The position numbers and the translations under genes are program-made. The notes beneath the pieces are model-generated. The model saw nothing but the letters and a program-made list of their open reading frames with translations, was not told the DNA's origin and did no database searches. A stretch of DNA of 64,000 nt from Candidatus Nitrospira allomarina (GTDB lineage: Bacteria; Nitrospirota; Nitrospiria; Nitrospirales; UBA8639): the NCBI RefSeq assembly GCF_032050975.1, contig NZ_CP116967.1:62001-126000 (forward strand), written 5' to 3'. Shown here piece by piece: positions 1 through 64,000 of the stretch; the stretch's first letter is position 1; every line of letters begins with the position of its first letter.

Positions 1-680
1 CCTAAAAATAAGCGATTCAAGGTGGTGACCAGCAAGACTAAATACTCATGCTGGAGAGGTGCTGATTCTCCAGTTGCCACACCCACCGTGATCGGATTCA
101 ATCCTTTTCGGGACCCGATGGCCAACGCCAATAAAAATTTCAACAGAATCAACCCTGCCCCCCATTCCCCTAACCGGCCTATCGACTGTTTGGTTTCGAG
201 GCCTAGTTGGGTCCCATGATAAATGGCTCCGGCCCCGAAAAACATTCCATGCAGGGGCTCGCGGTTTTCTGGAAATCGAATACGAAGAACCGGTCGTGTT
301 TCAAACGATAATCTCGGAGTCATGGCTTCGGCCTGTACTAACAATTGGTCAAGCGTGTTTGGCTCAAATTTCCCTAAACCCACATCCCCCGCAATCAGAT
401 TAGCCGTCCCTGAGGGCAACACAGCCAACCGGGGCATGACAGCAAAAGGACGATAATGAAACAAAGCTCCCAGGGTGGCTTGAATGGTCCCATCCCCTCC
501 ATTGACGACCACACAATTCACCTGGCGGTCAGCAAACATCTTCAGCGATTCTAGGATATCTGCAGGCGTGTTGACCTCAGCCCGCTGCACTTCTGGGTAT
601 TTGGTGTAAATTTCTTGGAAAAGGTCCGGCTTCCGCCTATTACGACCACTCAACGAATTATGAAGGATCCCCACATGCAT
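1..680 (-). CDS. Diacylglycerol kinase-family lipid kinase (partial, C-terminus off the window)
   Basis: The frame is open from an ATG at 680 to the window edge, giving about 226 N-terminal residues. It shows the DAGK catalytic-domain signature: a start of MHVGILHNSLSG, the nucleotide-binding GGDGT motif at residues 61-65, and LPSGTANL near residue 90. The family includes diacylglycerol, sphingosine and ceramide kinases and YegS-type lipid kinases, which phosphorylate a lipid hydroxyl with ATP at the inner membrane. It follows a CDP-alcohol phosphatidyltransferase by about 107 bases on the same strand, and the sphingolipid genes lie a few kb away, so a ceramide or sphingoid-base substrate is possible but only inferred. 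A TTG at 695 with GAGG upstream is a competing start. Confidence 0.8.
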   Translation of the reverse strand, partial: MHVGILHNSLSGRNRRKPDLFQEIYTKYPEVQRAEVNTPADILESLKMFADRQVNCVVVNGGDGTIQATLGALFHYRPFAVMPRLAVLPSGTANLIAGDVGLGKFEPNTLDQLLVQAEAMTPRLSFETRPVLRIRFPENREPLHGMFFGAGAIYHGTQLGLETKQSIGRLGEWGAGLILLKFLLALAIGSRKGLNPITVGVATGESAPLQHEYLVLLVTTLNRLFL

Positions 681-787
681 CGTAGACCAGTCCAACCGAC
701 CTCAAGCGACGGCAAGGATGAAATGGGAATTATTGACATTGGGGAATACGGGCAAGACGTAATAATGTGCAAAGTCCACATGAAAGA

Positions 788-1993
788 TCATTTGATCGTG
801 ACCGGAGGATTAGTAAACATTCTCACTGCCAGGGAATTTCGATTGACTGGATCGATCTCAGCCAACCAGGAAGTCAGGCCACCCATCCTGGCTTTCCCCC
901 AACCCGCCATAAGAAGTCTCGCGATGAGAATCAGGGTTGAACCCACCGTCCAAATGGCCACAGCCTCCAAGCCCAAATCGGGACGTCCAAAAAGAAGGCT
1001 GGCCGTTAAGAGGATGAGATTAGGATTACGCCGAGCCGTGACAAGCCTGAAATAGGAATCCAGGGGTTTCCAACAAAAGATGACAAATCCCCCCAACCAC
1101 CATTGAAAAATTCCTTCAACCATGCGTCCCAACACATATCCGATCAAAATGATTCCAATGGTGGTTTCCACCGTCAACCATGAGAGCAAAGGGGCAAATG
1201 CGGTGAGACCCACTCCCCAAGCTAAATACCAAAGTGGAGGGTGAATTAAATCAATGCCATGATCAAAAATATTCCCCCATTTACTGGAGGTCACCGTTAC
1301 TCGAGCTAATTTTCCGTCCACCGTATCGAGAAACGTCATGATCCAGCCAAGGACAAGTCCCCAGAAAAACTGCCCAAAAGTGAACAACACGCCTGCTGCA
1401 ATAACAAGTAATAAGCTCAGCGATGTTACCTGATTAGGCGAAATTCCCCAAAGCGCACAAAGCCGTGTGGCCCATTTGGCCGGAACGGGCCAAAGAAACT
1501 TCGTCACCAGATCAGTGACGCCTTTATACGATCCCGTAAATAAATGTTCTTCCAAAGCCACTCGGTTATTTTCGCGAATGGGGAACACATAGGGATGATC
1601 AGTTTTTCGCAATTCGTTGGAAAAGGAAATAGAAAGATCCTGCAATGTCACAGATTGTAAGTTTGCAACATCTCGTGTGTGTTCTCGTTGAATCCCATCA
1701 CACGTTGCGACAGCCAAGGAGGAATCCACATGGGCCACAACCGGGCATAATCCGCTTTGAGCCTCAACTTCCAGAACAACATTGGGTTGCTTTAAGAGAA
1801 AGGAGAATATTCGCGCATCAAATAAATAATCCCCTCTAATAATCAGAAGTGAATGATCGGATGGAAGTTCGTCGAGATTATTGAGAAAATTTCCAACCCC
1901 TAATCGGCTTAACATGCGTTGATACCGGATACGGGATGTCAAATTCCACAAACGGATCTTCGGATCCTTAATAATATAGGCAGACACAGTCAT
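788..1993 (-). CDS. CDP-alcohol phosphatidyltransferase with an N-terminal nucleotidyltransferase-like region
   Basis: This 401-residue membrane protein transfers a phospho-alcohol from a CDP-activated donor. The complete CDP-alcohol phosphotransferase motif is visible at residues 223-248: D223, D226-G227, A230-R231, G240, D244 and D248. Several hydrophobic segments follow. Residues 1-150 are soluble and look like a degenerate nucleotidyltransferase domain, the layout of bifunctional inositol-phosphate cytidylyltransferase/phosphotransferases, but I see no intact G-x-G-x-x-R loop. The partner nucleotidyltransferase may therefore be a separate gene, such as 4557-5276 or 5373-6182. Likely role: making a phospholipid or sphingolipid head group; the substrate is unknown. 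Confidence 0.8.
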   Translation of the reverse strand: MTVSAYIIKDPKIRLWNLTSRIRYQRMLSRLGVGNFLNNLDELPSDHSLLIIRGDYLFDARIFSFLLKQPNVVLEVEAQSGLCPVVAHVDSSLAVATCDGIQREHTRDVANLQSVTLQDLSISFSNELRKTDHPYVFPIRENNRVALEEHLFTGSYKGVTDLVTKFLWPVPAKWATRLCALWGISPNQVTSLSLLLVIAAGVLFTFGQFFWGLVLGWIMTFLDTVDGKLARVTVTSSKWGNIFDHGIDLIHPPLWYLAWGVGLTAFAPLLSWLTVETTIGIILIGYVLGRMVEGIFQWWLGGFVIFCWKPLDSYFRLVTARRNPNLILLTASLLFGRPDLGLEAVAIWTVGSTLILIARLLMAGWGKARMGGLTSWLAEIDPVNRNSLAVRMFTNPPVTIK

Positions 1994-2271
1994 TGAACTA
2001 CCACGCCTTATTCCCCTTATACATTAAAAAATAATACAGTCGACCGACTTTTCCATCATATAACTGACTGGGACAAATATGATTGCGACCATAATCCCGT
2101 CTATGATTGCAATCGGAATTCATTCCAACAAAATCCCTTTGGCATATGTCTGAATTTGTATGCAACCTTGCTTATACCTCCAAATACATAACATCAACCA
2201 TGACCAGACACCCTTAGAGACGAAATAGCCGTTGATCATGCACGATCTCTACGCCTACTTTCCACTGTTTT

Positions 2272-3342
2272 TCAATTGAGATAACGCCGCCACAACACAA
2301 AAGTGACAAGAGACAACAGGAGGAAGGGAGCGGCCGTGGTCAATAGAGGAGAGGCTCCGAACAGAATTCCAACATGCTTAGAAATTTCCATCATCAAATA
2401 ATACCCCAGACCGACCAGGGATCCAATGAATACCCTCTTTCCCGCTGCAGACATTCGCAAGGGACCGAAAACAAACGGGATGGCCACCAAGATCATAAGC
2501 CCGGTATTCAAGGGCATAAAAATTTTGTCCCAAAAGCTTAACTCATATCTCAGAAAATTTTGCTTTTTTCGTTTTAAGATTTCCATGTATTGGTAAAGCT
2601 CGGAAGGGGCCAATGTGGAAGAAGGAAGAGTCAATAACCGGACTTCATTCTGTTTAAGCGGAGAGTCCCATTCCAGACTCTCCATCTGCTCCTGGGAAAC
2701 ACTATATCCGTGAATGACCTGCTTTTTGATATTTCTCAGAATCCATTTCTGAGAATTGACAATTTCTGCCTCTTGAGCATGCATATAGAAATCCAAATGT
2801 CCGGCATCATTAAATTCAAAAATATCAAGGCCTTGGGGACTCTCTCCGTAGCGAATCTGATGAATCCTGATAAAGCGTCTTCCCTCACGAAACCAGAAGC
2901 CCTGCTTTCCCTTATATGCTCCAGAATCCGACAATGCCATTGATCGCTTAAAATAGGCCTCCTGGTCCAGGGGGGGATTGACAACCTCTTCAAGAAAGCC
3001 CACGAGTAAAATGAAATATGCTCCAACCTTCATCACTGCCCCGGCAATTTGGTAGGGAGAAACTCCAGCGGCCTGCATCGCGATGAGCTCCCGGCCATTG
3101 GCAAGGCTCCCTAAGGCCATAATACTCCCTAACAACGCCACAAACGGCGCGAGAAACACCAACCGGGTTGGCAGAGTCAGCAATAAAAACTCACCAGCGC
3201 TCCAAAAGGTATAGCGCCCCTTACCCACGTCATCCAGCTCTTCAACAAATACGATTAAACTGAAGACCGCCAAAAATATGGCCAGCACAGGAAAATACCC
3301 TTTCAGTAAACTGACCGCCAGATACCGATTGAGAATTTTCAT
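2272..3342 (-). CDS. lptG: LPS export ABC transporter permease LptG
   Basis: At 356 residues it has the usual length and YjgP/YjgQ-family layout: three N-terminal membrane helices, a periplasmic beta-jellyroll-like middle, and three C-terminal helices. Typical features are the MKILNRYLAVSLLKGY start, the cytoplasmic coupling region ANGRELIAMQAAGVSPYQI, and a helix with LGYYLMMEISKHVG. LptG works with LptF and the LptB ATPase (not in this window) to extract lipopolysaccharide from the inner membrane. It lies about 100 bases downstream of lptF on the same strand, so co-transcription is likely. Confidence 0.9.
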   Translation of the reverse strand: MKILNRYLAVSLLKGYFPVLAIFLAVFSLIVFVEELDDVGKGRYTFWSAGEFLLLTLPTRLVFLAPFVALLGSIMALGSLANGRELIAMQAAGVSPYQIAGAVMKVGAYFILLVGFLEEVVNPPLDQEAYFKRSMALSDSGAYKGKQGFWFREGRRFIRIHQIRYGESPQGLDIFEFNDAGHLDFYMHAQEAEIVNSQKWILRNIKKQVIHGYSVSQEQMESLEWDSPLKQNEVRLLTLPSSTLAPSELYQYMEILKRKKQNFLRYELSFWDKIFMPLNTGLMILVAIPFVFGPLRMSAAGKRVFIGSLVGLGYYLMMEISKHVGILFGASPLLTTAAPFLLLSLVTFVLWRRYLN

Positions 3343-3438
3343 AAAATTATCGTAAAACCAGCCAGATACGCCATTTCCTATTTACTGGCTCTGTTCAGAA
3401 AATCTGAATATCGTAAGAGAGTATGAAACCGGGATTTT

Positions 3439-4497
3439 TTAGGACATGCCCCGGGTGAATCGCGAGGGCGCCAACCAATATGCCAATAAGGCTCCTAAGA
3501 CAATAACAATCGACCAAAGTCCCGGAATAATGGGGAGCATGCCCTGCTCAACAAGATTTCTCACCATCAGCCCCGTAAAGTAATAGACTGAAAAAATTAC
3601 CGTCGCTGTGAAAATTTTGGCGTATCTGCCCTGCCTCGGTGAAGCCCGACTCAACGGCACTCCCAGCAGCCCCATGAGAATGGCCGAAAAAGGGGCTAAA
3701 AACCTCCATTGCAGTTCTGTGATATCCTTGCGAGAATTAGATTTTAATAAATTTCCCGTGGATTCGGCCTTACGTTTATACTCCGCGACAAGCTCCCGAG
3801 GATAAATCGCCATCCGTGAAAAACTAGAAATGTGCTTGATCTCCCCCTCCCTTGTCAGTTTATATTCGAATCCATCAAAGAGAACAGGAATCGAGATGCC
3901 ACTTTGGGGATCAAGTTGCTCTTGAGCTGTCTTTGCTGAAAAGACTTGCAACGTCTCTCCATGTTCACTTTGAACAAACACCTCACTTAATTTTTGGTGA
4001 CGTTCATCAATATCCTCTGCGAAAAAAACCAAAGATCCATTACGTCGTTCATAAAAGTGCCCGGCATCCAAATTGCTCAAACGAAATCCAGCCTCTCCTT
4101 CATCTTTTAATCGATAGATTTCTTCATAAGCCAATGGACGCAAATATAAAGAAAAGATGCTGACAAGGACGGCCACCAAACAGGAAAGGGAAAAAACCGT
4201 AAGGAGGATCCGGTATGGATTGACACCACACGCCATAAAGGCTTTCATTTCAGAGTCGGTATATAATCGGCCAAATCCCAAAATAACGCCGAAATACAAC
4301 GAAATGGGAATGAGGACTTCAAGCGCGATTCCCACTTTTAAGGCAATTAACGTGAGAATCATATTGGCCGGCAACAGGGCATTGACGGCTTTGGCTAAAA
4401 ATGTGACCCAACTATATCCGGCAAATAACGCCACCAAAAGTCCACAGACCACGGCTGATGGCTTCAGGACTTCGCGAATTAAATATTTGACCAACAT
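3439..4497 (-). CDS. lptF: LPS export ABC transporter permease LptF
   Basis: This is the second YjgP/YjgQ-family permease, 352 residues from the ATG at 4497. A GAGG lies about nine bases upstream; an in-frame TTG at 4500 is less likely. It shows N-terminal helices, the RPLAYEEIYRLKDEGEAGF segment typical of LptF after the first helices, a periplasmic domain, and the conserved PLSRASPRQGRYAK before the last helices. It pairs with LptG in the LptB2FG transporter. Its start is divergent from the LicC-like gene at 4557, with about 60 bases between them to hold both promoters. Confidence 0.9.
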   Translation of the reverse strand: MLVKYLIREVLKPSAVVCGLLVALFAGYSWVTFLAKAVNALLPANMILTLIALKVGIALEVLIPISLYFGVILGFGRLYTDSEMKAFMACGVNPYRILLTVFSLSCLVAVLVSIFSLYLRPLAYEEIYRLKDEGEAGFRLSNLDAGHFYERRNGSLVFFAEDIDERHQKLSEVFVQSEHGETLQVFSAKTAQEQLDPQSGISIPVLFDGFEYKLTREGEIKHISSFSRMAIYPRELVAEYKRKAESTGNLLKSNSRKDITELQWRFLAPFSAILMGLLGVPLSRASPRQGRYAKIFTATVIFSVYYFTGLMVRNLVEQGMLPIIPGLWSIVIVLGALLAYWLAPSRFTRGMS

Positions 4498-4556
4498 CAA
4501 TCGACCCTCAGCCCAACGGTCCAGATGGAATATCCCATATTAGGAGAACTGCAACG

Positions 4557-5276
4557 ATGAAAGCCGTAATATTAAGTGCTGGCCAGGGAAAACGGTTACT
4601 CCCGCACACAGCCGATAAACCCAAATGTACCGTTCCCGTCAATGGACTACCCATTGTGAAACGGCAAATCCAAGCACTCCTTCGCGCAGGAATCGATTCC
4701 ATTCACATTGTGGTCGGGTTTGGGGCTGAAAAGGTTGAAGCTCTTCTAACCGACGAAATGGCCTCTGGCTCTGTCCGCACCATCTATAATCCATTTTTTG
4801 CGATGGCAGATAATTTGATGAGTTGTTGGGCGGCTCGGAACGACATGAGTCAGGATTTCCTTTTAATAAATGGGGATACCCTATTTGAATCAGCCGTTCT
4901 TGATGGGCTGTTGCAGGCTCCCTCTAATCCCATCACCTTAGTGACCGATGAGAAAATTCGCTACGATGCTGACGACATGAAAGTCATCGTACATGGCTCA
5001 CAATTGGATCGAATTGGCAAAACCCTGACCATCGAACAGGTGAACGGAGAGTCCATCGGGATGATACGATTTCAGGGCAATGGACCTAAAATCTTTCTTT
5101 CCACGTTAGACCAACGAATTCGCAAACCGGAGGCACTCAAGCAATGGTATTTATCACTCATCGACGAATTAGCCCAACAGGGTCATGTGTCGACCTTTTG
5201 CATCAAAGGGTTGAAGTGGGCTGAGATCGACAATCCTTCTGATTTAGAACAGGCGGAACGTCTATTCAAAAATTAG
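4557..5276 (+). CDS. LicC-like phosphocholine/sugar-phosphate cytidylyltransferase family protein
   Basis: This 239-residue nucleotidyltransferase has the GT-A-like NTP-transfer fold. It begins MKAVILSAGQGKRLLP, the G-x-G-x-R phosphate loop, followed by KPK at 21-23. It has a metal-binding NGD (LLINGDTLFE) and ends with WAEIDNPSDLEQA, the pattern of LicC and related choline-phosphate or inositol-phosphate cytidylyltransferases. Expected activity: CTP plus a phospho-alcohol gives a CDP-alcohol. A CDP-alcohol phosphatidyltransferase about 2.6 kb away could use the product. Substrate specificity cannot be read from the sequence. Confidence 0.75.
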   Translation: MKAVILSAGQGKRLLPHTADKPKCTVPVNGLPIVKRQIQALLRAGIDSIHIVVGFGAEKVEALLTDEMASGSVRTIYNPFFAMADNLMSCWAARNDMSQDFLLINGDTLFESAVLDGLLQAPSNPITLVTDEKIRYDADDMKVIVHGSQLDRIGKTLTIEQVNGESIGMIRFQGNGPKIFLSTLDQRIRKPEALKQWYLSLIDELAQQGHVSTFCIKGLKWAEIDNPSDLEQAERLFKN

Positions 5277-5306
5277 CAATCACGAAAAGCCCTTTCATTG
5301 ATTGCT
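5275..5306. repeat. Inverted repeat between convergent genes
   Basis: A perfect 8-base inverted repeat (AGCAATCA / TGATTGCT) encloses a 16-base loop just after the LicC-like gene. There is no T-run, so it is at best a weak terminator or mRNA-end hairpin between two convergent genes. Confidence 0.35.
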
Positions 5307-5372
5307 CACGCTAGCTGATTGTTGCGAAATTCGGATCTGCCAATACCTGATGCACCATACAGCCATTCCCTG

Positions 5373-6182
5373 CTAGAGGGTTTCTTGTCGTTTCGCCAAG
5401 ATTTCTTCCGCTAAGGAAAGATCTTCAGGAGTATCCACATCGATGGCCGCTTCAGGAAACGGAAGCAGCACTTCTTGCACATGAAGATTGAGCATTTGCC
5501 CCAGCCGTCTTAGAGCTTCTGCAAGGGATAACCAACCAAGCACATAGCGAACGAGGGCCAGCCCACCAAGCGTTCGAATCAGGCGAAGGGGATGCTTACG
5601 CTCACGCTCAATCCGGCTCCAGAACTCCACCATTCGCTTAGCCTTTGGTGTACAGAGGACAAATAAATTGCATCCACAGAACCCTCCTCCCGTCAGTCGA
5701 GTGACTGTTCGCTTGGATTGAGGATAAGACGCCACTACCAGGGAATAGGGCACCAGACCTACGGCCACATCCATTTGCTTTTCCTGGGCTTCACGCAAAA
5801 AATAATCAACCATCTCCGGTGTTAACAGGGCATGGTCCGCCGTCGTGACCAGGACAGGGAATTCCTGAGGATGTTCATTTAGAAACCTCGCAACGCTGAG
5901 ACTCGGACCTTGTGCAGGTTCCACCCACTGGACCGCTCCTGACGCAATCAATTTCTCTAAAAACGAATTATCTTGCACCGTTTCCCAGGATGGCCCGCAT
6001 AATATTCTTTTTCCCACTCCGTCCGATTGGGCTAAGGCCTCTAATACACGGGAAATCATAGGTTCCCCACCAACCTGCGCCAAAACCTTATTGGCTACCC
6101 CTGCCATCCGGGCCACTGGGTCTCGACCGGTTCTGGCACCAGCCAATACCAGAGCCGTGACAGCTTGGCGTTCAAGCCCCAT
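5373..6182 (-). CDS. MobA-like NTP transferase domain protein
   Basis: This 269-residue protein has a MobA/GlmU-type nucleotidyltransferase fold. It contains ALVLAGARTGRDP near the N-terminus (NTP loop), a lysine in NKVLAQVGGEPMI, VTTADHALLTPEMVD (metal-binding Asp) and a C-terminal AIDVDTPEDLSLAEEIL, which is typical of this group. GAGGA sits just before the ATG. It is 27 bases downstream of the GNAT acyltransferase gene on the same strand, in an apparent operon with the hydroxylase at 7434-8168. It probably activates a phosphorylated alcohol or sugar for a lipid head group; the exact substrate is unknown. Confidence 0.7.
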   Translation of the reverse strand: MGLERQAVTALVLAGARTGRDPVARMAGVANKVLAQVGGEPMISRVLEALAQSDGVGKRILCGPSWETVQDNSFLEKLIASGAVQWVEPAQGPSLSVARFLNEHPQEFPVLVTTADHALLTPEMVDYFLREAQEKQMDVAVGLVPYSLVVASYPQSKRTVTRLTGGGFCGCNLFVLCTPKAKRMVEFWSRIERERKHPLRLIRTLGGLALVRYVLGWLSLAEALRRLGQMLNLHVQEVLLPFPEAAIDVDTPEDLSLAEEILAKRQETL

Positions 6183-6209
6183 ATGTCCTCACGAAACAGG
6201 TATCTGCAA

Positions 6210-7349
6210 TCATTGAAGATGCTTCTCATAAATTCTATAGGTCTTGTATGGTTCGGCTCCGAGTGATTCCAGGATGTGACGCATGCGTTTATTCCCTTCC
6301 AAAATCCAGGAGGTTTCGATCTGCTGGATATTTTTACGAAGGCCGGCTTCCCTCACAGCTTCAATCAACCCATAGGCCATCGCCGCCCCCATGGGACTGG
6401 ATTGGAATCGTTTACGCACTCCCATTAAGGCAACCCGAGCCGACCGGGGATAGGTGGCTTTCACCCGCCATAAGATTTTTAGCCACCCCCAGGGGAACAC
6501 CTGCCCATTGAGATCTCGAATGACTTCATGAATATTGGGAAAGGCAACCAACATCGCCGTTGGCTCTCCATCGATTTCAGCGATCTGCACAAAATCATCC
6601 TCGACCAAAAGCTTAAGCTGCTGACCGACCTCGGCAAATTCGGCATCGGTAAATGGAAGAAACCCCCAATTGTCTGACCAGGCCTCTTCGAATATATCCT
6701 TGATAATCGCCAAATCCTCTTTCAGATGCACCCGCCGTAACGGACGAATGCGCATTGAAGTTTTCGCTTTTTTGAGAAACAGGGATACTCCAGGAGGAAA
6801 ACTAAAATGTATTCCAATCCGATAGGCTAGAAGGTCTTGGGCCTTTTTATAGGCATTTCGTTCAACAAATTGCGCGTAGTAAGGTCTGGCATGGCCCATC
6901 ATAATCATGGGCGGTGAATCAAATCCATCGACCAACAAACCACATTCCTGATTGATGGACAAATTAAACGGCCCCCGAACATTTGTCATCCCCTGAGTCT
7001 GAAGCCAGGTTTCGGCAGCCTGGAACAACGTCTGAAAGACACTGTCCTCCTCCTCTGCTTCAAGCAAGCCAAAAAACCCCGTCTGATCCTGATACTTGCC
7101 GAGATGCAGGTCGTCGATCTGAGCACAGATACGCCCAACAGGTTCCTGCCCACGATAGGCTAGCCAACATTGCCAACGAGCATGCTGAAAATATGGATTT
7201 TTGGGGGAAAAAGTATGAAGCCGCTCAAGCCATAAAGGTGGAATCCAATGAGGATCTGAGTTGTACAATTTCCAGGGAAGACGAATAAATTCTTTAAGGG
7301 CGGCCCGGTCGGCAACCGGTTCAACACGAATCAAAACGCCTTTCCCCAA
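6210..7349 (-). CDS. GNAT-fold N-acyltransferase, candidate bacterial ceramide synthase
   Basis: This 379-residue protein starts at a TTG preceded by AAGGTGG. It belongs to the large GNAT family recognised by FIRLPWKLYNSDPHWIPPL near the N-terminus, an RGPFNLSINQECGLLVDGFD stretch with PPMIMMGHARPYY after it, and a C-terminal acetyltransferase half ending in ETSWILEGNKRM. Members of this family occur with serine palmitoyltransferase genes. The GNAT-like bacterial ceramide synthase (bCerS) of Caulobacter, which N-acylates the sphingoid base, is to my knowledge a member. Its position between a fatty-acid hydroxylase and a nucleotidyltransferase, opposite the Spt operon, fits that role. The function is inferred from family and context. 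Confidence 0.65.
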   Translation of the reverse strand: MGKGVLIRVEPVADRAALKEFIRLPWKLYNSDPHWIPPLWLERLHTFSPKNPYFQHARWQCWLAYRGQEPVGRICAQIDDLHLGKYQDQTGFFGLLEAEEEDSVFQTLFQAAETWLQTQGMTNVRGPFNLSINQECGLLVDGFDSPPMIMMGHARPYYAQFVERNAYKKAQDLLAYRIGIHFSFPPGVSLFLKKAKTSMRIRPLRRVHLKEDLAIIKDIFEEAWSDNWGFLPFTDAEFAEVGQQLKLLVEDDFVQIAEIDGEPTAMLVAFPNIHEVIRDLNGQVFPWGWLKILWRVKATYPRSARVALMGVRKRFQSSPMGAAMAYGLIEAVREAGLRKNIQQIETSWILEGNKRMRHILESLGAEPYKTYRIYEKHLQ

Positions 7350-7433
7350 CCACCTTGGAACATCACTCGAGTCCAGGGAAACAGGATTTGTGAGCCGAAA
7401 TGAGGGTCACTCTTCTGAATAGCCATGTGTCTC

Positions 7434-8168
7434 TTATGGCTTCTGTTCGGATAGTTGGGCCACCCACGGATAGTGGGATCGTTCCTGATCCGCATAGCCC
7501 AGGTTGGAAACAGTCTGACTGAAGGCCACGTCTTCGGCATTCCCATACTCACTTCCGAATATCCGATCACAGAACAGACTCGTGATGCCAAAGTTTCCTT
7601 TTTCATTATGAAAATGATGCAGTAAATGATGTCGCTTCACCCGCCGTAAAAATTTATTTTTAGGACTCACACGTAAATGCTGCATGCAATGACAGAGTTC
7701 ATACACCATAAAACACGCCAATCCTGTCGCAAAAGACAGAGCAGCCCCCACCCACCCCCCAAGACTCATTCCAATGGGGAAGGTGGCCACAACAATCGTC
7801 GGCAGGGTGGTTGAACCTGCTCCAAACAACACCCGCAAATCATTGGGATCTTGATGGTGATCATAGTGAATTCGTTTCCACAAAGCTGCCGTCCATGGCG
7901 AGCGATAGAGATATCGCCCATGTAAAATAAACCGATGTACAGCATATTCCACGAATGGGTAAGCCACCAGAGTCCCCACGATACTTCCTGCCACACGCAA
8001 TGGAGAAACAGGGAAATAAGGGAAAATTACGAAGGCCCCGATAATACTACAAGCCAATAACACCGCATACATTTGAATACTCGGGTATAGAATATACGCC
8101 CTCCTTAGATCCCGAAATGTCATGCGATCAAGGAGATACTTTTCACGATACCATTGACTGGTTAACAC
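7434..8168 (-). CDS. Fatty-acid hydroxylase / sterol desaturase superfamily membrane protein
   Basis: This 244-residue integral membrane di-iron enzyme shows the histidine clusters of the superfamily: H78-x4-H83, H101-x2-H104-H105, H160-x3-H164 and H180-H181-x2-H184-H185-x-H187. Two or three hydrophobic stretches precede and separate them. Family members hydroxylate or desaturate fatty acyl chains, sterols or sphingoid bases using O2. It heads the minus-strand group with the putative ceramide synthase about 85 bases downstream, so hydroxylation of a ceramide acyl chain or long-chain base is the best inference. Carotenoid hydroxylation is an alternative. Confidence 0.75.
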   Translation of the reverse strand: MLTSQWYREKYLLDRMTFRDLRRAYILYPSIQMYAVLLACSIIGAFVIFPYFPVSPLRVAGSIVGTLVAYPFVEYAVHRFILHGRYLYRSPWTAALWKRIHYDHHQDPNDLRVLFGAGSTTLPTIVVATFPIGMSLGGWVGAALSFATGLACFMVYELCHCMQHLRVSPKNKFLRRVKRHHLLHHFHNEKGNFGITSLFCDRIFGSEYGNAEDVAFSQTVSNLGYADQERSHYPWVAQLSEQKP

Positions 8169-8556
8169 CCTAGAGCCTCCATCCCTTTCTGCATTTAACC
8201 ATTGCCATCAATCCACCATCACCTGACTCGCCAGTGAATTCCTCACGTACCAATTATAGAAACCTTCAGAAGAAGCCACAAGAATACAATCCGGAAACGA
8301 TCCCTCCAATTGGAATCCGGCAGAGATCATGGACGAAAGCCTAAATTTCCCTCAGCAATACCCAAACACTTGCTTCACTCCTCTTCGGCTTCGTTGCCTA
8401 ACCTTGCCACATGATAATGTTGAAATCCGTTTCTGACACAAAAGCTGTGCTATATTTCGACGTGCCGGGCAGGATGCCAACATAGGCCTATGGGAACGAA
8501 GGGACTCCATTGGCTCATAGACACAAGGATGACTCTTTGGGTATAAGGGCGTGCTC
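8169..8556. other. Intergenic region between divergent hydroxylase and HIT genes
   Basis: I see no credible gene in about 390 bases. It must hold the divergent promoters for the hydroxylase group and the HIT-domain gene, but I could not pick a convincing promoter. Confidence 0.5.
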
Positions 8557-9000
8557 ATGAACACCACGATGAAAAAATTTGGGTATCCTAACACCTGCCT
8601 CAAAGAGTTTTCCCATTGGGTTGTGCTCTTACGCCCCCAACAGGTAACCCTTGGCTCACTGGTCTTAATTTGTCGAGAGGAAGCTACCGCATTTTCCCAA
8701 ATTAGTGCGGAGGCCTATACAGAACTGCCAAAGATCATACGTGAGATTGAGACAAGTGTCTCACGCACATTTGCCTATAGCAAAATAAATTACCTCATGT
8801 TGATGATGGTTGACCCAGAGGTTCATTTTCATGTCATTCCCCGATATGACACACCTCGATTATTTTCTCAACAGCAATTTCTTGACCACGGATGGCCGGG
8901 GCCACCACTTCTTAAAAATGCGAATGACATATCGGAAGAGGTATACCAAAACCTTTTAAGTCATCTAAAAAATAGCTGGATTCATGAGCCTGCAAGCTAG
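8557..9000 (+). CDS. HIT-family (histidine triad) protein
   Basis: This is about 147 residues from the ATG at 8557, which has AAGGG seven bases upstream. A GTG at 8551 is too close to that site. The histidine-triad signature is seen as VHFHVIPRYD with H90 and H92, where the family has H-x-H-x-H. The earlier LVLICREEATAFSQIS segment matches the conserved fold. HIT proteins are nucleotide hydrolases or transferases that act on nucleoside phosphoramidates, dinucleoside polyphosphates or ADP-sugars. The gene stands alone before a likely terminator, so it may be unrelated to the sphingolipid genes. Confidence 0.75.
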   Translation: MNTTMKKFGYPNTCLKEFSHWVVLLRPQQVTLGSLVLICREEATAFSQISAEAYTELPKIIREIETSVSRTFAYSKINYLMLMMVDPEVHFHVIPRYDTPRLFSQQQFLDHGWPGPPLLKNANDISEEVYQNLLSHLKNSWIHEPAS

Positions 9001-9014
9001 TCGTAAATACTTAA

Positions 9015-9062
9015 AAACCACAAAAATCGTGTTGCAAAATAGACTCAATTTGCGGTTTTTTT
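9015..9062 (+). terminator. Probable rho-independent terminator after the HIT gene
   Basis: A 10-base stem with one mismatch (AAACCACAAA / TTTGCGGTTT) is followed by a T-run. It lies just after the HIT-family stop codon. Confidence 0.5.
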
Positions 9063-9217
9063 GCTACAACTTAATGGGAATGGAAAAATTTGGTTTCACT
9101 TTTCCTTCGTTCTTGGCAATTAACCGACAAAATTTCATGGCATTACAATTGCTTACTTAGTTAAATGCTTTTTACCAAACCATTGGGAATAATATTGCCT
9201 TTAATCCTTGAGATAGA

Positions 9218-10984
9218 ATGAACGCTACACCAACTCATCACCAACTCAAACTAAAACATGGGAACTTCTCCACTCTTTCAGAAGCCCTTGACTATGCAGC
9301 TGCAGGAGAAACCGGCTGTAATTTTTATTCAGGGAGGGGCAAACTCACCCACGTCCTGACATATGCCGATCTGAAACAACAGGCGCAAAATCTTGCTAGA
9401 AGATTGAATGGATTGGCATTATCACGAGGGTCTCGGGTAGCTCTGATTGCTGATACCACCCCAGATTTCATTCGATTCTTTTTTGCCTGTCAGTATGCGG
9501 GACTGATTCCAGTTCCTCTCCCGATTTCATTGCACTTAGGGGGGCATCAGGCATACGTTACCCAACTTAGACGGCTGCTCGATAGCTGCCAAGCCTCTAT
9601 TGCCATGGCACCTGAAGGCTTCTTGCCTTTTTTGGAAGAAGCTGCAACCGGGTTGAACCTGGTCCTCATTGGAGGTCCGGAAACGTTTGCGTCGCTAGAA
9701 GAAATACAAGGTCCCCTCAGCCCACTTGAGCCTCAAGAATTAGCCTATATTCAATACACTTCCGGCAGCACCCGTTGGCCCAGAGGTGTCGAGGTCACTC
9801 AAGCGGCCGTGATGACCAATCTTTCCGGAATCATTCAGCATGGCTTACAAGTTCAATCTGGCGATCGTTGCGTCTCCTGGCTTCCCTTCTACCATGATAT
9901 GGGGTTGGTCGGATTCGTTCTTGGTCCAATCGCTTCCCAGCTTTCTGTTGATTATTTGAGCACACGCGATTTTGCCATGCGACCGCGTCAGTGGCTGAAT
10001 TTAATGACGAAGAGTCGGGCGACAATTTCATTCAGCCCCTCTTTTGGATACGAGCTCTGCGTGCGAAGACTGGGCGAAGACTTTAATGAACACTATGATC
10101 TCAGCTCTTGGCGAATTGCCGGTGCCGGAGCAGAAACCATTCGTGCCGATAGCCTCTCACGTTTTGCCAAAACTCTGAAGACAAGCGGGTTTAAACCTGA
10201 AGCATTTCTGGCCTGCTATGGGATGGCTGAATGCTCTTTGGCAATCAGCTTTGCTCCCTTGAACAAAGGCCTCGAGGTCGACAGAGTTGACGCAAATCAG
10301 CTTTCCCATAACAGGCTAGCCATGCCATTTGTTCCATTCTCGGCTGATGAGGAGCAGGCTCGATGCAGCAAATTTGTAAATTGCGGAGTTCCTCTACCCG
10401 GATATGAAGTCGAAATTCGAAATATGTCGGGAGAGGTCGTTAAAGAACGAGAAAGTGGAATTATTTTTGTTCGTGGGGCAAGCACCATGACGGGATACTT
10501 CAATGATCCCATCCTGACCCAGGAGGTGCTTTCCACTGATGGCTGGCTCAATACGGGCGACATCGGCTATTGGGTCGAAAACAGCCTCGTCATTATTGGT
10601 CGTTCGAAAGATATGATTATCATTAATGGCCGAAATATCTGGCCTCAGGACTTAGAATTCATGGCAGAGCAACAGGCGGAAGTCCGACCAGGTGATTCCT
10701 CCGCTTTTTCCGTTTCCACGCCAGACGGCCATGAGATCGCGATCATGGTGGTTCAATGTCGGGAAATGGATAACAAAAAACGAGAAGACTTGGTTCAGCG
10801 CCTACGATCCTTAGTGCATAAAGAGTTGTCTATTCCTTGCTACATTGAACTTATCCCACCAAGGACACTTCCGCGGACGTCATCTGGAAAACTCTCTCGA
10901 TCCCGTGCCAAAGCGGACTTCCTCACCCGCATTCAGTGGGAAGAGGTAACTACACACTTGTCTACCACCGCTAGGTCTGCCTAA
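9218..10984 (+). CDS. Fatty acyl-AMP ligase / acyl-ACP synthetase of the sphingolipid operon
   Basis: This 588-residue ANL-superfamily adenylating enzyme has the ATP-binding motif YTSGSTRWPRG at 180-190, LPFYHDMGLVG, CYGMAECSLA, GWLNTGDIGY, and the C-terminal LPRTSSGKLSR with the catalytic lysine. The YHDMGL segment and overall length fit fatty acyl-AMP ligases, which activate a fatty acid with ATP and load it onto an acyl carrier protein. In Caulobacter a comparable synthetase charges the dedicated ACP used by serine palmitoyltransferase. Here it begins a tight forward operon with the reductase, ACP and Spt genes. Confidence 0.8.
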   Translation: MNATPTHHQLKLKHGNFSTLSEALDYAAAGETGCNFYSGRGKLTHVLTYADLKQQAQNLARRLNGLALSRGSRVALIADTTPDFIRFFFACQYAGLIPVPLPISLHLGGHQAYVTQLRRLLDSCQASIAMAPEGFLPFLEEAATGLNLVLIGGPETFASLEEIQGPLSPLEPQELAYIQYTSGSTRWPRGVEVTQAAVMTNLSGIIQHGLQVQSGDRCVSWLPFYHDMGLVGFVLGPIASQLSVDYLSTRDFAMRPRQWLNLMTKSRATISFSPSFGYELCVRRLGEDFNEHYDLSSWRIAGAGAETIRADSLSRFAKTLKTSGFKPEAFLACYGMAECSLAISFAPLNKGLEVDRVDANQLSHNRLAMPFVPFSADEEQARCSKFVNCGVPLPGYEVEIRNMSGEVVKERESGIIFVRGASTMTGYFNDPILTQEVLSTDGWLNTGDIGYWVENSLVIIGRSKDMIIINGRNIWPQDLEFMAEQQAEVRPGDSSAFSVSTPDGHEIAIMVVQCREMDNKKREDLVQRLRSLVHKELSIPCYIELIPPRTLPRTSSGKLSRSRAKADFLTRIQWEEVTTHLSTTARSA

Positions 10985-11020
10985 GACCAGGCACCTTTCC
11001 TCCGACGTCCTCCACGGTCT

Positions 11021-11965
11021 ATGCGCACTACCGTTGCCCTAACCGGGGCTTCCGGTTTCATTGGGGGAGTCATCGCACAACATTTAAGGATGGGTGGATG
11101 GCATGTGCGTGGACTCGCGCGCTCTCCCCGCCAGGCTCAACAGCTCGAGAACCTGGGAATCACACCGGTCCAAGGCCAATTGGGAGATCCTGCCAGCCTG
11201 TTAACCCTAGTCAAAGACTCGGTTGGTGTCATTCACTGCGCAGGAGCGATTCGTGGTGTGAGTCGAGAAGACTTCTTTCCGACCAACGTGATGGGAGTCT
11301 CTAACCTAGTTCAGGCCTGCCTTGCACAGTCCTCTCTTCCTCGGTTTGTTCTCCTCTCATCTCTCGCTGCTCGTGAGCCATCACTCTCACCATATGCATG
11401 GAGTAAACATGAAGGTGAATCTGTTTTAATCCGTGAGGCGGGGTTACTGAAGTGGAGTATTTTTCGTCCACCTGCCGTCTATGGACCAAAGGACCGTGCG
11501 CTACTCCCTCTTTTTACCTTGTTACGCAAAGGGATTGGGGTTCAACTTGGGCCCTCCCACGCCAAATTTTCCTTAATTCATGTCGAGGATCTCGCCAACG
11601 CTATTCTTCATTGGCTAAAAATGGGAGACCCACCCTTTCAGACCTTTGAGATTGATGATGGCTTCCCTGGAGGATATTCCTGGGAGGATATTTTTCGTCT
11701 TTCCAACCCTCGCCTTCGGCTGTGCTTGGCTATTCCACCAAGTCTGTTACAAGTGGGAGGGAAAATTAATGAAATAAGTTCCCGCCTCTTTGGGTATTCT
11801 CCCCTTTTCACCCCCGGGAAGGTTGCTGAACTCCTCCACCCAAATTGGGTCTGTCATAGTTCTCACGCAACGCAGACCCTTGGCTGGAGGCCGCAAATCA
11901 GCCTCAAAGAAGGCTTGCGTCGGTTGTTCACATCGGATAGGCTCATGCCATTCCATAGGAATTAG
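11021..11965 (+). CDS. NAD-dependent epimerase/dehydratase-family reductase (CerR-like)
   Basis: This is a 314-residue extended short-chain dehydrogenase. The Rossmann loop TGASGFIGG is at residues 8-16. The catalytic Y125-x3-K129 (YAWSK) follows a serine-rich LLSSLAA strand. It lies 36 bases after the acyl-AMP ligase gene and about 40 before the ACP gene. In the Caulobacter ceramide pathway an enzyme of this family (CerR) reduces the 3-oxo group, and operon position supports the same role here. Sugar epimerase activity cannot be excluded from sequence alone. Confidence 0.72.
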   Translation: MRTTVALTGASGFIGGVIAQHLRMGGWHVRGLARSPRQAQQLENLGITPVQGQLGDPASLLTLVKDSVGVIHCAGAIRGVSREDFFPTNVMGVSNLVQACLAQSSLPRFVLLSSLAAREPSLSPYAWSKHEGESVLIREAGLLKWSIFRPPAVYGPKDRALLPLFTLLRKGIGVQLGPSHAKFSLIHVEDLANAILHWLKMGDPPFQTFEIDDGFPGGYSWEDIFRLSNPRLRLCLAIPPSLLQVGGKINEISSRLFGYSPLFTPGKVAELLHPNWVCHSSHATQTLGWRPQISLKEGLRRLFTSDRLMPFHRN

Positions 11966-12004
11966 CACGGGTTTGTTCTCTTCATCCATCGAAAAGGCTA
12001 TTAT

Positions 12005-12250
12005 ATGTTGAGTTATTCCGACATCCTTTCCCAACTGTTCGACACTCTCAAGCCTTTTACCAAACAGGGCTTTCGGTTAAAAGAATCAACCGAGCTGGTC
12101 GCAGAACTGGGATTGGATTCTTTACAAGTTATGCAAGTCCTTTTAAAAATCGAAGATCATTTTGATATTTCCATCCCCCTGAACAATCTTCCCAATATCC
12201 GAACAGTCCAGGACCTTGGGGAAGAGATTGAGAAGTTGCTGAAAGGGTAA
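12005..12250 (+). CDS. Acyl carrier protein dedicated to sphingolipid synthesis
   Basis: This 81-residue acidic helical protein carries the 4'-phosphopantetheine site L-x-L-D38-S39-L40 (Ser39), followed by QVMQVLLKIEDHF, the usual helix II. It lies two bases before the serine palmitoyltransferase gene and behind the acyl-AMP ligase and reductase genes. It probably presents the long-chain acyl thioester to Spt in place of acyl-CoA, as in the AcpR-dependent Caulobacter pathway. Confidence 0.85.
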   Translation: MLSYSDILSQLFDTLKPFTKQGFRLKESTELVAELGLDSLQVMQVLLKIEDHFDISIPLNNLPNIRTVQDLGEEIEKLLKG

Positions 12251-12252
12251 TC

Positions 12253-13483
12253 ATGTCACTATTTGACAAATTTCTTCCCATTCAAGAAGCCAGAAACGAG
12301 TTACTTAAAAGTGGAGTCAACCCCTTTCACGTCACCGTCGAAAAGATCATTTCTCCGACAGAAGCCCTCATCAACGGTCGCAATACCATCCTGGTTGGGA
12401 CCAATAATTACTTAGGTTTGACCTTTCATCCCGACTCCATTCTAGCCGGCCAACAGGCGCTTGCCCAGGAAGGAACAGGCACCACCGGATCGAGGATGGC
12501 CAATGGATCTTTTGCGAGCCACAAGGCGCTGGAAAACGCCATCGCGGATTTCTATGGTGCCCCCTATGCGATTGTCTTTTCCACAGGCTACCAGGCCAAT
12601 CTGGGAGTGCTTTCTGCTCTTGCAGGCCCAGGGGACACTATTTTGATAGATGGGGACTCCCATGCCAGCATTTATGATGGATGCCGACTGGGAGGCGCGG
12701 AGATTATCCGGTTTAAGCATAACGACGTGGCAGATTTGGAAAAACGGCTCCGCCGATTGGGGGATCGAAGTTATCGGACTTTAATTGTCGTTGAGGGCAT
12801 TTATAGCATGCTGGGGGATCGAGCCCCGTTGGCTGAAATCGTCGAAGTGAAGAAAAAATATGGGGCCACCCTGATTGTTGATGAAGCGCATTCGTTGGGA
12901 GTACTTGGACAACATGGCCGTGGATTAGCCGAAGAAACCGGAGTCGAACAGGACGTCGATTGTATTGTCGGGACTTTCAGCAAAAGCCTGGGCTCGACGG
13001 GGGGGGTTTGGCGTTAGCTTCCATCCAGAATTCGAATTAATCCGGTACACCAGTCGACCCTATATTTTCACCGCTTCCCCATGTCCCTCAGTTGTTGCTT
13101 CAACACGAGCGACCATTCGCATCATCCAGGCTCATCCAGAACTCCGTCAGCATTTGTGGACTAATTCCCGGCATTTGTATGAGGGGTTAACGAAGAGTGG
13201 GTACATGCTTGGGGCGGAGGTAGGACCTATTATTGCCGCAATGGTCCCCAATAAAGAATTGGCTCTCGCCATGTGGCAACAACTTTTGGAAAATGGGATT
13301 TATGTCAACCTCATGATTCCTCCTGCCACTCCAAATGGCGAATGTCTCTTGCGATGCAGTGTGAGCGCCGCTCATACACATAACCAAATTGAAAAAATTA
13401 TTTCGGCATTTACCGATTTGCCTCATGAACCTCAAACCCATAGCAACCCTGCTCACTTACAACCAGATGCAACCCTCAATTAA
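12253..13483 (+). pseudogene. spt: Serine palmitoyltransferase, reading frame broken at a poly-G run
   Basis: Two frames together cover a full-length (about 409 residues) alpha-oxoamine synthase of the PLP-dependent aminotransferase fold. Frame one (12253-13017) has LVGTNNYLGLTF, GTGTTGSRMANGS, GDSHAS (H137), DEAH (D210, H213) and the PLP-lysine motif GTFSKSLG (K244). It then shifts out of frame and stops. The rest (RPYIFTASPCPSVVAST and LLRCSVSAAHT) continues in another frame to 13483. Removing one G from the 8-G run at 12999-13006 restores TGGFGVSFHPEF. The enzyme condenses serine with a long acyl thioester to 3-oxo-sphinganine. The pattern SPTEA...TILVGTNNYLGL matches bacterial Spt more closely than AONS or KBL. 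Whether this is decay, phase variation, slippage or sequencing error is open. Confidence 0.85.
12999..13006 (+). repeat. Eight-G homopolymer at the spt frameshift
   Basis: Eight consecutive G bases lie directly after the codons for the PLP-lysine motif of spt. Seven would keep the gene in frame. Such tracts are typical slipped-strand (contingency) sites and are also common sequencing-error sites. Confidence 0.9.
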
Positions 13484-13544
13484 AAAATGCTAGCGTTTCG
13501 CTTACCTGTCGAAACATGGATCCTGATCATACCCCAAATGTCCC

Positions 13545-15980
13545 ATGTCACGTCACCGCTCTAGACCCAACGGCATCAGGGTAATACCCGAAAAAATCAT
13601 CTTGGAGGTCAGAGAAGGCACAGCTTCCTCTGGAAAAACTCCCGTTCGAATTTTCGTTGGAAGCGAATCAGCCCAAGGCCGAGCCGAACGCATACTCATC
13701 TGGTCAATTGAACAGGTTCGGGATCCAGGTCGAGTATACGAAATTTATCTCATGAAGGAATTAAAGGGATTTGACCGACGCAAATGGCTCACGGGGTTTA
13801 CAAATTATCGTTTTGCGATCCCGGCATTTGCGGGCCAGGCAGGGCGAGCGATTTACAACGATGTCGATCAAATCTACCTGGCGGATCCTGGAACATTATT
13901 CGACCACGATTTGAACGATCATGGCTTCCTGTCCATTGCACGTAATGATACTTCGGTGATGGTCATGGATTGCCAAAAAATGGCCGGCATCTGGTCCCTT
14001 GAGGCGGCAAAATTCGAGAAAAAAAATGCACTGGTGCAGCGCGCTTTGGAAGTACCCAACCTCTGGGGTCCATTGGAACCCGAATGGAATGCCCGTGATG
14101 AAGAATATCGGGCAGGACAATCTAAAGTCCTTCATTATACGGCTCTCCATACGCAACCTTGGCAGCCCTTTCCTCAAGAATTTGTGTACCAGAAAAGTCT
14201 CGAGGGCGATGTTTGGTTTGATTTGGAGCACAGTGCCAATCAAAGAGGATTCCTTGTATTTTCTCGAAAGCATCCCTCCTCCCTTTTTACAGAATTTGCT
14301 AAACAAACGAGAGATCTCCGGAATATTTCCCCGACGAAACTATCTCCTTTCCAGGATGTGGAGACGATTAACGAACTTCAAGAAGCGATGCGCACCCTGC
14401 AGGCCAAGTCGCTTCTGTATTGTCATTTTGGGCAACTGTTCGAAAATGTTCCCGAACACCTTCGAGCTACAGACCTTTCCTCATTAAACATGACCACAAT
14501 GGATCTTTGTCAGGAGGACTCTGGCCCCCTGCCTTCCCGACAATTCGACCTGGTCCTGTCATCCGGATGGCTTCATCTCGTCCCAGAAGAAGATATCCCA
14601 TGGGTTATCGAAGAAATGTTTAACCGTGCACATGGCATGGTCTATATGGCGATAGAAATCACCAACCCCGACCAATCCAATGCTGCTGAAAATCCCCACG
14701 CCAGCTTGAAACAAAATATTAACCGGTGGATGAGTCACCTTGAATCAATTGGCGCCCGCTATCCGGCTATTCACTGGAAGCTTGTGTTTCACACAAAAAC
14801 ACCTAAGGGAATTGCAAAAAGATTTATCCGTTGTGGAGGCCATTGGATCGGTTCTCCCCCACAAACCTGGATTCTCTCAGACGGCAAAGTTGGACATACC
14901 ACTCAATCAGAAGTACTTGCGAAGTCGTTGGGGTGGCCTTTTGAAATTAAACAGTTGCGATTCTATGGATGGCATAAAATCCAAAAACTCGTGTGGGGAT
15001 TATTACCTCCAAATTTGATAGGTGTAGATAGAGTTCACTCTTCCCCTCTCTGCCCCCCATGGCCAGACCTAGTGATTTCTACCGGATGGCGACCCGCACC
15101 AATTGCCAGATGGATTCGTGAACAAAGCCAGGGAAAAACACGTATCATTCAATTGGGGCGAAAAGGAGGGTGTTCAGCTGACCTATTTGATGTGGTCATT
15201 ACTCCGTCCTATTACGGCTTCCCTCCACATCCACACCGCATCGAAACAGTGGCCCCCTTGAACGAATTAACTCAGGACAGTTTGGATAGGGTGAAGCAGC
15301 GATGGTCAAATCTTTTCGACAACACTCCCCATCCTCGCATCGTCTTCGTCGTGGGAGGTGCCACTGCACGGTTTAAATTTACTCCCGATATGGTTCGCAC
15401 GATTGGAGGCCAACTCAAACACCTGGCGCAAAAATGCCATGGAAAAATTTTTGCTGTTACGTCTCCTAGAACGGGCAAAGACCTGATTCACGCTCTTGAG
15501 TCAACATTGCTCCCTGATCATTTTGTGCATAAGTGGAAGCCCAACCAGTCTGATAACCCTTATTTCGCCTATTTGGCAGGTGCCGATGTCATTATTGTCA
15601 CAGGTGAAAGCGAATCCATGTTGGCTGAGGCGGCTTCTCTTGGCAAGCCGGTGTATATTGTCCCACTTCCGGAAAATTCCCCAACGTGGAAAGTACGGCT
15701 CAGTGAAAAGATTATTCAACGAGCCCAATCCCAGCCCTTGAATAAACGGGGAACGGCTCGTCCACAGCAGGGGTTGGAACGGCTTTGCGCTCGGTTGATT
15801 CGTGCCGGTTTGGTGCAACCACGACGAAATCTCACCATGCTGCATGATTCTCTTATCAAGAATGGGATAGCCCGGCCGTTCGGAGAACCCATTACAAACG
15901 GAGCACGGCCACAATTAAAGGAAACGGAAATGGTCGCGCGAAAAGTCAAAGCCACTCTTGGAATCTTTGATCACCTATAA
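13545..15980 (+). CDS. Three-domain fusion: GT-A glycosyltransferase, methyltransferase-like region, ELM1-family domain
   Basis: This 811-residue protein appears to join three parts. Residues about 33-270 resemble a nucleotide-sugar glycosyltransferase, with VRIFVGSESAQGR at the start and a metal-binding D106-V-D108 in YNDVDQIYL. Residues about 285-375 (LLYCHFGQLF, FDLVLSSGWLHLVPEED) look like a degenerate SAM-methyltransferase segment without a clear glycine-rich loop. Residues about 440-720 match the ELM1/DUF1022 family: WILSDGKVGHTTQ, DLVISTGWRPAP, VGGATARFKF and ITVTGES-type GESESMLAEAASLGKP. ELM1-like bacterial proteins have a GT-B-like fold. It starts about 60 bases after spt. It may glycosylate a lipid or surface glycan; the substrate is unknown. 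Confidence 0.65.
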   Translation: MSRHRSRPNGIRVIPEKIILEVREGTASSGKTPVRIFVGSESAQGRAERILIWSIEQVRDPGRVYEIYLMKELKGFDRRKWLTGFTNYRFAIPAFAGQAGRAIYNDVDQIYLADPGTLFDHDLNDHGFLSIARNDTSVMVMDCQKMAGIWSLEAAKFEKKNALVQRALEVPNLWGPLEPEWNARDEEYRAGQSKVLHYTALHTQPWQPFPQEFVYQKSLEGDVWFDLEHSANQRGFLVFSRKHPSSLFTEFAKQTRDLRNISPTKLSPFQDVETINELQEAMRTLQAKSLLYCHFGQLFENVPEHLRATDLSSLNMTTMDLCQEDSGPLPSRQFDLVLSSGWLHLVPEEDIPWVIEEMFNRAHGMVYMAIEITNPDQSNAAENPHASLKQNINRWMSHLESIGARYPAIHWKLVFHTKTPKGIAKRFIRCGGHWIGSPPQTWILSDGKVGHTTQSEVLAKSLGWPFEIKQLRFYGWHKIQKLVWGLLPPNLIGVDRVHSSPLCPPWPDLVISTGWRPAPIARWIREQSQGKTRIIQLGRKGGCSADLFDVVITPSYYGFPPHPHRIETVAPLNELTQDSLDRVKQRWSNLFDNTPHPRIVFVVGGATARFKFTPDMVRTIGGQLKHLAQKCHGKIFAVTSPRTGKDLIHALESTLLPDHFVHKWKPNQSDNPYFAYLAGADVIIVTGESESMLAEAASLGKPVYIVPLPENSPTWKVRLSEKIIQRAQSQPLNKRGTARPQQGLERLCARLIRAGLVQPRRNLTMLHDSLIKNGIARPFGEPITNGARPQLKETEMVARKVKATLGIFDHL

Positions 15981-16044
15981 CTAAAGTCACCATCAGCACA
16001 ACCGGAGCAAAACCCTCTCCGAAACGTGTTCGGATATTTATGAA

Positions 16045-17436
16045 ATGACACAACCGCGACGCCGTCTGACCATTCCCGTTGAAATCTTTAATAGGGAATT
16101 TGACGCCAAAATTCTGCTTTCCTGCTTCGCCGCCGATCGTGGATTTACTGTCATTATTGGGGAAAAACACGAGATTCAACTCAATCTGGCCGCTTTACCC
16201 AAATCCATCTACCTGCCCACCAATCTTCATAACCGGAATGCTATCGTGTTCTCCCTTCTGGCCCAATTGGGGCACTCGTTGGTAGGAACGGACGAGGAAG
16301 CCATTGTGTATTGTTCGCCAGAAGTGTATGTGAAAGAAAAATTGGGCTCCACAGAATTTTCCCGGCCAAATCTCTTTTTAGCATGGGGACCAGAAAATGC
16401 GAGAATCTGGAAATCACAGCCCGCATACAATGGAATGCCTGTGCATATTACTGGAAATTCCCGGGTAGACTTACTACGGCCGGAAATGCGTCAATATTGG
16501 GACCCGCAAGTCGAAACAATCCATAAAAAATTTGGGAAGATCATCCTGATCAATACCAATTTTGGTAAATTGAACCACTTTAGGCCCAACAAGGGTGCTG
16601 AAAAGGAGGCGCTTGAACGGGCGACGGTTTCACCATCGGACGTGGACGAATTTGATCTTGGAATGGCCCGGCACCGTCTGGCGCTATTCCGGTATTTTCA
16701 GGAAATGGTAGGCCAAATGGCCGCAGCCTTTCCCGCTCATACCATCTTAATCCGTCCCCACCCCTCTGAAAACCACGAGACATGGAAGCAGGCCGCAAAC
16801 GGTTATGCGAACGTCCAGGTGCATATAGAGGGGCATGTCATTCCCTGGCTATTGGCAGCCGATGCCATCATTCATAATAGTTGCACCACCGGCTTGGAAG
16901 GGTATGTCCTGAAACGTCCCGTTTTTTCCTATCAGCCGATCATCTCCGACCGTTTTGACAAACAACTTCCGAATGCCGTGAGCCGCCGGGCAACCTCCTC
17001 CAGGGAATTAATTGAACTCATCAAAACAACCCTTTCAGGTGATCAGTCTCCACAAGAAAATGGCTCTGAAGCCAAAACACGGTTAATTGAACAATATCTT
17101 TCGGCCCTCCAAGGGCCTTTTGCCTCAGAAAACATCGTGAGTACTCTAGAGACATTCGACGCCACCTGTTCACCCTCGACCCCGAAATGGGGAACGGTAT
17201 TCGCCGCAAAATCTCAGGCCCTCGGCAGAAAACTACGACGCCGGTTCAATGCTCAATTTCGGATGGGGGATCAAAACCGATCGCAACGCTACAATTATTT
17301 GAACCATATTTTCCCTGAAATCAACCTGGCGCATATCGAAGAACGCATTGGGCGCTTGCAACACGCGTTAGGAAGATTTCACCACACACAAGTCAGGCCC
17401 TTGCACGACAATATTTTTGAAATATTTCGCAACTAA
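16045..17436 (+). CDS. Surface carbohydrate biosynthesis protein, glycosyl/glycerophosphotransferase-like
   Basis: This 463-residue soluble protein resembles the family annotated as surface carbohydrate biosynthesis proteins. It shows ARIWKSQPAYNGMPVHITGNSR-like spacing (FLAWGPENARIW, then ITGNSRVDLLR), RPHPSENHETW, and the late HNSCTTGLEGYVLKRPVFSY, a pattern like CDP-glycerol glycerophosphotransferases and GT-B enzymes. The C-terminal 80 residues are basic and unassigned. It precedes the nonulosonic-acid genes by about 90 bases, so it may transfer or assemble that sugar on a surface polymer. Confidence 0.6.
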   Translation: MTQPRRRLTIPVEIFNREFDAKILLSCFAADRGFTVIIGEKHEIQLNLAALPKSIYLPTNLHNRNAIVFSLLAQLGHSLVGTDEEAIVYCSPEVYVKEKLGSTEFSRPNLFLAWGPENARIWKSQPAYNGMPVHITGNSRVDLLRPEMRQYWDPQVETIHKKFGKIILINTNFGKLNHFRPNKGAEKEALERATVSPSDVDEFDLGMARHRLALFRYFQEMVGQMAAAFPAHTILIRPHPSENHETWKQAANGYANVQVHIEGHVIPWLLAADAIIHNSCTTGLEGYVLKRPVFSYQPIISDRFDKQLPNAVSRRATSSRELIELIKTTLSGDQSPQENGSEAKTRLIEQYLSALQGPFASENIVSTLETFDATCSPSTPKWGTVFAAKSQALGRKLRRRFNAQFRMGDQNRSQRYNYLNHIFPEINLAHIEERIGRLQHALGRFHHTQVRPLHDNIFEIFRN

Positions 17437-17529
17437 CTACCCCATCATGAAGAATGCCTATACCGCAATCATGCTGAGCATGCATGGGCATCCATATACG
17501 GAATCCGGTGAACACTCTAAGGAGGATAC

Positions 17530-18621
17530 ATGTATAACGTAAAAATTTTTGGAGCCGGGTCTATCGGCAACCATTTGGCTCATGCATCCCGTTCCCTGGG
17601 TTGGAACGTCACGATATGCGATGTGGACCAAGCGGCATTGGATCGAACCAAACAGACCATTTATCCGACTCGTTATGGAAAATGGGACGAGGCCATCAAG
17701 CTTTCCCTGGTCAAAGACGCCCCGAGAGGAGGATTTGATCTCGTGGTTGTTGGGACCCCTCCAGACTCCCACCTCTCCCTGGCACTTGGGGCTCTTGAGG
17801 AAAAACCCAAAGCCATTCTTGTGGAAAAACCTCTCTGCCCCCCGAACTTGGAACAGGCCCAGGCATTACAGAAGATGGTGGTCGAATCTGGCACATTCGC
17901 ATTTGTGGGATATGACCACGTCGTGGGAAAGGCCGCGCAGGAAACACTTCAAGCCGGTCGCCAATTAGCCACCATTGAAACCATCGACGTGGAATTTCGT
18001 GAACATTGGGGCGGCATTTTTGCGGCTCATCCATGGTTACAGGGTCCACAGGACAGTTATTTAGGTTTTTGGAAACGAGGTGGAGGTGCCAGCGGGGAAC
18101 ATTCCCACGCAATCAACCTATGGCAATTTTTGAGTGGAGGCCTGGGAAAAGGCCGCATCACCGAAGTATCCGCGACACTGGATTATGTCCAGACAAATAT
18201 GGTGGAGTACGATAAGCTCTGCCTGCTTAGCCTGAGGACTGAAGCGGGTTTACTCGGAAGGGTCGTGCAAGACGTCATTACCTCCCCTTCCAGAAAGTGG
18301 GCAAGAATTCAAGGAAAGGACGGTTTCGCGGAACTCACCATCGGGCACCAACCAGGGGTCGATAGAGTCGATTGGAAAACCGGTGGCGATGACACCCAAT
18401 TCCGTACCATTCAAAAAACGCGACCCGATGATTTCATCTGGGAATTACAGCACATCGAGGACGTGATGACAGGCAAGACAAAAGATTCCGTCCTCTCATT
18501 GGAGCGAGGCCTGGAAACCATGCTGGTGGTCGCCGCCGCGCATCTCTCGTCAGCTAAGAAACGCACTGTGCGCATCGATTACCGGAAAGGCTATACACCA
18601 GAGGCACTAGAATTGCTGTAG
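17530..18621 (+). CDS. Gfo/Idh/MocA-family oxidoreductase
   Basis: This is a 363-residue NAD(P)-dependent sugar oxidoreductase. The N-terminal Rossmann strand reads VKIFGAGSIGNHLAHA, with a VVVGTPPDSH strand and the family's EKP motif in ILVEKPLCPP. HSHAINLWQFL in the second half is the usual substrate-side histidine region. GGAGG lies just before the ATG. It is 24 bases upstream of the NeuB-like synthase, the arrangement seen in nonulosonic-acid loci that carry a PtmF-type enzyme, so it likely oxidises or epimerises a precursor sugar. Confidence 0.8.
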   Translation: MYNVKIFGAGSIGNHLAHASRSLGWNVTICDVDQAALDRTKQTIYPTRYGKWDEAIKLSLVKDAPRGGFDLVVVGTPPDSHLSLALGALEEKPKAILVEKPLCPPNLEQAQALQKMVVESGTFAFVGYDHVVGKAAQETLQAGRQLATIETIDVEFREHWGGIFAAHPWLQGPQDSYLGFWKRGGGASGEHSHAINLWQFLSGGLGKGRITEVSATLDYVQTNMVEYDKLCLLSLRTEAGLLGRVVQDVITSPSRKWARIQGKDGFAELTIGHQPGVDRVDWKTGGDDTQFRTIQKTRPDDFIWELQHIEDVMTGKTKDSVLSLERGLETMLVVAAAHLSSAKKRTVRIDYRKGYTPEALELL

Positions 18622-18645
18622 AACCGCCAGAGGAAGGGGAAAAGC

Positions 18646-20229
18646 ATGATAGACCAAGATTTCAATTTCCATGATTTATTCATATTGGACCTAGCCAATA
18701 ACCACCAGGGAAGTGTGGAACACGGCCTGGGAATCATCCAATCAGCGGCTGAGGTGATCAAACGGCACCAAGTCCGGGCAGCGATTAAATTCCAATTCCG
18801 CCAACTCGACACCTTTATTCATACAGATCATCAGTCAAACAGCGAACTCAAATACATCCAACGATTTCAATCCACCCGATTGGACCAGACCCAATTCCAA
18901 ACATTGCTCAATGAAGTATGGGCCCAAGGGCTGCTAGCCATGTGCACCCCCTTCGATGAAGAGTCTGTCAATATTGCCGTCGACATGGGTTTTAATGTGT
19001 TAAAGGTCGCCAGTTGTTCAGCCAAGGATTGGCCGCTTCTTGAGGAAATTGCCGGCGCAGGGCCGCCGGTCGTGTGCTCAACCGGTGGCCTGACACTGGA
19101 GGACATCGATAATGTGGTGAGTTTCTTCCAACATCGGGCCGTGCAATTCGCGTTAATGCACTGCGTGTCGGTGTATCCAACTCCAGACCCGTTGATGAAC
19201 TTGAATCAAATACAGATGTTGCGCAACCGGTACCCCAATATTCCTATCGGCTGGTCCACGCATGAAAACCCCGGTGATACCGTCCCTGTTCAAATAGCCG
19301 TCGCTCTTGGAGCCAGACTTTTTGAACGCCACATTGGACTGGAAACCGAATCCATCAAATTGAATGCCTACTCGTCCACCTCACAACAAGTGGACACCTG
19401 GCTGGAAGCCTATCGGCGGGCAAAAGAATTGTGTGGTTCAAAAACCCGTCCACCGGCCTCCGAAGTGGAACAGTCCTCGTTGGACGGCCTTCGTCGGGGA
19501 GTCTTTGCCAAACGATCCATTAAAAAAGGCCGGGAACTCACACGGGATCTTGTGTATTTTGCCATGCCCTACGTCGAAGGGCAGATGGAAAGCGGAGCAT
19601 GGAAAGAAGGCTATACCGCCGTCCAGGACATAACGCCGGACCAACCGGTCATGCGGGATGCTGTCGAGATCATTCTCAATCAAGGTCTCGTGACTCTTAA
19701 ACAGGCGATTCACGAAGTCAAAGCTTTACTCAACGAAGCCAACATTCAATTAGGCAGTGAGTTTAAAGTCGAATATTCGCACCACTACGGCCTTGAAAAT
19801 TTCCGACAAACCGGCGCGGTCCTTATCGAATGCATTAACCGGGAATATTGTAAAAAACTCGTCATTCAATTGCCGGGACAGCGACACCCCTCACATTATC
19901 ATGCGAGGAAGGAGGAAACATTTCAAATACTTTTTGGTATCCTCCACGTGAATATCGACGGATATCCCCGCATTTTGCATCCCGGTGAAACCATTCTCAT
20001 CCTACCCGGAGTATGGCATTCCTTTTGGACAGACACCGGGGTTGTTTTTGAAGAAGTATCCACCACCCACTATAACAACGATTCCTTCTATGCCGACAAA
20101 CGAATCAATAAGCTGCAACGATCTGAGCGAAAAACAATGGTTGATCATTGGGGACGTTTTCAAATCGCTCAGCAGCCAGCCGCGGAGAAGGCTCCCGAAG
20201 TGCCATTGCCCGATCCTCATGCGCAATGA
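18646..20229 (+). CDS. NeuB-family nonulosonic acid synthase with C-terminal cupin
   Basis: This 527-residue protein begins with a NeuB TIM-barrel (about 1-270: LDLANNHQGSVEHG, IKFQFRQLDTF, CTPFDEESV, ALMHCVSVYPTP, GWSTHE). A SAF/antifreeze-like domain follows (about 275-345: GLRRGVFAKRSIKKGREL). The last 180 residues contain a cupin fold (HPSHYHARKEETF, LHPGETILILPGVWHSF). NeuB enzymes condense phosphoenolpyruvate with a six-carbon sugar to make sialic-like acids. The cupin may epimerise, isomerise or bind the sugar. It overlaps the HAD gene by four bases (ATGA), implying translational coupling. The sugar made is unknown. Confidence 0.82.
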   Translation: MIDQDFNFHDLFILDLANNHQGSVEHGLGIIQSAAEVIKRHQVRAAIKFQFRQLDTFIHTDHQSNSELKYIQRFQSTRLDQTQFQTLLNEVWAQGLLAMCTPFDEESVNIAVDMGFNVLKVASCSAKDWPLLEEIAGAGPPVVCSTGGLTLEDIDNVVSFFQHRAVQFALMHCVSVYPTPDPLMNLNQIQMLRNRYPNIPIGWSTHENPGDTVPVQIAVALGARLFERHIGLETESIKLNAYSSTSQQVDTWLEAYRRAKELCGSKTRPPASEVEQSSLDGLRRGVFAKRSIKKGRELTRDLVYFAMPYVEGQMESGAWKEGYTAVQDITPDQPVMRDAVEIILNQGLVTLKQAIHEVKALLNEANIQLGSEFKVEYSHHYGLENFRQTGAVLIECINREYCKKLVIQLPGQRHPSHYHARKEETFQILFGILHVNIDGYPRILHPGETILILPGVWHSFWTDTGVVFEEVSTTHYNNDSFYADKRINKLQRSERKTMVDHWGRFQIAQQPAAEKAPEVPLPDPHAQ

Positions 20230-20918
20230 TTGCTTGCGTCACCTTCGATTTTGACGGAACGCTGGTTGATTCCAACCAGGTAAAGGTTCAATCCTTTTAT
20301 AAGCTTGTCGAGAATTATGATCCCAGCGGAGACACCGTTACCGAAGTTCTTCAACAGTGCTCCCATAAGGATCGGTACGGAATCACCCGTGAACTTGCCC
20401 GGAAATTCATGGCGAAAGGGCTCATTCCGCCCCACACAGGCATAGAGGTCCTCGGGTTACAATGGGCCGAGACTTACACAACCACCTGCGAAACGGCTGT
20501 TGTCGGATGTCCGGAAGTCCCTGGGGCCTCAGGGATACTCTCATGGCTGCTGAATCAAAAGATTCCTCTATACCTCAATTCAAGAACGCCGGCCAAAGCT
20601 CTCAATCGTCTTGTGACCCGACGAAACCTTACCCACTATTTCTCGGGAATATATGGAGCCCCCGCAACTAAACTCGAAAATTTGCTGCACATCCAAGAGC
20701 AAATTCAGGCAAAACCAGAGGAAATACTTTTTGTCGGAGATAGTGAGGATGACTGGAAAGCTGCAGCTGAATTTGGCTGCCACTTTGCCGGAATCATTCT
20801 GGATGGTAACAGCCGATTCACACAGGTACCGCCACTCCATATGACACACCTAGCTGAACTCAGAGCAATCGTGGAGAATCTTCAGGAGAAACCTAACAAA
20901 CTTGTCCCAAACCATTAA
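20226..20918 (+). CDS. HAD-family phosphatase of the nonulosonic acid operon
   Basis: This 230-residue HAD hydrolase starts at the ATG overlapping the synthase stop (ATGA). Motif I is DFDGTLVDS, motif II the Ser in YLNSRTPAK, motif III the Lys in PATKLENLL, and motif IV VGDSEDDWKAA. The cap domain lies between motifs I and II. Sitting between a NeuB-type synthase and a CMP-sugar synthetase, it probably dephosphorylates a nonulosonic acid 9-phosphate. That implies a phosphorylated route like that of KDN or mammalian Neu5Ac, which is an inference from context. Confidence 0.78.
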   Translation: MIACVTFDFDGTLVDSNQVKVQSFYKLVENYDPSGDTVTEVLQQCSHKDRYGITRELARKFMAKGLIPPHTGIEVLGLQWAETYTTTCETAVVGCPEVPGASGILSWLLNQKIPLYLNSRTPAKALNRLVTRRNLTHYFSGIYGAPATKLENLLHIQEQIQAKPEEILFVGDSEDDWKAAAEFGCHFAGIILDGNSRFTQVPPLHMTHLAELRAIVENLQEKPNKLVPNH

Positions 20919-21031
20919 GCATCTAAACGCCGCCTTTATTGGAGATTCTTTACACTTTCGTAACAGGAAGTTATGATTTGCACAAAACCGATGACTATAC
21001 CATCAACGGCGTGTATCGCTAAAAAGACCCC

Positions 21032-21739
21032 ATGATAGGTACTCAACGCATTCTGGCGGTATGTCCAGCCAGGGGCGGCAGCAAGGGAATTCCGCTCAAA
21101 AATCTGACTCCATTTCTTGGAATCCCGTTAGTTGCCAGAGTTGGCCAGTTGGTGAAAGAAATCCCCATCATCGATCGAGCGGTGGTTTCGACCGATCATC
21201 CTGAAATTGCCGAGTGTGCGAAACAATCCGGCCTGGATGCCCCTTTCTTCCGGCCTCCGGACCTCTCAGGTGACCGAATATCGGACGCGCCAGTTTTGAT
21301 CCATGCGTTAGAAGAAATGGAACGCCTGGATGCTGTGCGGTATGACATTGTGATCATGCTCCAGCCGACTTCCCCTCTTCGTCGACCAGAGCATGTCATA
21401 CACGCCCTTGAGATGCTGGTAAATGAACAGTGGGACGCCGTCTGGACGCTGTCCGAAACTGATTCTAAGTCACACCCTCTCAAACAACTGACCCTGGACT
21501 CAGGCAGAATCGACTATTATGACCCAGATGGAAGCCAAATCATTGCCCGGCAACAACTCACCCCGGTTTATCACAGGAACGGGGTGGCATATGTCATGAC
21601 ACGAAACTGTCTTCTGGAAGGAAGGAGCATTATGGGTAAACGGACTGGAGCACTCCTCATCGATGAGTATCTGGTCAGTATCGATACCATGTGGGATTTG
21701 GAACTTGCCGAATACATTTTTGCCAAAAATCAGGCATAA
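21032..21739 (+). CDS. Acylneuraminate (CMP-nonulosonate) cytidylyltransferase
   Basis: This 235-residue NeuA-type enzyme has the N-terminal CTP-binding signature CPARGGSKGIPLKNL, then AVVSTDHPEIAECA, IIMLQPTSPLRR (with the Q-P-T-S-P-L-R motif), YHRNGVAYVM, and the late VSIDTMWDLELAE. It activates a nonulosonic acid with CTP to CMP-sugar for transfer to surface glycans. It is downstream of the synthase and HAD genes with a 113-base gap. Confidence 0.88.
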   Translation: MIGTQRILAVCPARGGSKGIPLKNLTPFLGIPLVARVGQLVKEIPIIDRAVVSTDHPEIAECAKQSGLDAPFFRPPDLSGDRISDAPVLIHALEEMERLDAVRYDIVIMLQPTSPLRRPEHVIHALEMLVNEQWDAVWTLSETDSKSHPLKQLTLDSGRIDYYDPDGSQIIARQQLTPVYHRNGVAYVMTRNCLLEGRSIMGKRTGALLIDEYLVSIDTMWDLELAEYIFAKNQA

Positions 21740-21906
21740 GATCTGAATGCGAATCAAGATGCGGATGAACCATCAGTGAATCAGGAGTCATCTCGCAGAT
21801 CGAATTGCTTCATTGCAATGTATTTCCCTTATGTTCAGCCCCGAACAGACCAACCGAATCATTTCCTCAAAATTCCACATTTCCTCTTTAGGCAAGGAAT
21901 GGTGTC

Positions 21907-22929
21907 TTGAGTAATTTCCTAGACCAACCCTTTCAGGCAATGGATCAAGATCGCTTCGTAAAGGGAAACTGTGATCTCTGCCGTTCGACAGAAGCGTGTG
22001 TTGTTGCAGAACCTTCGGAACTGAATTGCCGCATTGTCATATGCATCCATTGTCAATTGATGTACGCTTTTCCACAAATTGAACAGAAGGATTTGGACAG
22101 ATTCTATGAAAGTAGCTTTGCCAACGACCCCGGTAGCCGCAGTAGGCCTGGAGAAGGAATCGAAGATGAAGATGACATTCAAAAACAGGATGCCGTCGCG
22201 GAGTGGGGTTTGAACATCATCAACCGGTTCATTCAGGTTAAAGACAAACAAATTCTCGATCTGAGATGCCAAACCGGTGCACTCTCGGCACATCTCCAGG
22301 GGGGAGGGGCAAATGTATTCTGCGTAGAGCCGTTCGAAAAAAACAGATGGTTCGCTAAGGAGCGACGCGGATTATCCGAAATTTTCCCCTTGCCATTTTC
22401 CCGTTTCTCGCAGCTACCAATTCCCTTTGAGGGCCCCTTCGATGCGGTTAATGTCCTGACACATCATGTCCTGGCCCACGTCCTGTCCCCCCGCATGCTC
22501 CTGGAAAAAATTTTCAGCATACTCACGCCAGGTGGCTATCTCTTTCTTGATGAAAAGGATGTGCTGAGACCAGCTCGATACAAAACCGGATCGGTTTTTC
22601 AGTCCGGTCCCGTCCATCAATATCATCTCACCGCACAGACCACTGCCAGATACCTTGAAGCAACCGGCTTTGTAGTGATTGAATGCACGATTGACCGCGG
22701 CCGGACAAGCGATTTCCATCACATCCTGGCGGTAGCACGAAAGCCTGAGGCTCAAAAACTTTCCGGGGTACCACCTCAAACCATTCAGCATGGTTCATCC
22801 CTAGAAAGGATCAGAAGGCGATTATGGTGGCTTGAGCAGACATGGACACTTAGACAGATCTCTTTCTTCGGAAAACGCAAAACCCATAAACTTCTACGCC
22901 GAATCCGTCGACGGATTGCATCCACCTAA
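21907..22929 (+). CDS. Class I SAM-dependent methyltransferase with N-terminal zinc ribbon
   Basis: This 340-residue protein has a C-x2-C...C-x2-C zinc ribbon (CDLC near residue 22; CIHC near 46), like the C-methyltransferases of deoxysugar and secondary-metabolite loci. A SAM-binding core follows (KQILDLRCQTGALSAHL, where the usual DxGxGxG is degenerate) and then LTPGGYLFLDEKD. The C-terminus is strongly basic. The TTG at 21907 has AAGGA upstream; ATG at 21940 is the alternative start. It likely modifies a sugar or glycan of this locus. Confidence 0.7.
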   Translation: MSNFLDQPFQAMDQDRFVKGNCDLCRSTEACVVAEPSELNCRIVICIHCQLMYAFPQIEQKDLDRFYESSFANDPGSRSRPGEGIEDEDDIQKQDAVAEWGLNIINRFIQVKDKQILDLRCQTGALSAHLQGGGANVFCVEPFEKNRWFAKERRGLSEIFPLPFSRFSQLPIPFEGPFDAVNVLTHHVLAHVLSPRMLLEKIFSILTPGGYLFLDEKDVLRPARYKTGSVFQSGPVHQYHLTAQTTARYLEATGFVVIECTIDRGRTSDFHHILAVARKPEAQKLSGVPPQTIQHGSSLERIRRRLWWLEQTWTLRQISFFGKRKTHKLLRRIRRRIAST

Positions 22930-23015
22930 CACGAATAGTCTTGGTAAAAGGATGCCAAAATCAGGAAAGCCTCCATACTTCAGCTAGAAAGTAAATCGGC
23001 TTCAAGAAGGTGAAA

Positions 23016-23939
23016 TTATGATATTGGGCTGGCAATCACCATTGCAGGCCATAGGCGAATTTTGTGGGGAATGTCAGAATACACAAGATGGGGCTCGAGA
23101 CGATCCTGGCGTAATTCGTCAACTCTTCCACGAAAATATTGGTGGCTGGTATGATAGAAGTACCGGATGCCTTTATCATTGAAATCAGAAAAAGGTTCGA
23201 TCATGATGACATATTTCCTTGCAACCCTGGCCAATTCCTGAAGAGCCTGATGGCGAATTTCCTCCATGGCTTCTAAGGCCAGCACGGTATAGACCACATC
23301 AAAACTTTTATCCGCAAAAGGCAAATTCTTGGCACTTCCCTGATAAAAATTTACGCGCCTATTTGCGTTCACATCTATAATTTGATCAGGGGCAAAATTG
23401 ACGATATCCTGAGAAAGACACGCCATCTTTCCGATCTTTTTTGCTGCCAAGGCCCCCTTCCTGGTCAATTCCAAACCGGAGAATTGTATTGAAGGAAAAT
23501 ACCCGGATAGAACAAACAAATTAATGCCATAGCCACTCCCAACCTCAAGAACGCTTTCGGGTTGCACGGCCTCAAGAGCCCGTTTCAATAAGAGAAGGTG
23601 TACGCGTTTTGTCCCGATTCCTCTGGCTAACATCCTATCCTCTCCCCACAAACACGGAGTAGTCTTGCCCTTCGTGCTCAGATGTGCGCCAGTCTCAGTG
23701 GAACCCCAAAAGTTCTCGTATGTGTTTTTAACTTTATACTGCCGCCCCCCAAAGGAGGTGTTTAAACGCTTGAAAATTTTGTGTTGCCAAAATTCAAGAA
23801 TTTTTTTCTGCCAAGATCGAAACACTCTTCGCTTCCAACGAATATCGCTACTGCGAAAACGTCGATGAACGAATGGTTCAAACGCGGAGTAAATTTCCTC
23901 ACGTGAAACACGAAAATTCAATTGTAAAGATTGAGCCAT
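23016..23939 (-). CDS. Class I SAM-dependent methyltransferase
   Basis: This 307-residue protein contains the SAM loop VLEVGSGYGINLFVL, the acidic residue in FSGLELTRKG, and a motif IV/post-I region (NLPFADKSFDVVYTVLALEAM) typical of UbiE-like methyltransferases. The N-terminal 90 residues are basic and unassigned. It is convergent with the preceding methyltransferase and may act on the surface glycan. The substrate is unknown. Confidence 0.75.
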   Translation of the reverse strand: MAQSLQLNFRVSREEIYSAFEPFVHRRFRSSDIRWKRRVFRSWQKKILEFWQHKIFKRLNTSFGGRQYKVKNTYENFWGSTETGAHLSTKGKTTPCLWGEDRMLARGIGTKRVHLLLLKRALEAVQPESVLEVGSGYGINLFVLSGYFPSIQFSGLELTRKGALAAKKIGKMACLSQDIVNFAPDQIIDVNANRRVNFYQGSAKNLPFADKSFDVVYTVLALEAMEEIRHQALQELARVARKYVIMIEPFSDFNDKGIRYFYHTSHQYFRGRVDELRQDRLEPHLVYSDIPHKIRLWPAMVIASPIS

Positions 23940-24033
23940 AAGCCGTAGCCTCTTCGTATTTTTTAAAGGAGATCTATCATCCTTATGATATCGCTATCGC
24001 ACAAAAGTAATATCCATGAGAAAGCTTCTTTGA

Positions 24034-24947
24034 TTAATGAATTCCAAAGTCCAGTTTCTGAACAAGGTCCGGCTCAAATCCTGGAAGGTCACGAGGCACA
24101 GTGAATGGAGCCGTTGGTCGGAACGCGGAATGGCAGTTGAGAAATTGAATGATCAGGACCACGCGATCTCGTCGGTTACACCGGCTCCCATAGTGAAGAC
24201 AGCGGGACGTGTCCAGGAACGCCCCTGATTCGGGCGGTCCGATCAACTTTACCTCATGGTTTCTTCCTCCTCCCTCATAAATTCGTTCGTCTCGCACACG
24301 TCCGATCGCTCGCTGCACCTGATGGGATACATCGGCGGGAAGGAACGTCAGCGGCCCCTGGTCCTCCTTCGTCTCAAAGATATTAATAAATACCTTGACT
24401 TGTCTGAGATCTTCATAATCGAAGTGAAAGAGCTGGCTGGATTGAGCGGTTTCATTTTCTGGCGACCAACAGAGCCTGGCTCCGGTCAGCATGGGGACCG
24501 TTCCCAGATACGCCGCTACGGCATCAAGAATTGGGCGGGATACCATAAGCCTGAGCAATTCCGGATGGTGGCAGAATTCGGCACCTTCAAGAATCGAAAA
24601 CAGAAATTTCTTGAGGATGTTTCTAAAACAATTTGGCGGATACGCTTCTCGTGTTTCCTGATACACAACTGCCCAGCACCTGACAATGTCCTCAGTTTCC
24701 GGTAAAATGGTCCGTCCCAAAATCGATATCCATTTCGGTCAGGAATAGTAACGAGGGAGGTGGTAAATGCAATAATTCCTCTCGCCGATCGCTTTCACAA
24801 AGGGTATCGAGTTGGGCTTCAAACAATTTTCAGGACACTACGCGACAGTTAAATAACAGCCTGAGGATTCAACCTTTCATGCAGCACCCTATAGAATCGA
24901 TGTATGCGAATCGGCTGTTTGACCAGTTCAGAATTTTCAGAAGGCAT
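24034..24947 (-). pseudogene. Decayed PhyH-like dioxygenase copy
   Basis: The last 228 residues (24034-24720) are nearly identical to the intact gene at 27119-28057, keeping FHFDYED and the distal LHYGSR. Upstream, the first about 33 codons are recognisable from an ATG at 24947 (PSENSELVKQPIRIHRFYRVL), then stop. The middle part is spread over other frames, for example IPDRNGYRF. There is also a four-residue gap after IGRV. The N-terminus is therefore broken while the catalytic half is still open. A short protein from 24720 could be made but would lack the N-terminal third. Confidence 0.75.
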
Positions 24948-25327
24948 GTGTGCAATTTCTTGGCGGGTTTAAATCCAAAGTTTGACTTATGGCTCAGACC
25001 TCCGATAGTAGACCCTAAGCAGCCCCGCTGTTCCGATGCCTTCGAAACAACGTTTATCATTCTTGATGGGGACACATTTTGTCAATCAGGCATAGAATCT
25101 TCCGTTTCAGCTAGAAAGTGTGAGCCTGAGGGGGTCCCGTTCATCCACGGGAAATATTGTGGCATTTAAGTAATTCGCTGTCCAAGCCTAAAATGATTTA
25201 GGGGCAATTTTTACTGCCGATTGGATGGCATCTCCAATTGATTGTTTTTTAAACCACCTCACAACGGCCAAAACTTCATCATTCAATTACCGCCTCCAAG
25301 TATGTTATTAGGAACAACCCACTACCG
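24948..25327. other. Intergenic region, no gene seen
   Basis: About 380 bases lie between the decayed dioxygenase and the divergent SGNH hydrolase gene. I see no coding pattern, hairpin or repeat that I can defend. Confidence 0.4.
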
Positions 25328-26647
25328 ATGGCTCGTCGAGAGACTTCACTAAATCTCTTACTTCTTGTTATTTCTGTTATTTGTGCGCTTGTGGTTTCTG
25401 AAGTAGTTTTGCGCGCACTTTCTCACAAAGATATTGATGGAAATGTCTATATTGGAAAACTTCGATTGAGACCATTTTTCCTGCCAGTCAAAAGCTTAGT
25501 GTCAAAAAGTCAAGAATTCTATGGGAAGAGAAGGCCATACAACCAGTACGATCCAGACCTGGGCTGGTCTGTGCGACCAAACAGTCAAAGTGAAAATGGA
25601 TTGTATGCGTCCAATGCCGCAGGGGTTAGGGTTGCACAAGTAGGCCAGGAGATTACCCAAGAAGCTCCTCCGGCAATTTTTCGAATTGCCATTTTAGGAG
25701 ATTCCTTCACCCACGGAGATGATGTACCATTTGAAGTATCTTGGGGAGCTATTCTTGAGAATTCTTTAAATCGTAATGGGATCAAAGCCGAAGTTCTCAA
25801 CCTCGGAGGGCAGGGATACGGAATAGACCAGGCGTTTCTTCGATGGAAAAAACATGGGAAACTGCTAAAGCCTCATTTGGTTCTGTTCGGTTTTCAACAT
25901 TCAAACATTAAACGGAACATGAATATCATCAGAATGTTCTATAGTCCGGATAGCGACGTTATTTTTTCAAAACCTCGTTTTATTCTTTCCCCTGTAGACA
26001 CTCTCAACCTTCTTAACACGCCCACGGTTAAACCAGAAGACATTATTACTATTTATTCAGATTTTGACCAGTGGCCGCTTAAACCATATGAATTATTCTA
26101 CCAGGAAGACGATTATAAAATGAGTCCGTGGTATGCAAGCCGATTGGTGGCATTTATTATTTCCGGTCTGACAAATAATTTTTCATCAAGGCGGAAAGAT
26201 TATGATTTTTTTGCCGATGAATCCCCCTCCCGGCGATTAACAGAAGAGATCATTGAGGAGTTTGAACGTGAAGTTCTTGAGGAACAATCCAGGTTTATCA
26301 TCGTGCACCTACCTACAAAGAGCTCACTGCAAAATCTTCTTAACGGAGAACCTCTTAAGTACCAAAAACTCCTTGATGACCTGAGTTCGAAATATGACCT
26401 CATCGACCCAGCCTTTGGCCTCATCGCTCAAACCAAAGAAGATTCACTTGAAGGTCTCTTTGCAAAGAATAGCAGCCACTATTCTTTAATCGCCAATGGG
26501 GTGGTCGGCGAATGGATTGCCACCGCCTTATTGAATCACAACAAATTGAGAATGTTTTGCTGTGAGAATGAGTCCGAGGCTTTCCCTAGCAGTGGTGTCT
26601 TACCAGAAAACTCCCGGCATAATAGGAAAACATCTCCCATTCCTTAA
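25328..26647 (+). CDS. SGNH/GDSL-hydrolase-like membrane-anchored protein
   Basis: This 439-residue protein has an N-terminal signal-anchor helix (about 8-30). The block I motif is AILGDSFTHGDDVP with catalytic S126. LNLGGQGYGIDQ contributes the block II Gly, a block III-like FQHSN follows, and the late NSSHYSLIANG may give the catalytic His. Such proteins often act as O-acetyl-transferases or esterases on surface polysaccharides in the periplasm. It sits between two PhyH-like genes in a relatively AT-rich stretch, which may mark a recent insertion. Confidence 0.7.
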   Translation: MARRETSLNLLLLVISVICALVVSEVVLRALSHKDIDGNVYIGKLRLRPFFLPVKSLVSKSQEFYGKRRPYNQYDPDLGWSVRPNSQSENGLYASNAAGVRVAQVGQEITQEAPPAIFRIAILGDSFTHGDDVPFEVSWGAILENSLNRNGIKAEVLNLGGQGYGIDQAFLRWKKHGKLLKPHLVLFGFQHSNIKRNMNIIRMFYSPDSDVIFSKPRFILSPVDTLNLLNTPTVKPEDIITIYSDFDQWPLKPYELFYQEDDYKMSPWYASRLVAFIISGLTNNFSSRRKDYDFFADESPSRRLTEEIIEEFEREVLEEQSRFIIVHLPTKSSLQNLLNGEPLKYQKLLDDLSSKYDLIDPAFGLIAQTKEDSLEGLFAKNSSHYSLIANGVVGEWIATALLNHNKLRMFCCENESEAFPSSGVLPENSRHNRKTSPIP

Positions 26648-26939
26648 AGTAAAACTTTTCAGAGCTTTCATTGGCCGGAAACTTGTTGACCTCCCAGATC
26701 GTGGAAATGCCAAAAAAACTCAATCGGTGCCATTATGGTCACCCTTCTCTCGTCAGGATGCCATTATCAAAAAATTGGCACATAGCAAAAACATACCTGT
26801 TTTTGCTGCGTCTCATCAGCTCTCTGGTATGGATTGGGCTTTTTACGATCATATTCATTTTTTGCCAGCCGGATCAGAAGCCCTGGTGAAATTCATCAGT
26901 TCAAAATTGGAAAAAATTTGCATTGACTCACCACCGTGA
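26562..26939 (+). pseudogene. C-terminal remnant of a second SGNH hydrolase
   Basis: This frame begins with a GTG at 26562 just after a stop, overlaps the end of the previous gene, and encodes 125 residues. Its C-terminus DHIHFLPAGSEALVKFI matches the D-x-x-H block of SGNH hydrolases. No GDS block precedes it. It is probably the tail of a lost or rearranged gene, or a small stand-alone ORF of unknown function. Confidence 0.5.
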
Positions 26940-27118
26940 CTAGATTCACTTAATCGCAAATAATGTCGTCCACTTCCCAGAATACTTGAAGCCACTTTTC
27001 ACTGATCTAAACCCTGGGCTTCTGTGAGGTAAATTTCTTCAAAATTACCGAACTCGATTTCCAGCTGTTTCTCTGCCAGCTCATTCACTGAAATTTTGCT
27101 ATACGGAAACCGATTTGA

Positions 27119-28057
27119 TTAATGGATTCCTAAGGCGAGCCTCTGAATAAGGTCCGGCTTAAATCCAGGAAGGTCGGGAGGCACAGTGAAGGGAGCCGTT
27201 GGTCGGAACGCGGAATAGCAATTGAGAAATTGGATGATCAGGACCACGCGATCTCGTCGGTTACACCGGCTCCCATAGTGAAGGCAGCGGGACGTGTCCA
27301 GGAACGCCCCTGATCCGGGCGGTCCGATCAACTTCACCTCATGGTTTCTTCCTCCTCCCTCATAAATTCGTTCGTCCTGCACACGACCAAGCACACGCCC
27401 GATCGCTCGCTGCACTTGATGGGATATATCGGCGGGAAGAAACGTCAGCGGCCCCTGGTCCTCCTTCGTCTCAAAGATATTAATAAATACTTTGACTTGC
27501 CTGAGATCTTCATAATCGAAGTGAAAGAGCTGGCTGGATCGAGCCGTTTCATTTTCAGGCGACCAACAGAGCCGGGCGCCGGTCAACTTCGGGACCGTCC
27601 CCAAATATGCGGCTGCGGCATCAAGAATTGGGCGGGATACCATAAGCCTGAGCAATTCCGGATGGTGGCAGAATTCGGCACCTTCAAGAATCGGAAACAG
27701 AAATTTCTTATGAGGATGTTTCTGAAAGTATTCCGGGGGAAAAACCGCTCGGGACTGCTGATATACTGTTTCGCAATACCTGACAATGCAATCGACTCCT
27801 TCAATATCATTAGGCCCAAAAAGCCGGTATCCGGCTCTATCTGGAATGGTCATCAAGGGCTTAGTGATCGTAATAATCTCTCTGGCCAATCGCTTTCTTA
27901 AACGATATTGTGTAGGACTACCAGTGATTTTCAGAGCGCGATAAAATGGTCGAACCACCCACGGGGGAATTCTCAAATTTTTATGCAGTATCTTATAAAG
28001 CCGATTCTGACGAATCGGCTGCTTGACCATTTCTGTATTTTCAGAGGATAGAGGCAT
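27119..28057 (-). CDS. PhyH-like 2-oxoglutarate/Fe(II) dioxygenase (intact copy)
   Basis: This 312-residue protein resembles the phytanoyl-CoA dioxygenase family. The iron facial triad is visible as H179-x-D181 (FHFDYED) and H260 (LHYGSR), with nearby arginines (267-270) able to bind 2-oxoglutarate. The family hydroxylates lipids, sugars and small molecules. A decayed copy lies 2.2 kb upstream in the same orientation, so this segment has been duplicated. Its place in the surface-glycan locus suggests modification of a glycan or lipid. Confidence 0.7.
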   Translation of the reverse strand: MPLSSENTEMVKQPIRQNRLYKILHKNLRIPPWVVRPFYRALKITGSPTQYRLRKRLAREIITITKPLMTIPDRAGYRLFGPNDIEGVDCIVRYCETVYQQSRAVFPPEYFQKHPHKKFLFPILEGAEFCHHPELLRLMVSRPILDAAAAYLGTVPKLTGARLCWSPENETARSSQLFHFDYEDLRQVKVFINIFETKEDQGPLTFLPADISHQVQRAIGRVLGRVQDERIYEGGGRNHEVKLIGPPGSGAFLDTSRCLHYGSRCNRRDRVVLIIQFLNCYSAFRPTAPFTVPPDLPGFKPDLIQRLALGIH

Positions 28058-28390
28058 TTATACGATCCCGTGCGGAAAAATGGAGAATCTGGCTGTATCG
28101 CTTAGGCTTCATTGGTCTTCCATGAATGCCTATGAACCATCCCTGCAGATGGGCATCTAGGTAAAGCAATTCATGATTCCTGAAAATACCCTTCCTGTCA
28201 ATCATTCACATTGAACTCCCCGTGAACCAGAATGCCCTATTTTTCAAAATCCTTATTCATTCTTGAGGAAACCTATGTTATTCTTGGGATTGCATCCGAA
28301 GGTTGTATATTCAATGCCTTTCGCTTTTATTCCTGCAAAGCGATTACCTGTCAATCGAAACATCAAGGAACAAACTTTCCTTATAACGAA

Positions 28391-29134
28391 ATGGGAACTC
28401 TCGTTCTTTTACGCCATGGGGAAAGCCTATGGAACCGCGAAAAACGGTTTACAGGCTGGACCGATATCGGGTTAAGCCAAAAAGGTGTTAATGAAGCTCA
28501 GCGGGCAGCCCAAATTCTTAAAAGGAAAAGAATGATGTTTGACCTGTGTTTCTCATCGGTATTAAGCCGAGCGCATGAAACGGCAACCATTGTACTGAAG
28601 AACATGGATTTAACCTCTGTCCCGGTGCGGAAAAGTTGGCGGTTGAATGAACGTCATTACGGCGCTCTCCAGGGAATGACCTGGTGGGAAGCATCAACAC
28701 AGTTTGGTGCGAAACAAGTTCTGATATGGCAGCGACACTTTTCTGCGGTTCCTCCTTCCCTCTCTCCTCAGGATTCTCGATTTCCCGGCCTGGATCCCTT
28801 ATATGCAGATTTGAATCCTCAGGACCTTCCCTTGACAGAAAGCCTCCAGGACACCCAACGCCGGCTGATTCCTTGCTGGGAGGAAAACATGGCTCCTCTG
28901 CTCAAAGAGGGAAAAAGGATTCTGCTGGTTGCACACAACAATAGTATCCGAAGTTTGCTACAATTCCTTCTTCATCTCGATGAAGCCAGTATTAAACAAA
29001 TCACGATTAGAACCGGAGAACCCTTGGTCTGTAAATTTGATGCCAATGGCAATCTTATCAGTTACTCCTATATGCGGTGGAAGCCAAAGTTGAAGGATTG
29101 CACTCAAAGGTTGTTGAAATACTGCCTCCCCTAA
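28391..29134 (+). CDS. gpmA: 2,3-bisphosphoglycerate-dependent phosphoglycerate mutase
   Basis: This is 247 residues from the ATG at 28391. The frame is open back to 28232, but the family starts with this MGTLVLLRHGES. The phosphohistidine motif RHGES is at residues 8-12, followed by the diagnostic WNREKRFTGWTDIGLS and LNERHYGALQGM, and later VAHNNSIRSL with the second catalytic His. It interconverts 3- and 2-phosphoglycerate in glycolysis/gluconeogenesis. Length and motifs agree with GpmA rather than a general histidine phosphatase. No clear ribosome-binding site is seen. Confidence 0.85.
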   Translation: MGTLVLLRHGESLWNREKRFTGWTDIGLSQKGVNEAQRAAQILKRKRMMFDLCFSSVLSRAHETATIVLKNMDLTSVPVRKSWRLNERHYGALQGMTWWEASTQFGAKQVLIWQRHFSAVPPSLSPQDSRFPGLDPLYADLNPQDLPLTESLQDTQRRLIPCWEENMAPLLKEGKRILLVAHNNSIRSLLQFLLHLDEASIKQITIRTGEPLVCKFDANGNLISYSYMRWKPKLKDCTQRLLKYCLP

Positions 29135-29162
29135 GTTCATTATTGATTGATCATTTGAGGTT

Positions 29163-29876
29163 ATGACATATCTAAACTTTTCAGCCCTAGAAGCTATTTC
29201 GGCCCAATCCTTTCAGGAAGCCAAGCCCTATCCGTGGATGAATCCCCCGGATCTCCTGACGGAGACAGGTTATCAAGGCCTGGTTGAGACCCTTCCGAAT
29301 GTCTCCATGTTTCAAAAGCGTTTTGGGGTCAAACGGGCTCATGGGCAACAAAGCCATGATCGCTACACATTAGAGTATCGCCCGGGCTTACCTCTCTCTC
29401 CTCATTGGGATCAATTTCTAGCCGAGCTTCAGGGAAAACCCTATTCGAATTTTTTAAAACGATTATTTGGGATCAAGTCCCTTGAATTGAATTTCCATTG
29501 GCACTATACACCCAATGGGTGCTCTGTTTCTCCACATTGTGATGCCAAACATAAACTTGGGTCTCACATTTTCTACTTTAATACGAAAGAGGATTGGGAC
29601 CCCGCCTGGGGTGGCGAGACCGTTATCCTCGACGATCAAGGGCAGTTTAGCCGAAAAAGCGCTCCCAGTTTTGAAGATTTCCCACAATCGTTGGCTTCAA
29701 CAGCCATTGGGAATTTCAGTCTGTTGTTTCAACGATTGGATAAATCCTGGCATGGGGTCCGCCCCGTTCAATGCCCCGAAGGGCACATGCGAAAGGTGTT
29801 CATTGTCGTCATCAATCGGCTCTCGCTGACTGACCGAATCCAGCGGGTATTTGGAAAAAGCCCTAAGGGGTACTGA
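29163..29876 (+). CDS. 2OG-Fe(II) oxygenase superfamily protein
   Basis: This 237-residue protein has a double-stranded beta-helix oxygenase pattern: H125-C-D127 (SPHCDAKH), distal H197 in KSWHGVRPV, and R210 in HMRKVFIVV for 2-oxoglutarate binding. WGGETVILDD lies between, as in prolyl-4-hydroxylase-like proteins. GAGG precedes the ATG. It follows gpmA by 28 bases. It probably hydroxylates a small molecule, sugar or protein; the substrate is unknown. Confidence 0.75.
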   Translation: MTYLNFSALEAISAQSFQEAKPYPWMNPPDLLTETGYQGLVETLPNVSMFQKRFGVKRAHGQQSHDRYTLEYRPGLPLSPHWDQFLAELQGKPYSNFLKRLFGIKSLELNFHWHYTPNGCSVSPHCDAKHKLGSHIFYFNTKEDWDPAWGGETVILDDQGQFSRKSAPSFEDFPQSLASTAIGNFSLLFQRLDKSWHGVRPVQCPEGHMRKVFIVVINRLSLTDRIQRVFGKSPKGY

Positions 29877-29914
29877 TTTTCTCAATACGTTTTAACGCTC
29901 ATTGCCGATACCCC

Positions 29915-30730
29915 CTACAGTCCCCGATACCCTTCGAAATAGTCGGGCTTTATGGCTTTCCAATCTCTTTCAAAAAATGCCCGTTTCGTCCACTGGGCGA
30001 GAAAACATAATTCGATAAATCCATAATAGGCTTGAATATCCGGCGCGCCCTTAGTCGCCAACAATCGGAGAAACTCGTTCTTGAAGGGATTCAGCCATCG
30101 CACCAAGGCTTTGGCAGCACCCATGCCTATGAGATGCTCGCTGACCAGGCCTTCCACATCGACGGCACAAAGCAAATGAGACTTGGGATGAAGGACAAAA
30201 TTTTTCTTGACGGGGTCGGTATAATCAAACCCGATCCAACAATGTGTAGGCTGCAGGACATCCACGGATTTTCTGATCTCCCCCAACAATCCATTCGAAA
30301 GGATCCCAATCTGATTGAGAAAATGCAGATCCCGATCCAGGCGATCGGGAAACATGGTCGTATTTGTTTCCACCAACCGGGGAGCTTCAGAGTATAAACG
30401 ACTATAAAACATGGCCACTTTTTCAACGAGTGCGTCATCAACCTCTTTGATGAGACGCCCTTGAACAAACTCCACCCAGATTTCCCGCTCATAACGAATC
30501 ACCATATTCGGGAAGATCCCGTCCCCCCCGAAGCACTCGAGATTCCGTTCAATTTCAACAGCCAGGGAAGAATCACAAAAAACCAATCGCTTAAATTGCT
30601 GCCCATTGATTGTCACAAAATGTAGGCTTTTGTCCTTTTGCAAGCGAACTCCAAAAAGCCGAGATAAAAAATATCGGGCTCGCTTCAAGAAAAAGGGCGA
30701 TCGTTGTTTGACCTGTAATTGAAAAGACAT
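29915..30730 (-). CDS. Putative kinase-like (APH-fold) protein of unknown substrate
   Basis: This is 271 residues with no clear signal peptide or membrane helix. The segments WVEFVQGRLI (like the EF-x-G hinge of antibiotic and sugar kinases) and LLCAVDVEGLVSEHLIG (like a DFG-equivalent Asp strand) suggest a divergent phosphotransferase fold related to lipopolysaccharide kinases. The catalytic-loop Asp is not obvious. It is convergent with the oxygenase gene and lies among glycan genes. The function is uncertain. Confidence 0.45.
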   Translation of the reverse strand: MSFQLQVKQRSPFFLKRARYFLSRLFGVRLQKDKSLHFVTINGQQFKRLVFCDSSLAVEIERNLECFGGDGIFPNMVIRYEREIWVEFVQGRLIKEVDDALVEKVAMFYSRLYSEAPRLVETNTTMFPDRLDRDLHFLNQIGILSNGLLGEIRKSVDVLQPTHCWIGFDYTDPVKKNFVLHPKSHLLCAVDVEGLVSEHLIGMGAAKALVRWLNPFKNEFLRLLATKGAPDIQAYYGFIELCFLAQWTKRAFFERDWKAIKPDYFEGYRGL

Positions 30731-31003
30731 CGTGTTGAAGAGTGTCTGGGTTAAACTGGTGGTGTCAAAAAACCAAAAATTTGGAAAACAGGGGATACAT
30801 CGGATATGATTTGAGGCCCCTAGAGAAGAATGCGTTACTACGGCCTCCCTGAGAAGCTCCGATTACCGTGGGTACGTGAACTTTCAGGAGGTGTGTTATG
30901 AACTTTTTTTAAAAAAGAGTCAATATCTTATCTAATTTTAGCTCCAATAGCGCCTGAATTGAGAACTCCTCCGGTATAACTAAAACATTCCGGTCAGACG
31001 ACG

Positions 31004-32008
31004 ATGCTTGACAACCCAAAAGTTACCGTATTTATTCCGGCTTATAACCGCGAAAAATATATTGGAGACGCCATTGAAAGTATTTTGGCACAAACGTTTA
31101 CCAATTTCGAAATACTTCTCATAGATGATGGCTCAAAAGACCGTACCATTGAAATCATGCGTTCATATCAGGATCCTCGTGTGCGCATCATCAGGAATGA
31201 ACACAATCTCGGGATTCCCAAGACCCGAAATAAAGGCATTGAACAGGCTCGTGGTGAATTTATCGCCATGTTAGATAGCGACGATCGGGCGTTTCCCACA
31301 CGACTGGAGAAACAGGTCAACTTTCTGGATGCCCATCATGATTTTGCCCAAATAGGAAGCTGGTGCCGCATGATGGACGAACAAGGTCGGCCATTAAAAC
31401 GGATCAAGCGTCAGCCCATTTTACCCGAGGACGTCGACATTCAACTGTTGTTTCGATGTTCCCTGAGTAACCGATCGATAATGGCTCGCACTAAAATTTT
31501 GCGGGAATATGGATATCGAAATGACTACCCACGCTGTCAGGATTATGACCTCCACGTGAGACTGGCCCAAAAATATAAACTCGGCAACCTCCCTGAATGC
31601 CTGGTCTACGGCCGTATTCACGCCGATCAAATTACCAGTCAAACGGTGGAGCTGGGTGATGAAAAAAAGCGGGCAATCATCCGTCATCAACTCAACGTCT
31701 TGGGGGTGCCTTTCACAGAAGAGGATCTCGGTCCGCATTTGACGTTGTCCCGGATGCGAAAATCCCAATTCACGCCGGATTATGATTACCTTCAATGGGC
31801 GGAAAATTGGTTATTGAAACTTCAAGAAGCCAATTTGCTTACACACCGGTATTCGCAGCGTGCAATTGCACAAGCGGTCCGCGAAAAGTGGATACGGACC
31901 TGTTGGGCGGCCTGGAACGGCATAGGGTGGAAAGCCCTGAAATATTATGTTCACTCCCCCCTGCGCAAAAGTCTCGGCAATACAATACGAGAACACGTTC
32001 TCACCTGA
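31004..32008 (+). CDS. Family 2 glycosyltransferase
   Basis: This 334-residue protein has the GT2 N-terminal domain: VTVFIPAYNREKYIGDAIES, ILLIDDGSKDRT, RNKGIEQARGEFIAMLDSDDR (metal-binding D-S-D-D) and CQDYDLHVRLAQKY. It adds a sugar from a nucleotide donor to a surface glycan at the cytoplasmic face of the membrane. The GT4 gene follows by about 46 bases. Donor and acceptor are unknown. Confidence 0.85.
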   Translation: MLDNPKVTVFIPAYNREKYIGDAIESILAQTFTNFEILLIDDGSKDRTIEIMRSYQDPRVRIIRNEHNLGIPKTRNKGIEQARGEFIAMLDSDDRAFPTRLEKQVNFLDAHHDFAQIGSWCRMMDEQGRPLKRIKRQPILPEDVDIQLLFRCSLSNRSIMARTKILREYGYRNDYPRCQDYDLHVRLAQKYKLGNLPECLVYGRIHADQITSQTVELGDEKKRAIIRHQLNVLGVPFTEEDLGPHLTLSRMRKSQFTPDYDYLQWAENWLLKLQEANLLTHRYSQRAIAQAVREKWIRTCWAAWNGIGWKALKYYVHSPLRKSLGNTIREHVLT

Positions 32009-32054
32009 TCAGCCCAGTATCTATTCAATTAAGTCTCAAGCGACCTTTAATCAT

Positions 32055-33320
32055 ATGACGACGACGAATTCCTCGGATTTCGCCTCACTCCCGAGTCAAT
32101 CGATAAATGTAGAAGGTGAATCACCCGACCGTAAACACCTTGCGATATTTTTACCATCTCTAGCCGGGGGCGGCGTCGCAAGGGCAATGGTCTATCTCTC
32201 AGAGGCCTTTGCCGATCGCAACCACAGAGTGGACCTGATCTTATGTCAGGTCTCAGGGCCTTACCTAGACAGCATTTCCCCGAAGGTTACGGTCATCGGG
32301 CTCAAGGGGGGGACAAAATGGCGGGGATGCTTCCATGCCGTGTCAGCTGATTTTGGGGCTTTATGGTCAATGCTCCTCCCAATCTTGCTATCGTCTCATC
32401 CTCCCAAAACTATCGGGTATCTCCCGGATTTGGTTGAATATTTACAACGTGAGAAACCAGATACGATGCTCACGGCGAAAACTCCTGCGAACCTCATCGC
32501 CTTGTTAGCCGCACGCCTTGCAGGTGGCAAAACTCGCATTGTGATCAACGAACAAACCAGCTTGTCTCCCATCATCAAGACATCCAAAAAGTGGCGTTGG
32601 CGTTTCCTTGCACCTCTCTTGCAACGCGTGTATCCACGAGCGGATGAAATTGTAACCGTGTCGGATGGCGTCGCCGAAGATGTGGCCTCGTTGACGGGAA
32701 TCCACCGTGACCGTATTACGACGATTTACAATCCGGTAGCTCTCACCCAGGTCCAAGAAAAAGCGCGCACCCAGGTTGACCATCCGTGGTTTCCGGCAGA
32801 CACTCTGCCGGTCATCTTAGGTGTAGGGAGACATGTGCCACAAAAGGACTTCGCGTGCCTCATAAAGGCCTTTGGACGAGTTCGTTCCGTGCGTCCAGCC
32901 CGGCTGGTGATCCTCGGGGAGGGAAGGATGCGGAATGAGCTTGAAGAGCTGGCTGAAACCTTGGCCCTCACCCAAGATATTTCCATGCCTGGATTTGTCG
33001 ATAATCCCTTCGCCTTTATGGCCAGAGCTTCGGTATTTGTGCTTTCGTCAGCATGGGAAGGTTGTCCGAATGTGCTGATCGAAGCGTTAGCGTGTGGATG
33101 TCCGATTGTCAGCACAGACTGCCCGAGCGGTCCTACCGAGATTCTCCAAAAGGGGGCTTTTGGACCATTGGTACCGGTAGGCGATGACAAAGCGCTGGCT
33201 GAAGCTATTCTTGAGGTTCTTGACCGTCCACTTGGCCGGGAGCAGTTGCGTGCCCGTGCAACGGAGTTCGAGGTGGGCAGGATCGCGGCAGAATATCTCC
33301 AACTTATGTCGGCGCCCTAA
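32055..33320 (+). CDS. Family 4 glycosyltransferase
   Basis: This is 421 residues from the ATG at 32055. The frame is open back to 31947, but that would overlap the GT2 gene. GT-B features are FLPSLAGGGVARAMVYLSEAFA (N-terminal acceptor side), VILGVGRHVPQKDF, VILGEGRMRNELEELAE, and the donor-site E-x7-E of SSAWEGCPNVLIEALACGCPIV. It is a retaining glycosyltransferase of the kind found in O-antigen and capsule loci and forms a pair with the GT2 gene. Confidence 0.88.
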   Translation: MTTTNSSDFASLPSQSINVEGESPDRKHLAIFLPSLAGGGVARAMVYLSEAFADRNHRVDLILCQVSGPYLDSISPKVTVIGLKGGTKWRGCFHAVSADFGALWSMLLPILLSSHPPKTIGYLPDLVEYLQREKPDTMLTAKTPANLIALLAARLAGGKTRIVINEQTSLSPIIKTSKKWRWRFLAPLLQRVYPRADEIVTVSDGVAEDVASLTGIHRDRITTIYNPVALTQVQEKARTQVDHPWFPADTLPVILGVGRHVPQKDFACLIKAFGRVRSVRPARLVILGEGRMRNELEELAETLALTQDISMPGFVDNPFAFMARASVFVLSSAWEGCPNVLIEALACGCPIVSTDCPSGPTEILQKGAFGPLVPVGDDKALAEAILEVLDRPLGREQLRARATEFEVGRIAAEYLQLMSAP

Positions 33321-33720
33321 TATCCCTTCAAATGGCTCCGTTAAAAGAGGCCTGATATTAATAGGACTACGTGCGGAACGGTTTTCGATAGGGACTACCG
33401 TCGTGACGGTCTTGAATCCCCCGCTTAAAAAATTTGGCATGAGGAGGAGTAAGGCTTATCGTCATAGCGAGCCCCGCTCCTCATAGCCAATCAATATGGT
33501 TGCCGGAAACCTATTTCACGACGCTTCTATGCGGTGATATCCTGCCCAGGAAGTTTATCGCTTTGAAGCTTCGAGCAAATACGCAAAATAGCCAACTGGC
33601 AGATAATCAATTGACGTCGACGACTCTGTGACGACATCTCCAGTTTACCTGTCTATCCCTTTAGCAACAATCCAGTGGCTGTAAGGGAATACATGCCCAG
33701 GTATCGGTGATGAAATGGGA
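33321..33720. other. Intergenic region, no gene seen
   Basis: About 400 bases lie between the convergent GT4 gene and DUF2141 gene. It holds one inverted repeat (ATGAGGAG at 33439 / CTCCTCAT at 33477) with no T-run. I see no coding pattern. Confidence 0.45.
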
Positions 33721-34221
33721 CTAATATTTCATGTCGACATCTACATGGGTCACTTCCCCATTCACCTCGAACGAGGATTCTTCAAAATTCGGAGCGGCTA
33801 AAAATAACGAGGGATTGTTCGACACACCAAAACCTTCGGTAGGTAAACCGAAAAAATTCCGGTCGAATTTATGATTGTCGTTTTCATCATGATAGACGAC
33901 TACGGCGTATTTTCCTTCTGCCGGTGCGGCCAAACACAGGGTCATAGAACCTTTTAGGGCAGGTTCCCGTTCCTTATCAGCCTTGGCTCCCTTGACTAAA
34001 AAACTCTCTGGATCAGGTCCATACAGGACTGCCTTAAGGGATCCTGCAGCGTTTTTGATTCCATGCACATGAACGTGAATGGGCTTCCCTTCAGAGGGGC
34101 AGGTATTAACCGGTAGCTGAAACTCTGCACCGATACTTACTGAAACACTGAGCAACAACATTATACAAAAAAAATACAGGCCGACCCCATGTGGTCGTGA
34201 AAAGGCTATGCGCGAAAACAT
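33721..34221 (-). CDS. DUF2141-domain exported protein
   Basis: This is about 166 residues from the ATG at 34221, which has GGAGG immediately upstream; an ATG at 34233 is also in frame. The signal peptide is hydrophobic (FFCIMLLLSVSVSIGA) with a likely cleavage after GA. The family signature VYHDENDNHKFDRNFFGLP and EGFGVSNN is clear. DUF2141 proteins are small periplasmic or secreted proteins of unknown role. It is monocistronic here, downstream of the lspA-ileS block. Confidence 0.8.
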   Translation of the reverse strand: MFSRIAFSRPHGVGLYFFCIMLLLSVSVSIGAEFQLPVNTCPSEGKPIHVHVHGIKNAAGSLKAVLYGPDPESFLVKGAKADKEREPALKGSMTLCLAAPAEGKYAVVVYHDENDNHKFDRNFFGLPTEGFGVSNNPSLFLAAPNFEESSFEVNGEVTHVDVDMKY

Positions 34222-34313
34222 CTCGTCCTCCATACTTCACACATGAACATCATATGATGAGAGCAAAATAGGCGGATACACACGTAATCCGCAACTGAAG
34301 ATAATCCGAAAGA

Positions 34314-34835
34314 TTAGAGAGGATGATTTTCCTGAGGGGTCAAGTTGGGTTTCCGTTTTTCAAAGGCAAACAGGAGGAGAAGGGAGCACACCCCCACGCT
34401 AATCGCCGAATCGGCCACATTGAAAGCGGGCCAATGGTAGCCATTGATATAGAAATCTAAAAAATCAATGACTTCTCCATATTGGAGGCGATCGATAAAA
34501 TTCCCAATCGCACCACCAAAAATAGACGCAATGGTCAATTGCCCCCACCAATCGTGGGGTTCCAGCCGCAAGAAGATGGTGATTAATAATCCCATGGCAA
34601 ATAGGGAGGTCAGGAAAAAGAAAATGAGCCTAAACCCACTGCTGGTCGTGCCCATGATCCCAAATGCGGCGCCAGGGTTTCTGATGTAGGTCAAAGAAAA
34701 ATATCCCGGAATAATGGGGATGGATTCGTGAAGATACATCGAAGTGGCAATATAATACTTGGTGACCTGATCAAGGCTTACGATGGACGCGACGACGAGG
34801 CCCAACAACACAAACCGATGAAGGCCCCCGCTCAT
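34314..34835 (-). CDS. lspA: Lipoprotein signal peptidase (signal peptidase II)
   Basis: This is 173 residues with four membrane segments. The catalytic aspartates are D115 in GNFIDRL and D142 in NVADSAI, with DQVTKYYI and RNPGAAFGI also conserved. It cleaves the signal peptide of diacylglyceryl-modified prolipoproteins at the inner membrane. The start at 34835 overlaps the ileS stop by four bases (ATGA); a longer frame to 34913 runs inside ileS and is unlikely. The ileS-lspA order is common in bacteria. Confidence 0.93.
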   Translation of the reverse strand: MSGGLHRFVLLGLVVASIVSLDQVTKYYIATSMYLHESIPIIPGYFSLTYIRNPGAAFGIMGTTSSGFRLIFFFLTSLFAMGLLITIFLRLEPHDWWGQLTIASIFGGAIGNFIDRLQYGEVIDFLDFYINGYHWPAFNVADSAISVGVCSLLLLFAFEKRKPNLTPQENHPL

Positions 34836-37690
34836 CCCAAGGCCTCCACGCATCGCCCGCAGAGGGTTGGATGTTGGGCCTGTGAGCCTACATCCTGGCG
34901 AATATTCCAACATCGATCACATTTGGTGCCTTCGGCTTTGACGACCTCAATCGCCAGCCCAAGACTTGCCTCTACCAATCCGGCTCCAGGCAGGGTTGCA
35001 ACCCCTTCCACCTTCACGCACGAGACAATAAACAACGCCGGCAAATCAGTGAGATATCGTTTGAGCAACGTACAATGGGGTTCAGTCGAATGCAAGATCA
35101 CGGCGGCATCCAGGGAAGAACCAATCACTTTGTCCCGTCTCGACTTCTCTAAGGCGGACTGCACCTTATCCCGGACTTGAAACAAGTAGGTCCACATCTT
35201 GTGGAGCTGGGGCTCTTGAAAGACTGTGGGGGATTCCGGAAAATCGGCTAAATGCACACTCACAGGCCTAGATCCATCTTTCGTGGATTCCGGAAGAACC
35301 TGCCAGATTTCTTCAGCTGTAAAGCTCAGGATAGGCGCCATAAGCTTAGCTAAGGCTGACACAATTTCATACAAGACCGTTTGAGATCCACGCCGAAGCG
35401 GAGAGTTCGCTGGAAAGGTATACAACCGATCCTTCAAGATATCCAGGTAGGTCGCACTCATATCCGTGGAACAAAAATAATCCCACTCATGCACAACCTG
35501 TCGAAATTGAAATTGTGCATATCCCTTTTTCACGTTGTCGATTAGTTGCCCAAGCCGCCAGAGTGCCCATTGATCCAATTCCGGCAAATCGGCATGGGGC
35601 ACCGAATGAACGCCCGGAACAAAATCATACAGGTTACTCAGGAGGAAGCGGCAGGTATTGCGCACTTTGCGATACGCATCCGTCAATTGTTTTAAAATCT
35701 CTTTTGAGATCCGCAGATCTTCCTGATAATCCTGCGAGGCCACCCATAGTCGCAGAATTTCCGCACCAGACTCTTTGATGATTTCTTGTGGGGTCACGAC
35801 ATTGCCTGCCGATTTCGACATTTTCTTGCCTTCCCCATCCAAAACAAACCCATGTGTGAGCACGGCCCGATAGGGCGCTTGCTCATCCGTGGTCACAGAC
35901 GTCAAGAGCGAACTGTGGAACCACCCCCGATGTTGATCGGAACCTTCAAGGTATAAATCCGCGGGATACCAGCCATCGCCCCGAGGCCTCAACACGGCCG
36001 CATGACTCACGCCCGATTCAAACCAGACATCTAAAATATCATGTTCTTTTTTAAACGACCCATGGCCGCATTGCACACATGTAGTTCCCTGCGGAAGTAA
36101 TTCTTCGGCGGATCGACTAAACCAAATATCGGCTCCACTCTCCTGTATTTGAACACTGATATGCTCAATCACATTTTGATCAGAAAGGGGGGTCGAACAA
36201 CTTTCGCACGAAAACGCGGGAATGGGGGTCCCCCACATGCGTTGCCGGGATAAGCACCAATCCGGACGGTTCACAATCATGCCATAAATACGATCTCGCC
36301 CCCGCTCAGGAATCCATTGAACTTTATCAATTTCTTTCAAGGCTTTCTGACGAAGATCGGCTACCTCCATGGATACAAACCATTGGTGGGTAGCCCGAAA
36401 GATGACCGGTTGCTTACAGCGCCAACAATGTGGATAAGAATGCTCAAGTTTTTTTTCGCCAACTAACAATCCTTTGGTCTTTAAGACTTCTACAATCCCG
36501 GGATTCGCTTCCAAAACGGGTTGACCGGCAAACGCAGGGAATTCCTCCGTAAACCGTCCAGCATCATTGACCGGCACCAATATCTCTAAAGGCTTCCGAT
36601 CTGGAAGTATTTCGACATAAGGGGATTTGTTATATTTCAGAACTAAAAGATAATCATCCATCCCATGTCCGGGAGCAATGTGGACACACCCCGTCCCTTG
36701 CTCCAATGTGACAAAATTTCCATTGAGGATGGGGACCTCTTTCTTGGCAAATGGAGGATGGCACGTCCACCCTTCAAAATCTTTTCCTTTCTTTATGCCC
36801 AATACCTCAAACTTTTCAATGTTACAGGCCTTGGCAAATGCGTCTTCCAATCCCAAAGCCACGATAAAAGCCTCTTCACCGGCTTGAAGAACGGCATAGT
36901 CAAAATCCGGATGCAGGCAAATGGCTTGATTCGCGGGAAGGGTCCAAGGGGTCGTGGTCCAAATAACAGCCGAAACGGCTTTTAACGCTTTGACTGTTGG
37001 CAGATCCAATCGTTGGTCGGAACCCATTTCAGTTGGCGAGACGGTAAAGGGAAATTTCACATACACCGACGGTGAGAGATGATCCTCGTATTCCACTTCG
37101 GCTTCAGCCAGCGCGGTTTGATCCACGGGACACCACAAGACCGGTTTCAACCCTTTATAGACCCTCCCTTTTTCCACAAACTTTCCGAACTCCCGGACAA
37201 TCGCTGCCTCATAGCCATGATCCATGGTCAGATAGGGATGCTCCCAATCCCCGAATACTCCCAACCGGCAAAATTCGTCTCGTTGGATCTGAACAAATTT
37301 CTTGGCGTATTCTCGGCAAAGTTTTCGGAGTTCCACCGCACTCAGGTCTTTTTTCTTGGGTCCAAGTTGCTTGGTCACCTGATGTTCAATCGGCAACCCG
37401 TGACAATCCCACCCAGGGATATAGGGAGCCTGAAAACCCTCCATGGTTTTCGATTTAATAATGATATCTTTAAGGATTTTATTCAGCCCATGCCCAATAT
37501 GAATATGCCCATTGGCATAGGGAGGGCCATCATGAAGGATATAACGGGGCCTGCCGTTTCTGGCCTCCTGAATACGGTCGTACACCCGCTCCTGCTCCCA
37601 CCATGCTAATCGCTCCGGTTCCTTTTGTGGCAGGTTGGCCTTCATCGGAAACTCAGTCCGGGGAAGGTTCAATGTCGCTTTGTAGTCCAT
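34832..37690 (-). CDS. ileS: Isoleucyl-tRNA synthetase
   Basis: This 952-residue class I tRNA synthetase carries the HIGH motif at residues 61-68 (GHIHIGHG), the editing (CP1) domain with TTTPWTLPANQAI, and KMSKS in GKKMSKSAGN. The C-terminal zinc-binding CDRCW and CGRC pairs mark the bacterial type. It charges tRNA-Ile and edits misactivated valine. Length is normal. It is co-transcribed with lspA through a four-base overlap. Confidence 0.97.
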   Translation of the reverse strand: MDYKATLNLPRTEFPMKANLPQKEPERLAWWEQERVYDRIQEARNGRPRYILHDGPPYANGHIHIGHGLNKILKDIIIKSKTMEGFQAPYIPGWDCHGLPIEHQVTKQLGPKKKDLSAVELRKLCREYAKKFVQIQRDEFCRLGVFGDWEHPYLTMDHGYEAAIVREFGKFVEKGRVYKGLKPVLWCPVDQTALAEAEVEYEDHLSPSVYVKFPFTVSPTEMGSDQRLDLPTVKALKAVSAVIWTTTPWTLPANQAICLHPDFDYAVLQAGEEAFIVALGLEDAFAKACNIEKFEVLGIKKGKDFEGWTCHPPFAKKEVPILNGNFVTLEQGTGCVHIAPGHGMDDYLLVLKYNKSPYVEILPDRKPLEILVPVNDAGRFTEEFPAFAGQPVLEANPGIVEVLKTKGLLVGEKKLEHSYPHCWRCKQPVIFRATHQWFVSMEVADLRQKALKEIDKVQWIPERGRDRIYGMIVNRPDWCLSRQRMWGTPIPAFSCESCSTPLSDQNVIEHISVQIQESGADIWFSRSAEELLPQGTTCVQCGHGSFKKEHDILDVWFESGVSHAAVLRPRGDGWYPADLYLEGSDQHRGWFHSSLLTSVTTDEQAPYRAVLTHGFVLDGEGKKMSKSAGNVVTPQEIIKESGAEILRLWVASQDYQEDLRISKEILKQLTDAYRKVRNTCRFLLSNLYDFVPGVHSVPHADLPELDQWALWRLGQLIDNVKKGYAQFQFRQVVHEWDYFCSTDMSATYLDILKDRLYTFPANSPLRRGSQTVLYEIVSALAKLMAPILSFTAEEIWQVLPESTKDGSRPVSVHLADFPESPTVFQEPQLHKMWTYLFQVRDKVQSALEKSRRDKVIGSSLDAAVILHSTEPHCTLLKRYLTDLPALFIVSCVKVEGVATLPGAGLVEASLGLAIEVVKAEGTKCDRCWNIRQDVGSQAQHPTLCGRCVEALG

Positions 37691-37866
37691 GGGGAAATTC
37701 TCAAGAATAGTGGGATAAACTCAAGGCCATTCTAGCCATGCCCCTCAAACCCGTCAAACAATGCCCTTCAGGCATCTGGCCAACAAACAGCCATAAGCGA
37801 GGACCATATTATTAAGTTGAAAGCGCCACAAATTAAGGGAAGAAGAAACCACAAAAGGAAGGCAAA

Positions 37867-38964
37867 TCAGCTCAGATCCATCATGCGGTCCAAAGCCAGC
37901 TTGGCAAACACTTTCTCCTCGTCGGGAACTTGTATGTGATTGACCACATGGCCCTGTACGAGATTTTCCATGGCCCAACATAAATGAGGCCCATCAATTC
38001 TGTACATGGTCGAACACCGACACACCATTGGGGAAAGGAAATAGATTTGCTTGTCAGCTTGATCATGTTTCAACCGATTCACCAAATTCAGCTCAGTTCC
38101 CACGGCCCAAATTGTTCCCGGATCGGCTTGGGTCACCGTCCGAATAATAAATTCCGTCGATCCCACCAGGTCTGCCTGATTGACCACATCTTCATGACAT
38201 TCAGGGTGCACAATAACCTGAACATCAGAATACTGCTTCCGGAAATAGGCCACGTGTGCCGGTTGAAACATCTGGTGCACACTACAATGCCCCTTCCAAA
38301 GAATCAGGCGAGCCCTTTGTATCGTTTCCCGGGTATGTCCACCGTTGGGCTGGAAAGGATCCCAGACAATCATCTCTTCGCGAGGAAACCCCATGGCATT
38401 CGCGGTGTTCCGCCCTAAATGCTCATCAGGGAAAAAGAGAATTTTTTCTCTCCGTTTCCAGGCCCAATTCATAATCGCTTTGGCATTGGAGGAAGTACAC
38501 GTCACACCGCCATGTTCCCCGCAAAAGGCTTTGAGCGCAGCAGCCGAATTCACATACACAATTGGGGTTACGGTGTCTTCCACCGGCAAAAACCGTCCGA
38601 GGCGGTCCCAGCAATCATCCACCTGTTCCATGGATGCCATATCCGCCATTGAACAGCCTGCAGCCATGTCAGGCAGAATGACGGTTTGATTGGAACGGCT
38701 CAAAATGTCGGCTGTTTCAGCCATAAAATGCACCCCACAAAATACTACGTAGGGATGCTCAGGGTGCTCGGCCGCATACTTGGCAAGAAGAAGAGAATCG
38801 CCGCGGAAATCGGCATGCACAATCACATCGTCCCGCTGGTAATTGTGCCCCAATATCAATACTTTCCGTCCTAACTTGACCTTTGCTTCCACAATTCGAT
38901 CAAACAACTCCTGATCCGGAAGAGTTTGATAGTCAGTGATAGGGAATTCGGTAATTGTAGGCAT
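37867..38964 (-). CDS. nadA: Quinolinate synthase A
   Basis: This is about 365 residues from the ATG at 38964; a TTG four codons upstream is weaker. Family features are ILGHNYQRDDV, FCGVHFMAETADIL, and the [4Fe-4S]-ligand cysteines in AGCSMADM, VTCTSSNAK, HPECHEDVV and SPMVCRCSTMY. NadA condenses iminoaspartate with dihydroxyacetone phosphate to give quinolinate for NAD synthesis. No nadB or nadC is in the window. It stands alone next to a long gene-poor stretch. Confidence 0.93.
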   Translation of the reverse strand: MPTITEFPITDYQTLPDQELFDRIVEAKVKLGRKVLILGHNYQRDDVIVHADFRGDSLLLAKYAAEHPEHPYVVFCGVHFMAETADILSRSNQTVILPDMAAGCSMADMASMEQVDDCWDRLGRFLPVEDTVTPIVYVNSAAALKAFCGEHGGVTCTSSNAKAIMNWAWKRREKILFFPDEHLGRNTANAMGFPREEMIVWDPFQPNGGHTRETIQRARLILWKGHCSVHQMFQPAHVAYFRKQYSDVQVIVHPECHEDVVNQADLVGSTEFIIRTVTQADPGTIWAVGTELNLVNRLKHDQADKQIYFLSPMVCRCSTMYRIDGPHLCWAMENLVQGHVVNHIQVPDEEKVFAKLALDRMMDLS

Positions 38965-40491
38965 AATTATTTCCAAAGATGCTTTCAGAATTTTTTCGAT
39001 TTGAAGATGGCTATCTGTTCGATGATAACTACCATTCCTAGGAAATCAATAAGTAAAACTTAAGTTTAGCAAATCTATAGGTGCCTAAGAAAGGAATTCT
39101 CTTTAAATAACTACTATTTTGAGCTTTCCAAATAATCCACCTCTTGGCGATCGGCTAGGTACATGCAGTGACCAAAATCGACCTTCTGGGTTGGTTTGAG
39201 ATCAATAAAACTATAAGTGATCTCCTAAACTTGTTGTAAGCGCCCTTCCTCGTGCCATGCATACACACATAGGCTCTCATCCTCTCCATGAGGGAACAGC
39301 TTGGCCATTGACCAATTTTTTTTAGCATGGTTGCGTGGTATTGATTCCAGTCCCTAGGGCTCTCACTTGCCACTTTTTGCTATCCCTGAGACAGTGTTCT
39401 AAAAGATCCCCTTGGGGTCGCCCATGGGAGAAGTCACGAGAATGTGTTGTCCTCCTAGCTTACCTTTTAGCTTGGATAGCCGGAATAGCAGTCTGACAAA
39501 GTATTTTTACATCTCCCATCTGGACCGTCTCCCCAAAAGGGTGATGCCAAATTTAACGTCAACCGAGGGACCTTTTATCTAGTATATCAGGCTTGTCTCC
39601 GCCGGACTTATTTTTACAGCCTACTATTTCCATCATTTCTTCATTAATAAGGACTCTTGGAAATCCCAATAGGAACCGTTTTTGGAGAATTTCCTGTTTG
39701 GATCGGTCAATAAACTAAGAGCCTCTGCCGAGGGTGATATCGGCCGCTATCCATAACAGTCCGGTGGCCTGTCTCTCCGCAAAGTTGATGGCTCTAGCAA
39801 TGCTGTTAGATGGTGGAGAAAAATCGGTAATTCCCATAAGTATGCCTTTCAGCTAAACTTCAAAAATAAAGCATGCTCCTTCCTCACCAATTGGGGAGTT
39901 GCTTTAAGGATAGGGAGAAATTTGTTTAAAAAAATTCAGATAAAGTAAACAGTTGGGCCCTGATGTTCCGGAAGAACCTGGCATCATCACATTCCATAAT
40001 TGGGGTTAACATCACGGAACGGAGATGCAGATTTTCCCTTTAATAAATCGGCATCGCCTTGTTCACATAAAGAACCGCAGACGTTTACACTTTCAAAAAT
40101 CAGGCAGCCAGGATTCTCGAAGTTCTATAGACTTCAGCCGTAAGAAAATGGATATCCTGCTATAAATAAACTAATTAGTCCGGGACAGCTGGGCTCAGCA
40201 ATACATGGTCAAGAGTTTGCCTGACTGGATAGAGGTGCCAAAAATTCCCAGTGAGGGCAACCAAACTTTGCCGAATCCATGCAATTCCAGCAAAGTATGC
40301 CCTTTGGTATTTCGAATAGGTGCAAGGGGAAAAGAGTTAAAGTTCAACAGCGCATTTGGAACTTCCACTGTCAAGACTAATCGCCTCCGGATTTTTTCAG
40401 AACCCTGTGAGGAACGAAATTCTCAGCTCAGTCAAGAAATCTCAAACGGAGAAGGAATAGAGAGGGACTGCAAATAAATGGAGGGGGAAAG
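38965..40491. other. Gene-poor stretch of about 1.5 kb
   Basis: No reading frame here has family motifs, a good ribosome site and length together. Short minus-strand pieces (around 39470-39850) read like fragments of a decayed gene, for example ITDFSPPSNSIARAINFA, which recalls the start of a universal stress protein, but with stops and shifts. A plus-strand frame at 40205-40477 (90 codons) has no recognisable features. The region may be a graveyard of a lost gene and holds the promoter of the 40492 gene. Confidence 0.4.
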
Positions 40492-41688
40492 ATGAAAAAT
40501 ATTATACCCTTTAACAAACCGTTCATTGCGGGAAAAGAGCTTTATTATATTGCGCAAGCCGTGACGTTTGGAAATCTGGCTGGTGATGGGTATTTCACTA
40601 AAAAATGTTCGGATTTGTTTGAAAAACAGTTCAGAATTCCCAAAGTGCTCATGACCCCTTCTTGCACGGCAGCTTTGGAAATGGCCGCAATGCTATGTAA
40701 GCTGGAGGCCGGTGATGAGGTCATTCTCCCATCCTATACCTTTGTCTCCACTGCCAATTCGATTGTTCGATTGGGCGCCAGGCCCGTATTTGTGGATATC
40801 AGACCTGACACGCTGAATCTGGATGAAAATCGGATTGAAGAAGCCATTACCCCTAAAACAAAGGCCATTATCCCTGTTCATTATGCCGGGATCGGGTGCG
40901 AAATGGACCGCATTATGGCGATTGCAAACAAGCATGATCTTTTCGTCATAGAAGATGCGGCACAAGGAGTAGGCGCATATTATAACGAACGCCCCCTCGG
41001 AAGTATTGGACATCTTGGTACCTATAGTTTCCATGAGACCAAAAATTATATTTGCGGAGAAGGAGGGGCCCTGTGTATCAACGATCCGGGAATGATTAAG
41101 CGAGCGGAAATTATTCGAGACAAGGGAACCAACCGGAGCGATTTTTTTCGTGGAGAAGTTGATAAGTATACATGGGTGGATATTGGATCGTCCTATGTGC
41201 CAAGTGAAATCGTCTGTGCATTCCTCTATGCCCAATTGGAAATGTTGGACTCAATAGCGGAGCGAAGAAAGGCTATTTACAAACAGTACCGGCAACTGTT
41301 GAGACCCCTTGAAATTCAAGGACTACTCAGTCTTCCTACCATACCCGAAGACTGCAAAACCAATTACCATATGTTTTATATTCTTCTGCCAGATATGGAA
41401 ACCAGAGATGCCCTCATGGGGCATTTAAGACAACAGAATGTTTTGGCAGTTTTTCATTTTGTTCCACTCCACACTTCGCCCATGGGGAAAAAGTTCGGAT
41501 ATGCTGAGGGCGATTTTCCAATCTCAGAGCAATTAAGCGGGCAACTTTTGCGTTTGCCTTTTTATTACGAAATGACTGAAGTGGAGCAGGAATACATCGT
41601 AAAATGTATTACCGAAGGGGTAAAAATCGTGAAAGAAAATATAAACCTAAAACGAGAAGAACCACCGGCACTCCGATTCGTCAATTAG
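40492..41688 (+). CDS. wecE: dTDP-4-amino-4,6-dideoxyhexose transaminase (WecE/RffA type)
   Basis: This is a 398-residue PLP enzyme of the DegT/DnrJ/EryC1 group. Lys184 in FHETKNYICGEGGAL is the PLP site, and the IPFNKPFIAGKE start is typical of WecE. EDAAQGVGA, DKGTNRS and YVPSEI are also conserved. GGAGGGGGAAAG precedes the ATG. It aminates a dTDP-4-keto-6-deoxy sugar. The next gene resembles WecD, which acetylates that product, so the pair likely makes a 4-acetamido-4,6-dideoxyhexose for a surface glycan. Confidence 0.88.
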   Translation: MKNIIPFNKPFIAGKELYYIAQAVTFGNLAGDGYFTKKCSDLFEKQFRIPKVLMTPSCTAALEMAAMLCKLEAGDEVILPSYTFVSTANSIVRLGARPVFVDIRPDTLNLDENRIEEAITPKTKAIIPVHYAGIGCEMDRIMAIANKHDLFVIEDAAQGVGAYYNERPLGSIGHLGTYSFHETKNYICGEGGALCINDPGMIKRAEIIRDKGTNRSDFFRGEVDKYTWVDIGSSYVPSEIVCAFLYAQLEMLDSIAERRKAIYKQYRQLLRPLEIQGLLSLPTIPEDCKTNYHMFYILLPDMETRDALMGHLRQQNVLAVFHFVPLHTSPMGKKFGYAEGDFPISEQLSGQLLRLPFYYEMTEVEQEYIVKCITEGVKIVKENINLKREEPPALRFVN

Positions 41689-41764
41689 TGCCGAGAGGGT
41701 TAAAGAGTAAACTCATTGCACGAAGTGAGAATAGAAAATCAGGGATAATCTTTTCACATTTCTT

Positions 41765-42502
41765 ATGCCACTACCCTGGGACTCTCAGCATTTTGAGATT
41801 TCGGTAGGGCAGATTATTACTCCAGAATTAACCGACTCAGAACTCATGAGCATTCTGATTTATGCCAAAGAAAATGGCTATCGCTTGATTTACTGGGCCA
41901 CGTCCCCGAAACGGATGATCCCTTTGCCTATCCTTCGAAGTTTTTCAGGTTCCCTCGTAGATAAAAAGATCACCTATCGACGGAAGCTAAGTTCCGACTC
42001 CACCGTGGGTGGGGAAAAGATGCCGAGCATTCCGGTTCAAGCAATTGAATACCCTCTCTTGCCCGCCAATAAGCAGCTCGTGAATCTAGCATTAATCGGA
42101 GGTGGCCATTCCAGATTTTATATAGATCCATGTATTCCCAGGGACAAGTTTGCAAGCCTGTATCATATTTGGATCAATCGAAGCACTTTACATGAAGTTG
42201 CTGATGTGGTGTTTGTCGTGCCGGATTCCAGAAATAGAGAGGAATATCTCGGGATGGTTACCGGGTCTACAAAAAATGGTATGGGGAAAATTGGCCTGAT
42301 GGGGGTTCAAAAAAAAGTCCAAGGTCAAGGAATCGGCTCATTGTTGATTAAGCGATTACATGAATGGCTGTTATCCAATGGTATAAAGATTTCTGAGGCG
42401 ATTACCCAGAAAGACAATGTGCAAGCCTGTAAATTTTATGAAAGGTCCGGCTACCTACCGGAATCTCTTCAGAATTATTATCATTTTTGGATCCCACAGT
42501 AG
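41765..42502 (+). CDS. WecD-like GNAT acyltransferase for amino-dideoxy sugar
   Basis: This 245-residue protein begins WDSQHFEISVGQI as in dTDP-fucosamine acetyltransferase (WecD) relatives and carries the GNAT acetyl-CoA loop in the second half (GVQKKVQGQGIGSLLIKRL, with Q/G-x-G-x-G/A). NVQACKFYERSGY completes the fold. It sits 76 bases after the wecE-type gene, so it probably N-acylates the amino sugar made by it. The acyl group is unknown. Confidence 0.72.
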   Translation: MPLPWDSQHFEISVGQIITPELTDSELMSILIYAKENGYRLIYWATSPKRMIPLPILRSFSGSLVDKKITYRRKLSSDSTVGGEKMPSIPVQAIEYPLLPANKQLVNLALIGGGHSRFYIDPCIPRDKFASLYHIWINRSTLHEVADVVFVVPDSRNREEYLGMVTGSTKNGMGKIGLMGVQKKVQGQGIGSLLIKRLHEWLLSNGIKISEAITQKDNVQACKFYERSGYLPESLQNYYHFWIPQ

Positions 42503-42598
42503 GTGGGTCCTGCCTGGATCAACATTGCCTAAAGGACGTACATCAGAAATCGAGGCATTCAAGGAATACGACACTCAGAAATAAACAAGCAGCCTGGC

Positions 42599-43813
42599 AT
42601 GGAAAAAGTAACCGAAGTGATCGAGGATAAAGCGCCGATACGGGTCCTCCATCTGATTGATAGAATTACCGGATATGGGACAACAAGATTGCTCTGGGAT
42701 ATTGTCCGGTTAACCCCATCAGATAAGGTCAAGCACTTGGTCATTTCCTTTTCACCGAACAAAGGGAAATGGATCTATGCAGATCTTCTGCGAGAGAAAG
42801 GCGCCTATGCCCAAGTTCCCAAACGGCGTATCCTCAAAATATTAGATCGCTGGGATATGACATGGTTTCTCCTACGGTACATGAATGCGTTGTGGAATGT
42901 TGGTAAGGCCTTAATCTGGTTTCGGCCTGACATTATCAATTTGCATACGAATTATGTTTTAACTATTGGCCTGCCTTTAAAAATAATATTGCGACGCCCG
43001 GTGGTTCATCTGGTTCCATCCCTCTTTTCCCAAATGGTAGATGATGGAAAAGCCTGGGTGCCTAAGGTATTCGCCAGATTTCATGCTTTGTTCGATTGTT
43101 TCTTCACGGCTGCCTCCCGATGCCGAGATGAGTTGCTCTCAATAGGCATTCCCGATTCCAAAATCGTTCCTCTTCGCGGGCTTCTTGATCTTGAGGAAAT
43201 TAATAAGATTCGACATCAACGACAACAATTCCATCAGGCAATTAGAGAAAATTATCATTTGCCATCAGATGCTTTAATTGCTCTTTCTGTCGGGCGATTG
43301 GATTCATCCAAAGGACACGCATATGCTTTGGAAGCCCTTCCTGACCTTTTCCGACAGTTTCCCAAGCTTCATTGGCTTTTAGTTGGTGATGGAAATCAGC
43401 TATCAGAACTCGAGGCCCGCGCAAAAAAATTAAATATTTATGGCCATGTACGTCTCGTTGGCTATCAAGAAGACCTTCTGCCCTATTACGCAGCGGCCAC
43501 AGTGTACCTTCGTACCATGGTTTTTGAGGAAACTAATCTTTCGACCTATAAAGCCATGGCTATGGGAATACCTATCGTGGGATTTGATACAGGCTGTGAA
43601 ACGGAGCTCCTAAAAAAGGTTGGTCATGGAATTTTAGTACCCAATAAAAGTGTTGCTGGTTTATCGGCGGCTGTCGCTCAGATCCTGACACTGCCTGATC
43701 ATGGAAGAGAACTTGGTGGTCGTGGCATAGAATTTTGTCAGGCCAATTTGGACATTCGATTGGGAATCGAGGATATAACCACAGTGTATAAGTACCTTAA
43801 GAATGGAGGTTGA
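42599..43813 (+). CDS. Family 4 glycosyltransferase
   Basis: This is a 404-residue GT-B enzyme. The N-terminal domain has VLHLIDRITGYGTTRLLWDI. The C-terminal donor domain has ALSVGRLDSSKGH, LLVGDGNQLSELE, and TNLSTYKAMAMGIPIVGFDTG, where the second Glu of the usual E-x7-E is changed. It ends the short cassette with the aminotransferase and acyltransferase genes, so it may transfer the amino-dideoxy sugar. Confidence 0.83.
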   Translation: MEKVTEVIEDKAPIRVLHLIDRITGYGTTRLLWDIVRLTPSDKVKHLVISFSPNKGKWIYADLLREKGAYAQVPKRRILKILDRWDMTWFLLRYMNALWNVGKALIWFRPDIINLHTNYVLTIGLPLKIILRRPVVHLVPSLFSQMVDDGKAWVPKVFARFHALFDCFFTAASRCRDELLSIGIPDSKIVPLRGLLDLEEINKIRHQRQQFHQAIRENYHLPSDALIALSVGRLDSSKGHAYALEALPDLFRQFPKLHWLLVGDGNQLSELEARAKKLNIYGHVRLVGYQEDLLPYYAAATVYLRTMVFEETNLSTYKAMAMGIPIVGFDTGCETELLKKVGHGILVPNKSVAGLSAAVAQILTLPDHGRELGGRGIEFCQANLDIRLGIEDITTVYKYLKNGG

Positions 43814-43841
43814 CATACCCCTACCATTAAGAAAATGGCTT

Positions 43842-43870
43842 TTGTTAAGGAACTTTTAACAAACTATAAA
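43842..43870 (+). promoter_or_regulatory. Candidate sigma-70 promoter of the thiamine operon
   Basis: TTGTTA (43842-43847) and TATAAA (43865-43870) are separated by exactly 17 bases, about 55 bases upstream of the riboswitch. This spacing would start the leader just before the THI-box. Confidence 0.5.
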
Positions 43871-43920
43871 AAATGGGAGCCTGTCACTGTTTGACAAACA
43901 AACTGAACGAGACTTACCAT

Positions 43921-44015
43921 GAGGTCGCTAGGGGTGCGACACGCTGAGAGTCCCAATAAGGGGGACGACCCTCACGACCTGACCTGGATAATACCAGCGT
44001 AGGGAAGCAGGAGCC
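43921..44015 (+). ncRNA. TPP riboswitch (THI-box)
   Basis: The conserved aptamer is plain: GGGGTGC at 43931, CTGAGA at 43944, and the long 3' block from CCTGACCTGGATAATACCAG (43978) to GTAGGGAA (ending 44006). It binds thiamine pyrophosphate and lies directly before thiC. Because a terminator hairpin follows and no start codon intervenes, TPP probably causes premature termination rather than blocking translation. Confidence 0.95.
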
Positions 44016-44033
44016 ACGAAAGCCCGCACAAGC

Positions 44034-44077
44034 AGCCGCACTCTTTAGCTAAAAAAAGGGGCGGCTTTTTGTTTTTT
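44034..44077 (+). terminator. Riboswitch expression-platform terminator
   Basis: The hairpin arms AGCCGC (44034-44039) and GCGGCT (44061-44066) are followed by a T-rich run (CTTTTTGTTTTTT). It sits between the TPP aptamer and thiC, in the position of a ligand-controlled terminator. Confidence 0.75.
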
Positions 44078-44106
44078 GGAATAAGCTTCCTGGACCAATT
44101 CCCTAA

Positions 44107-46062
<1,956 letters not shown>

Positions 46063-46076
46063 AGCGGGAAGAGTCA

Positions 46077-46190
46077 ATGATGGAACCTGCAGAAAACCAG
46101 CAGGAATTTGAACAGAGACAAGGGCCAAAACGTAATTGGCATTGTATGTATGGTGGAAAAATCGAAATTTTACCTGGAGCTCCCCTATGA
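46077..46190 (+). CDS. Possible 37-residue ORF translationally coupled to thi4
   Basis: Two adjacent ATG codons (46077, 46080) are preceded by GGAAGAG. They open a 37-codon frame whose TGA overlaps the thi4 ATG (CTATGA). Its sequence includes RNWHCMYGGKIEILP; I do not recognise a family, though this resembles the start of malic-enzyme-like proteins. Good spacing and exact overlap suggest it is translated or serves as a coupling leader. It could also be chance. Confidence 0.4.
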   Translation: MMEPAENQQEFEQRQGPKRNWHCMYGGKIEILPGAPL

Positions 46191-46987
46191 ATCCTATTAA
46201 TATCGCTCCGTTACGAGAACGGGACATTACCCGTCACATTGCACGGGAGTATTACAAAGAATTCGATTCACTGATTGAAAGCGATATCATTATTGTCGGT
46301 GGAGGTCCATCCGGACTCCTCTGTGCCCGCGATCTCGCCGCGATCGGCTTCCGGACTCTTCTTATCGAACAATCACTGGCTCTTGGTGGCGGCTTCTGGT
46401 CCGGTGGATTTCTCATGAATAAGGCCACGATTTGCGAACCGGCGGATCGGATTCTTGAAGAATTGGGCATACCCTTTAAACCGATTAAAGACTGCCCTGG
46501 GATGACCATGGTTGACCCCCCCCATGTGACCAGCCGGCTCATTTCCGCTGCTTACGAAGCCGGTGTAAAGATCATGAATCTCACCAAAGTGGTCGATCTC
46601 ATTCTTCGGCAAGATCATCGAATCGAAGGTGTCGTTGTCAATAATTCCACTGTGGAAATGGCGGGACATGATACCATTCACGTAGATCCCATTGCCCTTG
46701 AAAGTCAAATTGTGGTTGATGCTACCGGTCATGACGCCGTCGTGGTTAATTTACTCCACCAACGTAATTTATATCAGAAAGTTCCTGGAAACGGGGCCAT
46801 GTGGGTAGCGCGTTCTGAAGCATTAGTGGTAGAAAACACCCGTGAGATCTATCCAAATTGCTTTGTGACCGGCTTGGCCGTTGCTGCAGTTGATGGCAGT
46901 CCACGCATGGGACCGGCGTTTGGGTCGATGTTGCTTTCCGGCCGACGCGCAGCTGAATTAGTTCAACACAAGCTCAAAGGCGAGTAA
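46187..46987 (+). CDS. thi4: Thiazole synthase Thi4, prokaryotic (His) type
   Basis: This 266-residue FAD/NAD-binding protein makes the ADP-thiazole precursor of thiamine from NAD and glycine. The start at 46187 has GGAG upstream. The dinucleotide loop GGGPSG is at 38-43; EQSLALGGGFWSGG, PHVTSRL, DATGHDA and the late DGSPRMGPAFGSMLLSG are family hallmarks. At the position of the sulphur-donating Cys205 of yeast THI4 (C-x-D-P) this protein has His165 (I-H-V-D-P). The protein should therefore not be a suicide enzyme but use free sulphide, as known for archaeal-type Thi4. It follows thiC under the same riboswitch. Confidence 0.9.
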   Translation: MNPINIAPLRERDITRHIAREYYKEFDSLIESDIIIVGGGPSGLLCARDLAAIGFRTLLIEQSLALGGGFWSGGFLMNKATICEPADRILEELGIPFKPIKDCPGMTMVDPPHVTSRLISAAYEAGVKIMNLTKVVDLILRQDHRIEGVVVNNSTVEMAGHDTIHVDPIALESQIVVDATGHDAVVVNLLHQRNLYQKVPGNGAMWVARSEALVVENTREIYPNCFVTGLAVAAVDGSPRMGPAFGSMLLSGRRAAELVQHKLKGE

Positions 46988-47038
46988 CCGCCTCTTTTCC
47001 TGAGAACACAAAAAGGACGGTGCGCAACACAATTTCCT

Positions 47039-47554
47039 ATGGATATTCAAGATTTTCTCGACCAGGGTGAGGGCAACGAAGAGGATAAGGTGGCAGCCTG
47101 GAACCTTTTCCAGCAGGCCTATGAGCTGCAAATGAAGGGACAACTGGAAGAAGCGGTGGATCTCTACAAGCAATCCATCGACCTTTTTCCGACCGCCGAA
47201 GCCCACACATTCCTAGGCTGGGCCTATAGTTTCATGGGTCAATTGCAGGAAGCCATTGAGGAATGCCAAATGGCTATTCGCCAGGACCCTGAATTCGGAA
47301 ATCCTTACAACGATATCGGGGCCTACCTTATTGAGCTCAACCAGCTGGAAGAGGCCATTCCCTGGCTTGAAAAAGCGATGAAAGCCAAAAGATATGAAAA
47401 TCCCTCCTTTCCTCATATGAATCTCGGCCGGGTGTACGAACGACAAGGGGCATGGGACCAGGCCGTCGATTCCTACAAAAAGTCTCTGGCTCTTAATCCC
47501 GAATACAAAACAGCCAAACAAGCGCTCATGCGCATTTTAACTCTCATGAACTAG
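47039..47554 (+). CDS. Tetratricopeptide-repeat protein
   Basis: This 171-residue soluble protein is made of about four TPR helix pairs: WNLFQQAYELQMKGQLEEAV, HTFLGWAYSFMGQLQEAIEE, NDIGAYLIELNQLEEAIPWL, and MNLGRVYERQGAWDQAVDSY. TPRs mediate protein contacts. It lies 51 bases after thi4 and 22 before the receiver-like gene, perhaps in the same transcript. No specific partner can be named. Confidence 0.85.
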   Translation: MDIQDFLDQGEGNEEDKVAAWNLFQQAYELQMKGQLEEAVDLYKQSIDLFPTAEAHTFLGWAYSFMGQLQEAIEECQMAIRQDPEFGNPYNDIGAYLIELNQLEEAIPWLEKAMKAKRYENPSFPHMNLGRVYERQGAWDQAVDSYKKSLALNPEYKTAKQALMRILTLMN

Positions 47555-47576
47555 TACCTTGTAAAGGCCTTACCAA

Positions 47577-47960
47577 ATGCCAGACACCAAAACGATTCTT
47601 GTAGCCGTGAGTGATATTTTCTTCTACACCAAAATACGCGATGCCTTTTTACCACAAGGCTACAAACTGGAACGTCTCCGTACTGGAGATGACTGGCAAA
47701 CGAAAGCTCTTGCCAGCCAACCCATGGGCATCATTATTAACATGAATGATGACCGTCTTAATGCTTCCGATATTGTGAAATCTCTACGAACCCTTCCTCA
47801 AACACACTCATTGCCCATTCTGGCCTTTGCCAATCATGAAGAGGTTCAAACATGGAAACTGGCCAAAGACCTGGGAATTCAAAAAATTGTCTCGCGCAAT
47901 GAGTTTTCTGCGCGGACACTCGCGCTGTTTGAGGAAACCATGGCGGCAGCTACATCATGA
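47577..47960 (+). CDS. Receiver-like protein lacking the phospho-acceptor Asp
   Basis: This is a 127-residue stand-alone protein with response-regulator topology. Strand 1 (TILVAVSDIFFYTKI) lacks the usual acidic pair. Strand 3 (GIIINMNDDR) has Asn55 where the phospho-accepting Asp should be. The distal end (QKIVSRNEFSARTL) has no clear switch Lys. It is probably a non-phosphorylated scaffold. It overlaps the ygfZ-like gene by four bases (ATGA), so the two are coupled. Confidence 0.65.
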   Translation: MPDTKTILVAVSDIFFYTKIRDAFLPQGYKLERLRTGDDWQTKALASQPMGIIINMNDDRLNASDIVKSLRTLPQTHSLPILAFANHEEVQTWKLAKDLGIQKIVSRNEFSARTLALFEETMAAATS

Positions 47961-49051
47961 AAACCCTTCCTCTTCATAAGCAACATGAAGCCCTGGGAGC
48001 CACGTTTCAAGCTTGTGGCGAGTGGGAAGTCCCTTTGCATTACGGAAATGCTCTCCTAGAGTATGAGTCTATTCATCGGCGAGCTGGGCTCGCCGACCTC
48101 TCCATACGCGGAAAAATCATGGTCACTGGAGATGACCGGGTCACCTGGCTGCAAAGCCTCATCAGCAATGATATTCTTCCTCTAAAATCCGGGGAGGGTC
48201 GGTATTCTGCCTTTATGAACCATAAAGGGAAAATGCTCTCCTATTTTCGGGTGTTCCGGCAACCCGAATCCCTGATCATTGAAGATGTGGGAGAGGTGGG
48301 AGACCTCACCTATCAAGCCTTTCGAAAATTTCTACTCTATGGGACAAAAGCCAAACTTCACAATGGCCTGGAAAGTTGGGGACTTCTCCTTGTTACCGGG
48401 CCAAATGGTCCGGAGATTCTTAAGCAAGCCTTGAATTTGGAAGTGGGATCGCTCCAGGTCTTGGATTCCATCACCTTCACTTTAGGTAATACACAAGGAT
48501 TTCTTGCTCGCACGGAAGAAACGGGTGGACAAGACTACGAAATGTTTATACCGGTCGCAGCCATCCCTTCGCTCTGGTCTCATCTCTTGAATACCGGAAA
48601 AGAGCTAGGCCTGCTCCCAGTCGGAAGAGAGGCACTTGAGACATCCAGAATTGAAAGTGGATTGGCTCGCCTTGGGCCAGACTTAAATGAAAAAATCGTT
48701 CCGCCAGAAGCCAACCTTGAGGGGAACGCCTTTAGTCTATCGAAGGGATGTTATCCCGGGCAGGAAGTCGTCGCTAGAATGGATACGTACGGGTCGGTGA
48801 AGCGACGCATGGTCGGCTTAGTTCTTGAAACCGAAATCCCACAACTTCCTGAACTCGGGGCGAAACTTTTTAGTGGGACTCGGGAAGTGGGGTGGGTGTC
48901 CAGTTCCACCCACTCCCCTCTTGTAAAAAAACCGATTGCCCTTGGATTTCCATTACGAGATTTTACCCAACCCCGGACAAACCTAGAAATCGAGATCAGA
49001 GACCAGCGCTTCCCAGCCTCTGTCTGCGCCTTACCGTTTACGGTCTCTTAA
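47957..49051 (+). CDS. ygfZ: YgfZ/GcvT-family folate-binding protein
   Basis: This is a 364-residue aminomethyltransferase-fold protein. The YgfZ signature K-G-C-Y-x-G-Q-E occurs at 263-270 (C265), followed by VVARMDTYG. The N-terminal half has GLADLSIRGKIMVTGDDRV and SAFMNHKGKMLSYFRVF, as in GcvT relatives. YgfZ-type proteins use folate to help build or repair certain iron-sulphur enzymes. It is coupled to the receiver-like gene and near thiC, whose product has a [4Fe-4S] cluster; any functional link is inference. Confidence 0.85.
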   Translation: MKTLPLHKQHEALGATFQACGEWEVPLHYGNALLEYESIHRRAGLADLSIRGKIMVTGDDRVTWLQSLISNDILPLKSGEGRYSAFMNHKGKMLSYFRVFRQPESLIIEDVGEVGDLTYQAFRKFLLYGTKAKLHNGLESWGLLLVTGPNGPEILKQALNLEVGSLQVLDSITFTLGNTQGFLARTEETGGQDYEMFIPVAAIPSLWSHLLNTGKELGLLPVGREALETSRIESGLARLGPDLNEKIVPPEANLEGNAFSLSKGCYPGQEVVARMDTYGSVKRRMVGLVLETEIPQLPELGAKLFSGTREVGWVSSSTHSPLVKKPIALGFPLRDFTQPRTNLEIEIRDQRFPASVCALPFTVS

Positions 49052-49099
49052 GCAGCTGTCGCAAGATTCCAAAATAATTCTTCCGCACTCTGATAGGGA

Positions 49100-49576
49100 T
49101 CAGGCTTTTTCCGGGTGTCGGCCATGAGAGATTTTTTCCGCAAAAGACAATACCGCCGGACGTTGTGCGTCGTTCAGCGCAAGAAGAATATGCGCCTCAT
49201 CACCATGCATCAATCGTAGACTAAGAAATGATTCTTCCGTGCGTTTTTCCTTATTATCCCAAGTCCCATCAATCAATTGAATTTTATCCAAATCACAGCA
49301 AGAAAATACGTCATACCGAAAGTAGGAGTCCCCGATTACCATATCGAAAAGAACCTGGCCAGAGGTCATAACCATGACGTTAAAACGCCCTTGATCTTCA
49401 TAGCCTTCCGGCAAAAATTCATTGACATACAGAAGAGTAACCTTCCGACCTGCCAATGCCTGTTCGATCTTCGTGCTCAGAGCCGGATAATCGATTTGAA
49501 GAGCCCGCTCTTCCTGGCTGGTAGCACGCAAAGCCATCTCCCTCGTTTGTTCAAAAACATCTGTAGCAGTCAACAC
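49100..49576 (-). CDS. Conserved hypothetical protein
   Basis: This is 158 residues from a GTG at 49576 with AAGGAG nine bases upstream; the frame is open further to 49684. It is mixed alpha/beta, soluble, with no signal peptide or known motif. Readable segments include LLYVNEFLPEGYEDQGRFNV, MVIGDSYFRYDVFSCCDLD and DAQRPAVLSFAEKI. I do not recognise the family. It is convergent with ygfZ. Confidence 0.6.
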   Translation of the reverse strand: MLTATDVFEQTREMALRATSQEERALQIDYPALSTKIEQALAGRKVTLLYVNEFLPEGYEDQGRFNVMVMTSGQVLFDMVIGDSYFRYDVFSCCDLDKIQLIDGTWDNKEKRTEESFLSLRLMHGDEAHILLALNDAQRPAVLSFAEKISHGRHPEKA

Positions 49577-49814
49577 AGAATACGCTCCTTTCTTCCACGA
49601 CACTATTAAATTATGTCGAATTGGTTTGGCTATAACAGGGTGCCTACGATACCCGCCATTTGACAGAGAAAGCAAGGGAACCAATCCCCTCTATTAATGG
49701 CATCCACCTATAATTATTTATTTCATGGCGTGAATTGATTGCCTTCTCCGCTCTCAGTTGGGCATACTTCGAATGGAAAAAGTCGCCGGATGAACCTTCA
49801 AGGAGAACCAGCTT

Positions 49815-50036
49815 ATGGATGCTGATACATGTCTGATCGGGGGATGCACCGAACCCCTCTACGCCCCTGCCGGAACCCAATCCTTATGCAAGGAACACTT
49901 TTTACAATTCGTCGTATGGCGCCGGAAAAAAGGCGGACTGGGTATGTTTAAAAAATATTGCGCGTTGAACATGGAAGAACGAGACGTGATTGTTGAAGAA
50001 TGGGCTAAGACGACATTCAGTACATCTGCCTCTTGA
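49815..50036 (+). CDS. Small cysteine-rich (probable zinc-binding) protein
   Basis: This is 73 residues with a strong AAGGAG site 10 bases before the ATG. C-x4-C (C6, C11) and C-x2-H (C25, H28) could bind one zinc. The rest is a helical basic stretch (FVVWRRKKGGLGMFKKY). I do not recognise a family. Its ribosome site and cysteine pattern argue that it is a real small gene. Confidence 0.6.
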   Translation: MDADTCLIGGCTEPLYAPAGTQSLCKEHFLQFVVWRRKKGGLGMFKKYCALNMEERDVIVEEWAKTTFSTSAS

Positions 50037-50183
50037 ACAGTTTTCTCTTGGCCTTCACACGCGTTGAATCATCATCCCGCCTTCACGCCTCTTTTTCGAT
50101 CCCAAAAGTGAGGAAATCTCTCCTGCTACCCAAGCAAAAGAAAGAATAACCCGCGTCGCCAATACCCAATGGACGATTAAACC

Positions 50184-50606
50184 TTATTCCATGAGCGGTG
50201 ATCCGTGGTGATGGATGATCTTCCACTCGTCTCCGATCCGCTCGAATAAATTGGTCGATACCACCTGGCTATTCTGTTCGTTCTCTCCCACCCGACTGGT
50301 GATATTTTCCGTACAAATGACCCAGGCAACATCGGCGGCAACTTGAACCTGTACTTCCGTCAGTTCAAATTTCATTGAAAATGTATTATTGAATATGACC
50401 ACCCAGGAATCCCTAACCGCCGGCCACCCGACCCGGATACTCCACCCTGGATGAATGCAGGTTACATACTCTTGATGAGCCCAAATAGAATCCATCAGCG
50501 CAACATCCAGCTGTTCAAACCCGCGGTAAAACAACTCATTCATCTGCGTCACTTCCTCAATCCGTTCCTTCAGCATCGTGCGCTCTCTTTCTTCATTTTC
50601 GCCCAT
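50184..50606 (-). CDS. SnoaL-like (NTF2-fold) protein
   Basis: This is 140 residues; an in-frame ATG at 50576 with GAGAG upstream is an equally good start. NTF2-like features are FYRGFEQLDVALMDSIWAHQ, CIHPGWSIRVGWPAVRDSW, VAWVICTENITS and the late WKIIHHHGSP. Such small cone-shaped proteins include enzymes, polyketide cyclase relatives and many of unknown role. It begins eight bases after the EamA gene, so both are probably co-transcribed. Confidence 0.78.
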   Translation of the reverse strand: MGENEERERTMLKERIEEVTQMNELFYRGFEQLDVALMDSIWAHQEYVTCIHPGWSIRVGWPAVRDSWVVIFNNTFSMKFELTEVQVQVAADVAWVICTENITSRVGENEQNSQVVSTNLFERIGDEWKIIHHHGSPLME

Positions 50607-50613
50607 TTCCTAA

Positions 50614-51537
50614 TCAGGGGACCTTCACTAACACGGCACAGGATTGTCGATCAACCAACCAGACCCCAATCAGAATCAATCCTATCCCACTTATTTCTCT
50701 CATGCCAACCGGTTCCCCCAAAATCATCACCGAAAAACACAGCGCAGAAACGGGAATAAGATTCCCAAAAATTCCTGCTCTGGAAGGACCGATTCCTTTG
50801 ACGCCAAACAACCAGGCCTGTTGACCCAATGCCGTAGCAAACACCATAACGTAAAGAAGTGCCAGCCAGCCAGATACCGGAACCGACTCTACCCCTGTAA
50901 CCAGGACTTTGTGACTTAGGCTTAACAAAGGGATTTCAAAGATCATGGAGAGTAGAAGAGTCGTCCATGTCACCGTCAGCGGAGAAAACCGTTCCATGGT
51001 TTTTCGACAGCCAATGGTATATAAGGCCCAACTGACCAATGCACAGACCACCAGACTCCCTCCGAGTAAAGGATTGGAACCCAATCCATCCACCGCCTCG
51101 CGCCCGGAAATACTCAATACTCCTAAAAACGAGACAAGACAGCCAAGCCAAATCACACGCAGGGGAATATCCTTAAGGATGAGCGAGGACAAGAAGGCGG
51201 TAATGGCCGGGCTTGAACCTATTATGATGCCAGCAGCCCCTGCCCCAATAAATTGCAGGCCAAAGAGAACGAACAGGTGATTGCCAAGGACTCCGATTCC
51301 TAGAAAAAAAAAGTTTTGCCAATCTTTTCGTGAAAAAGGAACGACCCCTTCCCTCCAGAGCCAAAGAGGAATAAGGATCAGTAAGGCTCCCAACCCTCTA
51401 AAAACAGATGTCTCTACTGGCGAGAAAGGACCTAAAGCGACTTTTTGTGCAACCACCGACCCTCCCCAGACCACTGCAGCAGTCGTGAGGGCAGCGTAGG
51501 CGGAAAACGCTGAGGATTCCGAGCTAGCGTTTTTCAT
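50614..51537 (-). CDS. EamA/DMT-family transporter
   Basis: This is about 307 residues from the ATG at 51537; the frame is open to 51612. Ten membrane helices form two EamA repeats: YAALTTAAVVWGGSVVAQKV at the N-terminus (the first helix of repeat 1) and LVVCALVSWALYTIGCRKT (repeat 2), each followed by a PS- or GP-containing exchange helix. The family exports amino acids or other metabolites by proton exchange. The substrate is unknown. Confidence 0.85.
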   Translation of the reverse strand: MKNASSESSAFSAYAALTTAAVVWGGSVVAQKVALGPFSPVETSVFRGLGALLILIPLWLWREGVVPFSRKDWQNFFFLGIGVLGNHLFVLFGLQFIGAGAAGIIIGSSPAITAFLSSLILKDIPLRVIWLGCLVSFLGVLSISGREAVDGLGSNPLLGGSLVVCALVSWALYTIGCRKTMERFSPLTVTWTTLLLSMIFEIPLLSLSHKVLVTGVESVPVSGWLALLYVMVFATALGQQAWLFGVKGIGPSRAGIFGNLIPVSALCFSVMILGEPVGMREISGIGLILIGVWLVDRQSCAVLVKVP

Positions 51538-52070
51538 GGGGAGGTAAATGAGAAAAAAGTGAGAAAAATACGGAAGGGGCTGTATCTCCAATCGTACTGT
51601 CAGGCAAGACAACCCCTATCTCGAACGAACTCTGAGCCGAGCCTACCAAGAGTCCATCCGCACATACAAAATCTTTCGCTCTCCATTACTCAAAGATAAC
51701 TCCGAATGCGATGCGCCCTCTCCCTCAGCTATGATGAGGCATCGCTGCTATAACAATCGTCCCTAGGTTCGTCAAGCTCAGACTATATGACAGTCTTCCA
51801 GCCAATGTATAAATACATTCTTGATTGGTATGATTACGGGGTCCAACAATTACTTTGAAAAGTTTCTAAATATTCATCATTTAACCCCAGGTCCGAATGG
51901 CTTATCTGATAGGTCTTCTGTCCGGTTGACGCAAAGAAATTTACACCGTTAAAATCGCCAGAGAGTTGATACTGTACCGGCCCTCATGCCAAGGCAAATT
52001 TTAATAAGAATCGTAGGCGTTGGCTTCCTACAATTGACATGACGGTTTATCTGTCCCCTAAGGAGGAATT
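51538..52070. other. Intergenic region, no gene seen
   Basis: About 530 bases lie between the divergent EamA transporter and ferredoxin genes. I see no coding pattern. A strong AAGGAGG site for the ferredoxin is at its right end. Confidence 0.5.
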
Positions 52071-52418
52071 ATGTCGTTGCTAATCACAGAAGAGTGCATT
52101 AATTGCGGTGCCTGTCTCCCGGAATGCCCCAACGAGGCAATTTTTGAGACACGAAGTGCCGCGGAGGAAAAGGGCAATAAGGTCGGGGAAGGTCAGGGTG
52201 AAGGGGACACGGTGTACGTGATCACCTATGAGCGCTGCACAGAGTGCGTCGGGCATTTTGATGAGCCTCAATGTGCGGCTGTTTGCCCTGTCGACGATTG
52301 CTGCATACCTGATCCAGAAATCCCTGAGACAACGGATACACTACTGGATAAGGCCAAACAGCTGAATCCTGACAAAGAAATCGATCCAGCGAAAGTTTGG
52401 GCCGGCGTTCGAAATTAA
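52071..52418 (+). CDS. 2[4Fe-4S] ferredoxin (YfhL/Alvin type)
   Basis: This is 115 residues. The first cluster site is C9-x2-C12-x2-C15-x3-C19-P. The second is C-x2-C-x8-C-x3-C-P (CTECVGHFDEPQCAAVCP), whose enlarged loop marks the YfhL/Allochromatium-type low-potential ferredoxins. A charged, glycine-rich insertion of about 20 residues separates the clusters. The ribosome site AAGGAGG is strong. It transfers electrons in the cytoplasm; partner unknown. Confidence 0.92.
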   Translation: MSLLITEECINCGACLPECPNEAIFETRSAAEEKGNKVGEGQGEGDTVYVITYERCTECVGHFDEPQCAAVCPVDDCCIPDPEIPETTDTLLDKAKQLNPDKEIDPAKVWAGVRN

Positions 52419-52446
52419 TCAACCCGAAAAACATGGCTCTGTAGAA

Positions 52447-52485
52447 AAGCCCCTTCCGATTTTTCCAAGGAAGGGGCTTTTTTTT
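52447..52485 (+). terminator. Rho-independent terminator after the ferredoxin gene
   Basis: A perfect stem AAGCCCCTTCC / GGAAGGGGCTT is followed by eight T bases, 29 bases after the stop codon. It lies between the convergent ferredoxin and smc genes. Confidence 0.93.
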
Positions 52486-52522
52486 GGGACTCCAACTATT
52501 GATGGAGACCCACTGTGTAACC

Positions 52523-55500
52523 TCAGCTTACCTCTTCTAATTCATGGAGCCGGACAGCAATCAATTTCGATACGCCAGGATCCTCCATTGTCACACCAAA
52601 AAGGGAGTTGGCCGTCTCCATGGTTCGTTTATTGTGTGTGATCACAATAAATTGAGATCGGTCCGCCATTTGGCGTAAAAACTGACCAAACCTGACCACG
52701 TTCGTCTCATCTAATGGCGCATCCACCTCATCCAACACACAAAATGGGGAAGGTCGAATGAGAAAGCTCGCAAAGAGAAGAGCCATGACCGTCATGGTCT
52801 TTTCCCCTCCGGAAAGCATGTTGAGATTTTTTAAGCGCTTCCCTGGTGGTTGAGCGACAATTTCCACGCCTGGCTCAAGATTGGGCCCTTCTGATTCCTG
52901 TCCTTCCTGAGTATCTTCGACTAAAATCAATTCAGCACGTCCTCCAGCAAACAAGGCTGAAAAGACTTCGCTAAATTTCACTTGAAGTTCTTTAAAGGTC
53001 TCCGCAAACAGCTTATTGGTCGTTTGATTCAACCGCTGAATAATTTCCTGAAGGGATTGAATTGAACCGGCTAAATCTTCCTCTTGCGCCAATAAAAATT
53101 GATAGCGTTCTTCTAATTGAGCATGCTCCTCAATAGCAGCCAAATTAATTGGACCGATACGCTCTAATTTTTTCCTGATACCCTGTAATTGCTCTCTCCA
53201 CTGGCCGGTTTGTTCCTCAGAAGCCTGTTCACTCCCTTCCAGACCTTCCGCGATCCGTCCGGCATCAGGAGGATTTTTGAGGTCATCCGTCGATATTTCG
53301 TATGTCATGGTTAGCGTTTCTTCCACAGCACGAAACTTCGCCCGAACTTCCGCTAAACGCCCCTCGATCGGCACACGGGACTTAAAGATGTGGCTCAATG
53401 TTTCACGAGCCTTCCCAATCAGACCATCCAACCGTTTAACTTCCTCCATACATCCTGCATGACGGTTCTGAAGCTCCAATAATGTTCCGGCAATGGCCTC
53501 TTTCTGGATGTCTAATTCTTCAACCAAACTCTCATTCGTAAGGCGTTCTTCCTGACTCTTTCGACTTTGCAGAAAGAGGTGCTCCAATTGTCCATCAATT
53601 TGTCGAATTCGGGTTTTCCGATGCTCTTCTTCCCGTTCAATTCGTTCAACATTAGCCTGCTCATAATCCCATTGGGACTTCAAAGCCTGAAAATTCATTC
53701 GTGTATCATTGAGGCTTTGCAACATGTCCTGTCGCTCTTGGTCTAATGTATTCAGAGCATCCAACAATTGACGAAGCGCCTCATCCTCATAGGCTCGTGT
53801 CTGATTGAGATGCTCAAGCCGGGTCTGAACCTCTACTTCTTCAACTTGCAACTGTCCCCATTCCTCCTCTTCCGCTAATCGATCCTGCTGAAGGGCATCT
53901 AACCGACGTAGGAGATCGGGAAGAGCCTTCTCTTTGGAAGAAGCCTCTTTTTGAATGGTCAACATGTGAAATTCCATCTCACGAATGGACAACGTGGCTT
54001 CTTCAAGTTGTCGCGACACGTCCTCAATTTCCTGTAGAAGCGACTTCCGGTTCGCTTTGGCTTCCTCCAACCCCACGGTAAGAGTGTTCAACTTTTCTTC
54101 CAATGTGAGAATTTCTCGCCGGCGACGTAATAATCCACCAGCTTCTCCACCAGACCCGCCACTGATGATCCCAGCGGGAGACACAAGTTCTCCGCCCAAG
54201 GCCACTAAAAGCGGACCGTTCCCCTGGAACCAGGAATGTTCGGTCATGAGATTTAACGCTCCAGATAATGACTTCACAATGACCGTATTCCCCAGCAAAG
54301 CCTCGATCACAGGTTTCAACTTGTCTGGAACCTGAACAAAATCCACAGCCAAGCCCCGTACTTCCGGGTCGTGCTGAATGACATTCCACCAATCGGCTGG
54401 ACCTTTTGGACCCTGTCGCGGAATATTCAAGGGAATAAAGCTGCCTTTTCCCCATTCATGTTGTTTGAATTGGGCAATGAACTTTTCTGCCTCTTGGGAC
54501 GATTGGACAATCCACGCCTGCAACCGCTCTCCTAAAACGGCTTCTATGGCTTTTTCAACCTCCTCAGGCACTTCCATCCGTTCGGCCAACGCCTCTTGAA
54601 TGGACGAACACGCAACGCGAATGGAGGCTTCATCACCCTCACCATGGTGGCCATACCCTATTTCTTCACGAAAAACACTTTGAATCGCACGTAATTCAGA
54701 TTCAGTGCCAGCGACTTGGGTTTGGAGGTCGAGAATTTTTTCATCAAGCTCTTCCCTGGTTTCTCGCTGACTTTGCAGGTTAACCTCTAAGCGGTCCTGA
54801 TTGTTCCGGAGCGCGTCAAGCTGACTTTCGAGCGATGAGCATTCCTGGCGAAGGGCTTCGCTTTCAGCTTGAAGGGTGGTTTGATCGTTCTGTGATTGAG
54901 AATATTCTACGGTCAGACGTTCGATCCGTCTGGCCATCGAACTCTGTCCTTCAGCAATACTTCGCAAGCGGTTTTCCTGATTCGTTTTTTCAACAGCTAA
55001 GGCCAGAATGGTTTCATGGCCCTTGTCGACCTTCTCCGCAGTTTCTCGACGGCGGAGGGCCAGATCGGCTATGCCTCCCTCTCCTTCTTCCAAAGTGACA
55101 GAAAGAATCTCCATCTCGCAGCGAATTTGGGCCAGCCGCTCTCTCAAGGCTTCCAACGAACCCGTGGCCTCCTGGCCCTCCCCATTCAACCGTGCTCGCT
55201 CCTCCATGACCTGTGCATGTTGCTGTTCATATTGCTCAAGCCGGTTGCGTTCAATCTGAATTGCCGTAAACGCATGGGACAGTTGCTGCTCAATCTCTCG
55301 AAACCGGTCCTGCGCATCCTTGAGAGTTTCGCTAGCGGACGTCAGCTCTAACTGCACGGTTTGGTGTTCGGCCACAAGTCGAGCCTCTTCAGCCAAGCAG
55401 GATAGTTCTTGGCTTTCAGATTCTTGTAACTCATGTTCAAACTGACACTGGTCTTGAAAAAACCGGCGAAAGTCATGAGTCAATAACTGCACCTCAAGCT

Positions 55501-56197
55501 CGCGAGCCTCACGGAGAAAGGCCTGATACTCCTCTGCTTGTTTCGCCTGACGATTGAGCGTCCGAAGCTGACCCCGGACTTCTCCAAGAATATCCCGAAC
55601 CCGCAAAAGATTATTTTCCGTACTTTGTAATTTTCGTAACGCCTCCGCCTTTTGTTTTTTATATCGAATAATACCTGCCGTGCCTTCGATAAATTCACGC
55701 CGTTCCTGTGGGGAGGCATTAAGTAACTGTTCAATATTGCCCTGTTCAATAACAGACTGTCCTCTGGCTCCCGCTCGGGCATTCCAGAGAAATCCTCGAA
55801 TATCCTTGAGCCGGCAAGGAATCTTATTAAAATAATATTCACTGTCTCCCTCGCGGTAGAGCCGACGGGTGATCATCACATCCGTTGGCTGATCAAGCCC
55901 TTCCAGAATGGCAGAGACAGGCTCCAACTCACGGGGCGTCACCTCGGAAAAAATGAGCGAAGCCTCGACCATTCCCATGGGTTTGCGTTGCTCAGTCCCA
56001 TTAAAAATAACGTCTTCCATGCGCTCGCTTCGCAAACTCTTCACGCTTTGCTCACCCATTGCCCACAAAATGGCATCCACGATATTACTTTTCCCTGTCC
56101 CGTTGGGACCGACGACAGCAGTTATCCCGTTCGGGAAATCTATTTTTGCCTCAGCAAAAGATTTAAACCCACTGACGACCAGAGTACGAAGAAACAT
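52523..56197 (-). CDS. smc: Chromosome segregation protein SMC
   Basis: This is 1224 residues. The N-terminal ATPase head has Walker A GPNGTGKS (30-37). Two long coiled coils flank the hinge at about 520-680 (VLGERLQAWIV, VALGGELVSPAGIISGGS). The C-terminal head has the LSGGEKTMTVMALLFASF signature and Walker B PFCVLDEVDAPLD. SMC with ScpAB organises and segregates chromosomes. Length and layout are typical; no scpA/scpB is nearby. The variant Thr in Walker A (usually Cys) is acceptable. Confidence 0.96.
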   Translation of the reverse strand: MFLRTLVVSGFKSFAEAKIDFPNGITAVVGPNGTGKSNIVDAILWAMGEQSVKSLRSERMEDVIFNGTEQRKPMGMVEASLIFSEVTPRELEPVSAILEGLDQPTDVMITRRLYREGDSEYYFNKIPCRLKDIRGFLWNARAGARGQSVIEQGNIEQLLNASPQERREFIEGTAGIIRYKKQKAEALRKLQSTENNLLRVRDILGEVRGQLRTLNRQAKQAEEYQAFLREARELEVQLLTHDFRRFFQDQCQFEHELQESESQELSCLAEEARLVAEHQTVQLELTSASETLKDAQDRFREIEQQLSHAFTAIQIERNRLEQYEQQHAQVMEERARLNGEGQEATGSLEALRERLAQIRCEMEILSVTLEEGEGGIADLALRRRETAEKVDKGHETILALAVEKTNQENRLRSIAEGQSSMARRIERLTVEYSQSQNDQTTLQAESEALRQECSSLESQLDALRNNQDRLEVNLQSQRETREELDEKILDLQTQVAGTESELRAIQSVFREEIGYGHHGEGDEASIRVACSSIQEALAERMEVPEEVEKAIEAVLGERLQAWIVQSSQEAEKFIAQFKQHEWGKGSFIPLNIPRQGPKGPADWWNVIQHDPEVRGLAVDFVQVPDKLKPVIEALLGNTVIVKSLSGALNLMTEHSWFQGNGPLLVALGGELVSPAGIISGGSGGEAGGLLRRRREILTLEEKLNTLTVGLEEAKANRKSLLQEIEDVSRQLEEATLSIREMEFHMLTIQKEASSKEKALPDLLRRLDALQQDRLAEEEEWGQLQVEEVEVQTRLEHLNQTRAYEDEALRQLLDALNTLDQERQDMLQSLNDTRMNFQALKSQWDYEQANVERIEREEEHRKTRIRQIDGQLEHLFLQSRKSQEERLTNESLVEELDIQKEAIAGTLLELQNRHAGCMEEVKRLDGLIGKARETLSHIFKSRVPIEGRLAEVRAKFRAVEETLTMTYEISTDDLKNPPDAGRIAEGLEGSEQASEEQTGQWREQLQGIRKKLERIGPINLAAIEEHAQLEERYQFLLAQEEDLAGSIQSLQEIIQRLNQTTNKLFAETFKELQVKFSEVFSALFAGGRAELILVEDTQEGQESEGPNLEPGVEIVAQPPGKRLKNLNMLSGGEKTMTVMALLFASFLIRPSPFCVLDEVDAPLDETNVVRFGQFLRQMADRSQFIVITHNKRTMETANSLFGVTMEDPGVSKLIAVRLHELEEVS

Positions 56198-56518
56198 ATT
56201 CCCTCTCAGAATGGAGTGGATGACAGAGCAGTAATTTGGCTCAAATCAGTACCATAAGAAGAAAAAAAAATCAAAGTTTTCCACAAAATGCTGTGGGTCT
56301 GACTACCGGCCTATTCAATATCTTGACATATTGCCAAAACCACGGCTCCTGTCAACAGGACAAAATCCAGGAGCCCTTTTACGGGACATCCTCCATAAAG
56401 AAGGATTCCCGAACAAACAGGTCTGACGGCTTCAAAATACTGGGAAAGATAATGAGGAAGGATATATTCGGAAAAGATACGCTTGCGCTCCTCCAGGAAA
56501 GCGGAAATCCATGGGAAT
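56198..56518. other. Intergenic region between smc and ispH
   Basis: About 320 bases lie between two minus-strand genes. I see no coding pattern or defendable hairpin; the promoter of smc should be here. Confidence 0.4.
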
Positions 56519-57457
56519 TTATCGCGGAACTTTGGCCATCAGTAATTCTTTTGGAAGAAGAAATTCAACATTCTCTTCCACCACGGTCAACTCCTCTACC
56601 GATGTTGCTCCATGTTCTTTCAAAAACTTAATGACCTGAGCCACCAATACTTCCGGAGCCGAGGCCCCTGCCGCAATGCCGATCGCGTTCACACCTTCCA
56701 GCCATTGAGTCTGAATATCCTGATAAGAATCAATGAGATATGACGGGATTCCACAACGCTCGCCCAATTCTCTCAAGCGGTTGGAATTGGAGCTGTTGGG
56801 AGACCCGATGACCAGAATGACATCAACAAAACGGGACAGCTCTTTGACAGCATTTTGCCGATTTTGTGTGGCATAACAAATATCTTCCTGATGTGGCCCT
56901 TTAATACCCGGGAACCGACGATGCAAGGCAGCAACAATATCCCGACATTCATCCACGCTCAACGTGGTTTGTGTGACATACGACAGGTGAAGAGGATTCT
57001 CAACTTCTAACGAGTCCACGTCCTCTACAGAGGAAACTAAATGGAATTTATCAGGCACCTGTCCAAGAGTTCCGACAACCTCAGGGTGCCCCGCGTGACC
57101 AATCAGAATCAGCTCATATTCGTTGGAATAATCCCTGTTCACTTCGTTATGAACCTTGATGACCAGGGGACATGTGGCATCAATCACTTTCAAATTTCGT
57201 CGTCTGGATTCTTCCCACACCTCTTTTGCCACACCATGTGCACTGAAAATGACAATGGCGCCATCAGGAACCTCATTCAGTTCTTCCACAAAAATAGCGC
57301 CCTTTCCACGAAGGGACTCGACCACATGACGACTATGGACAATTTCATGCCGAACATAAATTGGTGCCCCGTAAGTCTTTAAGGACAAATCGACGATTTC
57401 AATCGCTCGATCCACTCCCGCACAGAACCCTCTTGGATTGGCCAGGAAGATTTTCAA
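56519..57457 (-). CDS. ispH: 4-hydroxy-3-methylbut-2-enyl diphosphate reductase
   Basis: This 312-residue IspH/LytB catalyses the last step of the non-mevalonate isoprenoid pathway, giving IPP and DMAPP. Cluster cysteines are C12 ([12 protein letters not shown]), the Cys in [11 protein letters not shown], and the Cys in [14 protein letters not shown] in [21 protein letters not shown] and [10 protein letters not shown] are substrate-site motifs. The start is TTG with an excellent AAGGAGG five bases upstream. Confidence 0.95.
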
Positions 57458-57605
57458 CGCACCCTCCTTACAAAATATTTATTTCGCTAAATTATCTATT
57501 CCACGCATGTCTTTTGCGCACGATAGGCTAAATTGCCAGAGATCGTCAACACAATGCCCAACCCGATTTCTCCGATAACACGGCGACAACGCGAAGAGGG
57601 CGATG

Positions 57606-58598
57606 TTACCCCCACCGAACCAAAGCCGTGCCCCAGGTAAGCCCGCCCCCAAAGGCTCCCAACATGACCCGATCGCCCCTTTTCAGTCTCTGATTTCGGT
57701 TCGCATGATCTAACGCCATCGGCAATGAAGCCGAAGAGGTATTTCCGACTTGCTCGATCATCGAGAGGCATCTGTCAGGAGGGACTCCGATATTTTCACA
57801 AAACTGGGTCAGCATGCGCCCATTCGCTTGATGGAAAATGACCTGGTCGAGCTGCGACACATCCCATTTCTCCTGTGCCAAATGGTCGCTGACCGCCTGG
57901 CCTAAGCGCCTGATTGCGATGCGAAACACCCGAGAACCCCGTATTCGCAAGGTATGCGCACTGGCATCAAGGACATCTTGAGACAAAGGCTGACGGGAAC
58001 CACCTCCGGCAATTTTGACCAGATCATGATACGCCCCGTCGGCATGAAGTCGAATGCTGACAACGCCCATGTCGGAATTTGACGATCTCTCGACAATAGC
58101 CGCACCGGCCCCATCACCAAATAAAATAGTTGTACTCAGATCTTTGACATCCAAGGACCGAGATTTGATTTCCGAAGCCACAACGAGACATCTTCGAAAC
58201 TGCCCGGCCCGAATGAAACAATCCGCCATGGAAAGGCCATAAAGAAACCCTGAGCAAGAGGCTGAAAGATCAAATGCCGGGATGCCCCTGATGCCCAGCC
58301 GAGCTTGAAGCAAACAGGCCGTGGAGGGAAAGATCATCTCCGGAGAGGTGGAAGAAACCAGAATAGCGTCAAGATCTTCCGGGACCAAACCAGCCTGATC
58401 CAATGCCCTTCGCGTCGCCTGTTCCGCCAAAAATGAGCATTCCTCCTGCGAATCCGCCCAGAACCTGGTCCGGATACCGGAAACTCGAAAAATATACGAC
58501 GGCTCAATTCCCAAAAGATCGGCCACCTCCTGATTATCCACCTGACGACCAGGAAGAAAAGAGCCGGTTCCGACGATTCGAGAAAGGTTGGCATTCAT
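57606..58598 (-). CDS. fabH: 3-oxoacyl-ACP synthase III family (FabH)
   Basis: This is about 330 residues from the ATG at 58598; the frame extends to 58634. Catalytic residues are C115 in SASCSGFLYG, His in IFHQANGRM, and Asn in QVGNTSSASLPMAL. The N-terminal IVGTGSFLPGRQVDN and GIRTRFWA are typical. FabH starts fatty-acid synthesis by condensing acetyl-CoA with malonyl-ACP. Relatives make special starter units, so specificity is not certain. No other fab genes adjoin. Confidence 0.88.
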   Translation of the reverse strand: MNANLSRIVGTGSFLPGRQVDNQEVADLLGIEPSYIFRVSGIRTRFWADSQEECSFLAEQATRRALDQAGLVPEDLDAILVSSTSPEMIFPSTACLLQARLGIRGIPAFDLSASCSGFLYGLSMADCFIRAGQFRRCLVVASEIKSRSLDVKDLSTTILFGDGAGAAIVERSSNSDMGVVSIRLHADGAYHDLVKIAGGGSRQPLSQDVLDASAHTLRIRGSRVFRIAIRRLGQAVSDHLAQEKWDVSQLDQVIFHQANGRMLTQFCENIGVPPDRCLSMIEQVGNTSSASLPMALDHANRNQRLKRGDRVMLGAFGGGLTWGTALVRWG

Positions 58599-58835
58599 AT
58601 AATTCTCATAGCCTATCCCTTGAATTAGCAGCACATTGACTGTGGCAAATTTTTCATATCTACCAAATATTGTGGTAAAAGAGAGACAATTTGTAATAAA
58701 AAAATTAACACAGTCGCAACATTAAAGACTTTCTTTCATTGGTCCGAATCTTGTATAGATATGGACTGTTTCACACCTCTATACCGACTTTCACCGAACT
58801 TATATGATCACAAGACTGCCTGGAGTGACTTACCT

Positions 58836-59903
58836 GTGAAATTTCCGGTCAATTTTCGATCTCTTTTTCTTACCTTCCTCACTTCTCTGATCATAATCAC
58901 CGGATGCTCCTCAACTCCCAAACCTACGGAGCACACCGACACCACATCGAAAAAAGAAATGTCTTCAACGGACGAACAAATCTTCGTCGGCGATTCGGTA
59001 GAAATGAGTTACGATCCGAACGTAATCATGAAACGTGCCGAATCTTTTTTTGACAAGGAATCCTATGCGGAATCCATCGTGGAATACAAACATTTTCTTG
59101 ACCTTCACCGAAATCACATATTAGCCCCTTATGCCCAATACAAAATTGGCGTCAGCCATTTCAAACAATACCGGACAGTCGATCGTGACCCAGAGCCCCT
59201 GGAGGAATCGATTCAAAGCTTCGAGAAACTTCTTCAAGAATTTCCGGCAAGCCGTTATGAAGCGGAAGCGAAGCAAACCATTCTGATTTGTAAGGAACAA
59301 TTAGCACAACGGCACTTGATGGTCGGGCATTTCTACCTCAAACGTGGTTCTTATCTCGCTGCTGCCCATCGATTCGAAAAGATCATCAAGGAATATCCTG
59401 AATTAGAAACTGCTGGGGATGCCATGTTCCATCTGGCAAAAACCTACCAAAACCTTGGTATCGAAGAATGGTCCCAGGAATGGTTACTTGCCCTGGTCAA
59501 CGAACACCCCAACAACCCCTATCACTCAGACGGCAAAAAACTCTTGGCAAAGCTGGAAAAAAAGAATCCTACTCTTCTAGCTTCCCTTCCTCCCGATCCC
59601 TCGCCGGATGAGCACAACACCCTCAATCCTGGGGTAATAGGCCAGCGTCCTGACAATCAACTCCTTGCAAGAACAATATCCCATACCCCGGAATCCCCAT
59701 TGTTATCCTCAGCAGCAGCTACCTCCCCGACAGTGAAGCCGGCCATGCTGAGCGCCCCCACAGATTCGCACCCGCCTCTCTCTAAGACAGCTTGTACAAT
59801 TGGCACGTGGTGTGACTCACCATCCTCCTCGGCCACAACACCAACACCACCCATGCAGGTATCGAGTAGCGAGAAATCATGTAAAACCGGCGAATGGTGT
59901 TAA
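58836..59903 (+). CDS. bamD: Outer-membrane assembly lipoprotein BamD-like, with Cys-containing tail
   Basis: The frame extends back to 58761, but the GTG at 58836 gives a lipoprotein signal: basic start, hydrophobic core and lipobox ITG-C24. The protein (about 355 residues) has TPR-like BamD repeats (YAESIVEYKHFLDLHRNH, YAQYKIGVSHFKQ, ESIQSFEKLLQEFPASRY, GSYLAAAHRFEKIIKEYP). BamD helps the BAM complex insert outer-membrane proteins. Beyond the usual end there is a Pro/Ser/Thr-rich tail of about 110 residues with two CTIGTWC/CKTGEWC repeats at its end, which is unusual. It may be exported as an extended BamD or as a BamD-like paralogue. Confidence 0.8.
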   Translation: MKFPVNFRSLFLTFLTSLIIITGCSSTPKPTEHTDTTSKKEMSSTDEQIFVGDSVEMSYDPNVIMKRAESFFDKESYAESIVEYKHFLDLHRNHILAPYAQYKIGVSHFKQYRTVDRDPEPLEESIQSFEKLLQEFPASRYEAEAKQTILICKEQLAQRHLMVGHFYLKRGSYLAAAHRFEKIIKEYPELETAGDAMFHLAKTYQNLGIEEWSQEWLLALVNEHPNNPYHSDGKKLLAKLEKKNPTLLASLPPDPSPDEHNTLNPGVIGQRPDNQLLARTISHTPESPLLSSAAATSPTVKPAMLSAPTDSHPPLSKTACTIGTWCDSPSSSATTPTPPMQVSSSEKSCKTGEWC

Positions 59904-59916
59904 TCCCCCTATTTCC

Positions 59917-60240
59917 TTACTTAGTTGAACCCTGTTCTCGAGTAGTCGTATAAAGGCCAAATTCCCTCATAGCCCAAACTTTCCGTTTTCCACCCCAAGT
60001 ACCTGTCCCATAAGGCCTAATTCCCCCCTGGGTGGAAAGGAAGGACGTCACGTTCCAAAAATAATCATCGAGCAGTTCCTGACCGCTTTCGGAATGAATT
60101 CCCCAATAGCGGCTCCCACGCGAACTTCCCGGGGCTGCACGGAACCGAATCTTCTCGGGCTTGATCATGCAATGCGATTGGGTTGGGGAAGGCAGTGTGG
60201 TACGCCCGGCCATGCGCCATTTACCAGAAATCTCGGGCAC
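59917..60240 (-). CDS. Hypothetical ORF after galE
   Basis: This is 107 codons on the minus strand, beginning 54 bases after the galE stop. It is rich in Gly, Arg and Trp (SGKWRMAGRTTLP, YGTGTWGGKRKVWAM) with no motif I know. No strong ribosome site is seen, so it may be a gene remnant or chance frame. Confidence 0.3.
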   Translation of the reverse strand: MPEISGKWRMAGRTTLPSPTQSHCMIKPEKIRFRAAPGSSRGSRYWGIHSESGQELLDDYFWNVTSFLSTQGGIRPYGTGTWGGKRKVWAMREFGLYTTTREQGSTK

Positions 60241-60293
60241 TAGGCTCTCGGGGGCCCGTCCGACAAAGACCTGCAGATCGCTATGGGGATGAA

Positions 60294-61313
60294 TCAGACA
60301 GCATAGCCCTGAGGGTTTTCACGTTGCCATCTCCAGGCATCCGCGCACATCTCACTGAGCGCGCGTTCAGCTTGCCAACCCAACAGTGTGAAAGCTTGAT
60401 TCGGATCAGCATAGCAAGAGGCAATGTCACCTGGTCGGCGTGGAGCGATTTTGTAGGGAATCGGCTTGCCGCTCGCGGTTTCAAATTCCCGCACGATTTC
60501 CAAGACACTGTACCCGTTGCCCGTACCAAGGTTGACCGTTAAGCATTCTTTCTGAACATCCAGTCGAGCCAATGCCTCTAGTGCTTTGAGATGCCCCAGT
60601 GCCAAATCAACTACATGAATATAATCCCGCACTCCGGTCCCATCGGGAGTAGGATAATCGGCACCCCATACGTTCAAATATTTCCGCCGTCCCACTGCAA
60701 CCTGCGCCACGAAGGGTAACAAATTGTTCGGTATCCCCTGAGGATCTTCACCAATCAGACCACTATCATGCGCCCCAACAGGATTAAAGTACCGCAAGAT
60801 GCCGATCCGCCAGGAGGGATCGCTGCGGTGGGCGTCGCGCAAGACCTCCTCCACCATCAGTTTCGTTCGACCATAGGGATTGGTCGCAGATAGGGGGTGG
60901 TCCTCGGTAAGCGGAAGGCGTTGCGGATCGCCATAGACCGTGGCAGAAGAGCTGAATACAATCTGTCTCACGCCGCACTCCCCCATAGCCTCCAACAGGC
61001 GCAGAGACCCAACCACATTGTTGTCATAATAGGCCAATGGTTGCTGAACCGATTCTCCCACCGCTTTGAGACCGGCAAAGTGGATGACTGCGGTTGCCCC
61101 GCTCTCGCGCAGAGCCGCCACTATTGCGGCGCGATCACGGCAGTCCCCGCGTATCAGACGAAGAGATTTCCCTGTGATATGCTGCACCCGCGCCAACGAC
61201 TCAGGATGGCTATTAGAGAAGTTGTCAAAGACCGTCACATCACAGCCCGCCTGGAGGAGCTCAACGCAAGTATGTGACCCTATATAGCCGGCACCGCCGG
61301 TTACCAAAATCAT
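60294..61313 (-). CDS. galE: UDP-glucose 4-epimerase
   Basis: This is a 339-residue extended SDR. Gly-rich NAD loop TGGAGYIGSHT is at the N-terminus, with SSSATVYGDP, the catalytic Y-x3-K in NPYGRTKLMVEE, RYFNPVGAHDSG, and LNVWGADYPTPDGTGVRDYIHV, all GalE hallmarks. It interconverts UDP-glucose and UDP-galactose for surface glycans. It is monocistronic. Confidence 0.95.
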   Translation of the reverse strand: MILVTGGAGYIGSHTCVELLQAGCDVTVFDNFSNSHPESLARVQHITGKSLRLIRGDCRDRAAIVAALRESGATAVIHFAGLKAVGESVQQPLAYYDNNVVGSLRLLEAMGECGVRQIVFSSSATVYGDPQRLPLTEDHPLSATNPYGRTKLMVEEVLRDAHRSDPSWRIGILRYFNPVGAHDSGLIGEDPQGIPNNLLPFVAQVAVGRRKYLNVWGADYPTPDGTGVRDYIHVVDLALGHLKALEALARLDVQKECLTVNLGTGNGYSVLEIVREFETASGKPIPYKIAPRRPGDIASCYADPNQAFTLLGWQAERALSEMCADAWRWQRENPQGYAV

Positions 61314-61749
61314 TGAGAACGCTCCCGTTGAAATTGAGATAACCCGCTGCTTTTTCTTTTCATGTTTTTCCTTCGCACATCACGTGAAGGAGGCTGAGAC
61401 ACATCAATGATGACAAACCCCCGATTCCGTATTATGTATTATAGAGTCTCAAAAAAGGTGCTGGGACCCTACACTGAGAAGAAATGTGCGTCAAGAAATA
61501 GATCGGTAAGGAATAGAGGTGAATTGAGGAACATCAATACATGGGACTGAGAGCCGGCGGCTCAAAGAAAAACAATAACCGTTCATCAATCCTCTGACCA
61601 ATTCTTTCCCACGGCCCCGGCCACTCCCTACCAAGGGAAGACCGTCGCTACTCCGTAAATATTGGATGCTCCAATATACCCCTACATCCGCTTAAGCCCA
61701 CCATTATTCTGGAAACACTATAGAAGCGGGTGGGTAGACGAGGAAAGAA
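61314..61749. other. Intergenic region, no gene seen
   Basis: About 440 bases between galE and the ccdA terminator. I see no convincing coding pattern; any short frame here lacks a ribosome site and motifs. Confidence 0.45.
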
Positions 61750-61784
61750 GAAAGAGGAAAATAGGCCAGGTCGGGCAGGCCTTT
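61750..61784 (-). terminator. Possible terminator after ccdA
   Basis: On the minus strand, AGGCC and GGCCT form a short stem around a 10-base loop, followed by a moderately T-rich run, immediately after the ccdA stop. Confidence 0.4.
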
Positions 61785-62534
61785 TTATTGGCCGATGTAC
61801 CAACCAATCCCGTTACGTTCAAGAAAACTGGTGATGAGTGTCAGAGAATCCGCATAAATCATGACGCCGACCGCCACTAACAGCCCGCCGCTAATAAACG
61901 ACACCCCACCTAAATAGGACCGAAGGTTTTTGAAGTAGCTCAAAAACGTATCCATCCCAAATGCCGTCAGAAAAAACGGGAGACCCAACCCTAACGAATA
62001 GGCCGATAGGAGCATCACCCCGCTGGACATCGATTCTGTCGTACTGGCATAGGCCAGAATGGCCCCCAACACCGGTCCTACACAAGGCGTCCAGCCGGCG
62101 GCAAATGCGGTCCCGATGAGAAAGGAACCCAGGTAGCCGACAGGACGCGTCTCAAAATGCATCAAGCGGCGTTCGGTCATAAAAAAACTTAATTTCAAAA
62201 TCCCCAGCAAATATAGCCCGAATATAATAATCAGGACACCCCCGACTTTCCGAATCACGTCTTGATAGTCATACAACAATTGCCCCATCAGGCTGGCCGA
62301 TGCCCCAAACGCGATAAAGACCGTGGAAAACCCGGCAATAAACAATAGGGCATTGAGGATAATCGCGGACTTAAATCGCTCTCGCTCTTCAACTTTCGCG
62401 AGATTTTCCACCGAGAGTCCGGTGATATAGGATAGATAGGAAGGGACAAGGGGGAGGACGCATGGAGAAACAAAAGACAGCAGTCCGGCACTAAACGCCG
62501 CAAGCAAAGACACCTGGCTGATCGAATCGATCAT
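61785..62534 (-). CDS. ccdA: Cytochrome-c biogenesis / thiol transport protein CcdA
   Basis: This is 249 residues with six membrane helices of the DsbD-beta family. C25 in FVSPCVLPLVPSY and the Cys in GWTPCVGPVLGAIL are the redox pair. CcdA passes electrons from cytoplasmic thioredoxin across the inner membrane to extracytoplasmic thiol-disulphide proteins used in cytochrome-c assembly. It lies seven bases after the TlpA-like gene, whose product is a probable partner. Confidence 0.9.
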   Translation of the reverse strand: MIDSISQVSLLAAFSAGLLSFVSPCVLPLVPSYLSYITGLSVENLAKVEERERFKSAIILNALLFIAGFSTVFIAFGASASLMGQLLYDYQDVIRKVGGVLIIIFGLYLLGILKLSFFMTERRLMHFETRPVGYLGSFLIGTAFAAGWTPCVGPVLGAILAYASTTESMSSGVMLLSAYSLGLGLPFFLTAFGMDTFLSYFKNLRSYLGGVSFISGGLLVAVGVMIYADSLTLITSFLERNGIGWYIGQ

Positions 62535-62541
62535 ATTGCTC

Positions 62542-63162
62542 TTACATTCGTTGGGAAGACTCTAGAATCGGCTCTTGAAGTACTTCGGCAATTCCCCTGC
62601 GAGCTTCAGGGCTGTTCCAATCACGGGATCCGAAGACCACCTGTCGGATGATGCCTTGACGGTCAATCGCAAAGGTCATAGGGAGCGTACGTGCGCCATA
62701 GGTCAACCCTACCTCATAATCCTGATCATGCAAGATAGGAAAGCTCAAACCCATCGCCTCCTGAAAAGGCCTTGTCACGGCTGTGCCCTGTTGGTCAACG
62801 GAGACCGCCACAATTTCCAACCCTTTGGATCGCATACTGCGATACAAGGCTTCCATTGCGGGCATTTCAATCCGGCACGGCCCACACCAGGTCGCCCAAA
62901 AATTTAGCAACACCACTTTCCCCTTAAAATCGGAAAGCGAAACAGCCTTTCCTTTCATATCCATCAAGCGAAAATCCGGAGCGGGGGATCCCTTTGAAGG
63001 ACGGGAGGCTACAAAATGAGAAGATGGCGCATCGGTAAAAGAACTTTCGGAATAGCCGGAATCGCAGCCTAGAAGAAAACAAAAAATTCCCATCCCTCCC
63101 CAAAAGAGTCCAGATTGCGAGAGATAATGGCATGCATCCTTCAACCTAAGTATGGTTTTCAA
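62542..63162 (-). CDS. TlpA/ResA-like thiol-disulphide oxidoreductase lipoprotein
   Basis: This is about 206 residues from the TTG at 63162 preceded by GGGGAGG; an ATG at 63201 is a longer alternative. A lipobox L-L-G-C33 anchors it to the membrane. The thioredoxin fold carries W-C93-G-P-C96 (FWATWCGPC) and a later cis-Pro in ARTLPMTFA. It reduces apocytochrome or other periplasmic disulphides with electrons from CcdA. The coupling of tlpA-like, ccdA and the nearby ABC gene points to cytochrome-c maturation. Confidence 0.88.
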   Translation of the reverse strand: MKTILRLKDACHYLSQSGLFWGGMGIFCFLLGCDSGYSESSFTDAPSSHFVASRPSKGSPAPDFRLMDMKGKAVSLSDFKGKVVLLNFWATWCGPCRIEMPAMEALYRSMRSKGLEIVAVSVDQQGTAVTRPFQEAMGLSFPILHDQDYEVGLTYGARTLPMTFAIDRQGIIRQVVFGSRDWNSPEARRGIAEVLQEPILESSQRM

Positions 63163-63575
63163 TTCACTGCCTCCCCACAAACCTTTCAAGTATCGTTCCA
63201 TGCACTATAACGGCAAACTCCTTCAACCTTCATCATAAGACCCGTTAAATTTCATCGTCAACGCAATTCATTTCCTTCGGGTCGACCCACCAGGATCATT
63301 TGGATTCTATTGGATAAGGTGCGTGCCCATTCCCTATTTTTGAGGAGATCCATACTTATTACAAGCTCTCGACGAAAACGGGAAAGCCAAATAATGTTGT
63401 TCATTTTATCCGGCAAGGCTGAAAACGAAACTCCCTAGCCTGCGAGACTCGGGGAACTCTAAACGCTACAAACCTATCGGTAGCGACTGTTTCCAACATC
63501 TTGTTACATTCCTAGACAACCTCTAAGACATTTCGTAGACTGCAAGGCTAACTTTTCCAAGTTTTTTACCATGAC
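63163..63575. other. Intergenic region between divergent tlpA-like and ccmA-like genes
   Basis: About 410 bases that must hold divergent promoters. I see no coding pattern; AT-rich blocks near 63330-63360 could be promoter elements, but I cannot pick one. Confidence 0.4.
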
Positions 63576-64000
63576 ATGATCGCCATCCAGGTCAGCAACC
63601 TTTCCAAAGCCTACGGTTTCTATCGTATTTTTGAGGATCTGTCTTTTGACGTTCATCCTGGAGAATGCTTTGCCTTATTTGGCCCCAACGGGGCAGGAAA
63701 AACGACGTTGCTCAGGATTTTAGCCACCCTCCAAGCGCCTTCTCATGGTCAGTTTACCATTTTTGGGCAGGATGGCGTGGCACAGAAGGATACCGTTCGA
63801 GAAATCATCATGCTGATCGCCCACGGATCCCATTTATATGATGAACTCAGTGCCACCGAAAATCTCCAGTTTGCCCTTGGCCTGCGCGGGCAAACCCCAT
63901 CTCCACCTCACATCAAACGGGCACTGGATCGAACAGGAATCGGGGCCTTTGCCGACCTCAAAATACGTCAATTTTCGGCCGGGATGAAAAAGCGACTGGA
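63576..64000 (+). CDS. ccmA: ABC transporter ATP-binding protein, CcmA-like (partial, C-terminus off the window)
   Basis: This is 141 residues from the ATG at 63576 to the window end. Walker A GPNGAGKTT is at 36-44, the Q-loop region includes DELSATENLQFAL, and the signature appears as FSAGMKKR at the edge. The short A-loop start (IQVSNLSKAYGFYRIFEDLS) and FSAGMKKR variant are like heme-exporter CcmA. CcdA and a TlpA/ResA-like protein are next to it, supporting a cytochrome-c role. Another ABC-type export ATPase is possible. Confidence 0.75.
   Translation, partial: MIAIQVSNLSKAYGFYRIFEDLSFDVHPGECFALFGPNGAGKTTLLRILATLQAPSHGQFTIFGQDGVAQKDTVREIIMLIAHGSHLYDELSATENLQFALGLRGQTPSPPHIKRALDRTGIGAFADLKIRQFSAGMKKRL

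Follow-up and report, generated by a model that had tools for sequence, protein, structure and literature searches.

At its left end, a 64,000-nt stretch of the Candidatus Nitrospira allomarina genome (GCF_032050975.1, contig NZ_CP116967.1, positions 62,001-126,000 of the forward strand; hereafter the window, meaning the whole stretch) very probably carries the genes for head group and transport that form one half of a phosphosphingolipid locus of the Caulobacter type (for ceramide (di)phosphoglycerate, CPG/CPG2), here in another phylum. The full set comprises a Tam41-like protein (left of the window), a DAGK-type kinase, a CDP-alcohol phosphotransferase, LptG, LptF, a LicC-like cytidylyltransferase, a second nucleotidyltransferase, a CerS-like acyltransferase, aasR, cerR, acpR and spt (Table 1). 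The ceramide genes spt, aasR, cerR, acpR and cerS adjoin the head-group genes, cerS being assigned by position only and spt being frameshifted in the assembly. Gene identities, linkage, co-occurrence, residues and folds are established here.

Table 1. Genes of the putative phosphosphingolipid locus (positions are those of the window unless marked otherwise)
Feature	Position	Strand	Basis or remark
cpgC-like (Tam41-like) gene	G000:C1:60756-61709		left of window, beyond kinase
cpgB-like DAGK-type (ceramide) kinase	1..695	-	PF00781; 3' part left of window
cpgA-like CDP-alcohol phosphotransferase, degenerate N-terminal nucleotidyltransferase-like domain (~residues 1-140)	788..1993	-	PF01066 + AF2 model/Foldseek
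second LptG (lptG2-like)	2272..3342	-	TIGR04408 329.5 bits, cut-off 240
second LptF (lptF2-like)	3439..4500	-	TIGR04407 273.5 bits, cut-off 230
cpgD-like putative CTP:phosphoglycerate cytidylyltransferase ('LicC-like')	4557..5276	+	PF12804/PF00483 + CpgD contact residues
CC_1153-like second nucleotidyltransferase ('MobA-like')	5373..6182	-	PF12804 4.8e-15
cerS-like N-acyltransferase (putative bacterial ceramide synthase at the CC_1154 position; related to E. coli YghO)	6210..7349	-	by position
fatty acid hydroxylase	7434..8168	-	PF04116 8.6e-22
HIT-family protein, carried with cluster	8551..9000	+	PF01230 7.8e-5
aasR-like fatty acyl-AMP ligase	9218..10984	+	NF006624 792.7 bits, cut-off 600
cerR-like NAD-dependent reductase	11021..11965	+	PF01370 6.6e-22
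acpR-like acyl carrier protein	12005..12250	+	PF00550 4.5e-10
spt, serine palmitoyltransferase	12253..13483	+	two frames: 12253-13017 and 12965-13483

The locus shares cpgA, cpgB, cpgC, cpgD, a CC_1153-like gene, a cerS-like gene, lptF/lptG, aasR, cerR, acpR and spt with Caulobacter crescentus CC_1152-CC_1168, and its gene order is nearly that of CC_1152-CC_1162, as these are described in PMC11324152. Unlike in Caulobacter (Pseudomonadota), cpgD lies on the opposite strand, between lptF and the CC_1153 counterpart, and a fatty-acid hydroxylase stands within the cluster. No CC_1158-like phosphoesterase was found in the locus, where a 278-nt gap between 1993 and 2272 (lptG-cpgA) marks the place at which relatives have one. 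CC_1158 is accessory, since Caulobacter still makes CPG2 without it and several carriers lack it (PMC11324152). On a plasmid of Roseomonas mucosa, one run holds a nucleotidyltransferase, a cerS-like gene, a hydroxylase, LptFG, a HIT gene, a metallophosphoesterase, cpgA, the kinase, a cpgC-like gene, spt and acp, and this run links the order in the window to the published Caulobacter order.

Because this block turns up again in Nitrospirota, Thermodesulfobacteriota, Myxococcota and Pseudomonadota, the grouping is not due to chance. The best 80 matches listed from a contig scan came mostly from Nitrospirota, Thermodesulfobacteriota, Myxococcota and Nitrosomonadaceae, with no Caulobacter among the matches listed. 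Across 83 loci, many of them cut by contig ends, the partners of cpgA were cpgB (75), cpgC (74), lptG (69), lptF (65), cerS (61), the CC_1153-like gene (59) and cpgD (34). Among 59 relatives, 26 had both cpgA and cerS and 30 had neither, leaving 3 discordant (cpgA alone in 1, cerS alone in 2). A check for head-group genes conserved without spt did not refute the link to ceramide drawn by a first-pass annotation of this DNA. Clusters of other Nitrospirales (L043, L044, L046, G023) hold two cpgA copies, and in G132, a far member of the phylum, cpgA and cpgC are paired with no cpgB, cpgD or LptFG beside them. In a tree made by a quick method, whose 80 rows were the frames of 380-450 aa among 82, the window and three hand-cut rows (L030, L031, L133), the window grouped with 10 Nitrospirota rows (SH-aLRT 99); the Nitrospirota as a whole did not form a single clade (3 changes, at least 2 of them forced).

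Pfam matches place the four genes named by the first-pass annotation where it had put them (DAGK 3-695, CDP-OH_P_transf 788-1993, LicC-like 4557-5276, MobA-like 5373-6182). Inside the same interval it had omitted LptG and LptF, both of which exceed their NCBIfam equivalog cut-offs; the genome has two LptF/LptG pairs, the other at 3.556 Mb. The window edge truncates the kinase (PF00781, 1.2e-14, minus strand), whose entire frame is 326 aa long (G000:C1:61715-62695; L005:17715-18695). It adjoins cpgA, its G-D-G-T motif is invariant in an alignment of 4, and it falls outside the YegS equivalog: against YegS-type models from NCBIfam, whose cut-offs are 118-387, it scores only 30 bits. Caulobacter CpgB phosphorylates diacylglycerol too, in vitro, according to PMC10331486.

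CDP-alcohol phosphotransferases carry the motif D-x2-D-G-x2-A-R-x8-G-x3-D-x3-D. The CpgA-like protein matches CDP-OH_P_transf (PF01066, 5.6e-10), and its motif residues D223, D226, G227, A230, R231, G240, D244 and D248 are invariant in 46/46 family rows. Its AlphaFold model (401 aa, mean pLDDT 88.9) gave a full-length Foldseek match to AF2299 (PDB 4o6m; E ~4e-11, TM ~0.6-0.7, identity 16-18%), a CDP-alcohol phosphotransferase with a cytidylyltransferase-like N-terminal domain, the entire architecture being common to both; free inositol-1-phosphate cytidylyltransferase appeared in lower ranks. AF2299 itself does not process lipids (PMC4634129). The closest solved folds were AF2299, an IPCT-DIPPS enzyme and PI-phosphate synthases, and scores against the NCBIfam models fell below cut-off both for PI-phosphate synthase (46.8 bits, cut-off 170) and for IPCT-DIPPS (28.4 bits, cut-off 580). 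Within the first 150 residues, the catalytic G-x-G-x-R...K loop is present in 1/46 members of the phosphotransferase family versus 26/26 of the LicC-like family, and a GD motif (R53-G54-D55) is partly retained. The model and the loop counts confirm the first-pass view of the N-terminal domain as a degenerate nucleotidyltransferase fold. A separate cytidylyltransferase very probably supplies the CDP-alcohol to the phosphotransferase; one of the separate nucleotidyltransferases may, as the first-pass annotation suggested, have replaced the degenerate domain in the course of evolution.

The protein at 4557-5276 (PF12804, 1.4e-10) has LicC as its best PDB match (1jyk, 1.9e-12), and no chain named CpgD is among its PDB matches. 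LicC has D-A-D, whereas the LicC-like family here has N-G-D in 26/26 rows. In CpgD, CTP, Mg or 2-phosphoglycerate is contacted by Gly12, Arg16, Lys26, Asn90, Thr93, Asn110, Gly111, Asp112, Met147, Lys161, Ser170 and Trp201 (PMC13228409, PMC12275187). All 12 find counterparts at matching spacing in the predicted window enzyme (G9, R13, K23, N86, S89, N105, G106, D107, M141, K155, S166, W197), with Ser for Thr93; the correspondence was drawn from residue spacing (offsets -3 to -6) and not from an alignment with Caulobacter CpgD. Ten of the 12 positions are invariant in 26/26 relatives, the Thr93 position being S or T and the Ser170 position S in 25, and 13 more genomes keep all the contact residues, with S at the Thr93 position. 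Judged from sequence, phosphoglycerate is the most likely head group, because these residues are kept and the genome has no inositol-phosphate synthase and no choline kinase above cut-off.

The first-pass annotation had proposed that ceramide or diacylglycerol receives an inositol- or choline-type head group. Its tie between the head-group set and the ceramide genes, and its separate cytidylyltransferase, stand; we regard its choice of head group as highly improbable and rejected it. The nearest folds of the phosphotransferase, the sequence proximity of the cytidylyltransferase to LicC and the in vitro use of diacylglycerol by Caulobacter CpgB would suit that proposal, but a genome search for inositol-1-phosphate synthase (PF07994) gave 0 matches (control: matches in 5/14 genomes), a choline-kinase-like match in the genome, 43 positions long, stayed at 22 bits, below the cut-off of 29, the PI-phosphate synthase score is far below cut-off, and the N-G-D motif and CpgD contacts also speak against it. 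Capsule or teichoic-type choline decoration was likewise set aside, no lic-type partner being seen in the locus. It is also unlikely that the same machinery handles another small acidic phospho-alcohol (for example phosphoglycerol or phosphoglycolate), or a glycerolipid as well. CpgD does tolerate three phosphoglycerates (PMC12275187), AF2299, the nearest CpgA fold, held CDP-glycerol (PMC4634129), the Caulobacter kinase accepts diacylglycerol in vitro, and the paired cpgA copies of some Nitrospirales could mean a varied head group; yet every CpgD glycerate contact is kept, and glycerol-1-phosphate was no CpgD substrate in the published assay (PMC12275187).

Papers of 2025-26 call the mechanism of CpgC unidentified. 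Its structure model scored Z 18.9 and 17.6 against Tam41, a CDP-DAG synthase (PDB 6ig4, 7ecd), with the next family at 7.4; the fold match covers 217-230 residues at 16-19% identity. This confident model groups CpgC with the Tam41 CDP-DAG synthases, a predicted placement that is new here. At E 0.1 the CpgC-like protein of this genome has no Pfam match, and Pfam Tam41 matched 36/43 relatives; a PF09139 search gave 0 matches in the genome and also 0 in all 14 control genomes. The CpgC of a close relative, L033, scored 23.0 against PF09139 (gathering cut-off 24), and because the gathering score was missed we speak of a Tam41-like fold and not of a filed family member. A CdsA-like CpgC (PF01148) was rejected: the genome's one such gene, at 4.17 Mb, is taken as the housekeeping cdsA, and CpgC has the Tam41 fold. 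We tentatively propose, with somewhat less than even confidence, that CpgC is a Tam41-like cytidylyltransferase converting ceramide-1-phosphate to CDP-ceramide, both partners being CTP-activated and joined by CDP-alcohol phosphotransferases. If so, the pathway would be a counterpart, built on a sphingoid backbone, of the CDP-DAG branch in glycerolipid synthesis, and where Nitrospirales clusters carry two cpgA copies, each step would have its own phosphotransferase. We found no paper on CDP-ceramide among open-licence PMC papers. The Tam41-like fold makes the CDP-ceramide step testable and gives an unsolved step of the CPG2 pathway a concrete reaction.

On the ceramide side, the cerS-like protein has no Pfam or NCBIfam match and shows 47.7% to YghO; its position suggests its identity. 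A sterol-desaturase-family gene adjoins cerS in R. mucosa as well. The neighbouring MobA-like protein is nearest to TTHA0179 (2dpw, 1.5e-23) among solved structures, and its gene keeps the same position beside cerS in relatives; a HIT-family gene occurs in 15/83 related loci. The spt product matches NF047599 (423.7 bits over 251/394 model positions) and bacterial SPT 2x8u (3.9e-98). It is read in two frames because of a G run at ~13000, with eight G here (one extra) and seven in the closest relative, G010. One-base errors are common in long G runs of assemblies. A pathway broken in this strain, the frameshifted spt leaving the head-group genes without ceramide, would fit the eight G against seven; but the frame is intact at the run in 17/17 other readable relatives and the genes beside spt are open, which, with the frequency of such errors, makes a broken pathway quite unlikely.

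In the proposed pathway, ceramide would be made by AasR, AcpR, Spt, CerR and CerS and phosphorylated by CpgB to ceramide-1-phosphate, which CpgC would activate, most likely with CTP, to CDP-ceramide en route to ceramide phosphoglycerate (CPG). CpgD would form CDP-glycerate from CTP and 2-phosphoglycerate, and CpgA would transfer phosphoglycerate from it onto CPG to yield CPG2. The MobA-like protein may take part in this second step, for which its counterpart CC_1153 is required in Caulobacter. Delivery of this anionic lipid to the outer membrane would probably fall to the extra LptF/LptG pair; we infer both this transport role and the CDP-ceramide step. CpgB and CpgD activities and mutant lipid profiles were demonstrated by others in Caulobacter, and we infer equivalent functions for the Nitrospirota proteins.

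The presence of the CPG-type gene set in Nitrospirota is new here; judging by titles and the opening lines of abstracts, we found none on sphingolipids or ceramide of Nitrospira, Nitrospirota or nitrite oxidisers among the open-licence PMC papers listed. The order of the host includes nitrite oxidisers. Caulobacter cells lacking LPS are helped to survive by the CPG-type lipid, which is also linked to sensitivity to polymyxin. The published comparison of phosphoglycerate sphingolipid genes covers alpha-, beta- and gamma-proteobacteria (PMC11324152). The complete set in Nitrospirota, together with large portions of it on contigs bearing the names Thermodesulfobacteriota and Myxococcota, widens the expected range of anionic sphingolipids.

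At the 5′ end of the window (bases 62001-126000 of one 4.55-Mb contig), the minus strand carries an edge-cut DAGK-type kinase, a 401-aa CDP-alcohol phosphotransferase, LptG and LptF, followed by a LicC-like nucleotidyltransferase (plus strand), a MobA-like nucleotidyltransferase and a CerS-like N-acyltransferase (both minus strand). All four head-group genes listed in the first-pass annotation (kinase, phosphotransferase, LicC-like and MobA-like) are present at the locus; the intervening LptF and LptG were absent from that annotation. DNA left of the window completes the kinase to 326 aa and holds a 317-aa gene directly after it. Rightward from the CerS-like gene follow a fatty-acid hydroxylase, an HIT protein, an acyl-AMP ligase, a reductase, an acyl carrier protein, serine palmitoyltransferase (spt, in two frames) and an ELM1-type protein. 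A run of eight G, seven in the closest relative, interrupts the reading frame of spt, which is intact at this site in 17 of 17 readable relatives; either the assembly is wrong here or the frameshift is real and possibly slippery. In the 811-aa protein beside spt, the C-terminal domain is ELM1 (PF06258) and the N-terminal half has no assignment; a similar long protein in the Pseudomonas BYT-5 cluster is annotated ELM1/GtrOC1.

Coordinates of features at the window's locus and in related loci (L-numbers)
Feature	Sequence	Position	Strand
cpgB-like kinase, edge-cut	window	3-695	-
cpgA-like phosphotransferase	window	788-1993	-
cpgD-like (LicC-like) nucleotidyltransferase	window	4557-5276	+
spt frame break, run of eight G	window	12965-13017	
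ELM1-type protein	window	13545-15980	
CC_1158-like metallophosphoesterase	L056	7712-8776	
CC_1158-like metallophosphoesterase	L135	7968-8909	
CC_1158-like metallophosphoesterase	L093	8932-10086	

The Caulobacter locus for ceramide (di)phosphoglycerate, CC_1168-CC_1152, comprises the ceramide genes aasR, cerR, acpR, spt and cerS, the head-group genes CC_1161 (cpgC), CC_1160 (cpgB), CC_1159 (cpgA), CC_1158, CC_1153 and CC_1152 (cpgD), plus a second copy each of LptC, LptF and LptG (PMC11324152). CpgB is a ceramide kinase (PMC10331486), and CpgD converts CTP and phosphoglycerate to CDP-glycerate (PMC12275187). Every biosynthetic gene except CC_1158 is matched in the window's locus, with similar neighbours. 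No CC_1158-like metallophosphoesterase was found within the window's locus; in three relatives one lies between lptG and cpgA in divergent orientation (table). Three annotated plasmids, from Pseudomonas sp. BYT-5, Roseomonas mucosa and Diaphorobacter sp. JS3051, bridge the two loci. The R. mucosa run (nucleotidyltransferase, cerS-like, sterol-desaturase-type hydroxylase, two LptF/LptG permeases, HIT, metallophosphoesterase, cpgA, kinase, cpgC-like, spt) agrees in order with the published Caulobacter numbering, the hydroxylase, HIT and two further genes being extras relative to the listed Caulobacter functions. An Escherichia coli PN43 plasmid (L032) carries spt-, acp-, cerR- and aasR-like genes, yghO and an LptF/LptG pair, and over the 21 kb covered none of the annotated genes is of the cpg type; the second Lpt pair thus travels with ceramide genes even without the cpg head-group set.

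The first-pass annotation proposed an inositol- or choline-type head group. Judged from sequence, phosphoglycerate is most likely instead, because the CpgD contact residues are kept, the family differs from LicC and PntC, and the genome offers little for the alternatives: inositol-1-phosphate synthase had no match in it, and a search for choline kinase gave one short, sub-threshold match. Twelve CpgD residues are named as touching CTP, Mg-bound water or glycerate (PMC13228409, PMC12275187), leaving out Thr88, which acts via its backbone and is variable here. All 12 have a counterpart in the window protein (offsets -3 to -6), identical except at Thr93, where the residue is similar. Across 26 relatives ten positions do not vary; at Thr93, 22 have S and 4 have T, and at Ser170, 25 have S and one has A; the residues are likewise kept in 13 further genomes, all with S for Thr93. 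In the same profile alignment, N-G-D of the cpgD family is replaced by D-A-D in LicC and E-S-D in PntC, and the D-D-M-K stretch holding Met147 is missing from both.

The degenerate N-terminal nucleotidyltransferase domain described earlier for the phosphotransferase was borne out: a confidently predicted structure (pLDDT 88.9, pTM 0.83) shows a cytidylyltransferase-type domain, and the sequence lacks the nucleotide loop. The top Foldseek ranks went to AF2299 and its chimeras (E 8.5e-12 to 2.2e-10), followed by a fused IPCT-DIPPS enzyme (1.1e-9); free inositol-phosphate cytidylyltransferase appeared further down (E 0.02 to 0.1). AF2299 is described as combining an N-terminal domain resembling a cytidylyltransferase with a donor pocket that is small and hydrophilic and was occupied by the glycerol moiety of CDP-glycerol (PMC4634129); by analogy, the likeness is consistent with a phosphotransferase fed a small CDP-alcohol by a separate enzyme.

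The cpgC-like gene left of the window gave no Pfam hit by itself. Pfam Tam41, however, matched 36 of 43 CpgC members (E 0.1 or better; best 2.7e-9), and a profile search with CpgC reached Tam41 at 1.9e-5. For the model of a relative (L033; 43 rows, pLDDT 90.5), Foldseek ranks 1 to 5 were Tam41 chains (E 4.0e-12 to 5.2e-9), and VIA-align scored 7ecd at Z 18.9 (230 residues, 3.2 A) and 6ig4 at Z 17.6, against Z 7.4 for aminoglycoside nucleotidyltransferases, which rank next as a family. All 43 members share Tyr45-Gly46-Ser47, Asp60, Arg101 and Lys103. Because of this Tam41-like fold, which itself shows no substrate, CTP-dependent activation of ceramide-1-phosphate by CpgC is the leading hypothesis. 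Olea-Ozuna and co-workers pointed out an InterPro domain for CDP-DAG synthase in CC_1161 and raised the possibility of an NDP-activated ceramide (PMC11324152); papers of 2025 and 2026 call the mechanism unidentified (PMC12275187, PMC13228409), and the term CDP-ceramide was not found in our search of open-licence PMC papers.

Head-group and ceramide genes co-occur, as the first-pass annotation would have them. Among 59 relatives, cpgA-type phosphotransferase (at least 428 bits; weak matches below 50 bits, mostly frames of ~500 aa, excluded) is in 27 and cerS-like in 28: both in 26, neither in 30, cpgA alone in one (G009, where spt is present) and cerS alone in two (G015 and G047, 84% and 73% complete), hence three discordant. 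Of 20 genomes from the genus, 19 have window-type spt (at least 318 bits), and it was not found in G002 (66% complete); among 14 genomes queried, three cpgA-less ones (G033, G024, G025) gave only spt matches of at most 176 bits. In a phylum sample of 245 genomes, cpgA (E 1e-30) is in 7 and close cerS (at least 490 bits) in 6, every one with cpgA. Far cerS relatives (at most 291 bits) occur in 89 further genomes, so the cerS family alone is no marker. These 89 include the seventh cpgA genome, G132, a far member of the phylum, where cpgA and a cpgC-like gene are adjacent without the other cluster genes beside them, and spt-like (49%) and cerS-like (34%) genes lie elsewhere on the contig. By eye, phage-like genes precede this pair and a metallophosphoesterase-like frame follows.

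Scanning named genome contigs for the phosphotransferase family gave at least 597 matching stretches (590 confirmed, 80 kept). Among the matches listed, the nearest cpgA relatives are Nitrospirota (Nitrospiria bacterium Co_bin.365, 94% identity; Nitrospirales bacterium NPIRA06, 92%), and a quick tree of 80 rows grouped the window with 10 Nitrospirota rows (SH-aLRT 99). The 80 loci kept from the scan and the three plasmids made 83 loci, each queried with the window's proteins over the stretch of DNA available for it. Many loci stop at a contig end, so the counts are lower bounds: cpgA 83 and, at least, cpgB 75, cpgC 74, lptG 69, lptF 65, cerS 61, CC_1153-like 59, cpgD 34, aasR 26, cerR 19, HIT 15, acpR 12, hydroxylase 11, spt 9 and ELM1 4. 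Eleven Nitrosomonadaceae genomes without cpgD at the cpgA locus have a full-length copy (46-51%) elsewhere; two Thermodesulfobacteriota also have cpgD (13 of 13 genomes queried in all). Four clusters of other Nitrospirales (L043, L044, L046, L137 of G023) have two cpgA copies each.

In L056 and G018 (L136), identity to the window is 87-93% for cerS, CC_1153-like and cpgD but falls jointly to 56-62% for lptF-lptG-cpgA-cpgB-cpgC, the switch lying between cpgD and lptF; G002 has the same contrast (cerS 93%, cpgA 56%). The transport and head-group block seems to have been swapped as one unit. Literature searches (open-licence PMC papers) found no report of such a locus in Nitrospirota, and it is well supported that the window's locus belongs to the known Caulobacter type.
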